This document shows positions 1-64,000 of a stretch of 64,000 nucleotides of DNA, one piece after another. The translations under genes were made by a program, and so were the position numbers. Under the pieces are notes generated by a model, which worked only from the letters and a program-made list of their open reading frames with translations, did no database searches and was not told where the DNA came from. Source of the DNA: Robiginitalea aurantiaca (lineage in GTDB: Bacteria; Bacteroidota; Bacteroidia; Flavobacteriales; Flavobacteriaceae); assembly GCF_030380815.1 (NCBI RefSeq), contig NZ_JAUDUY010000001.1, positions 496,001-560,000 on the forward strand, written 5' to 3'. The stretch's first letter is position 1; every line of letters starts with the position of its first letter.

Positions 1-864
1 AATATTATCCTTATAATAAAGTCGTTTATCATCATCAAAAAAAGATATAATGGTTTCAGGCTCCCCAACTACCTTCCAGTCACCAATTAGAATTTTTGAA
101 ACTTCTTGGTTGAACACAAAGCTATCGTCGTAGCCTGAATTATCGAGTGCTTTAGCTATATTTTTGAAGCACTCTATCGCTTTTTGCCTATATCGGATAG
201 TCCAATTTAACTGATTATATATTGCGATATCCCGATAATCCATAACTTCATTTTTGTACCTAAAATCATTGAGCATAAATTCAATGCGACTTTTTTGGCT
301 ATCTGGACTATTACTGGAATGCCAAGCATAATATTGACTTCTTATACGGGTGGTCTCCGCTAATAAGTCCTGTAATACTTGGTTCTGATCTTCGACGATC
401 CTATAATACCTATTATACAATTCACTTAGTTCCCCTAGTAAATCCTTATAACTGTCAGGAACAATATCTAAATTCTGGTTCAATACAAGATAAGTATCCT
501 TTCTTGGAGTGAAGCTTGTGAGAGTTCTAGAAGCATTGTATAAATGAGGGATTTTATTTGCCTCATAATCATCCATTGTTAATTGATTAGTTAGCACTAA
601 AAAAATAGTAGAATCCCTTAAGGCATAATATTTCATCAGGTCAGTACTACTATTGATGTCTAAGATTAGCTCGTCCATGATGTCTGATAGAATAGTCGTG
701 ATTTTTTCATCATTTTTTCTTTCTTCATTCCAATTATCCACCTGCAAAGCAATCAAAATCCCAATTACCACCAACAGGATCTCCCCAATGGCATAGAGCA
801 GGTACTTACTGAACTTGTTATCAGTAATTAGTCTTTGGCGTATTTGGCGGAAGAAGCGGATCAT
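1..864 (-). CDS. DUF6090-type membrane protein (partial, cut by left edge)
   Basis: The frame is open without a stop from its ATG at 864 to base 1, at least 288 codons, so the 3' end lies outside the window. The first ~50 residues carry the family signature: a basic FFRQIRQRLITDNKFSKY start, one membrane helix at about residues 21-41 (GEILLVVIGILIAL) and an NWNEER motif right after it. The rest is hydrophilic and helical and should lie outside the inner membrane. It is already longer than its relatives here (235-250 residues). It is the last visible gene of a three-gene run; the upstream gene's TGA ends 1 base before this ATG, so they are surely cotranscribed. Function unknown; the family name DUF6090 is from memory of the N-terminal pattern. 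Confidence 0.8.
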   Translation of the reverse strand, partial: MIRFFRQIRQRLITDNKFSKYLLYAIGEILLVVIGILIALQVDNWNEERKNDEKITTILSDIMDELILDINSSTDLMKYYALRDSTIFLVLTNQLTMDDYEANKIPHLYNASRTLTSFTPRKDTYLVLNQNLDIVPDSYKDLLGELSELYNRYYRIVEDQNQVLQDLLAETTRIRSQYYAWHSSNSPDSQKSRIEFMLNDFRYKNEVMDYRDIAIYNQLNWTIRYRQKAIECFKNIAKALDNSGYDDSFVFNQEVSKILIGDWKVVGEPETIISFFDDDKRLYYKDNI

Positions 865-865
865 G

Positions 866-1573
866 TCAATAGTGTTCTAGTTCTTCCCCGATCATTGAAA
901 CCAGGTCATGTATTTCATCAAGAGCACGGAGGTACACCTGCTCTTTCTCATTGATTACCCGTAGTGATAATGCAAACTGATTTTGAAGCCTAGGGTTGTA
1001 CAACCTGTTCTCGTCGATTATTTCTTTGGATGAAATATTAACGACACTGGATATTTCCGGGATCATCTGCATAATGGCATCGTAATGGATCGTTTCCATC
1101 CGGTTGACGTACAGATAGGTTTCTTCCAACCTGCGAAGACGTTTTTTGATCTCCTCGTTCTTCAGCAGCTTAACATCCCCACTGTTTACCATAGTTTCAT
1201 AAATGTTGCCCTTTCGGTCAAAATCAGAGTAATCTACGAGCTTTTCGGTTATTATACAGAGGCTGTCCCGGCCACTTCGGTTATTTTCCCCGATTAGTGT
1301 TATGGCATAGTGGAACTGCGACTTGTTCTTGTTATTGTAGGCGATTTGTCCTTCGATATTCTGACGGTCTTCGAGCAGTTGCTGAATGATATTCTGATAA
1401 AAGGTCTTCGCCTCTTTTTCCTGCATACGGTTGTCATTCCAGGTATTGATCTGCAAGGCAATCAGGATCCCAATCACCACCAACAAAATCTCCCCAACTG
1501 CATAAAGCAGGTATTTACTGAACTTATTGTCAGTAAGGAGGCGATGTCGTATTTGGCGGAAGAAGCGGAGCAT
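866..1573 (-). CDS. DUF6090-type membrane protein
   Basis: 235 residues: basic N-terminus starting MLRFFRQIRHRLL, one membrane helix at about 21-41, the NTWNDNR motif, then a ~185-residue helical, charged domain predicted to be periplasmic. It is the middle gene of a three-gene run: the next upstream gene's TAA abuts this ATG (1573/1574) and its own TGA is 1 base from the next ATG. The first ~45 residues are almost identical to the neighbours while the rest is strongly diverged, so the copies share an anchor but not a sensor or binding domain. Role unknown. Confidence 0.82.
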   Translation of the reverse strand: MLRFFRQIRHRLLTDNKFSKYLLYAVGEILLVVIGILIALQINTWNDNRMQEKEAKTFYQNIIQQLLEDRQNIEGQIAYNNKNKSQFHYAITLIGENNRSGRDSLCIITEKLVDYSDFDRKGNIYETMVNSGDVKLLKNEEIKKRLRRLEETYLYVNRMETIHYDAIMQMIPEISSVVNISSKEIIDENRLYNPRLQNQFALSLRVINEKEQVYLRALDEIHDLVSMIGEELEHY

Positions 1574-2308
1574 TTATTCGAGTTTGTTAGTTTGGAGTTC
1601 TTCTTCAATATGATCTATAAGGTCTTTAATAGCGGAATGGGTCATCTTTGCATAGTCAATATGGTCTTCTCTGATATTAATCAGGATGCTGAGGAAATTC
1701 ATAAATTCCTCATTTGTTCGAAGGCGTTCAAAATCATTTGGCCTTGCGATATCAGAGTCAATACTCCTCCGAACATTACCAACCATGATTCTTTGGGTGG
1801 TATTCTGGCTAAAAGACCATTCCCAAAGGCCTGTATCGTCCAAAAGTGATTGTATATTAAAATTATGGACTTCGATGATCTGTTGTTTAAGACTGTCGTT
1901 TGCGATAATATCTATTCCTTTTGTTTTGAGGGTCTCATAGGTTGTTGTGGAAAACAGGGGTATACTCCACACATCTAAGTTGCCGAAAGCCGAATCCAGT
2001 TCTGTATTATAGGCAAGGTCATTTTCCAGATAATAATGAATGCGACGATAACCATCAAGATATTGCTGATTTGTATTTATGGTATATTCTAGTTCTGTAC
2101 GGGAAAATTCCAAATCAGATTTAAGGTCCTCCAGAAGGGAAATTCCCTCCAGACGAATCTTCCTTTGCTCGTTCCAGTTGTCAACCTGAAAAGCAATCAG
2201 TATCCCAATCACCACAAGTAAAATCTCCCCAACAGCATACAGCAGGTATTTGCTGAATTTGTTATCTGTAATAAGTCTTTGACGTATTTGGCGGAAGAAG
2301 CGGAGCAT
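1574..2308 (-). CDS. DUF6090-type membrane protein
   Basis: 244 residues with the same layout: MLRFFRQIRQRLI start, helix at about 21-41, NWNEQRK, then a helical extracytoplasmic region containing a TTYETLKTKG segment that recurs in the copies at 866 and 6388 (YETMVNSG, TTYESLKS). It is the first gene of the left-edge run; about 200 bases upstream separate it from the divergent symporter genes, which is where the promoter should lie. Stop codon and next ATG are directly adjacent. Function unknown. Confidence 0.82.
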   Translation of the reverse strand: MLRFFRQIRQRLITDNKFSKYLLYAVGEILLVVIGILIAFQVDNWNEQRKIRLEGISLLEDLKSDLEFSRTELEYTINTNQQYLDGYRRIHYYLENDLAYNTELDSAFGNLDVWSIPLFSTTTYETLKTKGIDIIANDSLKQQIIEVHNFNIQSLLDDTGLWEWSFSQNTTQRIMVGNVRRSIDSDIARPNDFERLRTNEEFMNFLSILINIREDHIDYAKMTHSAIKDLIDHIEEELQTNKLE

Positions 2309-2532
2309 TAGTGTAGTTCATTTAAGTAGCGTGGAACCGAACTCTGGGTATCATCCATCCTGTCTTTTCATATATCATTGGATCCAGTCCTTTAAAGTTA
2401 CATGAAAATGATTGGACTAAGTTGATTTTACTATCTTTTGAGCTGAGAAAAAAAGAACACCCAAGCGCCTATCAGAGATTCGGGAATAGGTCTTAGCATT
2501 AAAGCTTGGACTTAAATTATAGAATTTATTTA

Positions 2533-2784
2533 ATGGCTAAAAAGGCAAAGGCATATTGGAAAGAAAACCTCAGGTATCTCTTCATCCTGTTAACCATATG
2601 GTTTGGGGTTTCCTTTGGTGCGGGTATCTTGTTTAAAGATGTTCTGGACGACATAAAAATTGGGGGGTTTAAACTGGGCTTTTGGTTTGCCCAGCAAGGC
2701 TCTATGTATGTCTTTGTGATTTTGATATTTATCTATGTACGCCTGATGAACAAACTCGACAAAAAATATGGGTATGATTCATAG
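2533..2784 (+). CDS. DUF4212 small subunit of a sodium/solute symporter
   Basis: 83 residues with two membrane helices (about 16-36 and 53-75) ending in a charged tail. This matches the DUF4212 family, small proteins always encoded just before an SSS-family symporter of the VC_2705 type, which it does here with a 17-base overlap. The frame extends upstream to a TTG at 2506, but the ATG at 2533 (MAKKAKAYWKEN) gives the usual family start. Probable role: partner or stabiliser of the transporter in the inner membrane; the exact function in the family is not established. Confidence 0.88.
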   Translation: MAKKAKAYWKENLRYLFILLTIWFGVSFGAGILFKDVLDDIKIGGFKLGFWFAQQGSMYVFVILIFIYVRLMNKLDKKYGYDS

Positions 2785-4501
2785 CCTGATGGTCGAAGGG
2801 ATTGGGGTTCAGAATTGGACGTACATTCTGGTGGGAGTAACTTTTGCCTTGTATATAAGTATCGCTATTTGGTCGAGAGCAGGCTCTACCAAAGAGTTTT
2901 ACGTGGCAGGATCCGGGGTATCCCCATTGGCCAATGGAATGGCTACGGCAGCTGATTGGATGAGTGCCGCATCCTTTATTTCGATGGCAGGTATTATTTC
3001 TTTTGCAGGATATGATGGGGCGGTGTATTTAATGGGATGGACGGGCGGTTATGTGCTCCTGGCACTGCTTTTAGCGCCCTACCTGCGCAAATTTGGCAAA
3101 TTTACGGTGCCTGACTTTATTGGTGAGCGCTATTATTCGGACATCGCTCGTATTGTAGGTGTACTGTGCGCTTTGCTGGTTTCTTTTACCTATGTAGCCG
3201 GGCAAATGCGCGGCGTTGGCCTTGTTTTTTCCCGTTTTTTAGAAGTTGACATTAACACAGGCGTCATCATAGGAATGCTCATTGTCTTGTTCTATGCCGT
3301 TTTGGGAGGTATGAAGGGGATTACCTATACCCAGGTGGCCCAGTATTGTGTGCTCATTTTCGCATTTATGGTGCCTGCTATTTTTATCTCGATTCAGATG
3401 ACGGGCAACCCCATTCCGCAACTTGGATTTGGAAGCCAAATGGCCGATGGGTCCGGCGCGTATTTGTTGGATAAATTGGATGGTTTGAGTACAGATCTGG
3501 GTTTTGCCGAGTATACTGAAGGGTCAAAATCGGTGACAGATGTCTTTGCAATCACCTTGGCGCTCATGGTGGGTACGGCCGGACTGCCCCATGTGATCGT
3601 TCGGTTCTTCACGGTTAAGCGAGTGAAGGACGCCCGGAAATCTGCAGGAATCGCCTTGCTTCTGATCGTTATCCTATATTCTACGGCTCCTGCCGTGGCT
3701 GTTTTTGCGAGAACAAATATGATTGAAACCGTTTCCAGGCAACCTTATAGCTCGGTTCCGGAATGGTTCAAAAAATGGGAAACCACAGGGTTAATTGTCT
3801 TTGACGATAAAAATGAGGACGGGATAATCAATTATGTGGCCGATGTATCAAAAAATGAATTGGTTGTGGATAACGATATAATGGTTCTGGCAAATCCGGA
3901 AATTGCCCGCCTGCCAGACTGGATTGTCGCTTTGGTAGCCGCCGGTGCTCTGGCCGCTGCATTATCAACAGCTGCCGGACTTTTGTTGGTTATTTCTTCC
4001 TCCATTTCTCACGATTTGATCAAGAAAATAATCAATCCGAACATATCAGAGAATGGCGAATTGATCGCCGCCCGGATTTCGGCAATAGTGGCGGTTTGCG
4101 TGGCTGGTTACTTTGGCATCAACCCTCCCGGATTTGTCGCTGCAACCGTAGCCCTGGCCTTTGGGTTGGCGGCAGCCTCCTTCTTTCCCGCGATCATTTT
4201 GGGCATCTTTTATAAAAGGATGAATAAAGAGGGAGCCATTGCCGGCATGGTCGTGGGGATTACCTTAATGATGCTGTATATGATAAAATACAGACTGGGC
4301 TGGTTTGATGAGGTTCTGCCCGGTAAGGACCAATGGTGGTTCGGGATTTCACCCGAAGGTTTTGGCAGCGTGGCAATGCTTGTCAATTTTGTGGTTTCAA
4401 TTATTATCTCGAAACTCACTCCTGCACCCCCAGGGGAAGTACAGGAAATTGTTGAAAACATACGAATCCCTCAAGGAAGCGGTCCGGCCAGTCCTCATTA
4501 A
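2768..4501 (+). CDS. Sodium/solute symporter, SSS family (VC_2705 type, acetate-permease-like)
   Basis: 577 residues with about 13 hydrophobic segments. The early region (STKEFYVAGSGVSPLANGMATAADWMSAASF) is the typical SSS helix-1/2 pattern seen in acetate permease ActP and its relatives, and LPHVIVRFFTVK around residue 275 is the conserved SSS sugar-carrier signature region. A hydrophilic insertion at about 340-365 contains DDKNEDGIIN, an EF-hand-like DxNxDG loop, not a normal SSS element. It overlaps the DUF4212 gene by 17 bases, so the two are translated as a unit. Substrate is probably a small monocarboxylate such as acetate, by analogy only. ATG at 2774 is an alternative start. Confidence 0.9.
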   Translation: MGMIHSLMVEGIGVQNWTYILVGVTFALYISIAIWSRAGSTKEFYVAGSGVSPLANGMATAADWMSAASFISMAGIISFAGYDGAVYLMGWTGGYVLLALLLAPYLRKFGKFTVPDFIGERYYSDIARIVGVLCALLVSFTYVAGQMRGVGLVFSRFLEVDINTGVIIGMLIVLFYAVLGGMKGITYTQVAQYCVLIFAFMVPAIFISIQMTGNPIPQLGFGSQMADGSGAYLLDKLDGLSTDLGFAEYTEGSKSVTDVFAITLALMVGTAGLPHVIVRFFTVKRVKDARKSAGIALLLIVILYSTAPAVAVFARTNMIETVSRQPYSSVPEWFKKWETTGLIVFDDKNEDGIINYVADVSKNELVVDNDIMVLANPEIARLPDWIVALVAAGALAAALSTAAGLLLVISSSISHDLIKKIINPNISENGELIAARISAIVAVCVAGYFGINPPGFVAATVALAFGLAAASFFPAIILGIFYKRMNKEGAIAGMVVGITLMMLYMIKYRLGWFDEVLPGKDQWWFGISPEGFGSVAMLVNFVVSIIISKLTPAPPGEVQEIVENIRIPQGSGPASPH

Positions 4502-4789
4502 TGGAGGATTTGGACAAAGCCTGGTGCATGTACACGGAATTCCGGTATAGTTGTATTTCCCAATCAGTGCTGCCTTCGAAAAAGGTTGTTCAAACCACCC
4601 TTCCTGCCTGTAGCGGTTCTTGCACTTAGCCAGACGTTTTTCATCCGAAGCATGCCTTTTGAAATGAGGGGCTGATCAAGTCTTGGGAAGCTACTTGTTT
4701 CAACATTTGTCCTGTATATTGCTCGGATGATAATTCCGGACAGTCCATGAGGTTGGAAGCTATACTTTTGGTCGCAGATCATTTAAGCC
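4502..4789 (+). other. Intergenic stretch, no gene seen
   Basis: About 290 bases between the symporter and the lipoprotein pair. Short frames on both strands lack any recognisable protein pattern, and no hairpin followed by a T-run was found. It may hold the promoter of the lipoprotein pair, but no clear Bacteroidota TAnnTTTG element was identified. Confidence 0.4.
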
Positions 4790-5173
4790 ATGAAGCAAAT
4801 CTCAATAATAATTATAGCACTCCTGTCCTTTATATTTTCAGGATGTTCCAAGGAAGACGAAGCCCAGACCACCATCTTTGAAGGTGTGGTTTTTTTAACA
4901 GGCGATAATCAGTCCTTTGATGACCTGACTGTCATTTTATATGGTCATAGGAAATGTGAGATTTTGGGATGTGAACTCATCGTAAGGAGGACTTCCGCAG
5001 TAGGTTCAGAGGGCACTTTTTCAATCCAGGACACCTCCTCTGAAGACAGGTATTACAGTATTCAGGTATGGGGTGAAGGAAGGATAGGCATTATGAACGA
5101 CTGTACTCCTGAATGCAACCGGCTGAATCCGGGTAAAACGTACGCGAACCTAATGCTTTATGTTGATCGATGA
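4790..5173 (+). CDS. Small lipoprotein, unknown
   Basis: 127 residues with a lipoprotein signal peptide: a short basic start, hydrophobic core IIIIALLSFIFSG and lipidated Cys19, followed by SKEDEA, an acidic +2 region typical of surface-bound Bacteroidota lipoproteins. The mature part looks beta-rich (EGVVFLTGDN..LTVILYGHR) and has four further cysteines (around 53-61 and 105-110) that could pair. No family recognised; a carboxypeptidase-regulatory-like fold is only a guess. Its TGA overlaps the ATG of the next lipoprotein gene (ATGA), so they form an operon. Confidence 0.75.
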   Translation: MKQISIIIIALLSFIFSGCSKEDEAQTTIFEGVVFLTGDNQSFDDLTVILYGHRKCEILGCELIVRRTSAVGSEGTFSIQDTSSEDRYYSIQVWGEGRIGIMNDCTPECNRLNPGKTYANLMLYVDR

Positions 5174-5589
5174 AATTTCATAGAACCCTTCAAGTTTCGG
5201 CACTCCTTATCTTTATATTGGGCTCAGGTATTTCATGTACCAATGAGGATGATTGCGGTGATGAAGCTTCAAAATTTTCTGTTTTGGAAGTGTCAGAAGT
5301 AACTTCTACCTCATTCAATGCCTATGGAGTGGTTACACCACCACCCTGTGAACGACTGAATGTAGGGTTTGGCACCGGGATCGTGCTCTCCACAGAGCCG
5401 GACCCGAACCTCGGGGACGGAATTGATTATGGCAGATCGTCCCTTACCTACGATTTCATGGTTATTGGACTAAAGCCTGAAACCAAATATTACATAAAAC
5501 CCTATTTCATCATCAGTCTTCGCCGCTATGAATTGGGGGATCAATATGAAGTAACCACCTTATCCCAAATTGAGAACACTCCGGAATGA
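5170..5589 (+). CDS. Small lipoprotein, fibronectin-III-like
   Basis: 139 residues with a lipoprotein signal (ALLIFILGSGISC, lipid-carrying Cys23, then TNEDD). The mature part resembles a single fibronectin type III-like domain: SEVTSTSFNAYGVV near the start and the LKPETKYYIKPYF segment near the end, a pattern common in Bacteroidota surface lipoproteins. Translationally coupled by ATGA overlap to the preceding lipoprotein. Function unknown; it is convergent with the DUF6090-type pair downstream. Confidence 0.75.
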   Translation: MKFHRTLQVSALLIFILGSGISCTNEDDCGDEASKFSVLEVSEVTSTSFNAYGVVTPPPCERLNVGFGTGIVLSTEPDPNLGDGIDYGRSSLTYDFMVIGLKPETKYYIKPYFIISLRRYELGDQYEVTTLSQIENTPE

Positions 5590-5638
5590 CTTCTCAAATG
5601 AGTCAGGAGTCTTTGTCGGATTTGGCGAAAGAAGGGCT

Positions 5639-6391
5639 TCATTTGAAGCGGTTAAGTTCTCGTTCAAGGATCTGAATGATTTTGACATTTTGTTGCCGAA
5701 CCAGCTTGAGTTCATCTTGTGCATCAAAAGTATGGATGTATACTTCTGCGATGTAATCCTCAAACAATGGATCCAGCATCAGGCCATGGAAATCGGAAGG
5801 AAAATCGCTTTCGGGGAGATCATAATAGCTAAGTCCAGAGGAACTGAGGCTCCTGACATAAGGATTAACAATGGAGCCGGCCCTGAGCTGAACTTCTATA
5901 TGCCTTTTTTCATTTTCACCTGCGTCGGCAACCACATCCTCCCAACTGAATAACAAGTTGATTAGGGAATCGTTTTTAATAAGATGCACATCTCCGGAGG
6001 AAATCCCAGACCTAAGTGCCCCGTTTTGGGGGTTATAGGTCCAGAGCCAGGTGGTATTCGCGACCCATTCGCGGAGGGTATCGTACACTGGGGGAATTGC
6101 CTGGTCGGGCCTTAGGGTAACAATTTTATTCGCGGCTTCGATGACGCGGCTATTGTAGTACATCACGCTATCCAATTGCTTCAAATTTGCATTGAATTCA
6201 ACCGAAAGCGAGGCGAGCAAAGCGGTTCTTTTATCCTGGTCTTTGCGCCCTTCATTCCAGTCGTTCACCCAGAGCGCTATCAATATGCCAATCACCACTA
6301 ACAATATCTCCCCAACGGCATACAATACATACTTGCTGAACTTGTGATCACTCAGAAGACTTTGACGTATTTGGCGGAAGAAGCGAATCAT
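5639..6391 (-). CDS. DUF6090-type membrane protein
   Basis: 250 residues: MIRFFRQIRQSLLSDHKFSKY, membrane helix at about 21-41, WVNDWNEGRK, then a hydrophilic helical domain with SGISSGDVHLIKNDSL, a motif that echoes the SGDVKLLKNEEI segment of the copy at 866. It is the second gene of a two-gene run; its ATG overlaps the TGA-side end of the upstream gene by 4 bases (6388-6391). Convergent with the lipoprotein pair, with about 50 bases between. Function unknown. Confidence 0.82.
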   Translation of the reverse strand: MIRFFRQIRQSLLSDHKFSKYVLYAVGEILLVVIGILIALWVNDWNEGRKDQDKRTALLASLSVEFNANLKQLDSVMYYNSRVIEAANKIVTLRPDQAIPPVYDTLREWVANTTWLWTYNPQNGALRSGISSGDVHLIKNDSLINLLFSWEDVVADAGENEKRHIEVQLRAGSIVNPYVRSLSSSGLSYYDLPESDFPSDFHGLMLDPLFEDYIAEVYIHTFDAQDELKLVRQQNVKIIQILERELNRFK

Positions 6392-7119
6392 TTTTCGAGG
6401 TTTTTCATCTCTTTTTCTATAGCTGTGATCACTTCTTCTATCCCGTTTATGGTACTAATATAAATCCCTATGCCGTATTTGCGTAAACCTATCAATCCGT
6501 AGAGATAGTTGATAAAACCCGTATCAGATTTCATTTTTTCTAAATCAACCGGATAAACCATGGGAACATCACTGTCTTTATACCTGAGGTATTTATTTCC
6601 ATAAAGCAGTGTTTGCTGATTAAAGATGGCCCATTCTATTTTCAGATGATCCTCAGTCAAATATGTGAATCTTCGGTCATACAGATCAGAAATTGTTTTT
6701 TTCAGGGAGTCATTGGATAAGATTTCGGTATTGCTTTTGAGGCTTTCGTAGGTGGTTCGCCTGAATCGGGGCACATGAAAAGCGTTGATGAAAAAGCTCG
6801 CCCTGTCAATTTTATCCGAATGGGGTTCGTTATTGTCTATGGCGGCAAGAATAATCCGATAATTCTCTATAGTGCTTTCATTCAGGGATTTGCCAATTTG
6901 AAGGTCACTTAATGTTTCTTCCAGATCGGATTTCAATTCCGCAAGCATGGAATATTTCTGTTCGGTTAGCTTCCGATGTTCGTTCCAATTATTTACCTGC
7001 AGCGCAATCAAAATACCAATCACCACCAGTAAAATCTCCCCAACGGCATACAGTATATACTTACTGAATTTGTGGTCATTCAGGAGTCTTTGACGAATTT
7101 GGCGAAAAAAACGGAGCAT
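6388..7119 (-). CDS. DUF6090-type membrane protein
   Basis: 243 residues with the family anchor (MLRFFRQIRQRLLNDHKFSKY, helix ~21-41, NNWNEHRK) and a diverged, charged, helical C-terminal region that contains TTYESLKSNTEILSNDSLK, shared in pattern with the copy at 1574. It is first in a two-gene run. About 190 bases separate it from the divergent TolB-like/TPR gene. Function unknown. Confidence 0.82.
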   Translation of the reverse strand: MLRFFRQIRQRLLNDHKFSKYILYAVGEILLVVIGILIALQVNNWNEHRKLTEQKYSMLAELKSDLEETLSDLQIGKSLNESTIENYRIILAAIDNNEPHSDKIDRASFFINAFHVPRFRRTTYESLKSNTEILSNDSLKKTISDLYDRRFTYLTEDHLKIEWAIFNQQTLLYGNKYLRYKDSDVPMVYPVDLEKMKSDTGFINYLYGLIGLRKYGIGIYISTINGIEEVITAIEKEMKNLEK

Positions 7120-7311
7120 GGGTTTACTGCTATACTTATCAAGTTACAGAAATTATTGATTTTGATCACTAGGCCGGGAGATTTCCTCAAATGTCAGGAA
7201 TATTTGTCATTACCTAGGTCATTGATATTTATCATTTTAAGTTTCTCAGGTCTTCATTACATTGATAGGTTATTATTTATCATTTGAATCCGACCGCCAA
7301 TTCAATAGGAT

Positions 7312-9153
7312 ATGGACTTCAAGAACTACTTTGAAGAGTTAAAAAGGCGAAAAGTCTTTAAGACCGCCATTGCCTATATCGCAGCGGCATGGATTATTGC
7401 CCAGATAACCGCTGACCTTTTGCCCATTTTTGAAATTCCCCCTTTCATTCAAAAGGTCATCCTCATTATTTTAATCGTCGGTTTTCCGGCTATCCTCATT
7501 TTTGCCTGGATCTACGATGTCACTCCTGAGGGGATCAGAAAAACTGAAAGGGTCCAAAATCCCTTAACGGAAAGACGCAAAAAGACCCGCAGGTTAAATG
7601 CAGCGATTATTTCGCTGCTTTCAATTGCAGTGCTCATAATGATTTACGATCAATTCACTATATCGGAAAGGGGAAATTCTGAAATTCTAACGTTAGTTGC
7701 AAAGGAGGATTCTATCGAGAGATCTGTAGCAGTATTGCCATTTAAAAATTGGAGCGGGGATTCCAGTTTGGAATACGTCAGTGACGGGATTGCAGATGAA
7801 ATCACCACCAATCTCGAGGATATAGAAGAGCTGGATAAAGTGATCGCTTTTCGTCAGACGCTAAAATATAAATATTCGGATCTTGACCTTAAACAGATTT
7901 CGGATTCTCTGGATGTTAGGTTCATATTGGATGGGAGCATACAATTGTCTGGCGACAAAATACGCGTGAAGGTTCAATTGCTTGATTGCCAAACCAATGA
8001 ATATTACTGGAAAGAAGTTTTTACGACCAACTGGGATACCGAGGAAATATTCACACTCCAAAACGAGGTTACTCGAAGAGTTGTCGAAAAAATGGATAAG
8101 GAAGTGGGCGTGGATACCGTACTCTTTGAAAAACAATTACCAACAGAAAGCACAGAGGCCTATGAATATTATTTGAAAGGTTTGTATCAGGAAAGAAAAG
8201 GATCTCAACAAGGTATTGCCCGTTCTATTGAGTTTTTCAGCAAGGCTATTGAACTGGATTCGACGTTCATTCAGGCTTACAAGTCCCTTTCTAATAGTTA
8301 TATGTACGGCGGGGTTTTCAATGGGGTTAATGAGCAAAGGTATTCCTGGAGATCTTCTAAAAAATATGTTGAAAAAGTCTTGGAAATGTCTAAAGATGAG
8401 GGCGATCTCAGATGGGCAAAACAAAGAATGCGGACGAATTCCTACTTCTTTGAATGGGATTTCGATTTAATGGAAAAAGAATACCTGGAAGGCTTTGATG
8501 ACAATAGCTATCTGATGAAAACCCTCTATGAGTTCAATACGGGCAGGTTTGAAGAAGCCTTGCAAACCGCTGAACTTCGGGCGGATCGCTATCCGGCTTG
8601 TGGTGTCTGCCAGGCATATTTGGCTAACGCGTTATTTTTTCTAGGCAGGTTAAATGAATCTACCAGGGTATTGGATCAAAATTTTGATCTATTTAATGAC
8701 AACTATACTTTTCTAAGAGAGGCTGCCATTACATATTATTATTTAGGTGACTACAGCAAATCGCAGGAAGCATTAAAGCGCATTAGGTTTATTTATAATG
8801 ACAATTCCCCTACCATCTTGTTTCTGATGGCAGTCAATTATAATGTAAGTGGAGATACAAATGCTGAAAAGGAAATTCTTGATAGCCTGCTTGAACAATA
8901 TCGTAATCAGAATTCCGGATCACCGGCCTGGAATTTGGCTAAATATTATGCTCACACAGGGGAATACGAAAATTCCATAACGTGGCTCCAACGGTCTTTC
9001 GAACGCTATGATGTTGAAATGATCTGGTTGAGGACAGAGCCGCTTTTTGCCCCCATAAGAAAGGATCCCAGGTATCTGGAGATTTACAAAAATGTTGGAT
9101 TTCCTGTTCCGCCTGAAGTCTTCCCAGAGGATGTGTCAAGAACGATTCAGTAA
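7312..9153 (+). CDS. TolB-like (FlgO-type) domain and TPR membrane protein
   Basis: 613 residues. The N-terminus (ELKRRKVFKTAIAYIAAAW) with two membrane helices at about 17-38 and 45-67, the DVTPEGIRK segment and a third helix near 97-115 is the standard head of a widespread family of membrane TPR proteins. Residues ~140-275 form a TolB/FlgO-like domain (SVAVLPFKNWSGD, YVSDGIADEITTNL, RFILDGSIQLSGDKIRVKVQLLD). From about 280 to 600 the protein is TPR-like helical repeats (AFEYYLKGL, AIELDSTFIQAYKSL, AWNLAKYYAHTGEY). In relatives the head may be a cyclase or DNA-binding domain; here it is only a membrane anchor. A signalling or scaffold role is inferred, not shown. Confidence 0.85.
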   Translation: MDFKNYFEELKRRKVFKTAIAYIAAAWIIAQITADLLPIFEIPPFIQKVILIILIVGFPAILIFAWIYDVTPEGIRKTERVQNPLTERRKKTRRLNAAIISLLSIAVLIMIYDQFTISERGNSEILTLVAKEDSIERSVAVLPFKNWSGDSSLEYVSDGIADEITTNLEDIEELDKVIAFRQTLKYKYSDLDLKQISDSLDVRFILDGSIQLSGDKIRVKVQLLDCQTNEYYWKEVFTTNWDTEEIFTLQNEVTRRVVEKMDKEVGVDTVLFEKQLPTESTEAYEYYLKGLYQERKGSQQGIARSIEFFSKAIELDSTFIQAYKSLSNSYMYGGVFNGVNEQRYSWRSSKKYVEKVLEMSKDEGDLRWAKQRMRTNSYFFEWDFDLMEKEYLEGFDDNSYLMKTLYEFNTGRFEEALQTAELRADRYPACGVCQAYLANALFFLGRLNESTRVLDQNFDLFNDNYTFLREAAITYYYLGDYSKSQEALKRIRFIYNDNSPTILFLMAVNYNVSGDTNAEKEILDSLLEQYRNQNSGSPAWNLAKYYAHTGEYENSITWLQRSFERYDVEMIWLRTEPLFAPIRKDPRYLEIYKNVGFPVPPEVFPEDVSRTIQ

Positions 9154-9213
9154 CTATCCGATTCCCTGATCAAAACACAAAAAAGGTCCGGAAATTCATT
9201 TTTGGCCGCACGC

Positions 9214-10137
9214 TTAATTCAAGCTGATAAACCAGGCCAGTATGAAGTTGTCGGTATCTGCACCTATGTTTTCGAGGGCTTCTGTGTGTACGTAGGTCAG
9301 CTTCAGGCCCTGCCTTTTTGCGATTAAGAAACTATAGGAGGCAGAAACCAATAAATTGGATCGGAAATCCCCGGCAGCTTGTCCATTGATAATGGATTCG
9401 CCCCCGAAACCATATCCCGCACTAAGCGACAGCCAGGCACCCTTTTTAAATTGTTTTACCAAATGGGACTGAAGTGTATATGTAGGCCGCTGCCTGCGCT
9501 CTGAATTATTAAAAAAATCAGGGTTCCGTGTGTACATAAAAACAGAACCTGTTAATTCAAATGACCATTCGCCCCAGGTATGTATCATTCCGGCCTGGGG
9601 TCTGAATACAAATCGATTACCGCCGAGGTTTATCAATTTATCTTCAAAGTATTCCCCTATCGGGACCGATACCGCCAGAGATACGCCAAAACTGGTATAC
9701 ACCGTATTTTCAAGTCGGAATTTTTGTATTTCAGCGGCGTTACCTGCTGGAGGCCCCGTTAAGATCAGCGAAGCTCTGATTCTCGGGTCTGCAAATCCCG
9801 TTCGGCTTACTGCGGCGGGATCCCCGCTTAATAAACCAGTCCAATCTGCGGTGCTAAAAGGGACCAGTAGGCTGACAGTTCCCAATTTGTTGGCAATTTT
9901 AATGGGCTGTACAAATTTGGCGACCACAGAATGGGCCCTGACTTTAACATCTTCAATTTCTAATAGCGGATCAAAGAACACATCTCCCGAGCTGTAGGAA
10001 TACCCAGCCCCCAGTACATGAGTGCCCAGGGGGATCGGGGTCCAGCGCCTGGGTTCCAAATCCTGGGAACAGGCATTTTGATACATTAGAAATACGATGG
10101 TAAGTAAGAGGAAGGGCTTTGCAATTTCCAATTTCAT
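9214..10137 (-). CDS. Outer-membrane MetA-pathway-type beta-barrel protein
   Basis: About 307 residues from the ATG at 10137 (an in-frame ATG at 10164 is also possible); this start gives a normal signal peptide ending near NACSQ. The mature part is made of alternating hydrophobic strands (WTPIPLGTHVLGAGYSY, AHSVVAKFVQPIKI, NRFVFRPQAGMIHTWGEWSFELTGSVFMYT) ending in an aromatic-type barrel terminus. The pattern, with VSVPIGEYFEDKLINLGGNR in the middle, fits the Phenol_MetA_deg / putative transporter family of outer-membrane proteins. Role probably uptake or structural in the outer membrane; substrate unknown. Convergent with the TPR gene. Confidence 0.8.
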   Translation of the reverse strand: MKLEIAKPFLLLTIVFLMYQNACSQDLEPRRWTPIPLGTHVLGAGYSYSSGDVFFDPLLEIEDVKVRAHSVVAKFVQPIKIANKLGTVSLLVPFSTADWTGLLSGDPAAVSRTGFADPRIRASLILTGPPAGNAAEIQKFRLENTVYTSFGVSLAVSVPIGEYFEDKLINLGGNRFVFRPQAGMIHTWGEWSFELTGSVFMYTRNPDFFNNSERRQRPTYTLQSHLVKQFKKGAWLSLSAGYGFGGESIINGQAAGDFRSNLLVSASYSFLIAKRQGLKLTYVHTEALENIGADTDNFILAWFISLN

Positions 10138-10443
10138 TTGGCAAAGCGGTAAGCAATGGGTCATACAAAAATTGTATTGGGTTGGCTATTGATCCGGTTA
10201 CTGTTTCACAGGTATCAAAATCTTTAAAGCCATTATTTCTTATGCTATTCTTAATTCAAGGTACATCTTTTTCTGGATTCGGACCATGTTCAAAGCTGTG
10301 GGATGGTTTATAGGGCTGTTTGGGTTGAACGTATGTCTTTATTTTACCTCACTTCGTCGTAATTTCTTACAGCCCGTGTGGTAATTCACTAATTTGTAAT
10401 TACCTTTCATTTGATATTAAGGTTTATTGAGCAATAAGAAATC
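10138..10443 (+). other. Intergenic stretch, no gene seen
   Basis: About 300 bases between divergently placed genes. No credible coding frame, RNA gene or terminator hairpin was found; it presumably contains the promoters of the barrel protein and of the small membrane protein. Confidence 0.35.
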
Positions 10444-10740
10444 TTGGTTTTGATTAGTACTAAAAAGCAATTTATTGGTATTCTGATCCTGGTTATAGCC
10501 GGTTTTGGCATTGGAATATATCTGCAGGATCTGAAACATCGCGAGAGTACAGAAGCGGCGTGGCAGGCAAATCGAGCCAATCTGGAAAGGTTCGAGAGAA
10601 TTCGCTCCCATACCTCTGAGATGGACGGAACAAACTGGCAGACCATGCGCGACAGTATCGGGCAGGAATTGGATAGTTTTATGATCCTTCGATTCAGAAA
10701 AGAAATGGAACGCCTCAATCGACAAAAGGCGGGAAGTTAA
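10444..10740 (+). CDS. Small membrane protein with coiled-coil tail, unknown
   Basis: 98 residues: one membrane helix at about 10-27 (FIGILILVIAGFGIGIYL) followed by a charged helical tail (ANLERFERIRSH, EMERLNRQK). An in-frame TAA at 10435 leaves only TTG codons (10444 or 10450) as starts, which lowers confidence. Two overlapping antisense frames have low-complexity composition and were judged to be shadows. No family recognised. Confidence 0.5.
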   Translation: MVLISTKKQFIGILILVIAGFGIGIYLQDLKHRESTEAAWQANRANLERFERIRSHTSEMDGTNWQTMRDSIGQELDSFMILRFRKEMERLNRQKAGS

Positions 10741-10964
10741 TCCACTCTACATAACTGTAAATGGTGTTTACAGACGTTCGGAATTTGCGTTAATTCCCGA
10801 AAGGTTCAAAGCGAGACCATTGAAGATTTTACCATGGATAGGCCTGTTCGCAGCGTAAAAATACCTGCGTGTCAATCGCCTGGCAGGCCGCCTGCAGGAA
10901 ACCTGAGCCCGAACCGGGCTGTGAAGTAGCTTCAATTTCAGTGTCATAACTCCGGGAAGACCCT

Positions 10965-11180
10965 TTAAAAAAGTTCTTCCATTGCCTCCATCCACTCAGG
11001 GACGTCGAAATTGGAAGTCTTCAGGAAAATGAAAAGCCCTTCAACAGCAATTGTGTAGGTCAGCGCAACCGCATTGATTTCCATGGTGGTAATCAAACTG
11101 AAAAGAGCCTCGTGGAGATTGGCGCTCAATCCATAAATTTTGATTGCCGGGAACAAGATGTGACTTACCTTGTTAAACAT
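10965..11180 (-). CDS. Small hypothetical protein
   Basis: 71 residues from a clear ATG, with a mildly hydrophobic middle (LHEALFSLITTMEINAVALTYTIAVEGLFIFL) and an acidic end (VPEWMEAMEELF). Composition is that of a real, possibly membrane-associated small protein. No family recognised and no operon partner: about 650 bases separate it from nrdB and about 220 from the small membrane protein. Confidence 0.5.
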   Translation of the reverse strand: MFNKVSHILFPAIKIYGLSANLHEALFSLITTMEINAVALTYTIAVEGLFIFLKTSNFDVPEWMEAMEELF

Positions 11181-11832
11181 GATTCAGATTGTTTTTTGAT
11201 TGATGATTGATGTCACTTTAATAGACGACCAACTTTGGCGGATGTTTCAGTTCTTAGCAACAGTTTAACATTCTGAGTCCTGACTTTAAAGAAATTTTAA
11301 AATTTGATTCCTGAATAATACTGCTTTTGGAAAGTAGAAATTGCGGTGTAAATGTTTCGAATAACCTTTTATTTCAGGGATTTCGGTCATAACTAACGCC
11401 TGTCTTACCACCGAATTGATCGTCCTGGGGAGATCGCCCTTAGTTTTTTAAGGAGATCGTTATGAAATTGACATTTTTGGACACGTCTCGATGACGAAAT
11501 TGAAAGGTTTATGTCAGATTATTGTTAAGAAACTCCATTTCAAAGCCCGATAATTTAAGATTTTATCAACCTGTAACCACTTGTTATCAGTGGTTTTCGC
11601 CCTGCATTTAAAGTAGAATTTGAATCGTTAATAAAACTGTTGAATAGTTCTTAGGAAGGGTTGCAATTTTTACTGAACAAAATTTGAACTTTACACTGAA
11701 GATTAGCACATCCCATCTTTCATTTAGATTTCCTAATTGCATTCACATGTAGATCGGAAATTTTTTTGCGCTGTTTTTTAGAAAGCACATTTTGTATAAG
11801 TAACTGAAAATCAATTTATTAAAGCTTAAACG
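11181..11832 (+). other. Long intergenic region upstream of nrdB
   Basis: About 650 AT-rich bases without a convincing coding frame, lying between a minus-strand small gene and nrdB. It should hold the RNR promoter and possibly regulatory RNA structure, but no consensus NrdR box pair or riboswitch was recognised by eye. A weak promoter-like pair (TTTG at 11765-11768, ACATTTTG at 11787-11794, 18 bases apart) is the only candidate seen. Confidence 0.35.
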
Positions 11833-13107
11833 ATGCAGATTACCCAAGTTATCAAACGCGATTACAGTACAAGCCCATTCGTGCTTGAAAAAATCACGAA
11901 CGCCATCGAAAAGGCGATGGAGGCAGTCGGGAATGGTTCCCGAAAAGATGCCGAAATCATTTCCATGCAAGTGTATGAGAGCCTGTTGTTGAGGAAGGAA
12001 GAAGATCCTGACTACACTCCGACGGTTGAACAGGTTCAGGACATTGTGGAGGACAAACTGATGGGTAGTACGTTCCACGATGTGGCTAAGGCTTACATTA
12101 TCTACAGAAATGAACAAACGCGCAAACGCAAGTCAGACGTTTTTGAGAAACGCATCAATCTCAAGCCGTATGAATACCCGCATTTGTACCAATACGTCGA
12201 CGCCATTCGCCACTCGTACTGGATTCACACCGAATTTAATTTCACCAGCGATATCCAGGATTTCAAAACCCGGCTCAGCGATGTGGAACGCAGTGCTATC
12301 AAAAACACCTTACTGGCCATTTCTCAGATTGAGGTTGCCGTAAAGACCTTTTGGGGCGATATCTACCACCGCATGCCAAAACCGGAAATCGGGGCTGTGG
12401 GGGCAACTTTTGCCGAGAGTGAAGTCAGGCACCACGATGCGTATTCCCACCTGCTCGAAATCCTTGGGCTAAACCACGAATTCAATACGCTGAAGAAAAA
12501 GCCGGTAATCATGAAGCGGGTCCACTATCTTGAGACGGCCCTTAAAAATGCAAAGAGCGAAGAAAAACAGGATTACGCGGAATCTATCCTCCTCTTCTCC
12601 CTGTTTATAGAACACGTGTCGCTCTTTTCCCAGTTCCTGATCATCATGGCTTTTAACAAGCACCGGAACATGCTTAAAGGGATTTCAAATGCCGTTGAGG
12701 CCACATCCAAGGAAGAGCAGATTCACGGCGATTTTGGCATTGATCTGATCAAGATCTTCCAGGATGAGAATCCGGAATGGTTCAGCGATGACTACAAGCA
12801 GATGATCCGGGAAGTTTGCGAAGATGCCTACGAGGCAGAGAGCAAGGTGGTCGAATGGATTTTCGAGGCCGGTGAGCTCGAATTCCTCCCAAAAGCCGTC
12901 ATCGAAGAGTTTATCAAAAACCGTTTCAACCAATCCCTGGAGAGTATCGGTATTGATAAGGTATTCGAAGTCGACGAGAATCTACTACAGGAAACTGAGT
13001 GGTTCGACGATGAAATCATAGGTACCAAGCACGGAGATTTCTTCGTGAAGCGATCCATCAACTATAGCAAGAGAACACAAAGTATAACCAGCGAAGACTT
13101 ATTTTAA
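11833..13107 (+). CDS. nrdB: Class I ribonucleotide reductase beta subunit with N-terminal ATP-cone
   Basis: 424 residues, longer than a normal NrdB (~325-375) because residues 1-95 are an ATP-cone: VIKRDYSTSPFVLEKITNAIEKAM and the YTPTVEQVQDIVEDKLM segment. The ferritin-like radical subunit follows. Probable metal ligands: Glu167, Glu197 and His200 in ExxHxxxY (Tyr204), Glu260 in LFIEH, Glu295 and His298 in EEQIH. This is the layout described for Leeuwenhoekiella blandensis NrdB, a class Id (dimanganese) enzyme whose overall activity is regulated by dATP through a cone on the beta subunit. The tyrosine position is kept, as far as this alignment by eye shows. It lies 2 bases before nrdA, which lacks the cone. 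Makes deoxyribonucleotides with NrdA in the cytoplasm. Confidence 0.95.
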   Translation: MQITQVIKRDYSTSPFVLEKITNAIEKAMEAVGNGSRKDAEIISMQVYESLLLRKEEDPDYTPTVEQVQDIVEDKLMGSTFHDVAKAYIIYRNEQTRKRKSDVFEKRINLKPYEYPHLYQYVDAIRHSYWIHTEFNFTSDIQDFKTRLSDVERSAIKNTLLAISQIEVAVKTFWGDIYHRMPKPEIGAVGATFAESEVRHHDAYSHLLEILGLNHEFNTLKKKPVIMKRVHYLETALKNAKSEEKQDYAESILLFSLFIEHVSLFSQFLIIMAFNKHRNMLKGISNAVEATSKEEQIHGDFGIDLIKIFQDENPEWFSDDYKQMIREVCEDAYEAESKVVEWIFEAGELEFLPKAVIEEFIKNRFNQSLESIGIDKVFEVDENLLQETEWFDDEIIGTKHGDFFVKRSINYSKRTQSITSEDLF

Positions 13108-13109
13108 CT

Positions 13110-14906
13110 ATGAGCGAGAACACTCAATCCAACGTATCTGAAGACTTAAAGAAAACGAAAACCCCCGTGGTTGAAGAATTAATCCACGCTCGAAAGGAAT
13201 CCCTGCAGGAGGTTCGGAATTCCGAGGAACCTGCTTTTAATTGGCTGACAGATCACAGCCGTCAATTTCTGGCCTCCGGGTACTTGCCGGAAGGTGTATC
13301 GGCAGAAACGCGTATTCGGGAGATTGCAGACCGGGCTGAGGAAATTTTACAGATCCCCGGTTTTTCGGATAAATTTTACAAGTACATGGGTGAGGGGTAT
13401 TTTTCCCTGGCCTCACCGGTCTGGTCTAATTTTGGAAAACGCCGCGGCCTTCCTATCAGTTGTTTTGGATCGCACATTGATGACGATATGGGTAACATCC
13501 TGTACACCCAGTCCGAGGTGGGGATGATGTCCAAACTCGGAGGGGGGACTTCCGGATATTTTGGAAAGATCCGCCATCGCGGGGCACCCGTAAAAAACAA
13601 CGGATACGCTTCAGGAGCTGTGCATATCATGCAGCTTTTTGACAAAATGGTGGATGTGGTAAGCCAGGGTTCTGTTCGCAGGGGTCGTTTCTCGCCATAT
13701 TTGCCAATAGAGCACCCGGACATTCACGAATTTTTGGAAATCGGGACTGAAGGAAACAGCATTCAGCAACTGACACACGGGGTAACCGTGGGTGATGAGT
13801 GGATGCAGGAAATGATTGACGGGGATACCGATAAGCGTTCGATCTGGGCGAAAGTCCTCCAACGTCGGGGTGAAATGGGATACCCATATATCTTTTTCCG
13901 GGATCATGCCAATAATGGAGCCCCGGAAGTCTACCAGGAAAAAAATCATGAGATTTACGCCAGTAACCTGTGTACAGAGATCATGCTTCCTTCCAACGAA
14001 AAATGGTCTTTCGTATGTGTCCTTTCATCCATAAACCTGCTGTATTACGACAAATGGAAGAATACAGATGCTGTTGAGACTATGGTGTGCTTCCTGGATG
14101 CTGTTTTGAGCGAGTTCATTGAGAAGCTTGAGAGCTACAGGGATTCAGAAGATCTGGAAGATCGCCAGACCTTCCTGTTTATGGAGCGGGCGTATAACTT
14201 TTCCAAAGAGAACCGGGCATTGGGCCTTGGAGCTCTGGGATGGCACTCTCTGTTGCAGTCCAAAAGATTTTCTTTTGACAGCCAGGAGGCATATGACCTG
14301 AACAGTGAAGTTTTCCGTACCATTAAAGAGCGTTCGTACAAGGCCTCAAAAGACCTGGCAGAACTTCTTGGAGAACCGGCGGTACTTAAAGGATACGGAA
14401 GAAGGAATGCTACGCTCAATGCGATAGCCCCGACCACTTCGTCTGCGTTTATCCTTGGACAGGTATCCCAGGGAATTGAGCCGATCTGGTCCAACATCTA
14501 TGTCAAGGACATTGCAAAGATCAAAACGACGATTAAGAATCCATTCCTGATGGATCTGCTGGAGGAAAAGGGAAGGAATACGACTGAAGTCTGGAGAAGT
14601 ATCCGAGATCAGGACGGATCTGTTCAACATCTCGATTTTCTGACTCAGGAGGAAAAAGATGTATTCCGTACCTATGCCGAAATCGATCAGCTGGCTATTA
14701 TTTATCAGGCTGCCAACCGTCAGAACCATATCGACCAGGGACAGTCGGTCAATATTCTTGTACACCCCGATACTCCGGTCAAAGAGATCAATAAAATTCA
14801 TGTGTCTGCATGGAAACTCGGTCTGAAATCGCTGTACTATCAACACAGTATGAATGCCGCACAGAAATTTCGGCAGAAGAAAGACTGCGTGAGTTGCGAA
14901 GCTTAA
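13110..14906 (+). CDS. nrdA: Class I ribonucleotide reductase alpha subunit, without ATP-cone
   Basis: 598 residues, short for NrdA (E. coli ~760) because the N-terminal ATP-cone is missing. Active-site features: Cys118 in LPISCFGS and Cys303 in WSFVCVLS as the redox pair, the catalytic Asn286-x-Cys288-x-Glu290 in ASNLCTEIM, a two-tyrosine radical relay SLYYQHS near the C-terminus, and a C-terminal CVSC pair (Cys593, Cys596) for re-reduction. The specificity-site loop region around residues 150-200 (GGTSGYFGKIRHRG, QGSVRRGRF) is intact. It is cotranscribed with nrdB and followed by a strong terminator. Reduces ribonucleoside diphosphates. Confidence 0.96.
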   Translation: MSENTQSNVSEDLKKTKTPVVEELIHARKESLQEVRNSEEPAFNWLTDHSRQFLASGYLPEGVSAETRIREIADRAEEILQIPGFSDKFYKYMGEGYFSLASPVWSNFGKRRGLPISCFGSHIDDDMGNILYTQSEVGMMSKLGGGTSGYFGKIRHRGAPVKNNGYASGAVHIMQLFDKMVDVVSQGSVRRGRFSPYLPIEHPDIHEFLEIGTEGNSIQQLTHGVTVGDEWMQEMIDGDTDKRSIWAKVLQRRGEMGYPYIFFRDHANNGAPEVYQEKNHEIYASNLCTEIMLPSNEKWSFVCVLSSINLLYYDKWKNTDAVETMVCFLDAVLSEFIEKLESYRDSEDLEDRQTFLFMERAYNFSKENRALGLGALGWHSLLQSKRFSFDSQEAYDLNSEVFRTIKERSYKASKDLAELLGEPAVLKGYGRRNATLNAIAPTTSSAFILGQVSQGIEPIWSNIYVKDIAKIKTTIKNPFLMDLLEEKGRNTTEVWRSIRDQDGSVQHLDFLTQEEKDVFRTYAEIDQLAIIYQAANRQNHIDQGQSVNILVHPDTPVKEINKIHVSAWKLGLKSLYYQHSMNAAQKFRQKKDCVSCEA

Positions 14907-14922
14907 TGTTTTAAGTGTTTTG

Positions 14923-14959
14923 AAAAAAAACCGGATCTGTTGAGGTCCGGTTTTTTCTT
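14923..14959 (+). terminator. Rho-independent terminator of nrdBA
   Basis: Perfect inverted repeat: A-run plus ACCGGA, a 10-base loop region, then TCCGGT followed by a T-run. It begins 17 bases after the nrdA stop codon. The A-run on the left arm pairs with the T tract, so it could also work for the other strand, but no minus-strand gene ends here. Confidence 0.9.
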
Positions 14960-15053
14960 TTTAAGTGCCTGATGCAGCTAAAGAGTTTGATCAGGGGTTA
15001 TTATCTTACGTTATCAGTACATTCATACAAATTCAACCACACGTCAGAATCAA

Positions 15054-15677
15054 ATGTACAGAACAGGAATCCCAAATGTACAAACCCTCGAAATCCGATG
15101 GTTTTTTGAGGAGGATCGCCCAGGTTTAAAGGCCATATTCCAGGGACTGCAACCTGAGCAATACGCTGTGGAATCCAGAACGGATACTTACCTGCTCCTG
15201 CCCGGCAGGGAAGATTTGGGAATAAAATTACGCCAGGGGCGATTGGAGATCAAATTCCGAAGCAAAGGTTCAGAAACAGGGGCGATTTCTGGAATACACG
15301 GGAATATAGAATGCTGGGAAAAGCTCGGATTTGAACTGGGGCAGGAAAGGATGTTCCCTCATTTACCAGAACATTCCGAAGCCTCATGGATATCCGTAGC
15401 CAAAAAGCGATGGGTAACTATGGCGGGAGTAACGGATGGCGAAATACACTATGAACCCCCAGGTTCGCCACGCGCGGAGTCGGTACAGGTGGAATATACA
15501 CAACTTGGCCTGGAGGGAAGGCAGTGGTTTACTTTGGGCTTTGAGTGGCCCAGGAGGCAGCCTTTGAGCCTCCCGGAGCCTCTTTTGCGAAAATGGGTAA
15601 TGCCAGAAGGATTTACAGAAGAGATTTCCATGGGATACCCGGCTTTTCTCAACGGGATTTTGAATGGACCTTATTGA
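15054..15677 (+). CDS. Hypothetical protein, possibly CYTH-like
   Basis: 207 residues, soluble, no signal peptide. Alternating hydrophobic/charged strands (TLEIRWFF, YLLLPGREDLGIKLRQGRLEIKFRSKG, VQVEYTQLGLEGRQWFTLGFEW) suggest an antiparallel beta-tunnel fold like the CYTH (triphosphate-tunnel) superfamily, but the ExExK signature is absent at the start, so this is only a guess. It stands alone between the nrd terminator and small DUF6747-like genes. Confidence 0.65.
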   Translation: MYRTGIPNVQTLEIRWFFEEDRPGLKAIFQGLQPEQYAVESRTDTYLLLPGREDLGIKLRQGRLEIKFRSKGSETGAISGIHGNIECWEKLGFELGQERMFPHLPEHSEASWISVAKKRWVTMAGVTDGEIHYEPPGSPRAESVQVEYTQLGLEGRQWFTLGFEWPRRQPLSLPEPLLRKWVMPEGFTEEISMGYPAFLNGILNGPY

Positions 15678-15893
15678 TATCCGGGTCAAAATAAGGATGT
15701 CTTGGGGTTGTTGGGCGGGGGAACTACCCGTTTACCGATTGAAAGGAAACTCCTACACCCCTATGTTTTGAAGGACTTCATCGACGAAATGCACGGTCCT
15801 GGTCAACTGGCCTGTAATCCAGGTTACTCATCGACTTCCCAGGTGTGATTTTGGGGTTCGCCATAGTTTTGGGGTGAATCCAAATCAAAAATC

Positions 15894-16064
15894 ATGAATA
15901 CGTTATCGCTTATAAAAGAAATTTACATCAATGCGTTCCGGAACATAAGCAACTATATTGTAAAGCGCTATTTCAAAGTCTTTGCCATATTCAGTTTTAT
16001 CATGTTCCTGATCGTCTTGTACGCATTTATATACCGTGTATACACTGGGTTTCCTTTTCAATAA
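15894..16064 (+). CDS. Small DUF6747-like membrane protein
   Basis: 56 residues: MNTLSLIKEIYINAFRNI, then one membrane helix at about 28-46 (VFAIFSFIMFLIVLYAFIYR) and a short tail TGFPFQ. The same pattern (EIYxxAFRN, LIVLYAF, TGF) recurs in the gene at 17749, so the two are paralogues. The layout matches the small flavobacterial DUF6747-type family as I remember it; function unknown. A terminator follows 60 bases after the stop. Confidence 0.72.
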   Translation: MNTLSLIKEIYINAFRNISNYIVKRYFKVFAIFSFIMFLIVLYAFIYRVYTGFPFQ

Positions 16065-16123
16065 TGGATAAAGGAGTGAAGATTCACTTCAAAACCTAAC
16101 ATAAAGTGCAACAGTAAATCTGC

Positions 16124-16155
16124 AGGGATGGCCTTTTTGGTTATCCCTTTTTTTA
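16124..16155 (+). terminator. Rho-independent terminator
   Basis: AGGGATGGCC, a T-rich loop, then GGTTATCCCT and a seven-base T-run. It ends the transcript of the small DUF6747-like gene at 15894. Confidence 0.75.
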
Positions 16156-16340
16156 TTTCCAATACGCTCTCTCACCATACCACAGGACGCCAAATGCAAA
16201 AGCTGTCATTCTCGAAGGGTCATCCAAAGACCTGTTCTGGAACAGATTGACTTGGTTGGTTTCCGGGATTTACATACATTGGGAGAAGGAAACAACAGGT
16301 CTTCGCAAAACCATGCGATGATCGTCCAACAAATGCTGAT

Positions 16341-16874
16341 ATGAAAAATATAATTGGAATTGCCCTGGTGGCTATGCTATTACTCGGATGTAAAAATGAA
16401 GAACAGGCGAACTTTGAAGCTGAAAAGAAAGCCATAGAAATGCAACGGGCAGAAAAAGAAGCCCTTGCAGCCATTGAAGAGGCTAATAAATTGGTCCCCC
16501 TACTTACGCGACAGGGAAAGTTCAAGGAAGCTGGTAATTACTTTGCTGAAGATGTCGTACAATTGATTTCTGGCCAACCCCCCATAATAGGACGAGATGC
16601 CTGGGTTCAGGCCCAAAAGGATGCTGCGGAGCTCGGGGACTGGAATCTGGAACTGGAAATTCTCGATTTTCAATTTTTGGGTGACCACGCCGTAGAGCGG
16701 GGCAGGGGAGTCCAAACTTTTGAAGCGAATTCGCAAAGCCCGATACCTTCCATGCAGTTGGTGGGGGATTACCTGGTGTTCTGGAAAAAGTACCCTGAGG
16801 GCTGGAAAATACAGTACGATTACGTGGTTGTCCAGGCTCCTGAACAGGAAACTGCCGAAAGCGAATTGCCTTAA
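16341..16874 (+). CDS. Lipoprotein with NTF2/DUF4440-like domain
   Basis: 177 residues: lipoprotein signal (IIGIALVAMLLLG, Cys17), a ~30-residue charged helix (EAEKKAIEMQRAEKEALAAIEEAN), then an NTF2/SnoaL-like domain recognisable by KFKEAGNYFAEDVVQLISGQPPIIGRDAW and the closing strand GDYLVFWKKYPEGWKIQYDYV. Such domains (DUF4440 type) usually bind a small ligand or oligomerise; none is predictable here. It lies just before a methyltransferase gene (24 bases to its ATG), probably cotranscribed. Confidence 0.78.
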   Translation: MKNIIGIALVAMLLLGCKNEEQANFEAEKKAIEMQRAEKEALAAIEEANKLVPLLTRQGKFKEAGNYFAEDVVQLISGQPPIIGRDAWVQAQKDAAELGDWNLELEILDFQFLGDHAVERGRGVQTFEANSQSPIPSMQLVGDYLVFWKKYPEGWKIQYDYVVVQAPEQETAESELP

Positions 16875-16898
16875 ATCCACGGCCATACCAATGTGTAT

Positions 16899-17519
16899 AT
16901 GAATAAGCAGGAGCGCAAGCGGCACTGGGAGGAGATTTACAACACCAAGCCGCTGGAGACAGTTAGTTGGTACCAGCCGGTACCCGAGGTTTCACTGGAA
17001 CTATTTTCCATTTTGCAAATTTCAAGGGAGGCCCCTGTGATCGATGTGGGGGGAGGTGATAGTCTGCTTGCAGATCATTTACTGGATCTTGGGTATACGG
17101 ATATTACCGTGCTCGATATTTCGGGCGCGGCCATAGATCGCGCTAAAAAGCGTTTGGGGGAACGGGCTCAGAGGATTCACTGGATTGAGGCTGATGCCAC
17201 CTCGTTTATCCCGGAACGCCCATATGCCTTGTGGCACGACCGGGCAGTTTTTCATTTTCTCACAGAGCCCGAACAGCGGACTGCCTATATCCGGAATGCG
17301 GTATCCGGAATTCAGGACGAAGGGCATCTGGTTGTCGGGACCTTCTCGGATCAAGGCCCTTTAAAATGCAGTGGACTGGAAGTGCAACGGTATTCCATTG
17401 CTGAATTGCAGCATCAAATGAGTCCTTTCTTTAAACCGTTGCGGTGTTTGAATGTGGGGCACAGCACACCTTCGGGGTCGGTACAGGATTTCACCTTTTG
17501 CGCCTTTGCCAGGTCCTGA
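16899..17519 (+). CDS. Class I SAM-dependent methyltransferase
   Basis: 206 residues from the ATG at 16899 (a GTG at 16893 also fits). HWEEIYNTKPLETVSWYQ is the typical start of small methyltransferases; motif I is VIDVGGGDSLLADHLLDLG, the acidic end of strand 2 is TVLDISGAAI, and motif IV is WHDRAVFHFL, where a DRAVFHF pattern recurs in related proteins. Substrate is unknown; the family includes thiopurine- and tellurite-type enzymes. Probably cotranscribed with the upstream lipoprotein gene. Confidence 0.85.
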   Translation: MNKQERKRHWEEIYNTKPLETVSWYQPVPEVSLELFSILQISREAPVIDVGGGDSLLADHLLDLGYTDITVLDISGAAIDRAKKRLGERAQRIHWIEADATSFIPERPYALWHDRAVFHFLTEPEQRTAYIRNAVSGIQDEGHLVVGTFSDQGPLKCSGLEVQRYSIAELQHQMSPFFKPLRCLNVGHSTPSGSVQDFTFCAFARS

Positions 17520-17748
17520 TTAACCTTACTCAGGCTGAGCTCCCTTTTCGATAAGCAATTTTGAAAGTGGCATAAGTGCCGGTATGGTTTCGGGATAATA
17601 CAGCTGCCGGTAAGCGGACATGCTTTTTGTGCGGAATCCGGTCTAATATGCTGTCATTCAACTGATATTACCTGAATTTGATCCAAAATAAAGGGCGATT
17701 CCCAGCCCTGGCATGCCTTCTGCACATCTGTATATTAAAGCAGATGTT

Positions 17749-17919
17749 ATGAAAACAATATACATACTTAGAGAAATTTATTCGGAGGCTTTCCGGAATT
17801 TGGGGAATTACCTGATCAGACATTCTTTGAAGCTGTTTGCCTGGTTTAGTTTTACCCTCATACTTATCGTTTTGTATGCGTTCTTTTTCAGAATGCTGAC
17901 TGGTTTTGCGTTTGTGTAG
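17749..17919 (+). CDS. Small DUF6747-like membrane protein
   Basis: 56 residues from the ATG at 17749 (an in-frame ATG at 17713 gives an unconvincing 12-residue extension). Same plan as the gene at 15894: EIYSEAFRNLGNYLIR, membrane helix with LILIVLYAFFFR, tail LTGFAFV. The two genes flank the lipoprotein-methyltransferase pair. Function unknown. Confidence 0.72.
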   Translation: MKTIYILREIYSEAFRNLGNYLIRHSLKLFAWFSFTLILIVLYAFFFRMLTGFAFV

Positions 17920-18043
17920 CAATACCCTCCTTTTCAGGGGCCTGCCTTCACAAGGTCAAATTTTAACAAAACAGAATAAGGAATAAATCCAAAAAAAAGG
18001 AAATAATCCATAAATTAGCATCCCTTGTTTTTTTAAACCTGAG

Positions 18044-19258
18044 ATGCAAAAGACCATTCTTCATCTGGACCTCGACACGTTTTTCGTCTCTGTGGAGCGA
18101 AAACTGGACAGTCGACTGAAAAACCGACCTATTTTGGTGGGTGGGCTCAGTGACCGGGGGGTAGTCGCAGCCTGCAGTTATGAAGCCAGGGGATATGGCA
18201 TCCATTCAGGGATGCCCATGCGTATGGCCAGGGAACTCTGTCCGGAAGCTGTCGTGATTCGCGGAAATGCCGGAACCTACAGCTCACATTCAGATGAGGT
18301 GACTTCCATTATCAAGGAGCAAACCCCTTTGTTTGAAAAGGCGAGCATCGATGAATTCTATGCAGATCTTTCAGGGATGGACCGGTTTTTTGGCTGTTAC
18401 CGCTATGCTACCGAACTCCGCCAGCGGATTATCCGGGATACCGGCCTGCCGATTTCTTTTGGCCTTTCGGTAAATAAGGTGGTTTCCAAGGTAGCTACGG
18501 GGGAGGCCAAACCAAATAATCAACTCCTGGTCGACTCCGGATATGAAAAACCATTTCTAGCCCCCCTTTCCATCAAGAAAATCCCCATGGTGGGGGATAA
18601 GACCTATCAGACCCTGCGCAATCTCGGCCTGAGGCAGGTCAGTACCATACAGCAGATGCCCATGGATGTTATGCAGCGCGTACTCGGAGCCAACGGGACC
18701 GTAATCTGGAAGCGGGCCAATGGCATTGACAACCGGCCGGTAGTCCCTTTTTGCGAACGTAAATCTATTTCCACCGAACGCACTTTTGACCGGGATACCA
18801 TCGATGTACACCGACTTCGGGGAATCCTTACCGCCATGACGGAAAACCTTTCTTTCCAGCTTAGGCGCGGTGGAAAACTCACCGGATGTGTCGCTGTCAG
18901 AATCCGATATTCAGATTTCAATACCTATTCCAAGCAGGTGCGCATCCCCTATACGAGTGCAGACCACAAGCTAATTCCTATGGTGCAGGGCCTTTTTAAA
19001 AAATTGTACGGCCGGCGTTTGCTGGTTCGGCTTATCGGGGTGCGCTTCACCCACCTGGTGCCGGGCAATTACCAAATTGACCTTTTTGACGATCAGGAGG
19101 AAATCCTGAACCTCTATGCTGCGATGGACCGGATGCGTGAGCGTTACGGCGATAAGAGTGTGATCCGGGCCTCTGGCCTGGGGGCCCGCACCATTGGTCG
19201 TATGCATAACCCATTTAACGGGGACCCCCCTGTTGTGCTGGCGCACCGCAAGCAGTAG
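18044..19258 (+). CDS. dinB: Translesion DNA polymerase IV (Y family)
   Basis: 404 residues. Catalytic acidic residues are Asp9 and Asp11 in LHLDLDTFFVSVE and Asp103-Glu104 in KASIDEFYADLSG. The steric-gate and fingers region PILVGG..VVAACSYEARGYGIHSGM, a helix-hairpin-helix thumb (IPMVGDKTYQTLRNLGL) and the little-finger domain (KSISTERTF onward) follow. QIDLF at Gln344 is a beta-clamp-binding motif. It is followed 280 bases later by dnaE2 on the same strand, the common pairing of a Y-family polymerase with an error-prone DnaE. Damage-tolerance role is by family. Confidence 0.94.
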   Translation: MQKTILHLDLDTFFVSVERKLDSRLKNRPILVGGLSDRGVVAACSYEARGYGIHSGMPMRMARELCPEAVVIRGNAGTYSSHSDEVTSIIKEQTPLFEKASIDEFYADLSGMDRFFGCYRYATELRQRIIRDTGLPISFGLSVNKVVSKVATGEAKPNNQLLVDSGYEKPFLAPLSIKKIPMVGDKTYQTLRNLGLRQVSTIQQMPMDVMQRVLGANGTVIWKRANGIDNRPVVPFCERKSISTERTFDRDTIDVHRLRGILTAMTENLSFQLRRGGKLTGCVAVRIRYSDFNTYSKQVRIPYTSADHKLIPMVQGLFKKLYGRRLLVRLIGVRFTHLVPGNYQIDLFDDQEEILNLYAAMDRMRERYGDKSVIRASGLGARTIGRMHNPFNGDPPVVLAHRKQ

Positions 19259-19539
19259 GAGCAACGTTAAGCGGTTGTTTTTTCAGTGTGTTTTGAGATT
19301 TGAGCTGAGGTTGCAGGAGTAGTTTGGAGCCGGGTTTCCCGTCTGCGGAATGCTTATTTAAGCACAGCCCACAATGCACGGATAAACGGAATTTGGCAGA
19401 TGATCGGTTGCTGCGGCGGGAGGGATTTATTTTCAGGTACTCGCGCAGCAATACAATCGCGCAGGTAAGGAAAAGCAAAGAATAACACAGGTAGTTACCT
19501 CAGTTAAAATCGGTTAAAACTCAGTATAAACCCAGTCAG

Positions 19540-22500
19540 ATGTACCTCAACTGTCATACCTATTACAGTCTTCGCTACGGGACGTATTCCGAGGAAGCCC
19601 TGCTCAGTATGGCCCGGGAAAACGGGATTACCCGCCTGGCCCTGACCGATATCAACAATACTTCGGCGGGGTTGAATTTTGTACGCCGGGCTTCGGAGTT
19701 TAATATACACCCCCTGTTGGGGATCGATTTCAGAAACGGAACCTCCTGCTGTTTTGTGGCTATTGCCCGAAACAATGAGGGCTATCTGGAATTAAACCGG
19801 TTTCTCTCCCACCACCTTCACGGGAAACGCCCCTTTCCGGAACGGGCTCCGGCCTTTTCAAACGCTTATGTGATCTATCCTTTTGAAAAGGTCTTGCTGG
19901 AAGAGATCAAGACTTTTGCCCCCCATGAATTTATAGGGATTTCCCTTCGGGACTTACGCCGCCTCCCTTTCAGCCGTCTTATAGAATACCGTGAAAAACT
20001 GGTGGTTTTGCAGCCGGTAACGTTCCGAAACAAACGCGACTTCAACGCTCATCGGCTGCTCAGGGCAATAGACAACAATGTGTTGCTGAGCAAGCTCCCG
20101 GAAACCGAACAGGCCTCCCCTGAAGATTGTATGTACCCCCTGGAGAACCTTGCAGCTGCATTCTCCGATTTTTCCTTTATTCTCGAAAATACAGAACGGC
20201 TGATGCAGGCCTGCGAGATTCGATTTGATTTTTCCAGCCAGCGCCGGCCTCAGAACCTCCAGACCTATACGGGGAGTGAAACTTCAGATATCCGTCTGTT
20301 GGAGCGGTTGTGCCAGGAGGGGATGCCGTACCGGTATAAAAATCCGGGGCCGGAGGTACGCGCCCGCCTTGAAAAGGAGCTGGACCTGATCATTAAAAAA
20401 GGGTTTGTTTCCTATTTTCTGATCAACTGGGATATTGTCAGTGAGGCCCGTCGCAGGGGTTTTTTCTATGTGGGGCGCGGCAGTGGTGCAAACAGTATTG
20501 TGGCCTATCTGCTTCGCATTACCGATGTGGATCCCATTGAGCTCGACCTGTATTTTGAGCGGTTTATCAACCTGTTCCGGGCCAACCCACCAGATTTTGA
20601 TATCGATTTTTCCTGGAAGGACCGGGAGGCCATTACCCGGTATATTTTTGAACGCTTTAAACACGTCACACTCCTGGGAACCTATGTTACCTTCCGCCAA
20701 CGCGGGATCATCCGGGAGTTGGGAAAGGTTTTCGGGCTTCCCAAGGCGGAGATCGATTTATTGTGCCAGGGACAGTATCCGGATTCCCGCCTCGATGAGG
20801 TAGCCCGTCTGGTGCTCCGCTACGGCGAACTCATCAGGGGGATGCCAAACTACCTGAGCATCCATGCCGGCGGGATTCTGATCAGCGAGAAGCCCATCCA
20901 TTATTTTTCGGCTACCCATTTGCCTCCCAAGGGGTTTCCGACTACTCAGTTCGACATGGTGATTGCCGAGGATGTGGGGTTGTACAAATTTGATATCCTG
21001 GGTCAGCGCGGGCTTGCCAAAATTGAAGAAGCGCTGGAAATTATCCGCGAGAACCAACCCGATGCCTTCCAGCGGATTGATATCCACGACATTCCCACCA
21101 TCAAACGGGATTCCCGGATCAATCAAATGATTAAATCCGCTCAGTGTATGGGGTGTTTTTATGTGGAATCCCCGGCCATGCGGATGCTTTTGCGCAAGCT
21201 GGAGGTAGACAATTATCTGGGCCTTGTAGCGGCCAGTTCCATCATACGCCCGGGAGTAGCTAAAAGCGGGATGATGCGGGAGTACATCATGCGCCACCGA
21301 AATCCGGAGCGGATCAGGCAGGCCCACCCGGTACTGCTGGAGATTATGCCGGATACCTACGGGGTGATGGTGTATCAGGAGGATGTCATAAAAGTCGCCC
21401 ATTATTTTGCCGGGCTCAGCCTTGGGGAAGCCGATGTGCTTCGCAGGGGGATGAGCGGGAAGTTCCGCTCCCGGGAGGAATTTGAACGCGTCAAAGCGAC
21501 ATTTATCGCCAACTGCCGCAAAAAGGGATATGCCGAGTCCCTGATTTCAGAAATATGGCAACAAGTGGCCAGTTTTGCGGGATATGCCTTTGCCAAGGGG
21601 CATTCGGCTTCCTATGCAGTAGAGAGCTATCAGAGCCTGTTTCTCAGGGCGTATCATCCGTTGGAATATATGGTTGCAGTCCTCAATAACGGGGGCGGGT
21701 TTTATCGGGCAGAACACTACATTCACGAGGCCCGGATGCTGGGGGCAACTATTCATGCGCCCTGTATTAACCGCTCTGTGGGGCTAACCCGTATCGAAGG
21801 GGTGGAGATTTACCTCGGACTGATGTTTTTGAAGGATCTGGAGTCCCGGGTTATCGAGAGGCTGATCGCTGCCCGCATGGCAGGGGGGAGCTTTACCAGC
21901 CTGGAAGATTTCCTGGATCGGGTGCCCATCTCCATTGAACAGCTGAGTATTCTGATCCGGATAGATGCCTTCCGAAGCACGGGGAGTGAAAAGCACCAGT
22001 TACTCTGGCGGGCCCATATGATCCTTTCCAAAGGAACGATCCGGGAGCACCCAAGGCTTTTCCCGCCTCAGCATTCCCGTTATGAACTACCTCGCCTGCA
22101 CGCCACTTCCCTTGAAGATGCCTTTACCGAGCTTGAGTTACTGGGTTTTTGTCTTTGCAGCCCCTTTGAGCTCCTGGCCGATAAGGCAGTGAATTCCCAT
22201 GGCAGTCGGGATCTGCCTGGTTTTCTCGGAAGGATAATCGATATGTACGGTTATTTGGTAACGGTAAAAAATACCAGCACGCATAGCGGGAAGAAGATGT
22301 ATTTCGCCACCTTTATCGACCAGCAGGGAGCGGTCTTTGACACCGTGCATTTTCCTCCGGTCGCTGCCAAATATCCTTTTCGGGGGAAAGGTATTTACCG
22401 GCTCTTCGGGAAGGTAGTCAGCGAGTTTGGGTTTCTGAGTCTCGAAGTGGTGAAGATGGAAAAACAGGAATACATTTCCGATCCGCGGTATGCCGAAATC

Positions 22501-22599
22501 AAAACCAGCACGCGTCTGCTCGGGCAGCGTCATCAGAGCAAACGCACCCCGTCTGAGATCCGGACCTCCAGGGGTTCCGCCTCCCTCCCAAAGGATTGA
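19540..22599 (+). CDS. dnaE2: Error-prone DNA polymerase III alpha subunit (DnaE2-like)
   Basis: 1019 residues, much shorter than the replicative DnaE of Bacteroidota (~1400+). N-terminal PHP domain (MYLNCHTYYSLRYGTYSEEAL) with a degenerate first metal motif: NCH instead of HxH. Polymerase catalytic aspartates are Asp354 and Asp356 in PDFDIDF and Asp485 in YKFDILGQRGL; GRGSGANSIVAYLL and SGKFRSREEFE are conserved. The C-terminal OB-fold and a long basic tail end the protein; no clear C-terminal tau-binding domain. It follows dinB and overlaps galK by 67 bases convergently. A second alpha subunit gene (62268 onward) is the probable replicative one. Confidence 0.9.
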   Translation: MYLNCHTYYSLRYGTYSEEALLSMARENGITRLALTDINNTSAGLNFVRRASEFNIHPLLGIDFRNGTSCCFVAIARNNEGYLELNRFLSHHLHGKRPFPERAPAFSNAYVIYPFEKVLLEEIKTFAPHEFIGISLRDLRRLPFSRLIEYREKLVVLQPVTFRNKRDFNAHRLLRAIDNNVLLSKLPETEQASPEDCMYPLENLAAAFSDFSFILENTERLMQACEIRFDFSSQRRPQNLQTYTGSETSDIRLLERLCQEGMPYRYKNPGPEVRARLEKELDLIIKKGFVSYFLINWDIVSEARRRGFFYVGRGSGANSIVAYLLRITDVDPIELDLYFERFINLFRANPPDFDIDFSWKDREAITRYIFERFKHVTLLGTYVTFRQRGIIRELGKVFGLPKAEIDLLCQGQYPDSRLDEVARLVLRYGELIRGMPNYLSIHAGGILISEKPIHYFSATHLPPKGFPTTQFDMVIAEDVGLYKFDILGQRGLAKIEEALEIIRENQPDAFQRIDIHDIPTIKRDSRINQMIKSAQCMGCFYVESPAMRMLLRKLEVDNYLGLVAASSIIRPGVAKSGMMREYIMRHRNPERIRQAHPVLLEIMPDTYGVMVYQEDVIKVAHYFAGLSLGEADVLRRGMSGKFRSREEFERVKATFIANCRKKGYAESLISEIWQQVASFAGYAFAKGHSASYAVESYQSLFLRAYHPLEYMVAVLNNGGGFYRAEHYIHEARMLGATIHAPCINRSVGLTRIEGVEIYLGLMFLKDLESRVIERLIAARMAGGSFTSLEDFLDRVPISIEQLSILIRIDAFRSTGSEKHQLLWRAHMILSKGTIREHPRLFPPQHSRYELPRLHATSLEDAFTELELLGFCLCSPFELLADKAVNSHGSRDLPGFLGRIIDMYGYLVTVKNTSTHSGKKMYFATFIDQQGAVFDTVHFPPVAAKYPFRGKGIYRLFGKVVSEFGFLSLEVVKMEKQEYISDPRYAEIKTSTRLLGQRHQSKRTPSEIRTSRGSASLPKD

Positions 22600-23657
22600 C
22601 GATAGGCCATACACAGCTGCTCACTGACCCTTTCAACCGCATCCGTACGGACCAGGTTAAGGCTGCAGCCTCCAAAACCCCCACCCATAATCCGCGCTCC
22701 CAGAACCTCTGGAAAGGATAGGGCGGTATCCACCAGAAAATCTACCTCCCGGCAACTCACCTGATAGTCGTCCCGCAACCCCTTGTGGGAATCGGATAAC
22801 AATGCGCCCAGGGTTTCCATGTCGGAATGCTCCAGGGCTTCCGCCGCCTTCAGGACCCTCGCATTTTCTTCAATAACAAAACGACACCGTTGGGATACAG
22901 TATCCGACACCGTATGCCGGAGGCATTCCAGATGTTCCAGGGATGCATCCCTGAGAGATTCAATCTTCGGATACGTTTTTTGTAAATGAGCCACTCCTTT
23001 AAGGCATTCGGCGCGGCGCTCGTTATATGCACTATCTGCCAGGGAATGTTTAACCCCGCTGCTGATCAGAAGCAGGCTATACGCGCCAAGGGCAGCTGGA
23101 ATATACCGGTATTCCAGGTTTCGGCAATCCAGCAGTATAAACTGGTTTTTCCGGCCCATTACACAGGCAAACTGGTCCATAATACCACACTGGGTTCCGA
23201 CGAACCGGTGCTCCGCCTCTTGTGAAAGACGAATGAGATCCAGAGATGGGAGTCCGAGCTCAAAAAGCGCATTGAGGCCATAAGCCATCCCGCATTCCAA
23301 TGCGGCAGAAGAACTTAGCCCGGAGCCCTGTGGGATATCAGATCTGAAGTTGGCATCGAATCCTCTGAGTTTCCCGGAGTATTTTGAAATTTCGCTGAGA
23401 ACGCCCAGAATATAGTTTTCCCACCCCTCCCCGGGTTTAAGGTGATTTAAATTTGCCTGCATGGTTTTTTGAAGGGCCTCGCTCGAGATCCGGCAAAGCG
23501 CCTGGTCCCCGTTTTTCTCAATCTCAAATTCCATATGCTGACCTATGGCCGCAGGGAGCACATAACCATCGTTGTAGTCTGTGTGCTCCCCGATAAGGTT
23601 AATTCTACCAGGAGCGGCTATACGGACACGTTGGTTTTCAGCTGTGACATTCGACAT
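22533..23657 (-). CDS. galK: Galactokinase
   Basis: 374 residues from the ATG at 23657 (MSNVTAEN); the frame extends to 23687 but the longer N-terminus is not family-like. Galactokinase signature GRINLIGEHTDYNDGYVLP, GHMP-kinase ATP loop IPQGSGLSSSAALE, catalytic region QCGIMDQFAC and the C-terminal GARIMGGGFGGCSLNLV loop are all present. Phosphorylates galactose to galactose 1-phosphate (Leloir pathway, cytoplasm). No other Leloir gene is nearby. The last 67 bases overlap the 3' end of dnaE2 on the other strand. Confidence 0.95.
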   Translation of the reverse strand: MSNVTAENQRVRIAAPGRINLIGEHTDYNDGYVLPAAIGQHMEFEIEKNGDQALCRISSEALQKTMQANLNHLKPGEGWENYILGVLSEISKYSGKLRGFDANFRSDIPQGSGLSSSAALECGMAYGLNALFELGLPSLDLIRLSQEAEHRFVGTQCGIMDQFACVMGRKNQFILLDCRNLEYRYIPAALGAYSLLLISSGVKHSLADSAYNERRAECLKGVAHLQKTYPKIESLRDASLEHLECLRHTVSDTVSQRCRFVIEENARVLKAAEALEHSDMETLGALLSDSHKGLRDDYQVSCREVDFLVDTALSFPEVLGARIMGGGFGGCSLNLVRTDAVERVSEQLCMAYRQSFGREAEPLEVRISDGVRLL

Positions 23658-23871
23658 ATCTTCCGATTCTTGGATTCCAAAGTACAAAAGCAGGAGGGTT
23701 CCCGAAACCCCAAGGAGTATTTTTAAGGAATAACTGACCCAGGTCCTTGTACCATGTGTTTATTTTGATTAATATCGAGTATGAGATACCGCATACTTCT
23801 GGAAAGGGGTGTCTTCCCTCCGGGACCATTTCTTTAAGAGGTAACGTGCAACAAACCAAAATGTAACGGTC

Positions 23872-24201
23872 ATGGAGTTTAACCAACAGGAAAAATTAGG
23901 GGTCATTAAGGCCATTGATCAGGTCATTCGAACAGACGATAAGATTTATGAGGGGGAGTCTTTTTTTCTTGCCCAGCTTTCAAAAGTCGTCAAGTTTGAT
24001 CGCGCCCTGTTTGATCAGGCCCGTAATATGACCCTGGATGCAGCTATTGAGATTATCAAAGGCATGCCGGATTCGAAAAAAGAAGTGCTCGCCATGATGT
24101 TGAATCAGGCGGCTAATGCGGATGGACGGGTTCAGGAAGAAGAACTCAGGACAATCCACAACATTTTTACCCTTGGCGGGGTCGATTTTGAGAATTTATA
24201 A
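23872..24201 (+). CDS. TerB-like small acidic protein
   Basis: 109 residues: MEFNQQEKLGVIKAIDQVIRTDDKIYEGE, then MPDSKKEVLAMMLNQAANADGRVQEEELRTI. Acidic helices with the DxxxxxEE-type turn (ANADGRVQEEEL) match the TerB/tellurite-resistance helical family. This is the first of three paralogues in the window (23872, 24287, 28017), about 50% similar by eye. Cellular role unknown; tellurite resistance should not be assumed. Confidence 0.8.
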   Translation: MEFNQQEKLGVIKAIDQVIRTDDKIYEGESFFLAQLSKVVKFDRALFDQARNMTLDAAIEIIKGMPDSKKEVLAMMLNQAANADGRVQEEELRTIHNIFTLGGVDFENL

Positions 24202-24241
24202 GGCACCTTAAGAGCTTCTTTTCAGGCAAAAGAAGTGCCTT
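24200..24241 (+). terminator. Long hairpin between two TerB-like genes (terminator-like)
   Basis: AAGGCAC pairs with GTGCCTT, enclosing a second perfect stem CTTCTTTT/AAAAGAAG around the 5-base loop CAGGC. The T tail is poor, so this may be an attenuator or mRNA-stabilising hairpin rather than a full terminator. Confidence 0.45.
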
Positions 24242-24286
24242 TGAAGGCGCCGTAATGCATGCCCAACCAAGAAAAACCAACCAACC

Positions 24287-24616
24287 GTGGAGTTCAATTT
24301 AGCTGAGAAGCTCGGGATTCTCAAAGCAATCGATCAGGTGATTCTGGCTGATGACAATGTTTATGAAGGCGAGGCCATTTTTGTCTCCCAGCTCTCCAAC
24401 GTCGTCGGATTCAGCGCAGAACTCTTTAGAGAGGCCCGTAAGGTCGAGGTTGAAGAGGCCATGGGTATTCTGGAAGCTATGCCTATGGCGAAGAAAGAAG
24501 CCCTGGCGATCATGCTCAATGAAGCTGCAAACTCAGATGGCCGGGTAGGGGAGGATGAGCTTAAAATCATTTACAGAATCTTCAGACGCATCGGCATTGA
24601 TTTCGATGAGATTTGA
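24287..24616 (+). CDS. TerB-like small acidic protein (GTG start)
   Basis: 109 residues, starting at GTG (24287), which aligns exactly with the ATG of its paralogue: MEFNLAEKLGILKAIDQVILADDNVYEGEAIFVSQL. The second conserved block is MPMAKKEALAIMLNEAANSDGRVGEDELKIIYRIF. TerB-like helical fold expected. It follows the first paralogue by 85 bases and precedes upp by 87. Confidence 0.8.
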   Translation: MEFNLAEKLGILKAIDQVILADDNVYEGEAIFVSQLSNVVGFSAELFREARKVEVEEAMGILEAMPMAKKEALAIMLNEAANSDGRVGEDELKIIYRIFRRIGIDFDEI

Positions 24617-24703
24617 GATTTTCATTCAGAACTGTTGACTCAGAGGTAACTCTGTCACATATGAAATTCAGTGTTTAGAATAAGCCCATAACATCTCAAT
24701 CCA

Positions 24704-25357
24704 ATGCTAACACACGATTTGTCAACGGACGATTCAATATTGAATCAGTTTATTTCCGAGATCCGGGATACCGATATTCAGAAAGACCCCATGCGCTTTC
24801 GGCGCAATATTGAACGCGTAGGAGAGGTCCTGTGCTATGAGCTAAGTAAAACCCTGGATTACCAGACGCGTACCGTGCAAACACCCCTGGGAACTACCAC
24901 GATGCCGGTCCCGGTTTCCCCTCTTGTCCTTTGTTCAGTCCTCCGGGCCGGACTTCCTTTACATCAGGGTCTTCTCAATTATTTTGACCGGGCCGAAAAT
25001 GCGTTTATTTCAGCATACCGCCACCATCCAAAAGGGGGTGATGATTTTGAGGTAGTTGTAAAATACCTGGCAGCCCCTGACCTCAACGGGAAAACACTGG
25101 TTTTGACGGATCCCATGCTGGCCACGGGCAAGACCCTGGAAAATGTACTGAAGGCCCTGAGGGCCCATGGGGAGCCAGCCCAGATACACATCCTCTCCGT
25201 TATAGGTTCCAAGAAAGGGGTCGCTCATGTCTCGGAGGTATTTCCTGAGCAAACCCATCTGTGGATTGCAGCTATAGACGATACGCTGAGTCCAAAAGGG
25301 TACATTATACCCGGGATTGGCGATGCAGGGGATCTGGCATTCGGATTGAAATTATGA
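24704..25357 (+). CDS. upp: Uracil phosphoribosyltransferase
   Basis: 217 residues. The PRPP-binding loop is VLTDPMLATGKTLENVL and the UPRTase signature near the C-terminus is GYIIPGIGDAGDLAFG; LCSVLRAGLPLHQGLL and FISAYR are the conserved substrate regions. Converts uracil and PRPP to UMP in pyrimidine salvage. Its last 6 bases overlap the convergent DUF2237 gene. Confidence 0.95.
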   Translation: MLTHDLSTDDSILNQFISEIRDTDIQKDPMRFRRNIERVGEVLCYELSKTLDYQTRTVQTPLGTTTMPVPVSPLVLCSVLRAGLPLHQGLLNYFDRAENAFISAYRHHPKGGDDFEVVVKYLAAPDLNGKTLVLTDPMLATGKTLENVLKALRAHGEPAQIHILSVIGSKKGVAHVSEVFPEQTHLWIAAIDDTLSPKGYIIPGIGDAGDLAFGLKL

Positions 25358-25735
25358 ATTCTCGGAAGCCTCGGTATACTTGTACTCCAAAAGCCATTCA
25401 AAGGGCACTGTTTTGAGTGCTTTTATATGCGTTCCCTCCAGGATCACGGGAGGGGCAAAACCTTCATTATAGGCCTCCCGCCATCTGCTGACACAAAGAC
25501 ACCATCGGTCCCCAGGCTTAAGCCCGGGGAAATTATAATATGGGATTGGGGTACTTAAATCATTGCCCCTACGGGCTGTAAACTTCAGGAATTCTGCTGT
25601 CATTACAGCACAAACCACATGTGTCCCTGTATCGGAAGGACCTGTCCGGCACAGCCCATCCCTGTAGAAACCGGTTAGGGGAGCCAGGCAACATGCTTTA
25701 AGGGGTTTTCCAAGTACGTTCTGATCTGAATTCAT
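25352..25735 (-). CDS. DUF2237 family protein
   Basis: 127 residues with the hallmark blocks of DUF2237: NVLGKPLKACCLAPLTGFYRDG, CRTGPSDTGTHVVCAVMT, RGNDLSTPIP and FPGLKPGDRWCLCVSRWREA. Six conserved cysteines hint at metal binding or redox chemistry but the function is not known. It is convergent with upp. Confidence 0.9.
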   Translation of the reverse strand: MNSDQNVLGKPLKACCLAPLTGFYRDGLCRTGPSDTGTHVVCAVMTAEFLKFTARRGNDLSTPIPYYNFPGLKPGDRWCLCVSRWREAYNEGFAPPVILEGTHIKALKTVPFEWLLEYKYTEASENS

Positions 25736-25837
25736 TCCAGGATTTTATTAAAGGTACAATCCGCCGGCATAATACAGAAAAACCGAATCCCTTAAAAAAT
25801 CCATTTTTATCCTTATCTTAAGTGAAAACTTCTGGTC

Positions 25838-26221
25838 ATGGAAGATTTCGTAACTGCGGCAAAAATCATTCTTTTTGTAAGTATCGTCAACGTCTGGTTC
25901 TTCAGAGCTAACCGGGGAACCCAATGGAGGGGTGGGGACGCCCTGACCATGAAAGAGGAGTTCAAAGTATACGGCCTTTCTGAAACCATGATGTACATGA
26001 TTGGCGTCCTAAAGGTGCTTTCTGCCATCGGACTCATCGTTTCTATCTGGTATCCGATGCTGGCCATCCCGGCCTCAGCGGCCATGGGATTCCTTATGAC
26101 GGGGGCTATTTGGATGCATTTGAAAGTAAAAGATCCGATCAAAAAGGCCTTGCCGGCATTCGCTTTTCTTTTGCTTTCTGTTTTTATCTGGCTCTACAGT
26201 ACAGGGATGATACATGGATAA
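25838..26221 (+). CDS. DoxX-like membrane protein
   Basis: 127 residues with four membrane helices (about 4-22, 50-71, 76-97, 103-122). GVLKVLSAIGLIVSIWYPMLAIPASAAMGFLMTGAIWMHLKVKDP is the typical DoxX-like core. Inner-membrane protein of unclear role. It ends 3 bases before a strong bidirectional terminator. Confidence 0.82.
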   Translation: MEDFVTAAKIILFVSIVNVWFFRANRGTQWRGGDALTMKEEFKVYGLSETMMYMIGVLKVLSAIGLIVSIWYPMLAIPASAAMGFLMTGAIWMHLKVKDPIKKALPAFAFLLLSVFIWLYSTGMIHG

Positions 26222-26223
26222 CT

Positions 26224-26255
26224 AAAAACACCTCCCGGGCATGGGAGGTGTTTTT
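26224..26255. terminator. Bidirectional rho-independent terminator
   Basis: AAAAACACCTCCC, a GGCAT-type loop, GGGAGGTGTTTTT: a perfect stem with A-run and T-run, serving the DoxX-like gene on the plus strand and icd on the minus strand. Confidence 0.92.
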
Positions 26256-26276
26256 CGAGGGTGATTGGAGCCACAC

Positions 26277-27776
26277 TTACTGCCCCTGCCCGAGGGAATA
26301 CCCGCGAACGCCATCGAATTCATAGAGGTTTTCAGTTTTGATAATATCGACATTTGATATAACAGCTTTTTGAAGGACCTCGATAATATCTTCTTTTCGA
26401 GCCTGTACACCCTCTGAAGCGCTGAAACGACAACGCCAGTGATCCGTGCAGAAGGTTTCGTCAAAACCATTCGGCCAGACTTTGACCCCGCGATTGGTTA
26501 TCATTGATAACTTGAGGGCCGGGTTCTCAATTACCTGAAGTTTTGCCGCCAGATCGTCCGGATCTTTTCCTCTCCAGTCAACAAATACATCCACCCCTTT
26601 GAGTTCCTTTTTAGAGGTGGCCTTTCTCTTGTATTCCGGAAGGGAAATAGCTTTAAAGCCGTTGTAATTTGCAGGACTCATGAATTCGGGATTTTTGCCC
26701 AAATTGGCGATAACGGCATCGGCAAAAGCTCTGGTGCCCACTCGCTCCTTACTTTGACTCTTGCGATAAATGTCTGTAGTGTGAATGCCCTGTTCGAGTG
26801 TTTTGAGCCAGGCATTCTGAACTTTTTCGGCAATTTCAGGTTGCCCGATGTGTTTTAACAACATCACAGAAGCCTGGATAAGACCCGAAGGATTGGCGAT
26901 GTCCTGGCCTGCAATGTCCGGAGCAGATCCGTGGATGGCTTCGAACATGGCACAGCTACTTCCGATATTGGCTGAGCCTCCAAGGCCCACGGAGCCTGAA
27001 ATCTGGCTGGTAACATCAGAGACGATATCTCCGTAAAGGTTTGGCATCACAACTACGTCAAAACGCTCAGGAGAATCCGCCACCAGGGCAGTCCCGATAT
27101 CGACGATAAGATGCTCGCTTTGGATCTGCGGATATTCGGGGGCAATCTCACGAAACACCTTGTGGAAGAGGCCATCGGTTTGTTTCATTATGTTATCCTT
27201 GGTCATACAGGTCACTTTTTTACGTCCCTGACTCATCGCATATTCAAAGGCATAACGGATGATTCGCTCACATCCCGGGCGTGTGATTAATTTTAGGCAC
27301 TGTACCACCTCATCGGTTTGCCTGTGCTCGATTCCCGCGTAGAGGTCCTCTTCATTTTCCCTGATAATCACAACATCCATGTCCGGATGACGCGTATCCA
27401 CAAAAGGGTAGTAACTATTGCAGGGCCGTACATTGGCATACAGGCCCAGGGTTTTTCTAAGGGTGACATTCAGACTTTTATACCCGCCTCCCTGAGGCGT
27501 GGTGATGGGGCCTTTGAAGAAGATTTTGTTTTTGCGTACGGCATCCCAGGCAGCATCTGAGATTCCTGTAGTCACGCCTGATTTATAGACCTTCTCGCCT
27601 ACCTCAATGGTATCGATGTCAAGGCGGGCTCCAGCCGCATCCAGAATACGCAGGGTGGCTTCCATGATCTCCGGACCGATCCCATCCCCATAGGAAACCG
27701 TAATTGCGGTTTTTGCATCGGAGTTAGTAGCGCCTTTCACTTTCGGCCTTTCAGTAGTCTGAGTGTTGTAATTCAT
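26277..27776 (-). CDS. icd: NADP-dependent isocitrate dehydrogenase (Thermus type)
   Basis: 499 residues from the ATG at 27776; the frame reaches 27803 but nine more residues are not conserved. Isopropylmalate/isocitrate dehydrogenase fold: ITVSYGDGIGPEIMEATLRIL, substrate loop SLNVTLRKTLGLYANVRP, VIIRENEEDLYAGIEH, and the signature region PNLYGDIVSDVTSQISGSVGLGGSANIG. The last ~140 residues (KKELKGVDVFVDWRGKDPDDL onward) are the extra C-terminal domain found in the Thermus-type enzyme. Converts isocitrate to 2-oxoglutarate in the TCA cycle. Alone in its transcript. Confidence 0.93.
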   Translation of the reverse strand: MNYNTQTTERPKVKGATNSDAKTAITVSYGDGIGPEIMEATLRILDAAGARLDIDTIEVGEKVYKSGVTTGISDAAWDAVRKNKIFFKGPITTPQGGGYKSLNVTLRKTLGLYANVRPCNSYYPFVDTRHPDMDVVIIRENEEDLYAGIEHRQTDEVVQCLKLITRPGCERIIRYAFEYAMSQGRKKVTCMTKDNIMKQTDGLFHKVFREIAPEYPQIQSEHLIVDIGTALVADSPERFDVVVMPNLYGDIVSDVTSQISGSVGLGGSANIGSSCAMFEAIHGSAPDIAGQDIANPSGLIQASVMLLKHIGQPEIAEKVQNAWLKTLEQGIHTTDIYRKSQSKERVGTRAFADAVIANLGKNPEFMSPANYNGFKAISLPEYKRKATSKKELKGVDVFVDWRGKDPDDLAAKLQVIENPALKLSMITNRGVKVWPNGFDETFCTDHWRCRFSASEGVQARKEDIIEVLQKAVISNVDIIKTENLYEFDGVRGYSLGQGQ

Positions 27777-28016
27777 AGGATTAATTTGTGGTTTACGGAG
27801 CAAATATCGAATGAATTATTCATATATTTTTATTTATGTTTTTAATTTAAAACATAAGTATTATTAATGTAATTTGGCTTGATTCCTGAATCCGGATGAA
27901 CTTAAAGACCTTAAAGGAAGTGCGCTTACAATGGAATTAATTAGTACCTTTTGCCTTGGTTTTCCGAATGAGCGATCCTTTAAATCGTAAGAATCATAAA
28001 CGAAATTTCTGCTGCT

Positions 28017-28343
28017 ATGGAATTTAATGCAATTGAGAAACTCGCCATTTTGAAGGCGGTTGATGAAGTAATTCGAATGGATGACATACTCCATATCGGT
28101 GAACTGGATTATCTGAGTAAGTTGGCGGAGGTTTTGGAATTTGATACAGAGCAGATTCTTCAGGCCAGGGAAGTAGAAGCGATACAAGCCATTTCGGTTA
28201 TCAGGGTAATGTCCGAGCAGAAGAAAGCATTTTTGATGCGGAGCATGACCGAGGCAGCGAATGCCGACGGAAAGGTCGACGAGGCTGAAATTCAGTTTAT
28301 ATACAGGGTATTCGCCGCTGCCGGGATTTCGGTTGAGCATTGA
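28017..28343 (+). CDS. TerB-like small acidic protein
   Basis: 108 residues, third paralogue of the TerB-like set: MEFNAIEKLAILKAVDEVIRMDDILHIGELDYLSKLAEVL, then MSEQKKAFLMRSMTEAANADGKVDEAEIQFIYRVF. It lies alone, 3.4 kb from the other two, divergent from icd. Function unknown. Confidence 0.78.
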   Translation: MEFNAIEKLAILKAVDEVIRMDDILHIGELDYLSKLAEVLEFDTEQILQAREVEAIQAISVIRVMSEQKKAFLMRSMTEAANADGKVDEAEIQFIYRVFAAAGISVEH

Positions 28344-28784
28344 GTCGGATTGGGGGACGCTTGGGGGGTCGCCCCCGCCCCGCATACCCAAGTTATGCAG
28401 TGTGCCTGAAAATCGCAATCACCTCCTGACAACCTATTTGAGTGCGATCTTACTCAAATAACAGGACATTCCAAAAGCCTTAACCTATCGATTTGAGAAG
28501 CGATTGAAGGCCTTAGGCTAAAGTCGCAGATTTCCTAAAAAGCATTGAATTTCTTTAATTATTAGTCAGGAAACCCTATTTTAATCTCCCTCTATTTCCA
28601 GTTGAGGTTGTTTTAAGGGATAGCCTCAGCCCATAATCGGGCGGGAAACTGCCTTAGCTGGGGAGCTTATTTCCCAGGATCCGGGATCTGTTTTGCAGGA
28701 CGCATCGCGCTAACAGACAGGAAATCGTTGGGGTTAAAGGGTAGCGAGGGGTACGCTGATCAGAACAGTAAATATGGAGAAGGA
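28344..28784 (+). other. Intergenic stretch, no gene seen
   Basis: About 440 bases after the third TerB-like gene. A G/C-rich patch follows the stop codon without a T-run. The frame of the next gene extends back to a TTG at 28728, but the signal peptide points to the ATG at 28785. Nothing else recognised. Confidence 0.35.
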
Positions 28785-29279
28785 ATGACCACAAAACGGA
28801 CATGGAATAAAAAGGGACTACAACTCCTGCTTGTTGTTCTCCTGCTTTTTCTGACCTCCCAGACTTTTGGTCAAATCGGGGAAGTAAAAAAGGAACATCG
28901 GGTTATTGTGGGCTCCTCGGGGGACCCGCAAATTTCTTTACCCTATTTGGAATTTATTCGGATATCGGATAAACCAGGGTACTACAAATTATGGTATAAG
29001 GATGAGCTCCATTCCCGGGATAAGATCAAATCCCTGGACTTCTACGCCTCTGAGATGGAATTAAATTACCTGTATCATGTCTTCAAGGATGGTTATACAA
29101 CGGTGAAACAGCGTTTAAGTGTGGGGGAAGGCTTGATTCTTACCTCCCGACCGGGCAGGGTAGGCCAGCCAATGAAAGTCACAATTTATTACGAAAACGG
29201 GTCTATGGGTGGCTTCTTTCTAAAGGAAGATCAATTGGAAAGAATGCTCGGAAGTTACAAGACCGTTCCCTCAGAATAG
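28785..29279 (+). CDS. Exported hypothetical protein
   Basis: 164 residues from the ATG at 28785, chosen because it gives a clean signal peptide (TTKRTWNKKGLQ then LLLVVLLLFLTSQTFG); a purine-rich GGAGAAGGA precedes it. The mature part is probably beta-rich (HRVIVGSSGDPQISLPYLEFIRI, YYKLWYKDELHSR, MKVTIYYENGSMGGFFL). No family recognised; likely periplasmic. Confidence 0.68.
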   Translation: MTTKRTWNKKGLQLLLVVLLLFLTSQTFGQIGEVKKEHRVIVGSSGDPQISLPYLEFIRISDKPGYYKLWYKDELHSRDKIKSLDFYASEMELNYLYHVFKDGYTTVKQRLSVGEGLILTSRPGRVGQPMKVTIYYENGSMGGFFLKEDQLERMLGSYKTVPSE

Positions 29280-29330
29280 GTGGCCGGTGAAATAAGATAA
29301 TTACAACACACTTCTTTCACTTTTTACATA

Positions 29331-29338
29331 TAAATTTG
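29331..29338 (+). promoter_or_regulatory. Candidate Bacteroidota -7 element
   Basis: TAAATTTG fits the TAnnTTTG consensus and sits 17 bases before the ATG at 29356. No good TTTG -33 box is found at the right distance and the leader would be only about 10 bases, so this is tentative. Confidence 0.3.
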
Positions 29339-29355
29339 AACAAAAGACATTTTCC

Positions 29356-29700
29356 ATGAAAATTTTCAAAAGCCTGCTAGTTGTTTTTTTAACATTGCTT
29401 TTCACAGCCACCTCCTGCAAAGAGGAAAAGAAGGCAGAGACGAAGTCCACAGAAACGGAAGTCCAGACCGGGGATACCGAAAGCCAATTAATGGCTGAAG
29501 CCCACTACCAATGTCCAATGGATTGTGAGGATGGCAAGACCTATGGCGAGCCGGGTACATGTCCGGTATGTAAAATGGATCTAAAGCCGGTTTCCAAAGA
29601 AACGGCTATGACCTGTAAAATGCACGCCGATGGCGAGTGCACTTGTGATGGGGAGAAGTGCGCTTGCGAGAATTGCCCGAAACACTCCGGGACTCAGTAA
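29356..29700 (+). CDS. Lipoprotein with heavy-metal-binding domain and Cys-rich tail
   Basis: 114 residues. Lipoprotein signal (LLVVFLTLLFTATS, Cys21), an acidic linker, then YQCPMDCEDGKTYGEPGTCPVCKMDLKPV, the heavy-metal-binding (HMBD/YHS-like) block that also occurs at the start of CusB-type efflux adaptors and copper ATPases. The tail packs six more Cys and two His (CKMHADGECTCDGEKCACENC), a likely second metal site. It probably binds copper or zinc at the envelope. Its end overlaps the convergent DsrE-like gene by 7 bases. Confidence 0.83.
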   Translation: MKIFKSLLVVFLTLLFTATSCKEEKKAETKSTETEVQTGDTESQLMAEAHYQCPMDCEDGKTYGEPGTCPVCKMDLKPVSKETAMTCKMHADGECTCDGEKCACENCPKHSGTQ

Positions 29701-29978
29701 GTAAAGACCGTCGGATTTTTTCTGATTTTCTCAATCAATAGGTCATTATCCATGACCTGAATTCCATCACGGAGACCCTCGGCTTCTACCTTGTGCGCCA
29801 TCATGCAGTGCGGACAAACCCTAACATTACACCCGTCTGCCATCCCGTCTTTGAGTAACAATGGCGGGTTTTCCTCGTGGAATACCAGGGTATAGGCACC
29901 CGGTTTCATGAGTTTATCCCCATGGATATATAGAAATACAGTCACCTTTTGCCCGTTTTTCTGAACTTTCTCTGCCAA
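29694..29978 (-). CDS. DsrE-like small protein (start unclear)
   Basis: 94 residues from a TTG at 29978. KNGQKVTVFLYIHGDKLM, CNVRVCPHCMMAHKVEAEGL and GIQVMDNDLLIEKIRKNPTVFTY fit a DsrE/DsrF-like sulfur-relay fold. But the homologous-looking reading continues upstream without ATG (FELHDSPFLIFGLHLAEK) to a TGA at 30027. A GTG at 30030 opens the +1 frame as GTG-AAA-AGC-TTT-TGA, so one extra T would explain a broken or frameshifted start. Located 100 bases after the alpha/beta hydrolase gene, same strand. Function unknown. Confidence 0.65.
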   Translation of the reverse strand: MAEKVQKNGQKVTVFLYIHGDKLMKPGAYTLVFHEENPPLLLKDGMADGCNVRVCPHCMMAHKVEAEGLRDGIQVMDNDLLIEKIRKNPTVFTY

Positions 29979-30078
29979 ATGCAGTCCAAAAATGAGGAAA
30001 GGAGAATCATGGAGCTCAAAAGCTTTTCACTGTTTTAAGGTATGTTTTAAAGGTATTTAATTTTATGCCCATTGGTAT

Positions 30079-30933
30079 TTAAGATCTATCCGGCAGGGTT
30101 CTGTATTTTGACAAGTGTTGGCTGATGGCGTCTTTTACTTCACTAAAATTGGACTGAACCAGCCAGTGCCCCCCGTCTACCTCTAAATACGTATAATCGC
30201 CTTTTACATAGTTTTCGGTCATTCTGGCCCCGAATGCCCCGATAGCGAAATCTCTGTTTCCCCATACAAATAGGGTAGGTGTTTGAACGTCCCCAATTGG
30301 CTTGCGGCCTTTTCGGATATTGGCCCTGTAGTAATTTAAGGCGGCTGTCAGCGATTGCTTTCTTCTGAATACTGACAAATAATTTTCCTGGACTTCGGGA
30401 GGGCTGCGTTTCCATAATTTCCGGAATGCCTTAAAATCATTCCTTCGGATGATGATCTCAGGGAGTACGGGGAGTAAAAAAAACCCGATGTACCGACTCA
30501 TCTTTTTTTGGGCTTTGTCCTCTTTCAGGGCTTTTCCAAAGGCCCTGCTGTGGGGTATGGACAGAGATGTCCAACTGAGGATTCTTTCGGGATGGCGATA
30601 AGTGATGTCCCATCCAATGGCAGCGCCCCAGTCATGGCCTACCAGGTGAAATTTATCGCCTCTTAAACGCTCGGCGATACTCAGGATGTCATCCCCAATC
30701 CTGGTAATGGTGTAGTTTTTCACCCCTTTAGGACAGGCGTTTTTGCTGTAACCCCTCATGTCCGGGGCTATGCAATAGAAACCGAGGGCCGCGATTTCAG
30801 GCATGAGTTCGGCCCACATAATGGAGGTTTCCGGAAACCCATGGAGAAAGACGACCAGTTCGTTCTGTTTGTCTCCACAGACGCGATAGTCGAATTCCAG
30901 ATCTTCTATTTTAATTTTTTCTGATCTTATCAT
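30079..30933 (-). CDS. Alpha/beta hydrolase, epoxide-hydrolase-like
   Basis: 284 residues. The oxyanion motif is VVFLHGFPETSIMW, the nucleophile elbow is LVGHDWGAAIGW with Asp101 as nucleophile (so an Asp-type hydrolase, epoxide hydrolase or dehalogenase-like rather than serine esterase), an acid-like VWGNRDFAIG and catalytic His in VDGGHWLVQS. A helical cap occupies about residues 130-220. Cytoplasmic; substrate unknown. The DsrE-like gene follows on the same strand. Confidence 0.87.
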   Translation of the reverse strand: MIRSEKIKIEDLEFDYRVCGDKQNELVVFLHGFPETSIMWAELMPEIAALGFYCIAPDMRGYSKNACPKGVKNYTITRIGDDILSIAERLRGDKFHLVGHDWGAAIGWDITYRHPERILSWTSLSIPHSRAFGKALKEDKAQKKMSRYIGFFLLPVLPEIIIRRNDFKAFRKLWKRSPPEVQENYLSVFRRKQSLTAALNYYRANIRKGRKPIGDVQTPTLFVWGNRDFAIGAFGARMTENYVKGDYTYLEVDGGHWLVQSNFSEVKDAISQHLSKYRTLPDRS

Positions 30934-31286
30934 AGGGGAGGTATTATGCTATGATGGGCGTTGACCCGAAGATAGGGATTTGAGGTTTTGGTTCGGGAGT
31001 ACGTTACATGCCAGATCCTGTGCAAATGCTCATTACACATATTTTCGTAACTGAATTCGCTGAACATTCCTCGATATCACAGTGTCGGGCAGGGGATTCT
31101 GGTTTTGTGATTTTGAAGGTTGACCTTAAAAAAGGGACAATATAAGTTGAGAAACATTTCTATTATGGGTATCCTCTGCTTCTTCCACAGACCAATACAA
31201 TTCTGGACATTACCACGATAAGTGATAAAGATCATAAAAGGGAGTGCTTAAAATGGCCTACATTCGCTTACCTTAAAGGATAATTT
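30934..31286 (+). other. Intergenic stretch, no gene seen
   Basis: About 350 bases between the divergent hydrolase and PagL-like genes. No coding frame, RNA structure or clear TAnnTTTG element recognised. Confidence 0.35.
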
Positions 31287-32453
31287 ATGAAAAAGGGACT
31301 TCTGTTCGCCCTGACATTTTGCGCGGCAATTGGTTTGTTTGCTCAAAATCCCCTGTATACCAAAACCGGAACTGAATCTGATAACCAGGGGCGCTTTAGA
31401 ACCCTTGAAGTACGCGGCCACACCGGTGGCCACATGTATGGTGGCGAAACTCTTACCTCCAAATTGGAATCGGGTTATGGTGCATTGGAGGTCCGTTTTG
31501 CCTGGCAGAGCCGGGATGAAGATATTTGGGGTAAATATGGTTATCCCTCATATGGGGTGGGGGCGTATGCCGGGTTTTTGGGAGACCCAGATGTCTTTGG
31601 AAATCCCAATGCCTTGTTTGGATTTATAAATTTCCCGATAAGCAAGCCCTCCAGAAGGAATCAATTCAACATTGAACCTTCTTTGGGCCTTACCTACAAC
31701 CTGGAACCTTTTGATCCTGAAAATAATCCGCTTAATGATGCCATTGGAGCCCGGATGGCAGTATATTTTAACCTGAATTTTGGTTGGGCTTACCAATGGA
31801 CCCCGGAAATGGATATCACTTATGGCCTTGATTTCTCCCATTTCAGCAATGGACGCAGTTTTACCCCAAACTGGGGGCTAAATATGTTCGGAATCAATGT
31901 AGGGATGCGCTACCATTACAATGCTGACCAGCACCGGGTGGACCGTGAAGGCTACCCGCAGGATAAACTTCAGAGCCGGTACCTTCGCTCAACCAAAAAA
32001 CCCAACGAAAAGGTCCCAGAAAACCAGAGTGTGAACCTTTATACTGCCCTTGGCACGGTACAGACAGAGGAGGGAGCCGGTACCGATACCCGCTATGGTA
32101 CCTTTTCGCTCGTGCTGGATTATCAGCATAAATTCAATAACATGCACAGCGTTTCCGCAGGCCTGGATTATTTTGTGGACAATAGCCTAAAGGAAACGTA
32201 CCCTGAAGGGAATGGGAAGAACAGCCTTATAGGAATCCACGCTGGATATGACTTTATGTTCTGGAGGATCACTACCCTGGTCCACGGGGGTACCTATATT
32301 ACAGAGAAATTGGGAAAGGACGCCCTTTTTCTCAGACCTGCTATTCGATATGACCTGAACAAATGGGCCTATGCCCAGGTAGGGCTTAAGACCATAGGAT
32401 TTGCGGCAGATTGGGTAGAATTTGGGATTGGTATAAAACCATTTCGCTGGTAG
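31287..32453 (+). CDS. PagL-like outer-membrane acyloxyacyl hydrolase
   Basis: 388 residues: signal peptide (KKGLLFALTFCAAIGLFAQ) and a beta-barrel pattern of alternating strands up to a C-terminal aromatic residue (FGIGIKPFRW). His185 and Ser187 in DFSHFSNGR are the HxS dyad of lipid A 3-O-deacylase (PagL) and the surrounding GLDFSHFSNG..NMFGINVGMRY fits that family. Role predicted: removes an acyl chain from lipid A in the outer membrane. Longer than PagL proper (~170-190), as in other Bacteroidota forms. Followed on the same strand by an M14 peptidase lipoprotein. Confidence 0.82.
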   Translation: MKKGLLFALTFCAAIGLFAQNPLYTKTGTESDNQGRFRTLEVRGHTGGHMYGGETLTSKLESGYGALEVRFAWQSRDEDIWGKYGYPSYGVGAYAGFLGDPDVFGNPNALFGFINFPISKPSRRNQFNIEPSLGLTYNLEPFDPENNPLNDAIGARMAVYFNLNFGWAYQWTPEMDITYGLDFSHFSNGRSFTPNWGLNMFGINVGMRYHYNADQHRVDREGYPQDKLQSRYLRSTKKPNEKVPENQSVNLYTALGTVQTEEGAGTDTRYGTFSLVLDYQHKFNNMHSVSAGLDYFVDNSLKETYPEGNGKNSLIGIHAGYDFMFWRITTLVHGGTYITEKLGKDALFLRPAIRYDLNKWAYAQVGLKTIGFAADWVEFGIGIKPFRW

Positions 32454-32650
32454 CGACCATCTCACCCTGGAAACGAGTTGTGATTTTAGACCATCGCGCT
32501 ACGGGTATTTTGCCCTTTGAAAGTGCGGGGCAGGCAACTTTTTTTATCTTCACCTCACAGAGCTATCGGAAACCCCTGTCTATGGATTTAGTTACAAAGG
32601 AAGCGCCAGAAGTTCGTTCTAAGAACCCTCAGGCGACAGATCTAAATACA

Positions 32651-33952
32651 ATGGGAAATTATTTTTTCAAAATGGTACTGGCCCTGCTTGCAGTGACCCT
32701 GGTTTCGTGCAAGAATACTGAGAAGGCACTGGAAGAAGATCAAGCCCCGGCAACCTCCGGATATCAGGGCCAGGGCCCAAATTCGATCGTGCCCACAGTG
32801 GATCGTCCTGTTCAGAGACAATGGAAGGGGATATGGGCATTTAATGACAGCACTACTTTTTTTACCAATGATTTTGATGGCGGACGCCTCAACGGGGTAG
32901 CCTATGACGGCAATGATCATTATACGGTCTGGATAACTGCAGAGAACACGCCTATAAATGTCAGCCCCTGGTATGCCTTTAAGGTTTGGACGACTGCCCC
33001 CAGGGAAATTACGGTTCGACTGAGTTATCAAAATTCCCGTAGCAGGTATTATCCGAAAATCAGTAGTGACGGGGTAAACTTTAAACCTTTGGACAGCCTC
33101 TTTTTTAAGGCAATAAATCCGGGCGAGGGTGAATTCGGGATTAAGGCTGCGCCCGAATCTGCTGATATTACCCTTGCGGTAACTACGGAGCCCATAATTG
33201 TCGCCGCACAGGAACTTTATACTTCTTCCAGGGTAAAATCATGGATCGATTCCCTCAGCCAAAAATCCTATATCAGTTCGGATCCTATCGGCTTTACCAG
33301 GGAAAACAGACCGCTCCATTTAATGGAGATCAAAGAGAATGGGAAAGCGAAGAAGGCTCTGATGGTCATTGCCCGGCAACATCCGCCAGAAGTTACGGGT
33401 TTTCTGGCGATGAAGTCCTTTATTGAAACACTCTCAGGGGATTCGCCCGAGGCCAGGGAGTTCAGGAACAGCCATGCGGTATTTGTGGCGCCTCTTATGA
33501 ATCCGGACGGTGTGGACAACGGGCATTGGAGACACAATATGGGGGGTATTGACCTGAACCGCGACTGGCAGAATTTCAATCAGCCTGAAACACGGAGCGT
33601 CCGTGATTTCCTGAGGACAAAAGACGCCGACTACGACTTCGTTTTTGGAGTGGACTTTCACTCCACCTGGGATGATATTTACTATCCACTTGACACGGTG
33701 GCCACAGGGGATAAAGGGAAAATTGTGTTTGATTGGATACAGGCCATAAGCCAGAGGCTGCCCCAGAAAAAAACGAATATCAGTGCCTCAGCACAATTGG
33801 ACCCCACGATGGTTTCCCGCACATATTTCTTCGTAAACCACGAAATGCCTGCCATTGTCTTTGAATTGGGGGATGATACCCCCAGGGATTTTCTCAAACT
33901 AAAAGGGCAGGTGGCAGCCGAGGAATTGATGCGGCTGCTAAGGGAACAGTAG
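32651..33952 (+). CDS. M14-family zinc carboxypeptidase lipoprotein
   Basis: 433 residues from the ATG at 32651, which gives a clean lipoprotein signal (KMVLALLAVTLVS, Cys20); the open frame extends back to 32411 but only through sequence without family similarity. An N-terminal beta domain (~60-190) precedes the peptidase domain. Zinc ligands: His244 and Glu247 in RQHPPEVTG, His337 in VDFHSTWDD. Substrate-binding HWRHNMGGIDLNRDW and catalytic-Glu-type VFELGDDTP complete the M14 pattern. Envelope-bound peptidase. Confidence 0.88.
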   Translation: MGNYFFKMVLALLAVTLVSCKNTEKALEEDQAPATSGYQGQGPNSIVPTVDRPVQRQWKGIWAFNDSTTFFTNDFDGGRLNGVAYDGNDHYTVWITAENTPINVSPWYAFKVWTTAPREITVRLSYQNSRSRYYPKISSDGVNFKPLDSLFFKAINPGEGEFGIKAAPESADITLAVTTEPIIVAAQELYTSSRVKSWIDSLSQKSYISSDPIGFTRENRPLHLMEIKENGKAKKALMVIARQHPPEVTGFLAMKSFIETLSGDSPEAREFRNSHAVFVAPLMNPDGVDNGHWRHNMGGIDLNRDWQNFNQPETRSVRDFLRTKDADYDFVFGVDFHSTWDDIYYPLDTVATGDKGKIVFDWIQAISQRLPQKKTNISASAQLDPTMVSRTYFFVNHEMPAIVFELGDDTPRDFLKLKGQVAAEELMRLLREQ

Positions 33953-34010
33953 GCTGGAAGCTTTAAGTGCGGAAACCTGCTGCTTTTGTGATTCCAGAAA
34001 GTACCTTGAT

Positions 34011-34868
34011 TTAGAAATTTTTGGCACCCACAAAAGTTTGCATATCAAATCCCCCTATCCAGGGTTTTTGAGAGAAATGCCATAATTTAAAGCCAGCGTT
34101 TTTAAATAGCAAGGGATAGTTATGCGAAAAAGAGGGCTCATTTCCGTAAAGTTGCGAATGGGGAGTTGTTGATAAGTCATGATAATGACCGTTAGGCTCA
34201 ATAGTTATAAAGATGATTTTGCCCAATTGGTTGACTTCGTTTAAGAACCCTTGTAACTGGGTTTCGAGAAAATACTCTAAAGACTCATTTGAGAAGAATA
34301 TAGTATTTCCATGACCGTGTTCTTTAACCCATTCCATGGCATCTTCAGCAACAAACTCAAGCCTATTATTACCTTTGAATTTCCGTTTGTTAATTTCAAT
34401 CTGGTCAGGGCTTAGATCGATGCCGATAAGCCGTTTAAGAGCAGGAAATGCTGAACTGAGATAGTTTAGCGTATTTCCATTTCCTGTTCCTATTTCTACA
34501 AGAGTGTCAAATGATTCAGTTTGGTCAGCTATTTCATTTTTAAGTAAATCGAAAATAAACGTACTTTTTGGCAAGAAATTAGTTTCAAATCCGTCTTCTG
34601 TTTCTTCAAATAATTCGGTGGCATTATTGATCCAAAAATCGCGATTCGATTCTGCTATAGTATTGTAATCGTCTATTTTTTCCAGCTTTCTTACAAGTGC
34701 GGCCCGCATTAACCTTTCGGCGATGCTCATATGCTTTTTATTCTTATGAACCAGAGTGATTCTGTTTTTGGCAAGTTCACGTGCCTTTTTAGGTTGAATG
34801 AACACAAGGAAATTTCCTAAGGTTGCCGTGAGGCTTCTAATTAGAAGACTTTTTAATCTGTTCTTCAT
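34011..34868 (-). CDS. Class I SAM-dependent methyltransferase
   Basis: 285 residues from the ATG at 34868 (a longer frame starts at ATG 34904). SAM motif I is TLVEIGTGNGNTLNYL, followed by the acidic strand RLIGIDLSPDQIEINK and motif IV FFSNESLEYF. The first ~100 residues are basic and helical (NRLKSLLIRSLTATLGNF, KKARELAKNRI). Upstream are 500 AT-rich bases and then the NRPS-PKS cluster on the other strand; it may or may not belong to that cluster. Confidence 0.8.
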   Translation of the reverse strand: MKNRLKSLLIRSLTATLGNFLVFIQPKKARELAKNRITLVHKNKKHMSIAERLMRAALVRKLEKIDDYNTIAESNRDFWINNATELFEETEDGFETNFLPKSTFIFDLLKNEIADQTESFDTLVEIGTGNGNTLNYLSSAFPALKRLIGIDLSPDQIEINKRKFKGNNRLEFVAEDAMEWVKEHGHGNTIFFSNESLEYFLETQLQGFLNEVNQLGKIIFITIEPNGHYHDLSTTPHSQLYGNEPSFSHNYPLLFKNAGFKLWHFSQKPWIGGFDMQTFVGAKNF

Positions 34869-34904
34869 ATTCAAAGGGGTGCTGGTGTTTTGATCAAGAA
34901 ACAT

Positions 34905-35406
34905 CTGATGTAGTCAATGCGGGTATAGCTCCAATATATAAGTGGAAGGCTATGAATTCGTATAGGCTACTCAAACCGATTCTTAATAATTCAGTCCACA
35001 AATAGTGTAATTAAGTGACAATTTAAGCTATTCGACAATTTTATTTCTATTCGAGAATGATTTGTTTTTATTTTTGAAGCCAAAGCGTGGCTGAGTTGAC
35101 CGATAAAGGATTAACCATTATTTTGTGATAAAATGGGAGAGGAAACAAACTGGACCTAAGCTCCTATCTAAAGGTATGAGGAGTTTTTAAGGGTTTGTGT
35201 GCTTTTCTCAATTGTTTACGTTCATTATTGTCTTCCAAAGTAGTTTGTTTTTGGACCTTGACCACTGAAACAGCAAAGATTATTGCCTTATAATAAGAGG
35301 GACAAGTCCGATGAGTTCCTTTCCAAAGAGCAATTAGGAACCCATAAGTTTACTTACCCATAGAGGGAGTCTTTACAGCTGTAATTTTTAATAATGTGCG
35401 GTTTTA
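34905..35406 (+). other. AT-rich divergent intergenic region before the NRPS-PKS cluster
   Basis: About 500 AT-rich bases between the methyltransferase and the FemAB-like gene. No coding frame or RNA gene seen. It probably contains the divergent promoters and may be the left boundary of the accessory cluster; no direct repeats marking a boundary were found by eye. Confidence 0.35.
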
Positions 35407-36525
35407 ATGTTTAAGCAGAAGCAAATTGAATCACTAAAAATGGAGGAATTAAATGTTTATGAAATTTCCTCTTCAGAAGCTGTCGATCAATACAAGGATA
35501 TCCTTAAAGCCGTAGGCAATAACTGGCCCTATCTTCGGTATGAATTAATAAATGTAGGAATCCTCGAGGATTCCCAATTGATGTATTTTGTATATAGCGT
35601 CAATGAGGAGCCTTTGGTGTTAATGCCTTTTTATAAAAGGCGGATCAGTATTGGCAATCAGAGAACAGCATATTTTGATGTTATAAGTCCCTGGGGATAC
35701 GCCGGGCCAATATTTAAAGAGGCTATAGAGGAAAAGGTTGCCACTGCATTCTGGAGGTTGGCAGATGATTGGTACCGCGATAATAATATAGTCTCAGAAT
35801 TTATTCGCTTTCATTTTCAGGGGAACCATCTTTGTTATTCCGGAAGTGTTGCCCATACCCTGTACAATGTTCGGGGGGTCATACGGGAAAAAGAGGTAAT
35901 ATGGGATAACCTCCAGTCAAAAACAAAAAACAAGGTTCGAAACGCCTACAAGAACAACCTCAGGTTCTCTATGTTTCATGGAAGCATATCTCCTAAACAG
36001 GTTTCAGAATTCTACGAAATCTATATCAGTACGATGGATCGCAATGACGCAGCCGAATCGTTTTATCACGACCTGGCCTATTTTCAGGAATTTGTTAAGA
36101 ATAATTCCGATGGTTGCACTATCGGGATGGTTTATAAGGACGGCAGAGCCATCTCGACCGAGTTATTTCTGATATCCGAGGACACGGTATTTTCCTATTT
36201 TGGCGGGACCCTGGGGGAATTTTTTAAGCTCAGGCCGAATGATTTCCTGAAGATGGAAGCGATAAATTGGATGTATTTGAACGGATTCAAGTATTACGTG
36301 ATTGGAGGCGGGCTAAAGGAGCATGATAGCCTGTATCAATACAAGAAAAAGTTTTTTCGCTTCGATGAGGATCCAAGCTTCTTAAGCGGGCGAAAAATAG
36401 TGAATTTAGAAGTTTACAGGGAGTTGGTCGGCATGGCATTACCGGAAATTCCAATCTCTGAAATAACGCTGGATTCAGCAAGCACAGGGTTTTTCCCAAA
36501 ATATCGCAGCAAGAGAAACCGGTAA
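35407..36525 (+). CDS. FemAB-like / GNAT-fold acyl- or aminoacyltransferase
   Basis: 372 residues. WDNLQSKTKNKVRNAYKNNLRF (~170-190) is the typical N-terminal arm of FemAB-like proteins, GMVYKDGRAISTELFLISEDTVFSYFGGTL the GNAT-type core strand and PNDFLKMEAINWMYLNGFKYYVIGGG the C-terminal part of the Acetyltransf_6 / GNAT-like fold. These proteins transfer amino acids or acyl groups from tRNA, CoA or carrier proteins; the closeness to an NRPS-PKS pair suggests it acts on the assembly-line product, an inference only. ATG at 35443 is an alternative start. Confidence 0.78.
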   Translation: MFKQKQIESLKMEELNVYEISSSEAVDQYKDILKAVGNNWPYLRYELINVGILEDSQLMYFVYSVNEEPLVLMPFYKRRISIGNQRTAYFDVISPWGYAGPIFKEAIEEKVATAFWRLADDWYRDNNIVSEFIRFHFQGNHLCYSGSVAHTLYNVRGVIREKEVIWDNLQSKTKNKVRNAYKNNLRFSMFHGSISPKQVSEFYEIYISTMDRNDAAESFYHDLAYFQEFVKNNSDGCTIGMVYKDGRAISTELFLISEDTVFSYFGGTLGEFFKLRPNDFLKMEAINWMYLNGFKYYVIGGGLKEHDSLYQYKKKFFRFDEDPSFLSGRKIVNLEVYRELVGMALPEIPISEITLDSASTGFFPKYRSKRNR

Positions 36526-36958
36526 TCTTTTCCTGAGTGACTAGTGAAATCCCCCTTTTAACACAATGGTGATGGATTGCCCTAATCAGGATTGCGGGAG
36601 TTGCCCAATTCCATTTTTGGACTCTGGTATTCTGTAAAACATCCATATTTGATTAAGGGCTAATGAATTATCTGAATATATGGCAGAATGTGTTGAAAAT
36701 ACATAATGGCACAATGCACTCGTACGATAAAAGAAACATCTTATCTATTTTTGTGTATCCTGGTTAAATTTTTTCCGAAATTTAACTGGCTCATTATTAA
36801 AATTTTAAACACACGACCAGAACCCTATTCCCGTCATTTTCATTTTGAAGAAATAAAGTGGTCAATCGAAAAAAAAGGAAGTGGTAAGACAACTGGGCTA
36901 TAGTACTGACGCTACCATTTAGGAAGCTCGGCCAATTTTCAATAAAACTGCAAGAAAA
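36526..36958 (+). other. Intergenic stretch upstream of the PKS-NRPS gene
   Basis: About 430 AT-rich bases. A 65-codon frame at 36706-36903 has no recognisable pattern and was not accepted. The region probably holds the promoter of the 36959-49328 operon. Confidence 0.35.
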
Positions 36959-39900
36959 ATGAGTAAGCCAAATCAACTCTATCTCCTTTTTGAAAGAGCG
37001 GCAAGATTATTTCCTGATGAACGCTGTATTGTAAGTCAAGATGCTGAATTAACTTACAAGCAGACAGAACATGAGGCATTAAAGGTTTGCAATGCGGTTT
37101 TAAGCAGTGCCGGGGATGAGGATTTTATAGGCATCCCGACTACTCGGTCCATCGAGCAAATTATCTTTGTGCTTGGAGTGTTGAAAGCAGGCAAAACCTA
37201 TCTTCCAATTGATTTTGGATATCCCGAGAAAAGACTTCAAAGTATAATTGATAATTCACAACTTTCTTTTTGCCTGACTACGGAACAAGATGCGCATAAT
37301 GTCGCCTCAGCGGGCCTGAAACCCTTGTCCGTAAAGGAATCCAGTCAGCCACATAGTATTGAGTCCACGGAATTGAAAAAGAAGGATTTGATTACCTACA
37401 TTCTCTATACCTCAGGGTCCACGGGCGAACCTAAAGGGGTATGCATGGGTGAGGAAGCGACGGTAAATCTCATTAACTGGCAGAACAACAACTCTAATTG
37501 TCATGAAGGGACAAGGACACTGCAATTTGCACCTTTGAGTTTTGATGTCTCCTTTCAGGAGATTTTTTCCACATTGAGCACAGGGGGTACACTCGTGCTG
37601 ATAGATGAGGTACTAAGGCTTGATATGGCTGCCCTTTTAAACTTTTTAAAAGAGCAGGAGGTCAATAGGCTGTTTTTGCCCTTCGTGGCGCTACAAGCCT
37701 TAGCTGAAGCAGCCTTGAGCACCGAAACATACCCTACGGCGTTGAAAGAAGTAATGACCGCCGGGGAACAACTGAAAGTCACTTCTCAGGTGCGTCACTT
37801 TTTCTCAAGATTAAATGACTGCGTCCTCTTCAATCAATATGGACCAACGGAATGCCATGTGGTAACAGAACTCAAATTGGAGGGTCAACCTTCCGAATGG
37901 CCAGCGTTACCTACGATTGGTAAACCTATAACCAATACCTCTGTCTATATCCTTGATGAAAATCTGAATCTGTTGCCCGAGGGAAATGCGGGGGAACTTT
38001 GTATTGCAGGACGCTGTTTAGCCCATGGGTACCTAAATAACAAGGTGTTGACAGATGAAAAATTTATCCACTGGAAGTCTCCTGATAAAGGAAAGATTCG
38101 CATATACAGGACGGGAGATGTTGCGAAGTATCTGGCGGATGGAACTATTGAATTTCTCGGGCGCAGGGACGATCAGGTCAAGATTAGCGGACATAGAATA
38201 GAACTTGCGGAAGTAGAATTGGCCATCAACTCATTGGAGGGGATTCGGCAGACGGTAGTAGTAGCTTCAAACCATTTAGGAGGGCAAACCCAACTGGTTG
38301 CATATATGGAGTCCAGTAAGAAGGACTTCGATATTGCCGGTATTCGTCAGAAGGTTTCAATGTTGCTCCCGGATTATATGGTCCCTTCATATTATATGCG
38401 GGTAGAGGGATTTCGTAAAACGTCAAGTGGTAAAATTGACAGGAAGAAGTTGCCGGCACCTCAATTTGAAAGGCCTGGTTCATTCCCACCATTGAGAAAA
38501 CCAGTTACGAAAATTCAAAAGAACATAGCTAAAACCTGGATCGATATTCTGCAAATTCCTGAAATCGGTATTGACGATAACTTTTTTGAATTAGGGGGCA
38601 CTTCCTTACTGGCTCAAAAAGTGGTGGCCCTCCTGTTAAAGGAGTTCAACTATACGTTGCCTGTAACCAAACTCTACCAGTTTCCAAACATAGCCGGAAT
38701 ATCGGATTACCTGACACCTGCGAAGCCATCAGAACCTGAAGTACGCCTTAAAAAAGGTAAAGTTTCTAATTCCAACAGAGATGTCGCTATTATTGGAATG
38801 GCCGGAAGATTTCCCGGTGCCAGTACAATTGGGGAATTATGGAATGTATTGAAAGAAGGCAAGGAAACCATTTCATTTTTCTCAAAAGAGGAATTGGACA
38901 AGGCTATTCCAGAAACCTTGCGCAATGACCCACTTTATGTCGGAGCTCGGGGAATTCTGCCTTCCGCAAAAGAATTTGACGCCAGCTTTTTCGGGTTAAA
39001 TCCAATGGTCGCATCGGTTATGGACCCTCAGCAAAGGCTTTTTATGGAAATCTCCTGGGAGGTACTGGAACAGAGTGGTTATTTGCCCAGACATTACAAA
39101 GGCCGTGTAGGTGTTTATGCAGGTTGTGGACTCAATACGTATTATATAAATAACGTACTACCTAACACAGATGTAATTGAAAAAGTCGGTGAATTCCAGG
39201 CAAATACGGTTAATGAAAAGGACTATATAGCCACCCGGACCTCATACCACCTGAATCTCAAGGGGCCGGCTGTAAGTGTTCATTCGGCTTGTTCCACCTC
39301 ATTACTGGCCATTGCTGAGGCTACGGAGGCATTGAGAAATGGGCAGTGCGATATTGCTTTGGCGGGCGCAGCAAGTGTTACTTCCCCGATGAACAGTGGT
39401 CACCTATACCAGGAAGGATCCATAAAAAGCAAGGATGGGCATTGCAAACCTTTTGATGCTGATGGCAGCGGTACACTTTTCAGTGATGGCGCCGGAGTGG
39501 TTTTACTAAAAAATCTCGAACAGGCTGAAGCGGATGGCGATACTATCTATGGGCTCATCAAAGGTGTAGGCATCAATAATGATGGGGGTGATAAGGGAAG
39601 TTTTACGGCTCCCAGTGTAAAGGGCCAGGCTGATGCGATCCGTATGGCCATGGAGGATGCTGATGTTTCCCCATCTGAAATTAGTTATATAGAAGCCCAT
39701 GGTACTGCAACCCCTGTAGGCGATCCCATCGAGATTGAGGGGCTTGAAATGGCCTTTGGCGAACAAACTAAAAATAATTTCTGTGCCATTGGTTCCATTA
39801 AGAGTAATATGGGACATCTGACCTCGGCAGCAGGGGTAGCCGGTTTTATTAAAACCGTTCTCGCGTTTCGGCACCGTCAAATCCCGCCTTCACTTGGCTA

Positions 39901-42900
39901 TTCAAGACCCAATCCACTGATCGATTTTGACAACAAGCCATTCTTTGTGAACAATATCCTCAGACCATGGGACTCTGAAACAAAGCGAAAAGCAGGCATT
40001 AGTTCATTTGGGGTTGGGGGCACCAATGTCCATATAGTGGTTGAAGAATATGAAAATAAGGTCAGGCAAACAGATCAAGGGCGACCTGTACAACTCCTGA
40101 CATGGTCTGCCAAATCTCAAAACAGTCTTGAGGGATACCAAAAAGCCCTAGGGAATTACCTGACCGGAGTAAACGGAACGCCTTTGGCAGATATTGCTTA
40201 TTCACTTTCATTGACAAGGGATGTTTTTAACCAGAAGCGTTTTTTGGTTGCCTCCAGCCTCACTGGAGCTCAAGAAGAATTACTGGCTGAAGCAAGTAAG
40301 CAAATAAACTCCGGTACACTGAGGCAGATTTCCAGTGAACTGGGATTCCTTTTTCCAGGTCAGGGCTCCCAGTTTCTGCAAATGGGAAGAGAGCTGTACG
40401 AAAAGGAAATTGTTTTCAGAGAGGCTGTAGACAGGTGTGCTGCCCTTATTATGGAAGGATTCAAAATGGATATCAGAGAAGTGATTTTTCCGGATACCCC
40501 TTCGCCCGAAGCTGAGAACAAATTAAAAGACACCCGATATACCCAGCCAGCATTATTTATTATTGAGTATGCCCTTGCACAATTGTGGTACAGTTGGTCC
40601 ATTGAGCCCACCTTTGTATGTGGCCATAGTATCGGTGAGTTTGTCGCTGCACATCTGGCAGGAGTTTTCACACTTCCCGATGCACTGAAGTTAATAACCC
40701 TGAGGGGGAAACTCGTCAGCGAGCTTCCCGGCGGCAGCATGCTCTCGGTAAGGGCCTCTGCAGAAGACATTTTTGATCTACTACCTGAGGGCTTGTCCAT
40801 GGCTGCCATTAATTCGGATAACTTATGCGTGGTATCCGGGCCAGATGAAGAAATCGAGCAGTTTGCCCAGGATTTAAAGGCAGGGGGGATTGCCAACATG
40901 TTGCTTGCCACGAGCCATGCCTTTCATTCTACAATGATGGAGCCTATATTGGAAGTGTTTGAAAATGAGGTTAAAAAAATTGCTTTAAGCCCTCCTCAGT
41001 TACCTATTATTTCAACAGTAACGGGTAAGTTTCTCAGTCAGGAGGAAGCCACTGACCCGAGGTACTGGACAGATCATTTACGCGAAGCTGTTCGCTTTTC
41101 AGACGCTTTGGATACCATCATTGATTTAGATGAAAGTGTCACTTTGCTGGAAGTCGGACCCGGTCGTGCCCTATCGACTCTGGCCAGGCAGAAGAAAGGT
41201 GGGAAATCCCTGGTGCCAATTACAAGTTTAACAGTTCCGAAAGCAGGTGAAAATGCCTATCATACCGTACTGACGGGACTGGGCCAGTTGTGGCTAAAAG
41301 GTATAGAACCGGATTGGAATGCATTTTATAAGGGTCAGTCCAGGCAGAAAGTTATGCTTCCTTCCTACGTTTTTAACCGGAAGACCTGCTGGATCGATCC
41401 TCCGGAACTTAACCTTGCAGGCGCAAATTCTTCTACAAAAGTTTACGAGTCAATTCCCAATGCAACTTCAGAAATTGCCCTTGGGCAGGAACAGCCTGAT
41501 GCAGTTAAGGCCCTTCAAATGAATTCGATTATGAGAAAAGACATTATCCTACAAAAAATTTCAGATATAATTTCAGAGATTTCAGGAATAGAGATAGAAT
41601 CAGGAGATTCACAATATAGCTTTCTGGAACTCGGGCTAGATTCTTTGGTGCTTACCCAAATGGCGACCACTTGTAAAAAAGAATTTGAAACAGCCATTAC
41701 GTTTCGGCAGTTGAGTGATGACTTAAACAGTCCTGAGCTTTTGGCCAGTTATCTGGACAAAACCCTTCCTGAGGAGCGCTTTGCTCCTGAGCCTGAAAGT
41801 AGTCCTGCTCCTGTACGCACACCTGTTACCGGAAATCCAGGCTTTGCGAACCCCGTGCAAATGCCCCAACAGCCACTGAATGCCAATTATGATCATTCAG
41901 CTCTGGGTCTTATTGCCCAGCAACTACAGCTATTAGGTCAACAGATTAACCTGTTGCAGAGCAATGGGCCAGTGCAGACTGGAAATGTGATCCCCCCGAA
42001 TGAAGGAGCAATGCCTTCACCAGCAGTAGGTACAAATGACAACTCAGATTTAGGGAAAAACTCAACCGTTGATGTAAATGAAGATTCATTGACTGAAGAA
42101 GAAAAGGCAGAACTGAAAAAGCCATTTGGGGCTTCTCCCAGAATTGAAAGGCAAACCAAAGTAGTGGAATCAGAGCATGAAGCGTTTCTGCAGGAGCTGG
42201 TTCGGCGGTATAACACCAAAACAGCCCTGAGCAAGGAATATGCTCAAAAACATCGTGCCCACATGGCCGATCCGAGGGTTGTGACCGGTTTTAAGCCGGG
42301 GACAAAAGAATTGGTTTATCCTATTGTTATAGAAAAATCCGCTGGTAACCGACTTTGGGATTTGGATGGCAATGAATATATAGATGCCTTAAATGGATTC
42401 GGATCGTGTTTGTTTGGACACCAACCTGATTTCATAAAAGAGGTTTTGCATGCCCAGATAGAACAGGGGTACGAAGTGGGTCCACAGCATCCTATGGCCG
42501 GGGAGGTGTGCGAGCTGCTTTGCGAGTTTACCGGCCATGAACGGGCTGCCCTGTGTAATACAGGTTCCGAGGCGGTCCTGGGAGCTGTCCGGATTGCCCG
42601 AACCGTTACGGGTCGCTCATTGATAGTATCTTTTAAAGGCGCATACCACGGTATCAATGATGAGGCGTTGGTCAGGGGATCTAAAAAATTAAAGACTTTT
42701 CCTGCCGCGGCAGGCATTCTATCTGATTCCGTTCAGAACGTTCTGGTACTGGAGTACGGAACCGATGAAAGTCTTCGAATAATCAGAGAAAGAGCTCATG
42801 AACTGGCCGCCGTTCTTGTTGAACCCGTCCAAAGCCGGAGACCTGAGTTTCGCCCTGTTGAATTCCTGAGAGAGGTTCGAGCGATAACAAAAGCCTCTGA

Positions 42901-43672
42901 AACGGTGCTCATCTTCGATGAAGTTATTACCGGTTTCAGAATGCACCCTGGAGGGGCGCAAGCCCTGTTTGATATCAAGGCAGATGTAGCCACTTACGGT
43001 AAGGTAATCGGTGGAGGTATTTCCATTGGAGCTATTACAGGTGACAGTGATTATATGGACGCTTTGGACGGTGGATTCTGGCGATTCGGGGACCAGTCTT
43101 ATCCTGAAAAGGGTGTCACCTATTTTGCAGGTACTTTTGTAAGACACCCATTGGCACTCGCAGCTGCGAAAGCGTCATTACTGCGTATGCGGGAGAAAGG
43201 GGACGCCCTGCAAAACCAACTTAATACCCTAACCGAGAACTATGCCAATGACCTCAATGCCGAGTTTAAAAAGCGTAAGTTGCCCATGGAAATTTGCTAT
43301 TTTGGGTCTTTGTGGCGATTGAAATTCCTTGAGGATATTCCGTATTCCGAATTGCTTTTTGTTTTACTCAGGGAAAAGGGTATTCATATCTGGGATGGTT
43401 TCCCATGTTTTATGACCACTTCTTTTAATGCAGAAGACATAAGTAGACTCAAAAATGCGTTTATGGGCAGCATTGAAGAACTAATGGCGGCATCCATTTT
43501 GAAATCAGATGAAGTTAATGCTGATCCAATTTCAAATGGAATCTCAACAGTTAAAGCTTTAAATGAACCGCCTGTACCGGGCGCGCGTTTGGGAATTGAT
43601 GAAGCGGGTAACCCTGCCTGGTTTATAAAGGATAAAGGGAAGAATGGGTCCTTCACAAAAATTAAACTTTAA
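36959..43672 (+). CDS. Hybrid NRPS-PKS megasynthase: A-PCP-KS-AT-ACP-aminotransferase
   Basis: 2237 residues. Adenylation domain ~1-500 (ILYTSGSTGEPKG near 147, QYGPTECHV near 294, GRRDDQVKISGHR near 401, A10 SSGKIDRKK near 490); carrier Ser549 in FFELGGTSLLA; ketosynthase ~606-1030 with Cys778 (VHSACSTSLL), His914 (EAHGTATPVGD) and His953 (NMGHL); acyltransferase ~1127-1430 with Ser1224 (GHSIGE) and HAFH, a malonyl signature; carrier Ser1562 in LELGLDSLV; a Gln-rich linker; class III aminotransferase ~1770-2180 with PLP-lysine Lys2015 (ATYGKVIGGG). No KR, DH or TE. Proposed: loads an amino acid, extends with malonate, converts the beta-ketone to an amine. The specificity code reads approximately DVQFMAQVVK, proline-like, weak. 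Confidence 0.93.
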   Translation: MSKPNQLYLLFERAARLFPDERCIVSQDAELTYKQTEHEALKVCNAVLSSAGDEDFIGIPTTRSIEQIIFVLGVLKAGKTYLPIDFGYPEKRLQSIIDNSQLSFCLTTEQDAHNVASAGLKPLSVKESSQPHSIESTELKKKDLITYILYTSGSTGEPKGVCMGEEATVNLINWQNNNSNCHEGTRTLQFAPLSFDVSFQEIFSTLSTGGTLVLIDEVLRLDMAALLNFLKEQEVNRLFLPFVALQALAEAALSTETYPTALKEVMTAGEQLKVTSQVRHFFSRLNDCVLFNQYGPTECHVVTELKLEGQPSEWPALPTIGKPITNTSVYILDENLNLLPEGNAGELCIAGRCLAHGYLNNKVLTDEKFIHWKSPDKGKIRIYRTGDVAKYLADGTIEFLGRRDDQVKISGHRIELAEVELAINSLEGIRQTVVVASNHLGGQTQLVAYMESSKKDFDIAGIRQKVSMLLPDYMVPSYYMRVEGFRKTSSGKIDRKKLPAPQFERPGSFPPLRKPVTKIQKNIAKTWIDILQIPEIGIDDNFFELGGTSLLAQKVVALLLKEFNYTLPVTKLYQFPNIAGISDYLTPAKPSEPEVRLKKGKVSNSNRDVAIIGMAGRFPGASTIGELWNVLKEGKETISFFSKEELDKAIPETLRNDPLYVGARGILPSAKEFDASFFGLNPMVASVMDPQQRLFMEISWEVLEQSGYLPRHYKGRVGVYAGCGLNTYYINNVLPNTDVIEKVGEFQANTVNEKDYIATRTSYHLNLKGPAVSVHSACSTSLLAIAEATEALRNGQCDIALAGAASVTSPMNSGHLYQEGSIKSKDGHCKPFDADGSGTLFSDGAGVVLLKNLEQAEADGDTIYGLIKGVGINNDGGDKGSFTAPSVKGQADAIRMAMEDADVSPSEISYIEAHGTATPVGDPIEIEGLEMAFGEQTKNNFCAIGSIKSNMGHLTSAAGVAGFIKTVLAFRHRQIPPSLGYSRPNPLIDFDNKPFFVNNILRPWDSETKRKAGISSFGVGGTNVHIVVEEYENKVRQTDQGRPVQLLTWSAKSQNSLEGYQKALGNYLTGVNGTPLADIAYSLSLTRDVFNQKRFLVASSLTGAQEELLAEASKQINSGTLRQISSELGFLFPGQGSQFLQMGRELYEKEIVFREAVDRCAALIMEGFKMDIREVIFPDTPSPEAENKLKDTRYTQPALFIIEYALAQLWYSWSIEPTFVCGHSIGEFVAAHLAGVFTLPDALKLITLRGKLVSELPGGSMLSVRASAEDIFDLLPEGLSMAAINSDNLCVVSGPDEEIEQFAQDLKAGGIANMLLATSHAFHSTMMEPILEVFENEVKKIALSPPQLPIISTVTGKFLSQEEATDPRYWTDHLREAVRFSDALDTIIDLDESVTLLEVGPGRALSTLARQKKGGKSLVPITSLTVPKAGENAYHTVLTGLGQLWLKGIEPDWNAFYKGQSRQKVMLPSYVFNRKTCWIDPPELNLAGANSSTKVYESIPNATSEIALGQEQPDAVKALQMNSIMRKDIILQKISDIISEISGIEIESGDSQYSFLELGLDSLVLTQMATTCKKEFETAITFRQLSDDLNSPELLASYLDKTLPEERFAPEPESSPAPVRTPVTGNPGFANPVQMPQQPLNANYDHSALGLIAQQLQLLGQQINLLQSNGPVQTGNVIPPNEGAMPSPAVGTNDNSDLGKNSTVDVNEDSLTEEEKAELKKPFGASPRIERQTKVVESEHEAFLQELVRRYNTKTALSKEYAQKHRAHMADPRVVTGFKPGTKELVYPIVIEKSAGNRLWDLDGNEYIDALNGFGSCLFGHQPDFIKEVLHAQIEQGYEVGPQHPMAGEVCELLCEFTGHERAALCNTGSEAVLGAVRIARTVTGRSLIVSFKGAYHGINDEALVRGSKKLKTFPAAAGILSDSVQNVLVLEYGTDESLRIIRERAHELAAVLVEPVQSRRPEFRPVEFLREVRAITKASETVLIFDEVITGFRMHPGGAQALFDIKADVATYGKVIGGGISIGAITGDSDYMDALDGGFWRFGDQSYPEKGVTYFAGTFVRHPLALAAAKASLLRMREKGDALQNQLNTLTENYANDLNAEFKKRKLPMEICYFGSLWRLKFLEDIPYSELLFVLLREKGIHIWDGFPCFMTTSFNAEDISRLKNAFMGSIEELMAASILKSDEVNADPISNGISTVKALNEPPVPGARLGIDEAGNPAWFIKDKGKNGSFTKIKL

Positions 43673-43682
43673 AAAACATTTT

Positions 43683-44579
43683 ATGGCTACCAAGGTTGTT
43701 GAATTAGTTAACAATGGCGTACTATCCGTTGAGAAGAAATACGGTATGTCCTATGAGGAATTTGCAAAGGATCACCTGTTTGGTGATTACCCTGTGGTCA
43801 TTGGAGATGCCTGTAAGGAATGGACCGCAAAAGAAAAATTTACCCCGGAATTTTTTAAGTCCGAATATGGCAATCGAAAAGTAGAGGTGCAAGGTCAGGA
43901 GTATAACCTCAAAGATTTTATTGAGATAATGGAAGAATCTACTATGGATAATCCGGCGCCTTATCCCTGTAAACTTCAAATTGACAGGGATTATCCGGAA
44001 TTGATACCTGACATATCACCAAGATTTATGTATGCAAAGCCAGATTGGTGCCATAATCCAATGGTGGAACCCCTATTAGGAAATGCCGACACATATGAAA
44101 TATTCCTCGGCAGCCCGGGAGGACAATTTCCATATGTGCATTACGATTATTTAGGCTTGCATGCCTTTATAACGCAGTTGTACGGGGTAAAGGAATTTAC
44201 TGTAATTCCACCAGATCAGACCCCTTATGTATACCCTAAAGAAAATAATTCATGGGTTTCTGAAGTGCCGGATATTAAGAATGTAGATCTGGAAAAGTAC
44301 CCTCTTTGCGCTAATATTACTCCTATTACCTTCACAGTAGGTCCCGGAGAAACACTTTTCATTCCGAATGGTTGGTGGCATACTGCTAAATCTTTAACGG
44401 TAACAATTTCCGTTGCATTAGATTCTTTAAATACCTCTAATTGGGAGAGGTTTAAAATGGAGGTAACAACAAAAGTGGACAATAAAACCAATGCTGCTGT
44501 TGCTAAAATGGTAGGTGCCTATCTTTCCGTAGCGGGAGGTGTATTGCGAAGAACGAAAAATAAGGTTCGGCAGGCCTGA
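43683..44579 (+). CDS. JmjC/cupin-8-type Fe(II)/2-oxoglutarate oxygenase
   Basis: 298 residues from the ATG at 43683, 10 bases after the megasynthase stop. Iron-ligand triad His153-x-Asp155 (VHYDYLG) and His233 (NGWWHTAKSL), with the double-stranded beta-helix core YEIFLGSPGG..LHAFITQLYGVKEFTVIPP and TFTVGPGETLFIPNGWW. This is the cupin-8/JmjC family of oxygenases, which in natural-product clusters hydroxylate amino acid side chains or beta carbons of carrier-bound residues. Placement between the two megasynthase genes makes it a tailoring enzyme of the pathway. Confidence 0.88.
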   Translation: MATKVVELVNNGVLSVEKKYGMSYEEFAKDHLFGDYPVVIGDACKEWTAKEKFTPEFFKSEYGNRKVEVQGQEYNLKDFIEIMEESTMDNPAPYPCKLQIDRDYPELIPDISPRFMYAKPDWCHNPMVEPLLGNADTYEIFLGSPGGQFPYVHYDYLGLHAFITQLYGVKEFTVIPPDQTPYVYPKENNSWVSEVPDIKNVDLEKYPLCANITPITFTVGPGETLFIPNGWWHTAKSLTVTISVALDSLNTSNWERFKMEVTTKVDNKTNAAVAKMVGAYLSVAGGVLRRTKNKVRQA

Positions 44580-44611
44580 TAAAATCTATTTATACAGCAA
44601 CTAAATCTGCT

Positions 44612-47600
44612 ATGCAAGATGTAATAACTTTCAACCCATTTACGGGTCCCGTCATTGAAAAGGTTATTCCCATTGTTCAAGCTCAGTCCGAAATATGGAC
44701 GGCCTGTATGTTTGGTGGAAAAGATGCCAACAGGGCGTACAACGAGTCGATTTCCCTTGTTTTAAAAGGAGACCTAAACAGGGAGGTCCTTGAGGATGCC
44801 ATTGATAGACTTATCCTGCGCCATGATGCCCTCCGTGCCACCTTTAGCGCCGATGGACGCTTTATGACGGTGTTTGAAGAACTCCCTGCAGATTTCGCCT
44901 TTCAGGACCTCTCTGATCTAAATACGGGGGATCAGGAAACTGCGGTTAAAGAGTATTTGTCCAAGGATGCCAATAACGTTTTTGACCTGATAAAAGGGCC
45001 GTTGCTCAAGATAGGGTTGCTCAAGCTTTCCGGGCAGGAACACCATCTGGTAATCACTGCACATCATATCATATGCGACGGGTGGTCTATGGGAATAATT
45101 CTGGAGGAATTGGGAAAAATCTATTCCGCTTCTCTTTCAGGAGAATCTCCTGTTTTTCCCCAACACGATACTTTTGGATCCTATGCTGATGCCGAGCTAG
45201 CGTTTATTAGCAGTCCGGAATTTATTAAAACTGAAAAATTTTGGCTTAATCAATATAAAGAATCAGTACCCGAAGTAAGCCTTCCAACAGATTTCCCGCG
45301 ACCCCAGGTTCGGACTTTTAAAAGCCATCGATTGGATTTTGAAGTTGAAAGTGACCTGATAGCCGATTTGAAAAAAGTGGGTATAAAGTCCGGCGCGAGC
45401 CTTGTGGTCACCTTGATGGCGGCATTTGAGGTTTTTCTGAATCGAATTACCGGACAACAGGATTTGGTATTGGGTTTGCCAGCGGCCGGCCAATCCCTTA
45501 CGGGAATGACCCAATTGGTTGGGCATTGCGTGAATTTACTTCCTTTGCGCACCAGGATATATCCCGATACCCCGTTTACGGAATATTTGCAAAATAGAAA
45601 GTCTGCAATTTTTGATGCCTATGAGCATCAGCAGTTTAGTTTCGGGCAATTGCTTCAGAAGCTCCCCATTTCAAGAGATCCTTCCAGAGTTCCCCTGGTG
45701 CCGGTTACATTCAACATAGATATGGGAATGGACAGCGCCGTTGCTTTTGACGGTCTGGACTTTGAGCTGAAGAGCAATCCCAGGGCTTTTGAGACCTTTG
45801 AACTTTTTTTAAATGCCACGGGACGGGAAGATGCGTTTATTTTGGAGTGGTCCTACAACAGTTCCCTTTTTAAACCCACGACTATCGCCCAAATGATGAC
45901 TTCTTTTAAAGAAGTCTTACAGGGTATTGTGGCTGATCCGGGAAGGGCTATTGGGGATTTAATCAAAGTAGACACCTCGGCCTACGAAGTTTTGAACAAC
46001 ACCGGTGCTGATTATCCCCAACTTCCCTTGCATGAACTTCTTGCAGCACAGGCACTTAAAACTCCCCAAAATCAGGCGTTGAAATTTGGGAATGATGCGC
46101 TTTCTTATGTAAAGCTTGAAAAAAGTGCAAATCAACTGGCGAATTACCTCGCTTCGCAGGGCGTTGGTACTGGTGATTATGTGGCAGTTTTGTTGCCCCG
46201 GTCGATAGAACTTGTCCAAACGCTTATCGCCATAATGAAATGTGGTGCCGCATATCTTCCTTTGGATCCTGATTACCCTGCCAGGCGTTTGGAATTCATG
46301 TTGGAGGATTCAGGGGCTGCGAATTTAATTACCTCCAGAAAGGTGGCATCATCCATTGAATCTGAAGCCAGGTCTTTGCTGATAGAGGATATTTTACCCG
46401 ACCTTCCAAAATATCCCGATACTCCACCGCCTGTCAAAGTTGACAATAAGGAGTTAGCATATATATTATACACCTCTGGTTCAACCGGTAAGCCAAAGGG
46501 GGTTCCCGTCACCCATGGGAACCTGGTCAATTTCTTGCATAGCATGCAACGGGAACCGGGTATTGAAGAAACCGACAGGTTACTTTCAATAACGACCATT
46601 TCCTTTGATATTGCTGGCCTTGAATTGTTTATGCCACTCTTAAAAGGGGCCACGGTGGTATTGACAAGTGAAGAGAACTCCAGAGATAGCCGACTCTTAA
46701 TGGATGTAATGAAGGAGGAGGAAATAACCGTGATGCAAGCGACTCCTACCACGTGGCAAATGCTGCTGGATGCCGGGTGGCAAAAACCATTGCCTATCAA
46801 AGCACTCTGTGGGGGAGAAGCACTACCGATGTCTTTGGCCAAAAGCATATTGGAAAGGGTAGAGGAGCTATGGAATATGTACGGACCTACAGAAACCACC
46901 ATTTGGTCTGCGGTCAAACAGGTTTTGAAGTCAGACGATTTAATTACCGTAGGTCGTCCTATTGCAAACACCCAGCTTTATATTGTCAATGAGTACACCC
47001 AGTTGGTGGAACCAGGTAAAATCGGAGAGCTTTGTATTGCCGGGGATGGTGTTGCCACGGGATATTGGAAAAGACCGGTGCTGACCGCGGAAAAGTTTAT
47101 TGCAAACCCTTTTAGTCCGGAAGTTGGCAATGTTCTTTATCGAACCGGGGATTTGGCCAAACTGCTACCTTCCGGAGAAGTCCAGTGCCTTGGCCGGATT
47201 GATCAACAGGTAAAAATAAGGGGACACCGCATTGAGCTGGGTGAAATAGAGCAAGCCCTTGATGCACTGGAAGGAGTACAATCTTCTGTGGTGATTTTTA
47301 ATGAGGGCAGATTGGTTGCCAACCTGATTCCAACGGGCTTGGGAAGTCCGGATTCCGATCAGGTCAAAGGATATAAGGATATCCTTAGCCAACAATTGCC
47401 TGCCCATATGGTGCCACAACAATTCATTTTTGTAGAGGCGTTTCCAACAACACTTAATGGCAAAATTGACCGTAAGGCCCTGCAAAGTCTTTACGGGAAA
47501 AAATTAGAAAAAGCAGCATTTGAAAATCCCGAGACGATATCTGAAAAAATCATTGCCGCCATATGGCAGGAGCACTTGAAAATTGATCCAATCGATGTCA

Positions 47601-48589
47601 ATGGTGACTTTTTTGAGCTTGGAGGGCATTCATTAATTGCGGTTAGGGTAATGACCCAACTTGAGAAAGAGACCGGGAATAGATTACCCCTGGTGGCCCT
47701 GCTTGAAAATCCTTCAGTTAAAAAGCTGGCTGCCTACATGGACAGTGCGTTCGTCACCTGGGATTCCCTCGTACCCTTAAAACCGAAAGGCACGAAGGTG
47801 CCTTTGTATATTGTCCACGGGGCTCATCACAACGTCTTTATTTTTAACGATTTGGCGAAACTTTTGGACGTTGAGCAACCGGTATATGCATTACAACCCA
47901 AAGGGTTGGACGGAGTTTCGGAACCCTTTGATACCATTGAAGAAATGGCCGCACATTACATTTCTGAAATTCAAGCGGCGCATCCTGAGGGACCCTATGC
48001 CCTTGCCGGATTTTCAATGGGAGGTATTGTCGCCTATGAAATGTCACGACAATTAAGGGCCCAGGGTAAACAGGTCAAAAACCTGTCAATGTTTGATGCC
48101 TATGTATTCCCGATGTACTACTTCAGGAATCCATTAATGAAAAAGATTGTCTCCTTACTCTATCTGATTGGAAAGATCTTCTTTATGATTTTGAATATGT
48201 TCAGCAGTAAGAAGAATTTTAAACGCAGAATTCAATTGACCTACCAATCGGTCTCGGGAGTATTTTTAAGGTTAAAAGTAGGCAGGGAGAAGCAGCATGA
48301 AATGCAGCACAATCGCTCTTATAAAATGGATTCAATGCACAATCTGGCTACACATCGTTATACCATCGAACCTCAGGATATCGTTTTAGATATATTCAGG
48401 TCCTCAGAAGAAATCAATTTTGTGCACGATTCCAATTTTCTAGGATGGAAAAAAATTGCAAGAAAAGGCATTCGCAAACACATGGTCCCGGGAAATCATA
48501 TCGACATGTTTGCTCCTCCAAATGTCGACGCGTTTGCCAAGCAACTTCAATACGTCCTGGACAATTATAATTCTGATCGCATTGAGTAG
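44612..48589 (+). CDS. NRPS module C-A-PCP-TE
   Basis: 1325 residues. Condensation domain ~1-450 with HHxxxDG at His151-His152...Asp156; adenylation ~470-960 (LAYILYTSGSTGKPKG, NMYGPTETTIW, the A8 LGRIDQQVKIRGHRIELGE, A10 NGKIDRK); carrier Ser1007 in FFELGGHSL; thioesterase ~1070-1325 with nucleophile Ser1135 in AGFSMGGI and a lysine/hydrophobic lid after it. The eight pocket residues plus Lys read approximately D-I-L-Q-L-G-M-I-W-K, one residue from the published glycine code, so glycine is predicted. Joins the upstream diamino acyl chain to glycine and releases it. Its 3' end overlaps the PPTase gene. Confidence 0.93.
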   Translation: MQDVITFNPFTGPVIEKVIPIVQAQSEIWTACMFGGKDANRAYNESISLVLKGDLNREVLEDAIDRLILRHDALRATFSADGRFMTVFEELPADFAFQDLSDLNTGDQETAVKEYLSKDANNVFDLIKGPLLKIGLLKLSGQEHHLVITAHHIICDGWSMGIILEELGKIYSASLSGESPVFPQHDTFGSYADAELAFISSPEFIKTEKFWLNQYKESVPEVSLPTDFPRPQVRTFKSHRLDFEVESDLIADLKKVGIKSGASLVVTLMAAFEVFLNRITGQQDLVLGLPAAGQSLTGMTQLVGHCVNLLPLRTRIYPDTPFTEYLQNRKSAIFDAYEHQQFSFGQLLQKLPISRDPSRVPLVPVTFNIDMGMDSAVAFDGLDFELKSNPRAFETFELFLNATGREDAFILEWSYNSSLFKPTTIAQMMTSFKEVLQGIVADPGRAIGDLIKVDTSAYEVLNNTGADYPQLPLHELLAAQALKTPQNQALKFGNDALSYVKLEKSANQLANYLASQGVGTGDYVAVLLPRSIELVQTLIAIMKCGAAYLPLDPDYPARRLEFMLEDSGAANLITSRKVASSIESEARSLLIEDILPDLPKYPDTPPPVKVDNKELAYILYTSGSTGKPKGVPVTHGNLVNFLHSMQREPGIEETDRLLSITTISFDIAGLELFMPLLKGATVVLTSEENSRDSRLLMDVMKEEEITVMQATPTTWQMLLDAGWQKPLPIKALCGGEALPMSLAKSILERVEELWNMYGPTETTIWSAVKQVLKSDDLITVGRPIANTQLYIVNEYTQLVEPGKIGELCIAGDGVATGYWKRPVLTAEKFIANPFSPEVGNVLYRTGDLAKLLPSGEVQCLGRIDQQVKIRGHRIELGEIEQALDALEGVQSSVVIFNEGRLVANLIPTGLGSPDSDQVKGYKDILSQQLPAHMVPQQFIFVEAFPTTLNGKIDRKALQSLYGKKLEKAAFENPETISEKIIAAIWQEHLKIDPIDVNGDFFELGGHSLIAVRVMTQLEKETGNRLPLVALLENPSVKKLAAYMDSAFVTWDSLVPLKPKGTKVPLYIVHGAHHNVFIFNDLAKLLDVEQPVYALQPKGLDGVSEPFDTIEEMAAHYISEIQAAHPEGPYALAGFSMGGIVAYEMSRQLRAQGKQVKNLSMFDAYVFPMYYFRNPLMKKIVSLLYLIGKIFFMILNMFSSKKNFKRRIQLTYQSVSGVFLRLKVGREKQHEMQHNRSYKMDSMHNLATHRYTIEPQDIVLDIFRSSEEINFVHDSNFLGWKKIARKGIRKHMVPGNHIDMFAPPNVDAFAKQLQYVLDNYNSDRIE

Positions 48590-49328
48590 CCTGTTTTGTC
48601 AATCGACCGAAATAACAGAATCTGGCAAAAAGAAGCTGAAACAAGACGGGGGATCCGGAATCCTTTTATTTAAGGTTGAATTAAAAAAGTATTACAGCGC
48701 AATTGCCACGTTTTTGGGCATTTTGGATGATGACGAATTGCAGAGGGCTCATAGATATCACTTTTTAAAAGACAAAAACCGGTTTATCATTTGCCGGGCC
48801 TTTCTGAAAATGGCCCTTTCGAAAACTACCGGCACCAACCTTTCCGATATCCGAATCGATACGGGCCATAATAAGAAGCCTGTTCTGTCCTCGCATCCTG
48901 ATGTTTTTTTTAATGTCTCTCATTCCGGCCAATACGCCCTGATAGCGATTGGCGACAAACCTGTAGGTGTCGATGTAGAAAGGGTAAACAGGGAATTTGA
49001 TTTTTCGGATATCAAAGTAAAAATTTTCAATCCAAAAGAGCGGCAGGTACTGGATTTTGCTGCAGACACAGAAAGACAATTTTACGAATTCTGGACCCGA
49101 AAGGAGGCCGTGCTAAAGGCCACAGGAAAAGGAATCGACGACGATTTTGCTCAAATTCCTGCTACAGATGGATTTCATGAACTGGAATCCGGAATTCTCG
49201 GTAAGGCTTCGGATTTTGTCGTGATGAGTTTTGAAGTAGACGCCGAACATATGGGAGCCATAGCCATTGAAGGGCGTTATGAAGAATTTAGTTGGAATCC
49301 CCTCTATACTCCTCTGCCGATATTCTAG
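48522..49328 (+). CDS. 4'-phosphopantetheinyl transferase (Sfp type)
   Basis: 268 residues from an ATG at 48522. Core Sfp blocks: FNVSHSGQYALIAIGDKPVGVDVE and FYEFWTRKEAVLKATGKG. Activates the carrier domains of the two megasynthases by attaching phosphopantetheine. The start is uncertain: the homologous region begins near ILLFKVELKKYYSA, no ATG lies between the NRPS stop (48587-48589) and there, so the options are ATG 48522 (overlapping the NRPS by 67 bases), or TTG 48582 just before the NRPS stop. Clearly part of the operon. Confidence 0.88.
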   Translation: MSTRLPSNFNTSWTIIILIALSSLFCQSTEITESGKKKLKQDGGSGILLFKVELKKYYSAIATFLGILDDDELQRAHRYHFLKDKNRFIICRAFLKMALSKTTGTNLSDIRIDTGHNKKPVLSSHPDVFFNVSHSGQYALIAIGDKPVGVDVERVNREFDFSDIKVKIFNPKERQVLDFAADTERQFYEFWTRKEAVLKATGKGIDDDFAQIPATDGFHELESGILGKASDFVVMSFEVDAEHMGAIAIEGRYEEFSWNPLYTPLPIF

Positions 49329-49418
49329 GGTGTGCTATTTAATTAACTTATAAGAGCGCCGGCAATCACCTTAAAGAAATGGTGCTGTTTGGAAGGAAAC
49401 AAGAATCTGGCGCACCCT

Positions 49419-50516
49419 TTAATGGAGAACCTGCGAGTACTGCTGTATCCAGGAATTAATACAACCCGCAATATAAGTCATGTCATTTTCTGAATATCTC
49501 AGATCGATGTGAATGTTCATCAGGTATTTATAGCCCCCGGAATTCACGGTATCCGGCCAAAGTTCTGCCGGATAAATAGAATGGGATATCAGATATTTTT
49601 TTAACTCCTGAAAGCCATCCCGATCTTTAAAAGCCAATAATAATCCAAAAGGGGTATAGCTGCCATTTTGGAGTATTTTGAAGAAGGAGTTCTCATCTAT
49701 TTTTGGTGCCAGAATTTTGAAATTCTTTGCTTTTACGGAATTATAATCCCTGAATGCGTAATTTTCCAGTACCCCCTTCTTATCTGAGGCCACAGGTAAT
49801 ACATCAAAATGAATTTGCAATATTGCCTCGCCTTTTGAATGCAGGTTGAGGTACGCGCTTTTTTCAGAGACACTACGGCATTGCCTTTTACTGCGCATGG
49901 CCTCTGCAAGCGTTTCCCAGCAAAGTTCCATGCCTTTGTCATCAACTCCAACTTCATTCCGATTTTCTCCAAGGGGAATTGCGGAGGCACTCAATTTTGG
50001 TTTCCAGGCGATCCCCCCTAAGGGCAGGGGTACGGTTTTGCGCAGGGACGCAATACAGAAGTCTGCCGTACTCTCCAGGCATCCTTTGCTAAGCCAGCCA
50101 TGGGAATGATCTTCAATGACTACGGGTCTTTGCCCACCGGGAATGCGGCTTGTTTTGATTCCCCAGTAATTGTTCACAATAAGCACATCATTGGCATTCC
50201 TGAATTCCGACCAGTTAATTTCGGTTCCGTGATCAAAAGAGTCCAAAGTGTAGTACTCAATATTGTTGAAGTTGTGCTCCAGCCATGCCTTTACGAAAGG
50301 ACAATAATAATAGGGGATCCAGATTGTTTCAATGGGCCTGTAGGCTTCAATCCTGGAGAAGATATACTTAATGGCATTGCGACCCGAGTAGAATAATTCG
50401 TACTCAGCATCAAATTCTATTTTTGGTAAAGACTCTACTTCGGACAAAGGAATCTCGTGAAAAAATGAACCATATCCGACAATTTCGTTATTCATAGAGG
50501 GTAAAGTAAATTCCAT
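49419..50516 (-). CDS. DegT/aminotransferase-like PLP enzyme, unknown substrate
   Basis: 365 residues from the ATG at 50516 (the frame extends to a TTG at 50534; ATG 50495 is also possible). FYSGRNAIKYIFSRI, VVIEDHSHGW and the Lys in CIASLRKTVPLPLGGIAW (a PLP-lysine-type loop) are the DegT/DnrJ-like fold-type I features. It converges on the NRPS operon with 90 bases between and ends the accessory cluster, so it may supply or modify a building block; its strand and spacing are against cotranscription. Function inferred. Confidence 0.72.
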   Translation of the reverse strand: MEFTLPSMNNEIVGYGSFFHEIPLSEVESLPKIEFDAEYELFYSGRNAIKYIFSRIEAYRPIETIWIPYYYCPFVKAWLEHNFNNIEYYTLDSFDHGTEINWSEFRNANDVLIVNNYWGIKTSRIPGGQRPVVIEDHSHGWLSKGCLESTADFCIASLRKTVPLPLGGIAWKPKLSASAIPLGENRNEVGVDDKGMELCWETLAEAMRSKRQCRSVSEKSAYLNLHSKGEAILQIHFDVLPVASDKKGVLENYAFRDYNSVKAKNFKILAPKIDENSFFKILQNGSYTPFGLLLAFKDRDGFQELKKYLISHSIYPAELWPDTVNSGGYKYLMNIHIDLRYSENDMTYIAGCINSWIQQYSQVLH

Positions 50517-50634
50517 ATCTAATGTAAAAACCAAGTCACCATAGATCCTACTCAGAATTCCAAAGATCTAAAGACCAGTTTTTCTATGCTCCAACTAGGA
50601 CACCTAAGATAGATATAAGAAGATGCTACATATG

Positions 50635-51333
50635 TTAGTTCAACAATTCTGTGCTTTTTAAATCTATATGCTCAATCGTATCTGAAATGTATAGTAAAAG
50701 CGCATAAATAAAAATAGCCACTCCAACCATTTCAAAAAGTTCTTCTACTGTGCAAATAATGTAAAAGACAAGGTTTTCCTGACCGTGCAACTCATCATAA
50801 TACCCACTTACTGACTCGATTCCAATAGCTCCAAAAACAAAAACAAATCCGGATAAAATAAATAGCCACCTTATTTTTTTCGGTAACCTCATCAAAAATT
50901 TGGAATAAATAAAAAGCAAAATTAATAACAGGATACCATAGGGAATGTACCAGGCATAGTAGAGTAGGCCTGTAGTATTAAATAGTTTATGAGTAGGCAT
51001 CCATAGCTGTTCATGAATCATTGTAATTTCATCAATAGATAAAAACACAAAAATGAAAGCTAACCCTTTCCATTGAAAGTGCTCCAGCCTATTCGTTTTA
51101 TGAAAATAGGAAATGATAAAAAGTAAAAGACCACTTGAAAGAAGGGCTAAAGAGGAATAAAATGTGGGTAAATTTCCTTCGTGATCAAAATCGAAGAAAT
51201 AAATAATATTCTTAAAAACACCATTAATGCCTAATACTTTCAAGGCGACTGCTATTATATTGCATATCAGTAATATGAATATAAATATCAATAGATTGTA
51301 AAATACTTTTTTAGGATTGAAATATAAATTCAT
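50635..51333 (-). CDS. Multi-pass membrane protein, unknown
   Basis: 232 residues, about seven membrane helices, AT-rich. Conserved-looking polar residues inside helices: FLSIDEITMIHEQLW (~98-112), FGAIGIESVSGYYDE and TVEELFEMVGVAIFIYALLLY near the C-terminus, an acidic/His set that may be a metal or proton site. No family recognised with confidence. Composition is more AT-rich than PEP synthase next to it. It is downstream of ppsA on the same strand. Confidence 0.7.
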   Translation of the reverse strand: MNLYFNPKKVFYNLLIFIFILLICNIIAVALKVLGINGVFKNIIYFFDFDHEGNLPTFYSSLALLSSGLLLFIISYFHKTNRLEHFQWKGLAFIFVFLSIDEITMIHEQLWMPTHKLFNTTGLLYYAWYIPYGILLLILLFIYSKFLMRLPKKIRWLFILSGFVFVFGAIGIESVSGYYDELHGQENLVFYIICTVEELFEMVGVAIFIYALLLYISDTIEHIDLKSTELLN

Positions 51334-51414
51334 AAGTCTTTATTTCGCTCCTTAAATTAATTAAAATATGTCACTCAGACATTGAGAAAATGACGAACGG
51401 TAGGATTTACCGAT

Positions 51415-53877
51415 TTATACCAATTGCGCATGCACTTTCGCCTCTTCCACTTTTTGGATAACCTTCAGTGTTTTCAGAACAGAATCCGGGGTTACAGAAA
51501 CAGAATTGATGCCTTCACTGACCAAAAACTCTGAAAAATCGGGGAAATCAGATGGACCCTGCCCACAGATCCCCACTTTTTTACCATGTTTTTTTGCCGT
51601 AGCCAAAAGGGTTTTGATCAATCCCTTTACGGCATCATTTCGTTCATCGTAAAGATGGGCGACCAAACTCGAATCCCTGTCCAATCCCAGGGCAAGTTGA
51701 GTTAAATCATTGGATCCAATGGAGAAACCGTCAATCATTTGGGCGAACTGATCGGCTAAAATGATGTTCGAAGGTAATTCGGCCATAAGGTAAATTTCCA
51801 GTCCATTCTTTCCACGAATAAGGCCATTTTCGGCCATGATGGTTACAACCTTTTCTAACTCCTGAGGGGTTCTGCAGAACGGCACCATGATGGTAATATT
51901 GGTCAATCCAAATTCTTCACGGGCTTTTTTTAGTGCCTGGCATTCCCAGTTAAATGCCTCCCGAAATGCTTCGGAATAGTATCTGGAAGCCCCCCGCCAA
52001 CCTATCATGGGATTTTCTTCATCGGGTTCAAAATATTTGCCTCCCAAGAGGTTGAAATACTCATTGGACTTAAAGTCAGAGAGCCTGGTAATCACCTTTT
52101 TAGGGTAGAAAGCAGCTGCGATTTTTGCCACACCCTGAGCAAGTTTGTTGACATAAAAATCTTTCTCCGATGCGTATCCTGCCATTAAATCAGAAATGGT
52201 TTCGGATAGAGCCCGATCTTTCAGGTCCCGGTGTTTCAACAATGCCAGGGGGTGTACTTTTATATGGTTGTTTATAATAAATTCCTGTCTGGCAAGCCCG
52301 ACGCCCGAGTTTGGAATCTTGCTATATTGGAATGCGAGTTCGGGAGAACCCACGTTCATCATTATAGGGGTTTCAATCGATGGAAAATCGGAGTAAGCAG
52401 TTTCTTTCTTTTTGAAATCAATTTTACCCTTATACACCTTGCCGACACTCCCTTCGGCGCAGGATACCGTTACTTGTTGGCCATCTTCCATTAAATTTCC
52501 CGCACCTACGGCGCCTACTACTGCAGGAACCCCCATTTCCCTTGCTACAATTGCGGCATGGCATGTTCTTCCTCCCTTTTCTGTTATGATCGCAGAGGCT
52601 TTTTTCATTAACGGTTCCCAATCGGGATCCGTCATTTCAGTCACCAAAATTTCTCCTTCTTTGAATTCCGTCTCATCCGAACTTCCATCGCGGCCATCGA
52701 GGGTGAAGATCCGGCGAACGGCACCGGTGCCCACCTTGTCACCAACCGCAACTCCTTCTATAAGTAAGTCATTTAAAACAGTTTTATCTGCGATTTCATA
52801 CTCGGTGATAATGTCTTTGTGATTTTGGGAATGGATGGTTTCGGGCCTTGCCTGTACGATATATAGTTCGTTGGTCAGACCATCAATCGCCCATTCAATA
52901 TCCATAGGACACCATTTACCATGCACTGAAGAATAGTGGTCCTCGATTTCCTGAACCCATTTTGCCAGCTTGAGTATTTGTATATCATCCAGACAGAAAT
53001 TCCTTTGCTGCTCTTTGTCCACCCTCACTTTTCGTACAGTTTCAAAAGGTTTGTTCCCATAAACCATTTTGTGGCACTTTTTGCCAATTTTCTTCTCGAT
53101 AATGGAACTGAAACCCTGTGACAGACAGGGTTTGAATACCAGGAATTCATCGGGTACAATTTCTCCTCCAACGACCAGTTCACCAAGTCCATAGGCCCCA
53201 TTGATCAGAATAATATCCTTAAAACCGCTTTCCGTATCCAGGGAGAAGGCTACCCCAGATGCCCCTAAATCGGATCTGACCATTTTTTGAACACATACAG
53301 AAAGCTTTACCGAAAAATGATCAAATCCCCGGGACGAACGGTAGGAGATCGCCCTGTCCGTAAAAAGGGAAGCAAAGCAACTGCGAATGGCCGTTAGGAG
53401 CATTTCTCCACCCCGTATATTGAGATAGGTGGACTGCTGACCCGCAAAGGATGCATCTGGCAAGTCCTCGGCCGTGGCTGAAGAGCGTACTGCGATATCT
53501 GTAGCATCCTGGCCATAGAGCTCCGATAGCTCATAATACGAATTCAGAATCACTTTTTCGACAGAAACCGGAAACCTGCCATTCGAAATCTGTTTGCGTA
53601 TTTCAGAACCGGTTTTTCTCAAACTGACAATGTCTGATACATCAACGCCGGCAAGGGATTTTTCTATTTTTCCTTTTAACTTGTTTTCCTGGATAAAAGC
53701 ATCGAAGGCATCTACCGTAACGGCGAACCCATTGGGTACCCTAATACTTTTATCGCTTAGGTTTTTGATCATTTCGCCCAGGGAGGCATTTTTGCCACCG
53801 ACTTTGGGCAAATCTTGAATCCCAATCTTATCCAAAGAGATAATGAAATCGGTTGAGCTTTTTTGTTGATTTTTCAT
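51415..53877 (-). CDS. ppsA: Phosphoenolpyruvate synthase
   Basis: 820 residues, close to the E. coli PpsA (792). N-terminal ATP-grasp nucleotide-binding domain (DLPKVGGKNASLGEM, VAVRSSATAEDLPDASFAGQQSTYLN), swivelling phosphohistidine domain with His440 in GGRTCHAAIVAREMGVPAVVG, and C-terminal TIM-barrel PEP/pyruvate domain (LGLARQEFIINNHIKVHP, MVPFCRTPQELEKV, FSIGSNDLTQLALGLDRDS, GICGQGPSD). Converts pyruvate to PEP for gluconeogenesis. It stands alone. Confidence 0.94.
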   Translation of the reverse strand: MKNQQKSSTDFIISLDKIGIQDLPKVGGKNASLGEMIKNLSDKSIRVPNGFAVTVDAFDAFIQENKLKGKIEKSLAGVDVSDIVSLRKTGSEIRKQISNGRFPVSVEKVILNSYYELSELYGQDATDIAVRSSATAEDLPDASFAGQQSTYLNIRGGEMLLTAIRSCFASLFTDRAISYRSSRGFDHFSVKLSVCVQKMVRSDLGASGVAFSLDTESGFKDIILINGAYGLGELVVGGEIVPDEFLVFKPCLSQGFSSIIEKKIGKKCHKMVYGNKPFETVRKVRVDKEQQRNFCLDDIQILKLAKWVQEIEDHYSSVHGKWCPMDIEWAIDGLTNELYIVQARPETIHSQNHKDIITEYEIADKTVLNDLLIEGVAVGDKVGTGAVRRIFTLDGRDGSSDETEFKEGEILVTEMTDPDWEPLMKKASAIITEKGGRTCHAAIVAREMGVPAVVGAVGAGNLMEDGQQVTVSCAEGSVGKVYKGKIDFKKKETAYSDFPSIETPIMMNVGSPELAFQYSKIPNSGVGLARQEFIINNHIKVHPLALLKHRDLKDRALSETISDLMAGYASEKDFYVNKLAQGVAKIAAAFYPKKVITRLSDFKSNEYFNLLGGKYFEPDEENPMIGWRGASRYYSEAFREAFNWECQALKKAREEFGLTNITIMVPFCRTPQELEKVVTIMAENGLIRGKNGLEIYLMAELPSNIILADQFAQMIDGFSIGSNDLTQLALGLDRDSSLVAHLYDERNDAVKGLIKTLLATAKKHGKKVGICGQGPSDFPDFSEFLVSEGINSVSVTPDSVLKTLKVIQKVEEAKVHAQLV

Positions 53878-54340
53878 CAGAAAGGTTTTACAAATCCAAT
53901 TTTACGAAAACGTTTGAGTAGGCTACAAATAGATTCGACGTATCCGATAAATTCCTGATGAAGTGTTCTTGTTTTTTAGGATTGAGGATGTTAAATAGTA
54001 GTTGAGCCCAAAAAAATATTATGAGCCAAATAAGGAGGTAAAGGGTATCTGCAAACGAATTTTTACAAACTTATTTGCATCCTTAAGCGGCAACCATTCT
54101 TTATTCCTATCCGAATTTCGTACACTCAGTTGTAGTATTGACTGGACTAATTATGCTATAGGTTGCGATCTGAGGATCAATCTACCAAACCGTCTTTAGT
54201 AGGTTTTCAAAACCATTCCTTTGAAGAGCTTAATTGTTTTCATTGAACGGAGTTTAAAAGCTACGCTTAACCCTCTGGCGAAGGGAGGTGCGCCGGGGGG
54301 ATTCTATTGTCGTACCTTCTGAAAAACTAATCAACTTCTC
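53878..54340 (+). other. Intergenic stretch between ppsA and the DUF6090 tandem
   Basis: About 460 bases; no credible gene. The last ~100 bases (54241 onward) begin the tandem unit that recurs 928 bases downstream and probably contain its promoter. Confidence 0.35.
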
Positions 54341-55090
54341 ATGATCAACTTCTTTCGTAAAATTCGCAAACAACTGGCCGATCAGAACAAACCCCTGAAA
54401 TACTTCCGCTATGCCCTTGGGGAGATTGTCCTTGTAATGATCGGTATCCTGCTTGCCCTTCAGGTGAACAACTGGAATGAGGCGCGAAAAGACCAACAGG
54501 AGTTAAAGAACATCCTTCAGAGTATCACAGCAGATATGAAAGTAGATGCTCAGAACATGAAGTGGGCAAGTGAATCCCACAAGGAAGATAATGAAAGAAT
54601 TAAATCGTTTCTAAACCATGAGGATTACAGCGGGTTTACCCGTGACAGCCTGGAACAAAGCCTGGAAATATGGTATATTCTTATTGACTATCGGATGAAT
54701 AGTTACTACATGTTGAGGGATTCTGGAATCACGGAGTTTGGAAGATATGCAGACGCTGTAACAGAGATTAAAGTCTATTATGATTTATTGATTCCAGAAA
54801 TTAAGAGTTACGAAGAAGACATTAGGCGATCTGTACAAGAGTCCGAGCAGTTCTGGCTTCTTGAACAGAATACCTATGAATTCATTAAAGGGAACGAATT
54901 ACGCTCACAACAAAGTGATGAGGCTGCCCTAACGGCATTAACCAGGCTTCTAAAATCACCCATTCCACGGAATATCTTAAAGACTAGTTTTCGAAATAAC
55001 AAAAAGATGATGTCCCAATATGATTGGTTTGGGGAGTATATAGACGAAGAAGTAAAGGAAATAGAAGATGTGCTACGGGTGGTCGACTGA
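54341..55090 (+). CDS. DUF6090-type membrane protein
   Basis: 249 residues: MINFFRKIRKQLADQNKPLKYFRYALGEIVLVMIGILLALQVNNWNEARKDQQE, the family anchor in a version distinct from the left-end genes, helix at about 24-44. The rest is charged helix. It shares with its tandem twin a nearly identical first ~65 residues, the EDYSGFTRDSLEQSL block and the KEIED ending. Function unknown. Confidence 0.83.
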   Translation: MINFFRKIRKQLADQNKPLKYFRYALGEIVLVMIGILLALQVNNWNEARKDQQELKNILQSITADMKVDAQNMKWASESHKEDNERIKSFLNHEDYSGFTRDSLEQSLEIWYILIDYRMNSYYMLRDSGITEFGRYADAVTEIKVYYDLLIPEIKSYEEDIRRSVQESEQFWLLEQNTYEFIKGNELRSQQSDEAALTALTRLLKSPIPRNILKTSFRNNKKMMSQYDWFGEYIDEEVKEIEDVLRVVD

Positions 55091-55268
55091 CTATTCTTCT
55101 GGTATGAGGAGTGGACAAGGGTTAAATCAGCCGAGAAGGGATTCTTAACCCTTCTGCCTACTGCCACTGCCCACTGCCCACTTTCAAGAAGGAATTGCTT
55201 TTCGAACGGAGTGAGGTGCCTCAGGGGGATTCTATTGTCGTACCTTCTGAAAAACTAACGACCTTCTC

Positions 55269-56018
55269 ATGATCAACTTCTTTCGAAAAATCCGCAAACA
55301 ACTGGCCGATCAGAACAAACCCCTGAAATACTTCCGCTATGCCCTGGGGGAGATTGTCCTTGTCATGATCGGCATCCTGCTGGCCCTGCAGGTCAATACC
55401 TGGAATGAGGTGCGAAAAGACCAACAGGAGTTAAGGAATATCCTTCTGAGCATTGCATCTGATATGAAAGAAGATGCGCTAATCGTAAAGGAGATTATGG
55501 GATACGCGAAAGAAGATAATGAAAGAATAAAATCATTTTTAAGTCAGGAGGATTACAGCGGGTTTACCCGTGACAGCCTGGAACAAAGTCTGCAAGTCTA
55601 CAGTTATTATGCCCATTGGCGTATGAGCGGCTTCGATCTCTTAAAGGATTCGGGGATCACTCAATATGGAGAACATGCAAAAGTTGTAAAACGTATTAAA
55701 TCCTATTATGACCACTGGATTCCATTGATAAAAGCTTTAGAAGACGATTATGAGGATTCGGTTGTTAAATCAGATGATTTCTGGCGTTTCGAAGAGAACA
55801 CCTATGAGTTCATATATGCAGAGGGTTTAGGCAGCATTCAAAAGGATGAAGCGGCCATGGCAGTATTAGAAACCCTGGCAAAATCGCCGATACCCAGGAA
55901 AATTTTAAAGACAAATTATCGATTAAATGAAGACCTTTTGGGCGCTTATGAAAACTATTTGGTGGGTATTGATGGAACAGTAAAGGAAATAGAAGATGCG
56001 ATATTGAAAGCCGATTGA
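55269..56018 (+). CDS. DUF6090-type membrane protein (tandem twin)
   Basis: 249 residues, second unit of the tandem. Anchor (MINFFRKIRKQLADQNKPLKYFRYALGEI..QVNTWNE) nearly identical to the previous gene; middle residues ~75-220 strongly changed except EDYSGFTRDSLEQSL and KSPIPRKILKTN. Length is the same, so the copies diverged by substitution, not by indels. Function unknown. Confidence 0.83.
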   Translation: MINFFRKIRKQLADQNKPLKYFRYALGEIVLVMIGILLALQVNTWNEVRKDQQELRNILLSIASDMKEDALIVKEIMGYAKEDNERIKSFLSQEDYSGFTRDSLEQSLQVYSYYAHWRMSGFDLLKDSGITQYGEHAKVVKRIKSYYDHWIPLIKALEDDYEDSVVKSDDFWRFEENTYEFIYAEGLGSIQKDEAAMAVLETLAKSPIPRKILKTNYRLNEDLLGAYENYLVGIDGTVKEIEDAILKAD

Positions 56019-56169
56019 CAATTGATGTCATAAGATAAAGTTCCAGGGGTTACCCCAGTCGAGATGGCAGTCTAATCCTTTCTGCCTACGGCCACTGCCC
56101 ACTGCCCATTTTCAGGAAGGGATTGATTTCCTCACTTTATTTGGAAGTCGGTGCATTGAGCCTAGGACG

Positions 56170-57297
56170 TCAGGCCTGCTCCGGTTTTGTGGATTCCAGT
56201 TTGGGATTGGTAATCCGGAGATTTTTCACTTTCCTGACCATTATTTTGAGCATGGGAAATAAGGTTCCAATGCCAAAAAGCAAAAAAGAGGATAACCAAA
56301 TATTGCTGCTTGAAGTGAATAAGGCCCCGCTGTTAAGTACCCCTAATATCAGCAGGGTGGAGAAAGGAAAAGAAAGGGCAAGGATACCTATGGCGTAGGT
56401 GCTGTTGAAGGTTTTGGTCTCTTTCTCTGTTTCAAGGCCCTCAACAACGGACAAGTGAGCGAAGGGCCAGAAACTACAGGCACTCAGGCCGAAAGACAAC
56501 ATCAGGAGGAGATCTTCCTGAAGGGGTATCCGGACCCAAGATACCCAAAGGGCAACCAGAAAAAAGACCATACCGGCCCGTATGGCCAAAAGGGAAAAGA
56601 TTTGGAAGAATTGTTTCCTTTTGATTCTTATAGCCAGGCCGATAAAGAGTAACACTAAAGGCGTCATAATAAAACTCAATTTTGAAAGACTGTTCCGGAT
56701 GACAAAAGGCAGGGAATCCATTGAATACCCCAGGAACAAAAGGAGAAGTGCAAACCCGATAAACAAATTTACGGGTTCCGTCACCAGGGTTTTGAGCAGG
56801 GACGCAATTTTTGCTTTACTTCCGGTATTGGCATTGAGATTTCGGGCATAATACCATCTCATAGCCACCATGTAAAGTATAATCAGGACAAAAACCTTGT
56901 TACCTAAATCCGCCATGGCGGCTTTGGCCAGATACGTTTCCCCTAAAAACTCCAGAACAAACGGAAAGCACGACAATCCCGGAGCCAGGGAGGGTAATAA
57001 AAGCATGGCCGTGCGGTAGGATGATGTGTCTTTTAGAATCCCCACCAAAGGAAGTAAAAGGGGCATGGTGGCAAAAAGAACGAGGTTAAACGCCAGGGCC
57101 ATCAGTGGAAGTAACAAGAGGTTTGTTTTTACCTCCATCCCCAGCAGGGCAATAAAGATTGTCGCTGGCAATGCCAGATTTAAGATAATTTTCTTAATAC
57201 CATTGACTTCCGAAGGGGATTTGAACTTGGCTTTTAACAAGACCCCCAATAATATAAAGACCAGGAAGACCAGCGTTTTTTCGAAACCTGCCTGCAT
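56170..57297 (-). CDS. AEC-type (auxin efflux carrier-like) transporter
   Basis: 375 residues, about ten membrane helices. ILNLALPATIFIALLGME, the early helix with a proline break, and LPSLAPGLSCFPFVLEFLGE (~102-121) fit the AEC/membrane-transport-protein family, carriers of small acids or amino acids. Its ATG is 4 bases after the stop of the aminotransferase gene, so the two are one transcript and probably one function: transport of the enzyme's substrate or product. Confidence 0.83.
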   Translation of the reverse strand: MQAGFEKTLVFLVFILLGVLLKAKFKSPSEVNGIKKIILNLALPATIFIALLGMEVKTNLLLLPLMALAFNLVLFATMPLLLPLVGILKDTSSYRTAMLLLPSLAPGLSCFPFVLEFLGETYLAKAAMADLGNKVFVLIILYMVAMRWYYARNLNANTGSKAKIASLLKTLVTEPVNLFIGFALLLLFLGYSMDSLPFVIRNSLSKLSFIMTPLVLLFIGLAIRIKRKQFFQIFSLLAIRAGMVFFLVALWVSWVRIPLQEDLLLMLSFGLSACSFWPFAHLSVVEGLETEKETKTFNSTYAIGILALSFPFSTLLILGVLNSGALFTSSSNIWLSSFLLFGIGTLFPMLKIMVRKVKNLRITNPKLESTKPEQA

Positions 57298-57301
57298 ACA
57301 C

Positions 57302-58495
57302 CTAGACCAATACCTTATTTATAGCTTGGATAAATAACTGCATTTCGTCCATGGTTCCGATGCTGACGCGACACCACTTCTGATCCAGGAACTGAAAGGC
57401 CCGTACCCCAACTTTTTGCTGGGTCATTTTATTCAGGAATTCTTTGCCCTCCATGTCGATGGGAAAAATCATAAAACTGGTATGGGAGGGTACCGGTTCG
57501 AAACCTATTTCCTGCAGGCTGCTAAAGGTATAATTCCGGGCAGTGGCATTTAAGGTTCTTGATTTTTGTAAGAACTCCGTATCATCCATTGCAGCCATGG
57601 CTGCGTATACGGAGGGATGGGTAATGCCCATTCCGGCCCGTGTTATTTTTTGAAGTTTGTTTAAGGTGTCTTCCTGAGCCACGGCATATCCCACCCGCAG
57701 GCCTGCCATCCCGTGAATTTTAGAAAACGTTCGGGCGACAATCACATCTTTACCTTCTTTTACCAGGGAAACCATACTCTGTCTGGCCCCATCTTCCAAG
57801 AACCACAAATAGGCTTCGTCTATAAAAACGGGAACCTTTTCAGAAACACGGGAACAGAAATCCAGGAGGGCTTCGCTATCGGTAATGGTTCCGGTTGGAT
57901 TATTCGGATTGCAGATATAGATCAATTTTGTTTCGGAGTCTATCGCTTTTTCCATGGCCTCGAGGTCGTGAGACCAGTCTTTTTTCAAAGGGACGGGTTT
58001 CCAGGTACCGCCTGCTGCCTCTGCCACCCGAATCAGTGACATGTATGCCGGATCTGCGGAGATGACATTCCCACCGTTCATAAAGAGGACCATAGCTGTT
58101 TTTTCGAGCAGATCCGAAGAGCCAGGCCCCATCATGATATTCTCTGGAGTAACCTCTTCAAACGCGGCAATCTTGTCCACGAGCTGGTAGAGCTCCTTCC
58201 AGGCATACCGGTTACTGCCAAAGGCCGAATTTTTAAGGGCTTCAAGGGCCATAGGTGATGCCCCGTAAGGATTTTCATTGGCGTTTAATTTGGCACTGTA
58301 AACAGGAAACTCCCTTAAATTGTCAGGAATAAACTCCTTAAAGAAGGCATTGTAAATGGCATTGCCATCGCTGTCCAGGGTTAAGGGAACGGAAGGTGTT
58401 TTTGAAAACCCCAAATAGGGAGCGGCTACGATTCCCCCTACGGTCAGGGCAGAAGTTTTAAGCCATTTTCTACGGTTGGTTTTGAGTGAATCCAA
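57302..58495 (-). CDS. Tat-exported HisC-like aminotransferase
   Basis: 397 residues from a TTG start (no ATG occurs between the in-frame upstream stop and the signal). N-terminal twin-arginine signal: NRRKWLKTSALTVGGIVAAPYLG. The enzyme is fold-type I, class I/II: KLNANENPYGASPMALEAL, IMMGPGSSDLLEKTAMVL, NPNNPTGTIT, FIDEAY and PLP-lysine Lys259 in RTFSKIHGMAGLRVGYA. It looks like histidinol-phosphate aminotransferase but exported folded to the periplasm, so it is not the biosynthetic HisC. It is the first gene of a two-gene operon with the AEC transporter. Confidence 0.87.
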   Translation of the reverse strand: MDSLKTNRRKWLKTSALTVGGIVAAPYLGFSKTPSVPLTLDSDGNAIYNAFFKEFIPDNLREFPVYSAKLNANENPYGASPMALEALKNSAFGSNRYAWKELYQLVDKIAAFEEVTPENIMMGPGSSDLLEKTAMVLFMNGGNVISADPAYMSLIRVAEAAGGTWKPVPLKKDWSHDLEAMEKAIDSETKLIYICNPNNPTGTITDSEALLDFCSRVSEKVPVFIDEAYLWFLEDGARQSMVSLVKEGKDVIVARTFSKIHGMAGLRVGYAVAQEDTLNKLQKITRAGMGITHPSVYAAMAAMDDTEFLQKSRTLNATARNYTFSSLQEIGFEPVPSHTSFMIFPIDMEGKEFLNKMTQQKVGVRAFQFLDQKWCRVSIGTMDEMQLFIQAINKVLV

Positions 58496-58647
58496 GGTGT
58501 GGTTTTTTAGGAATTAGGAATAGTTCAAGTTATCCGCAAAAGCCTAAAAATCCTATGTCAATCCCATAAAAATCAATCGTTTAAAATACGGATACAAAAA
58601 AAATACAAGTCCAAAAAAACGAAGTTCGCAAGGAGGGTCGGCGGAAA

Positions 58648-58791
58648 TTGGCGAAATCACCCATCCCACGAAATATTTTCAAGATTCGTTATCGAAGAAA
58701 CAAAAAGATCATAACTGAATATGATTTTTTTGAGGAGTGTATGGACGAAGAAGTAAAGGAAATAGAAGATGGGATACCGAAAGCCGATTGA
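58648..58791 (+). pseudogene. C-terminal remnant of a DUF6090-type gene
   Basis: In frame from about 58648 to a TGA at 58789: LAKSPIPRNIFKIRYRRNKK then EVKEIEDGIPKAD. It matches the last ~47 residues of the tandem genes at 54341 and 55269, mixing features of both (KSPIPRN and NKK from the first; LAKSPIPR, KAD from the second). No start codon and no anchor region remain. It shows that the DUF6090 array was once longer, on the far side of the AEC-aminotransferase pair. Confidence 0.8.
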
Positions 58792-58870
58792 CTATCTTAG
58801 ACTTTTAGTGGTTAATTGTGCATTACGCACTTTATACATACGTTAACCTTAATTACGAAAATGATTGATC

Positions 58871-60232
58871 ATGATAAAAAACTTACTAGTACCAATTGCT
58901 ATAGTACTTCTTGCGACAAGTTGTCAAGAAAAACCTGAGATTTCAAAGACAACACCGTTAGAGTCATTTACAGATTCACTATTCCAGGCGAGTGTAGATA
59001 GTTCGCAAATTGCGGGTGCAGCAATTTTAGTCCATCGAAACGGGGAAACCTTACTAAAGAAATCATATGGTTATGCAAGTTTAGAGCTTTCTGCTCCTGT
59101 ACCAAACGGCGGGATTTTTGAAATTGGTTCCGTCACCAAGCAGTTTACGGCAGCAGCGATTCTAAAATTAGTTCAAACCAATAAACTCTCTCTAGAGGAT
59201 GACTTTACACAATATTTAGATTTTGATACAAAAGGACGAACAGTTACAATTGATAATTTACTTAACCATACTTCTGGTATTCCAAGTTATACAGAGATTC
59301 CTGAATTTTGGGTTTTATCAATTCAGGATCAACCAAGAGATTCATTAGTTCGATTGGTAGAATCAAAAGACTTTATGTTCGAACCAGGCGAGGCCTTGAT
59401 TTATAATAATTCAGCTTACTTTTTTCTGGGGTTAATTATTGAAAAAGTAACCGGACAGACATACGCATCGTATTTAGAAGAGGTATTCTTTGAACCTTTA
59501 GGTATGGACAATACTTCATACTGTTCAACATCAGAAGTCATGAAAAATAAAGTTTACGGTTATGACTTCACTCCTGAAGGCCTTAAACAAAAAGGATACT
59601 TAAATCATACATGGCCGTATGCAGCGGGTTCACTTTGTAGTACAACTGAAGATTTACTCACCTGGATGACAGCTTTACATCAAGGTAGCGTATTATCTGA
59701 AACCCTATATCAATCTCTTGTTACTCCAGGTCATTTAAAAGATGGCTCCAATGTATTATATGCAAAGGCGCTCGTAAACTATTCAGATTTTGGAAATCAA
59801 AGAATTGGGCATGGAGGCGGTATAAATGGCTTCTTAACCGACACTAGATATTATCCAGAGGAAGATTTATACCTGATTTGTCTGGTAAATACAACGGGGC
59901 CCAAAGGCGCCAGTTTCTTCGCAGATGAAATTACCTGGAAGTTACTCGATAAGGTTACCCCCCAAAGTGTAGCGTTGGATTTTGATACTAAAATGTTAGA
60001 TGGAAAATACACAGGTGCTGTGAGAGGGGCCCCTGAATTTTCCATAGAGGTGAAATCAATTTCGAATGGTTTGACCATCCAATCAGAACGGGACGAAAAG
60101 GCCGATACCTTAGATGTTTACATTGGCAACAATACGTGGATAGATGACAATACCAGCATAATTATTAAGAATAATGAGTATCGATTGGTGGGGCCAAGTG
60201 CTTACTATATTCTTAAAAAAGAAACAGAATAA
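58871..60232 (+). CDS. Beta-lactamase-family serine hydrolase lipoprotein
   Basis: 453 residues from the ATG at 58871: lipoprotein signal (NLLVPIAIVLLATS, Cys18). Catalytic Ser87 and Lys90 in IGSVTKQF, Tyr178 in LIYNNSAY, and a HGGG loop (RIGHGGGINGF) of the class C beta-lactamase/DD-peptidase fold. A C-terminal beta domain of ~100 residues (KMLDGKYTGAVRGAPEF) follows. It is much more AT-rich than its neighbours, so possibly acquired. Envelope hydrolase; substrate unknown (peptidoglycan or ester type). Confidence 0.87.
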   Translation: MIKNLLVPIAIVLLATSCQEKPEISKTTPLESFTDSLFQASVDSSQIAGAAILVHRNGETLLKKSYGYASLELSAPVPNGGIFEIGSVTKQFTAAAILKLVQTNKLSLEDDFTQYLDFDTKGRTVTIDNLLNHTSGIPSYTEIPEFWVLSIQDQPRDSLVRLVESKDFMFEPGEALIYNNSAYFFLGLIIEKVTGQTYASYLEEVFFEPLGMDNTSYCSTSEVMKNKVYGYDFTPEGLKQKGYLNHTWPYAAGSLCSTTEDLLTWMTALHQGSVLSETLYQSLVTPGHLKDGSNVLYAKALVNYSDFGNQRIGHGGGINGFLTDTRYYPEEDLYLICLVNTTGPKGASFFADEITWKLLDKVTPQSVALDFDTKMLDGKYTGAVRGAPEFSIEVKSISNGLTIQSERDEKADTLDVYIGNNTWIDDNTSIIIKNNEYRLVGPSAYYILKKETE

Positions 60233-60308
60233 TGAAAGGCCAACAATGGGTAGTAGTTGCCAGATCAAGCCGGCTATAAACCTGCTATAGATAGGACCAT
60301 CGTAATTT

Positions 60309-60551
60309 TCATAAGGAGTTTAGGAAGCTGGTCAAATCTGTTTCCTTGTCCAATCCAAGTTTCTTCTTTAAACGGTATTTTGACTTTAAAATACTAGCAG
60401 GTAAAACATTTAGGGTTGCTGCAATTTCTTTGGTAGTCAAGTTCATTCTGAGAAAAGCAGCCAAGCGTATTTCCTTTTCTGAGATGTCTGCGCTAAAGGT
60501 CTTTAATTTATGGTCAAAATCATTGTGTACATCCGAAAAATAGGTCTTAAA
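60309..60551 (-). pseudogene. Remnant of a LuxR-type HTH regulator C-terminus
   Basis: The frame reads FSDVHNDFDHKLKTFSAD, EIRLAAFLRMNLTTKEIAATLNVLPASILKSKYRLKKKLGL and ends at a stop. LNLTTKEIAATLN and KSKYRLKKKLGL are the DNA-binding helix-turn-helix of the TPR-LuxR regulators typical of Bacteroidota (HPxF..L...FP.LT..E motif before it). No signal, TPR region or own start is present; the upstream part of the frame is the tRNA gene read backwards. It is a truncated gene end beside tRNA-Asp. Confidence 0.68.
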
Positions 60552-60552
60552 A

Positions 60553-60584
60553 TGAAAAAGCCCTCGCATTTTATGCGAAGGCTT
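60553..60584 (-). terminator. Terminator of tRNA-Asp
   Basis: Read on the minus strand: AAGCCTTCGCAT, loop AAA, ATGCGAGGGCTT and a T-run, one mismatch in the stem. It begins 10 bases after the 3' end of the tRNA gene. Confidence 0.85.
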
Positions 60585-60594
60585 CCAGTGTTTG

Positions 60595-60668
60595 CGGTCT
60601 GGACGGGACTCGAACCCGCGACCCCCTGCGTGACAGGCAGGTATTCTAACCAACTGAACTACCAGACC
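60595..60668 (-). tRNA. tRNA-Asp (GTC)
   Basis: Cloverleaf on the minus strand: acceptor GGTCTGG/CCAGACC, D arm with GTTCAGTTGGTTAGA, anticodon stem CCTGC/GCAGG with loop CTGTCAC giving anticodon GTC, and T arm CGGGTTCGAGTCCCG. Discriminator base G, no encoded CCA. 74 bases. Confidence 0.96.
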
Positions 60669-60798
60669 AATTTTCCAACCCTGGGGTACTAACAACAGTT
60701 AGTTTGAGGAAATTGTTACAGCTTTGTAGTAAAGCGTGGGCAAATATAAGGCACTATTTGAATCCGGCAAACAAAAATCCCATATTTAGATAAGTTCT

Positions 60799-61728
60799 TT
60801 ATCCAAATCGTTGGCGTTCCACCAGAAACGTATTCATCACCCGGGTAAATGGGTCTGCGATGTCTACCGGGACGTATTTGATATCGTATTTGGCACAGAT
60901 CAGTTTCAGGGATTTCAGGTAGGCCTCCAGAACCTCCTGGTAAGACTCTTTTATACGTTCGGGGTAGAGGTCTATGTGGGCTCCGGTTTCCACATCGGTA
61001 AAGCGCCTCGGGGTATTGTCGAATGCGAAATCCAGTTCGGTTCGCTTGTCGGTTAGGTGGAAGAGCAGCACCTCGTGTTTATTGTACTTCAGATGTCGCA
61101 GGGCCTCAAAGAGCCGCTCGTCGTCTACCTGGTTCTGAAACAGGTCTGAAAAAAGTACGACAAGGCTCCGGCGTTTGAGTTTCTCGGCAATCAGGTGGAG
61201 GTAGGTATAGAGCTCCGTACCCTTGTTTTCTGCAGGTTGTACGGCAATTTCATTCAGGGCATTCATCAGCATATAATAATGCCTTTCACTCCCTTTTTCG
61301 GGGGCGTAGAATTGATAACTGTCCGAGAAAATGCTCAATCCTGCCGAGTCCCGTTGCTTCTTGAGCAGTTGCATCAGTGCCCCGGCGGCCAGGACCGCAA
61401 ATCCGATTTTGTTCAGGTGATCCAGATCAGGCTTTGCCACGGGCGGGTAGTACATGGAGGATGAGCTATCCAGAATCAGGTGGCAGCGCAGATTTGTCTC
61501 CTCCTCGTATTTCTTGGTGTAGAGTTTATCTGTGCGCGCGAAGAGTTTCCAGTCGATGTGCTTGGTGCTCTCCCCGGTGTTGTAAATCTTATGCTCTGCA
61601 AACTCAGCGGAATATCCGTGAAACGGGCTTTTATGAATGCCGCTGATATACCCTTCCACCACCTGTTTTACGAGCAGGGGGAGGTTTTCAAATAGGGAAG
61701 CTTTGTAGAGTTCCGATTGCAGATCCAT
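60799..61728 (-). CDS. DUF58 (vWA-like) domain protein
   Basis: 309 residues. GYSAEFAEHKIYNTGESTKHIDWKLFARTDKLYTKKYEEE is the DUF58 hallmark (the GDxxRxIDWKxxAR type), then a von Willebrand A-like fold with LILDSSSSMYY (MIDAS-like DxSxS) and SLVVLFSDLF. No membrane segments. In Bacteroidota these genes sit with MoxR ATPases and BatA-type proteins; here neither partner is in the window. Function in envelope/stress maintenance is by association only. Confidence 0.88.
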   Translation of the reverse strand: MDLQSELYKASLFENLPLLVKQVVEGYISGIHKSPFHGYSAEFAEHKIYNTGESTKHIDWKLFARTDKLYTKKYEEETNLRCHLILDSSSSMYYPPVAKPDLDHLNKIGFAVLAAGALMQLLKKQRDSAGLSIFSDSYQFYAPEKGSERHYYMLMNALNEIAVQPAENKGTELYTYLHLIAEKLKRRSLVVLFSDLFQNQVDDERLFEALRHLKYNKHEVLLFHLTDKRTELDFAFDNTPRRFTDVETGAHIDLYPERIKESYQEVLEAYLKSLKLICAKYDIKYVPVDIADPFTRVMNTFLVERQRFG

Positions 61729-61763
61729 GGCCTAAAGATACGAAACTCCCACGGGGGTAGGTA

Positions 61764-61790
61764 TAAAAAAACCCGGCCAGAGCCGGGTTT
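61764..61790 (-). terminator. Rho-independent terminator of trxA
   Basis: On the minus strand ACCCGGC, loop TCTG, GCCGGGT then a seven-base T-run. It lies 20 bases after the thioredoxin stop codon. Confidence 0.9.
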
Positions 61791-61810
61791 GTATTGCGAT
61801 TGGGTTCACT

Positions 61811-62128
61811 TTACAGGACCGCGTCGATAGCGTCTGCATATACTTTCTTAGGACTCACGCCCACCTGACGATTTACGATCTCCCCATCCTTAAATACAAG
61901 GACAGTTGGGATGTTGCGTATTCCGAATTTAGCAGCGAATTGCTGGTTGGCATCCACGTCAACCTTTCCTACAACTGCTTTTCCGTCGTATTCTGTGCTC
62001 AACTCCTCGATGATCGGACCTACCATACGGCAGGGACCACACCAGGCTGCCCAAAAGTCAACTACAACAGGTTTATCACTTTTCAGGACTACTTCCTCGA
62101 ATGAGGCATCTGTTATTTCTAAAGCCAT
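61811..62128 (-). CDS. trxA: Thioredoxin
   Basis: 105 residues, normal thioredoxin length. The redox pair is Cys30-Gly-Pro-Cys33 in VVVDFWAAWCGPC, preceded by the helix and strand of the fold and followed by KVDVDANQQFAAKFGIRNIPTVLVFKDGE with the cis-proline. General cytoplasmic disulfide reductant and electron donor, for example to ribonucleotide reductase in this window. Own transcript with terminator. Confidence 0.96.
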   Translation of the reverse strand: MALEITDASFEEVVLKSDKPVVVDFWAAWCGPCRMVGPIIEELSTEYDGKAVVGKVDVDANQQFAAKFGIRNIPTVLVFKDGEIVNRQVGVSPKKVYADAIDAVL

Positions 62129-62267
62129 TTTGTTAAAATTTAGATTACTGCAAATTTAGTCAATTCTATACCTGCTTCCTTACAGGGTGGACATTCATTT
62201 TCGCTATGCCCCTATTGAGTGTGCTTATACTGAATGCCTTTACCGTTAGGCGGTTGGCTTTCCGGAC

Positions 62268-64000
62268 CTAGTTCAGTTTAAAATGGATTTCCTGTTCTGC
62301 GAGCTGGTGTAATAACTCCGAGCTGATTTGCACTTTCTGCTTGCGACTACTCAGGTTTACTTTGATCGCTTCTTCCATCTCATAGACCACAAAATTCAAA
62401 GGATGTTTCCCTTTAAAAGCGCCCAGGGTATCCTGCAATTGTTGAATCCGTTGTTCGTGCAACTTTGCAATATCAAGCTGAATCGTCAGTTTTTTCGCAA
62501 AAGACTCCATGACATCCTGTAGCAACAGGCATTGGTTGAATTGCAACCTGGGATCTCCCTTCTTACCGGTATCCCGATTTACCCAGCCTTCGCGCACAAA
62601 GATCTTCAGGTATAAAAAGGAATTGATGGTAAGGAAGTGGCGAAACTTAAGGTACTCCTCCCCAAAAATCCGGAATTCGAAGCTGTCCGAATAATCCTCG
62701 AGGGTAAAGGCAGCCCAGCCCTTACCATTACGGGATATGCGGTGCTGCACATCGGTGATAATTCCGGCCACCGATAATTCCCGGTTTACAAAGGATTCCA
62801 TATTCTGGAAGGAACTGATGTCTGCATTGCAAAACGAATTTATCTCCGTTTTAAAGTCATCCAGAGGGTGTCCGGATATATAAATACCGACGACTTCTTT
62901 CTCGCGTTTAAGGGTCTCAAGAGTGCCCCAGGACTCACAAGGTGGAATTTCAGGCTCTTCAATCTGTACCTCGCTGGCACCTCCGAACAGGCTTACCTGG
63001 GCGGAGTTTTCGCTTTCCTGGAATTTCGCACCGAAACGGATGACCTTTTCCAGGAAAGTAATCCCGTCATTCCCTGCTGAAAAGTACTGAGCCCGGTGGG
63101 CATTGCCCAAAGAGTCCAGACCACCTGCCAGCACGAGATTTTCAAAGGCCTTTTTGTTTGCTGCCCTGAGGTCTAGCCGCTTCGTAAGGTCAAAAACCGA
63201 TTGATACGGACCGTCTTTTTTGCGATTCTCTACGATGGTTTCCACAGCGGAGCGGCCTACGCCTTTTATGGCTCCCATTCCAAATCGGATCTGATTTTCC
63301 CGGTTTACGGCAAATTTGTAAAAGGATTCGTTGACATCCGGCCCGAGTACATCGAGTCCCATCCGCCGGCATTCCTCCATAAAGAAGGTCACCTGTTTGA
63401 TGTCGTTCATGTTATTCGAAAGCACTGCCGCCATGTATTCGGCAGGGTAGTGCGCTTTGAGGTAAGCTGTCTGATATGCGATGTACGCATAGCAGGTGGA
63501 ATGGCTCTTGTTAAAGGCATAGGAGGCAAAAGCTTCCCAGTCTTTCCAGATTTTCTCTAGGATTTCCCTTGGGTGGCCCCGTTCTTCGCCTCCGTCAAGG
63601 AACTGCGGTTTTAATTTCTGAAGCAGGGCAAAAATCTTTTTCCCCATCGCCTTTCGAAGCACGTCAGCCTCGCCTTTGGTAAAACCAGCCAGTTTTTGGG
63701 AAAGCAACATCACCTGTTCCTGATAAACCGTAATTCCATAGGTCTCTTTCAGGTACTCCTCCATCTCCGGAAGGTCATAGGTAATCTCTTCTTCCCCGTG
63801 TTTTCTCAGGACAAAGCTGGGAATGTACTCCATAGGTCCTGGCCGATAGAGCGCATTCATGGCAATCAGGTCATCGAACACCGAGGGTTTTAACTCCTTG
63901 AGATACTTCTGCATCCCGGGGGATTCGTACTGGAAAATACCGATGGTCTCACCCCTCTGGAAAAGTTCGTAAGTCTCGGCATCATCAAGCGGGAAATCAT
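62268..64000 (-). CDS. dnaE: Replicative DNA polymerase III alpha subunit (3' part, cut by right edge)
   Basis: The frame is open from the stop at 62268 to base 64000 and beyond; the visible part is about 577 C-terminal residues. ELFQRGETIGIFQYESPGMQKYLKELKP, TYGITVYQEQVMLLSQKLAGFTKGEADVLRKAMGKK, FNKSHSTCYAYIAYQTAYLKAHYPAEYMAAVLS and the HhH region RFGMGAIKGVGRSAVETIVE are classic DnaE. An OB-fold (SVAGIITDVQHRISRNGKGWAAFTLEDYS) and C-terminal domain follow. The polymerase aspartates lie outside the window. This is the main replicase, distinct from dnaE2 at 19540. Confidence 0.95.
   Translation of the reverse strand, partial: DFPLDDAETYELFQRGETIGIFQYESPGMQKYLKELKPSVFDDLIAMNALYRPGPMEYIPSFVLRKHGEEEITYDLPEMEEYLKETYGITVYQEQVMLLSQKLAGFTKGEADVLRKAMGKKIFALLQKLKPQFLDGGEERGHPREILEKIWKDWEAFASYAFNKSHSTCYAYIAYQTAYLKAHYPAEYMAAVLSNNMNDIKQVTFFMEECRRMGLDVLGPDVNESFYKFAVNRENQIRFGMGAIKGVGRSAVETIVENRKKDGPYQSVFDLTKRLDLRAANKKAFENLVLAGGLDSLGNAHRAQYFSAGNDGITFLEKVIRFGAKFQESENSAQVSLFGGASEVQIEEPEIPPCESWGTLETLKREKEVVGIYISGHPLDDFKTEINSFCNADISSFQNMESFVNRELSVAGIITDVQHRISRNGKGWAAFTLEDYSDSFEFRIFGEEYLKFRHFLTINSFLYLKIFVREGWVNRDTGKKGDPRLQFNQCLLLQDVMESFAKKLTIQLDIAKLHEQRIQQLQDTLGAFKGKHPLNFVVYEMEEAIKVNLSSRKQKVQISSELLHQLAEQEIHFKLN

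Follow-up and report, generated by a model that had tools for sequence, protein, structure and literature searches.

A two-enzyme PKS-NRPS assembly line with a fused aminotransferase in Robiginitalea aurantiaca and its possible link to cell-surface glycans

A compact set of biosynthetic genes in the flavobacterium Robiginitalea aurantiaca raises the questions of what its assembly line makes, whether its layout is new and which flanking genes belong to it. The window is the whole stretch of DNA that was analysed (64,000 nucleotides). On balance, we consider it probable that the line is a two-enzyme cis-AT PKS-NRPS of the aminotransferase-containing kind, making a proline-malonate-amine-glycine product that is likeliest to be glycan-linked. 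Features of the locus and the evidence for each are as follows.

33937..54278, no strand: 20.3-kb cluster-bearing segment, missing from congener G340 (blastn)
34011..34904, minus strand: SAM methyltransferase, 297 aa, a frequent companion of the line (Pfam Methyltransf_25)
35407..36525, plus strand: FemAB/GNAT-like putative aminoacyl transferase (Acetyltransf_6/FemAB; Pfam FemAB above cut-off)
36959..43672, plus strand: A-PCP-KS-AT-ACP-AMT protein, 2237 aa (Pfam domains)
36959..38473, plus strand: A domain 1 (A1, loading), proline-like code DVQ(L/F)MAQVV (Pfam; code; solved-structure matches)
38501..38734, plus strand: PCP 1 (Pfam; Ser549)
38771..40048, plus strand: ketosynthase (Pfam; Cys778, His914, His953)
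40334..41308, plus strand: acyltransferase with malonyl-type motifs GHSIG and HAFH (Pfam; Ser1224, His1323, Arg1249)
41546..41788, plus strand: ACP (two PP-binding stretches in Pfam; Ser1562)
42239..43438, plus strand: class III aminotransferase domain, AMT (Pfam Aminotran_3; Lys2015, Asp1987)
43644..44579, plus strand: JmjC/Cupin_8 oxygenase (Pfam Cupin_8, 4.1e-28; true start perhaps 43683)
44612..48589, plus strand: C-A-PCP-TE protein, 1325 aa (Pfam domains)
44657..45970, plus strand: condensation domain (Pfam; His151, His152, Asp156)
46043..47491, plus strand: A domain 2 (A2), glycine-like code DILQLGMIW (Pfam; code)
47543..47746, plus strand: PCP 2 (Pfam; Ser1007)
47795..48541, plus strand: thioesterase (Pfam; Ser1135, Asp1162, His1296)
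48456..49328, plus strand: 4'-phosphopantetheinyl transferase, PPTase (Pfam ACPS; NCBIfam HetI/AusB-like below cut-offs)
49419..50534, minus strand: PLP enzyme with a sugar-aminotransferase-like predicted fold (AlphaFold model, pLDDT 83.9; Foldseek)
50635..51333, minus strand: probable membrane protein, role unassigned (same segment; GC 30.3%; membrane nature judged by eye)

The open reading frames and domains proposed in an earlier note on this DNA (FemAB/GNAT, A-PCP-KS-AT-ACP-AMT, Cupin_8/JmjC, C-A-PCP-TE, PPTase and the minus-strand ORF) were borne out, and its statement that all catalytic residues are present is true at the sites checked, 12 of the PKS and 8 of the NRPS. The start of the PPTase ORF is uncertain; a possible TTG at 48584 overlaps the NRPS stop. 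A chance arrangement is ruled out because the core domains have Pfam E-values of 6e-15 to 1e-91 and orthologues over KS to AMT occur in 11/298 other family genomes at 59-66% identity. The only condensation domain in the genome is that of the window cluster, according to a whole-genome PF00668 search.

The same note knew of no such minimal set in a flavobacterium, a claim that fails on the 11 family genomes just mentioned; the set also occurs in Winogradskyella, Pedobacter, Mucilaginibacter and Spirosoma. It is countered further by Table 2 of a 2013 survey (PMC3870968), which lists Pedobacter heparinus C6XWU5 as A-CP-KS-AT-CP-PLP1 with the antiSMASH label 'Nrp-Mal-Gly-Pk'. Compared by layout only, this entry shares the window's layout, Aminotran_3 domain and amino acid-malonate-glycine order, but it is a catalogue row that gives no product and a generic A1 specificity. 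The layout is already known, not new. In each of the 11 loci that no contig end interrupts, the C-A-PCP-TE gene adjoins the PKS. Accessory genes vary more among the 11 orthologous family loci, with a methyltransferase homologue in seven (and in two Winogradskyella loci), a PPTase in six and a JmjC homologue between PKS and NRPS in one (L032). The window methyltransferase does not match TIGR04325, which is the family of the Variovorax methyltransferases. Within the genus, the PKS is present in 1/10 genomes, R. aurantiaca included; in the most similar congener tested the flanks are contiguous, with 132 bp replacing 20,342 bp (G340, locus L144; blastn).

Fusion of a class III aminotransferase with its PLP lysine after KS-AT-ACP places the PKS with hybrids of the mycosubtilin/microginin kind. 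Its closest solved AMT is that of mycosubtilin MycA (6kfm/6kfr/6kfu; for 6kfm, E 1.5e-109 over ~426 residues). MycA has a fatty-acid starter and continues into a longer lipopeptide. The AMT role in the mycosubtilin line, with Gln as amine donor, is covered in part of PMC3870968. According to passages of PMC2739229 and PMC12250027, microginin (mic) synthetases likewise use KS-AT-ACP-AMT to make a beta-amino acid, followed by NRPS modules and a TE, but their starter is octanoate supplied by a FAAL and an ACP and they have two to six NRPS modules, whereas the window line loads an amino acid through A-PCP and has one module. A FAAL fatty-acid starter is absent here; A1 has a proline-like code. Floridanemamide and tychonamide lines, as described in part of PMC13252402, are also PKS-NRPS hybrids in which an AMT makes a beta-amino polyketide unit; they differ in being cyanobacterial and in having a keto-acid-derived starter, three extensions, a monooxygenase combined with the AMT, and 11 amino acids.

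Sequence motifs and a MAFFT alignment, in which A1 position 331 fell in a gap, gave the specificity codes, which were compared with canonical A-domain codes. A1 belongs to the amino-acid A domains (TIGR01733 above cut-off, with the Asp235 and Lys517 positions retained). Among single-stretch matches to solved structures, its specificity core scores best with TycB (223.7 bits) and GrsB (199.6), with TycA at 165.8; the matched TycB and GrsB chains are proline modules. With the A1 of another type in L026, the TycB match drops to 162.0. These matches argue against the rival reading, a scaffold that differs in detail because its starter is a modified amino acid or a cyclic one other than proline, or because something other than glycine forms the second block. 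In its favour, A1 residues Q322 and M299 depart from the canonical proline code, and A1 types vary widely among orthologues; overall, we consider this reading rather unlikely. Among 55 loci with a downstream C-A, the first downstream A domain starts with DILQxG in 29 and fits a lenient Gly pattern in 38, and 17 are not Gly-like even by that pattern; the second A domain is proline-like in three Pedobacter loci (L037, L038 and L064). Exchange of the loading A domain has taken place between lines that are otherwise orthologous. No paper was found in searches for the A-domain code strings.

The module logic put forward in the earlier note (loading, extension by a single malonate, beta-transamination, a second A domain of glycine type and release by the TE) agrees with these results, and the line is intact. 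From it we infer the substrates, product and tailoring as follows. The PPTase would charge the carriers, and A1 would load proline or a close relative onto PCP1. KS-AT would add one malonate to give 3-oxo-3-(pyrrolidin-2-yl)propanoyl-ACP. The beta-ketone would be available to the AMT because no ketoreductase lies between KS and AMT; none is found among Pfam matches at E<=1e-3 in the 2237-aa PKS. The AMT would turn this ketone into an amine, yielding a beta,gamma-diamino acyl chain to which C-A2-PCP would add glycine. TE would then release 3-amino-3-(pyrrolidin-2-yl)propanoyl-glycine (C9H17N3O3, [M+H]+ 216.13) or its lactam (198.12). Further tailoring may come from the JmjC oxygenase, as a hydroxyl (232.13), and from the methyltransferase, as a methyl group.

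The two flanking proteins are harder to place. The predicted fold of the FemAB-like protein resembles FemX (Foldseek 4ii9, E 1.7e-14, TM 0.56/0.61, rmsd 6.8; model pLDDT only 73.2). The PLP ORF has no Pfam or NCBIfam match at E<=1 and falls outside the Pfam DegT/DnrJ/EryC1/StrS family, but its model has the fold and the PLP lysine and aspartate of DegT/DnrJ/EryC1/StrS sugar aminotransferases; it aligns with WlaRG at E 7e-10 and TM ~0.5, but with an rmsd of 10.6 (Foldseek). Asp142 and Lys166, which are invariant in 11 sequences, are predicted to have PLP roles. The earlier note had treated both proteins as cluster members. They lie with the line on the same 20.3-kb segment that is missing from the most similar congener, but none of the 11 orthologous family loci has a homologue of either near its PKS, which rules them out as constant members. 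The line occurs in 12 other genomes of the family; G213 alone among these is PLP-positive, and there the homologue is on a different contig. Relatives of the FemAB-like and PLP proteins co-occur with a sugar-transferase gene in 10/10 loci fetched from other genomes of the family (L149-L158). These polysaccharide-type loci resemble the window in having both relatives within the same 20 kb, and L150 additionally encodes a Cupin_8 protein and a fusion of PglD with FemAB. They differ in carrying a sugar-transferase gene, whereas none is known in the window, and no ORF >1400 aa is listed for them (judged by ORF length); free-standing AMP-binding enzymes (Pfam) occur in L151 and L154, and L156 has a similar ORF by eye. 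In the window, the FemAB-like and sugar-aminotransferase-like proteins may act on the sugar side of a glycan.

Lines of this kind often lie near polysaccharide genes. A PF02397 priming sugar transferase occurs <=20 kb from 15/36 lines in 34 named genomes, vs 0.9 expected; among other NRPS loci used for comparison, 1/15 is near a polysaccharide-priming sugar transferase. Because a good share of similar lines lies near surface-polysaccharide genes, the product may decorate cell-surface sugars. Purely by association, it is likeliest to be used in a cell-surface glycan, of which it would be an acyl group or a co-product. The window cluster has no PF02397 gene nearby, the nearest in the genome being ~430 kb off, and the listed neighbours of L024, L026, L031 and L034 are not polysaccharide-like (by eye). 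Literature matches on a polysaccharide link, as listed by title and abstract start, include nothing on the line family. A fuller version is tentative and, in our view, somewhat doubtful: a widespread family of such small lines would make beta,gamma-diamino-acyl-glycine units for bacterial surface glycans, different lineages would vary the side chain by swapping A1 while the glycine module usually stays, and the window's FemAB-like and sugar-aminotransferase-like enzymes would join the unit to an amino sugar. Membership of an XrtA/PEP-CTERM system is not claimed, as the matches of some relatives' neighbours to TIGR03100/TIGR03101 are far below cut-off.

The product could instead be a microginin-like small molecule, free and diffusible, that acts as a protease inhibitor, signal or antibiotic, with FemAB and PLP as passengers of the segment. 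The C-terminal TE, the KS-AT-ACP-AMT logic shared with microginins (in passages of PMC12250027), the missing FemAB/PLP homologues in the orthologous loci, and the several family genomes in which the line and a methyltransferase lie amid non-polysaccharide-looking genes (by eye) all agree with this reading. It accounts less well for the sugar transferases near 15 of 36 lines and for the 26/34 line-carrying genomes in which no condensation domain was found >40 kb from the line, unlike usual natural-product producers. Nor was an exporter identified on the segment, where 50635 is probably a membrane protein (no Pfam family at E<=1e-3, with weak below-cut-off matches only) and 51415 was outside the family search. 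We therefore regard a free small molecule as a real possibility, albeit short of an even chance. Metals can be bound by vicinal amines such as those proposed here, and a metal chelator, e.g. for copper, would suit three plasmids (pSLIN02 of Spirosoma and two from Variovorax) in which genes for multicopper oxidase, copper ATPase, copper oxidase or cupredoxin are found close to the PKS. The copper link was seen in those three plasmids, and the 20 scanned window proteins include no copper-resistance gene, which makes a chelator very unlikely.

If the glycan-linked reading is true, such assembly lines would offer a means of decorating exopolysaccharides or lipopolysaccharides, and A-domain exchange would switch the side chain. 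Even without it, this is an intact, widely distributed line family for which no characterised product was found in the open-access literature searched; a search for TIGR04325 together with PKS likewise returned no paper. The two-gene size of the line makes it directly testable. A viral origin was rejected, as a PKS scan of viral contigs gave two pattern matches, neither of which encodes a relative. The Bacteroidetes promoter consensus has 3 matches in the 64 kb vs a shuffle mean of 2.55.

The two-enzyme PKS-NRPS assembly line in the window (C11:496001-560000) is real and intact. Pfam models give the following features:

35407-36525, Acetyltransf_6/FemAB protein
36959-43672, PKS with the order A-PCP-KS-AT-ACP-AMT (AMT, class III aminotransferase domain)
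43644-44579, Cupin_8/JmjC protein
44612-48589, NRPS with the order C-A-PCP-TE
48456-49328, PPTase

The domain run and intact catalytic residues claimed in an earlier note are borne out by this Pfam order and by the catalytic positions, all of which are intact (12/12 checked in the PKS and 8/8 in the NRPS). The AT domain has GHSIG and HAFH motifs, which we take to be malonyl-type, and a PF00668 search of the whole 3.46-Mb genome returned a single condensation domain, that of this NRPS. The same note's view that such a minimal set is unfamiliar in a flavobacterium is not supported: 11 near-full-length orthologues occur in the family, and the domain layout is already catalogued, hence not new. 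In the Pedobacter heparinus layout row of a 2013 survey, the antiSMASH call for the A-CP-KS-AT-CP-PLP1-type layout is ‘Nrp-Mal-Gly-Pk’ (PMC3870968).

The adenylation domains allow a tentative reading of the substrates. The code of the loading domain (A1) is DVQ(L/F)MAQVV, and the best single-stretch solved matches of its specificity core are TycB (223.7 bits) and GrsB (199.6), with TycA at 165.8. LgrA chains outrank TycB and GrsB through summing two domains, with printed stretches of 138 and 139 bits. By contrast, an A1 of another type (locus L026) scores 162.0 against TycB, which is not its top match. The A1 code is presumably close to the canonical proline code, and we assume that the TycB and GrsB chains matched are proline modules. 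The NRPS domain (A2) has the code DILQLGMIW, which we take to be close to the canonical glycine code. A script rule identified 55 loci that have a C-A module downstream, and the first such A domain starts with DILQxG in 29; a lenient Gly-like pattern of our own fits 38 and fails in 17, including three Pedobacter loci (L037, L038, L064) with a proline-like A2. We infer that the chemistry would run in the order amino acid, malonate, beta-amine and glycine.

The KS-to-AMT part was searched against 299 genomes of the window's family, its own among them, and 28 have a match at E<=1e-60; besides the own genome, 11 matches, at 59-66% identity, span almost all of the query. One further match (G246) covers KS to ACP and lacks AMT. 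Its orthologous PKS (L034, 5180-10426, 1748 aa) has retained the C-A-PCP-TE partner, and its product, judged from the domains, should retain a beta-ketone. Loci were fetched for these 12 genomes and, with a 6-kb contig (L020) left aside, the C-A-PCP-TE gene adjoins the PKS in 11 of 11; in L030 it lies upstream of a PKS that starts with a C domain. Within the fetched stretches of 17-20 kb, homologues of the methyltransferase (34011) occur in seven of the 11 loci, the PPTase in six and the JmjC gene in one (L032). Five loci (L024, L025, L026, L035, L036) have a protein of ~265 aa near the methyltransferase; tested in L035, it has a weak Rce1-like match below cut-off.

Four A1 groups are distinguished among the orthologues by A-core identity. 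L026 and L027 are alike in KS (85%) and AMT (84%), with only 32% identity in the A core; compared in 60-residue windows, their identity is 16-55% ahead of residue 600 and, in the windows printed, 65-95% between residues 601 and 1161. The L027 A core is nearer that of the window (70%, with KS at 71%). This pattern fits recombination of the loading domain.

Relatives extend well beyond the family. An AMT alignment scanned against genome contigs, with the best 80 of 585 relatives kept, gave named matches in Winogradskyella, Pedobacter, Mucilaginibacter, Spirosoma, Lysobacter, Xenophilus, Ideonella, cyanobacteria, Pirellulaceae and Rhizobium; among these best 80, Winogradskyella is nearest (76% and 74%), for which reason we take the window's family to be Flavobacteriaceae, and matches from L094 onward have only 31-36% identity. 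Models built from the orthologues were used to map 76 loci, of which 36 have the exact A-PCP-KS-AT-PCP-AMT open frame. Across the 34.7 kb fetched around the Spirosoma plasmid PKS (L008, 13929-20750), our models detect no NRPS partner. Copper-related genes neighbour the PKS on Spirosoma pSLIN02 and on two Variovorax plasmids (L008, L009, L010); the two phyla also have in common a homologous gene there, annotated in Variovorax as a type II restriction endonuclease.

In the congener G340, whose M14 gene is the most similar (89%), the genes flanking both sides are contiguous and 132 bp replaces window 33,937-54,278. This 20.3-kb segment has a GC content of 42.7%, compared to 45.7% on its left and 44.2% on its right. 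Deletion in G340 rather than gain in the window lineage is a less simple explanation, as the other eight congeners also have no PKS; the window's own genome is the only one of ten in the genus with it, one of the ten being merely 74% complete. The segment may have been assembled in steps because the G340 orthologue of its gene at 51415-53877, PEP-synthase-like by eye, sits elsewhere (L148). There it adjoins a gene with a polysaccharide-biosynthesis-like start, again by eye. To the right of the segment are two paralogues in tandem whose N-termini are almost identical (54341-55090 and 55269-56018; only one copy at the G340 counterpart site) and a PF00144 (Beta-lactamase family) protein (58865-60229).

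A possible glycan link consists of a statistical association across the wider family of lines, plus the identity of the genes flanking the line in the window; it is not established for the window. AMT positions were compared with those of PF02397, a polysaccharide-priming sugar transferase, in 34 named genomes, picked by hand from the 59 loci L035-L093, mostly for longer contigs. With genomes treated as independent despite kinship, and contig ends hiding some neighbours, PF02397 lies <=20 kb from AMT in 15 of 36 loci (expected 0.94; maximum 7 in 20,000 simulations) and <=40 kb in 18 (expected 1.85). Among 15 hand-grouped control NRPS loci >40 kb from any AMT, the counts are one and three (one-sided Fisher p 0.013 and 0.045, kinship ignored); 26 of the 34 genomes have no condensation domain >40 kb from an AMT locus at E<=1e-20. 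Sugar transferases, glycosyltransferases, a flippase and a chain-length-type protein are neighbours in some of these loci. Of the 12 further family genomes that carry the line, four have PF02397 within 40 kb (G184, G286, G172, G140), and in L028, L029, L030 and L033 the line is bordered by Wzz, Wzc-like, glycosyltransferase or GDP-mannose dehydratase genes. A whole-genome search placed the closest PF02397 gene of the window genome ~430 kb from the line, which argues against a simple locus-based glycan claim for the window.

The FemAB protein and the PLP ORF (49419-50534, minus strand) had been proposed as cluster members. They do share the 20.3-kb segment absent from G340, but neither has a relative in any of the 11 orthologous PKS loci of other family genomes (17-20 kb stretches). 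PLP relatives occur in 24 of the 397 family genomes searched, the window's own among them; of the 12 other line-bearing genomes only G213 has one, on a separate contig, the 299- and 397-genome samples being different. Ten of the 23 other PLP loci were fetched (L149-L158), and all ten have, in the same 20 kb, a sugar-transferase-like gene by BLAST assignment (34-42% similar to PF02397 proteins; for G213 confirmed by the PF02397 search) together with a protein related to the window's FemAB (35-43% identity in nine, 25% in L153). The window's flanking genes therefore have co-located relatives in polysaccharide-type loci. In predicted structure, the PLP ORF product (pLDDT 83.9) resembles sugar aminotransferases (WlaRG, E 7e-10, TM near 0.5, rmsd 10.6), while FemX (E 1.7e-14) is matched by the model of the FemAB protein (pLDDT 73.2). 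Stand-alone AMP-binding enzymes are found in L151 and L154, the latter also with a formyltransferase. In L150 (11296-12987), a FemAB domain forms one fusion protein with a PglD-type N-terminus plus hexapeptide repeats, with a PLP enzyme and a sugar-transferase gene close by and a Cupin_8 gene next after the fusion.
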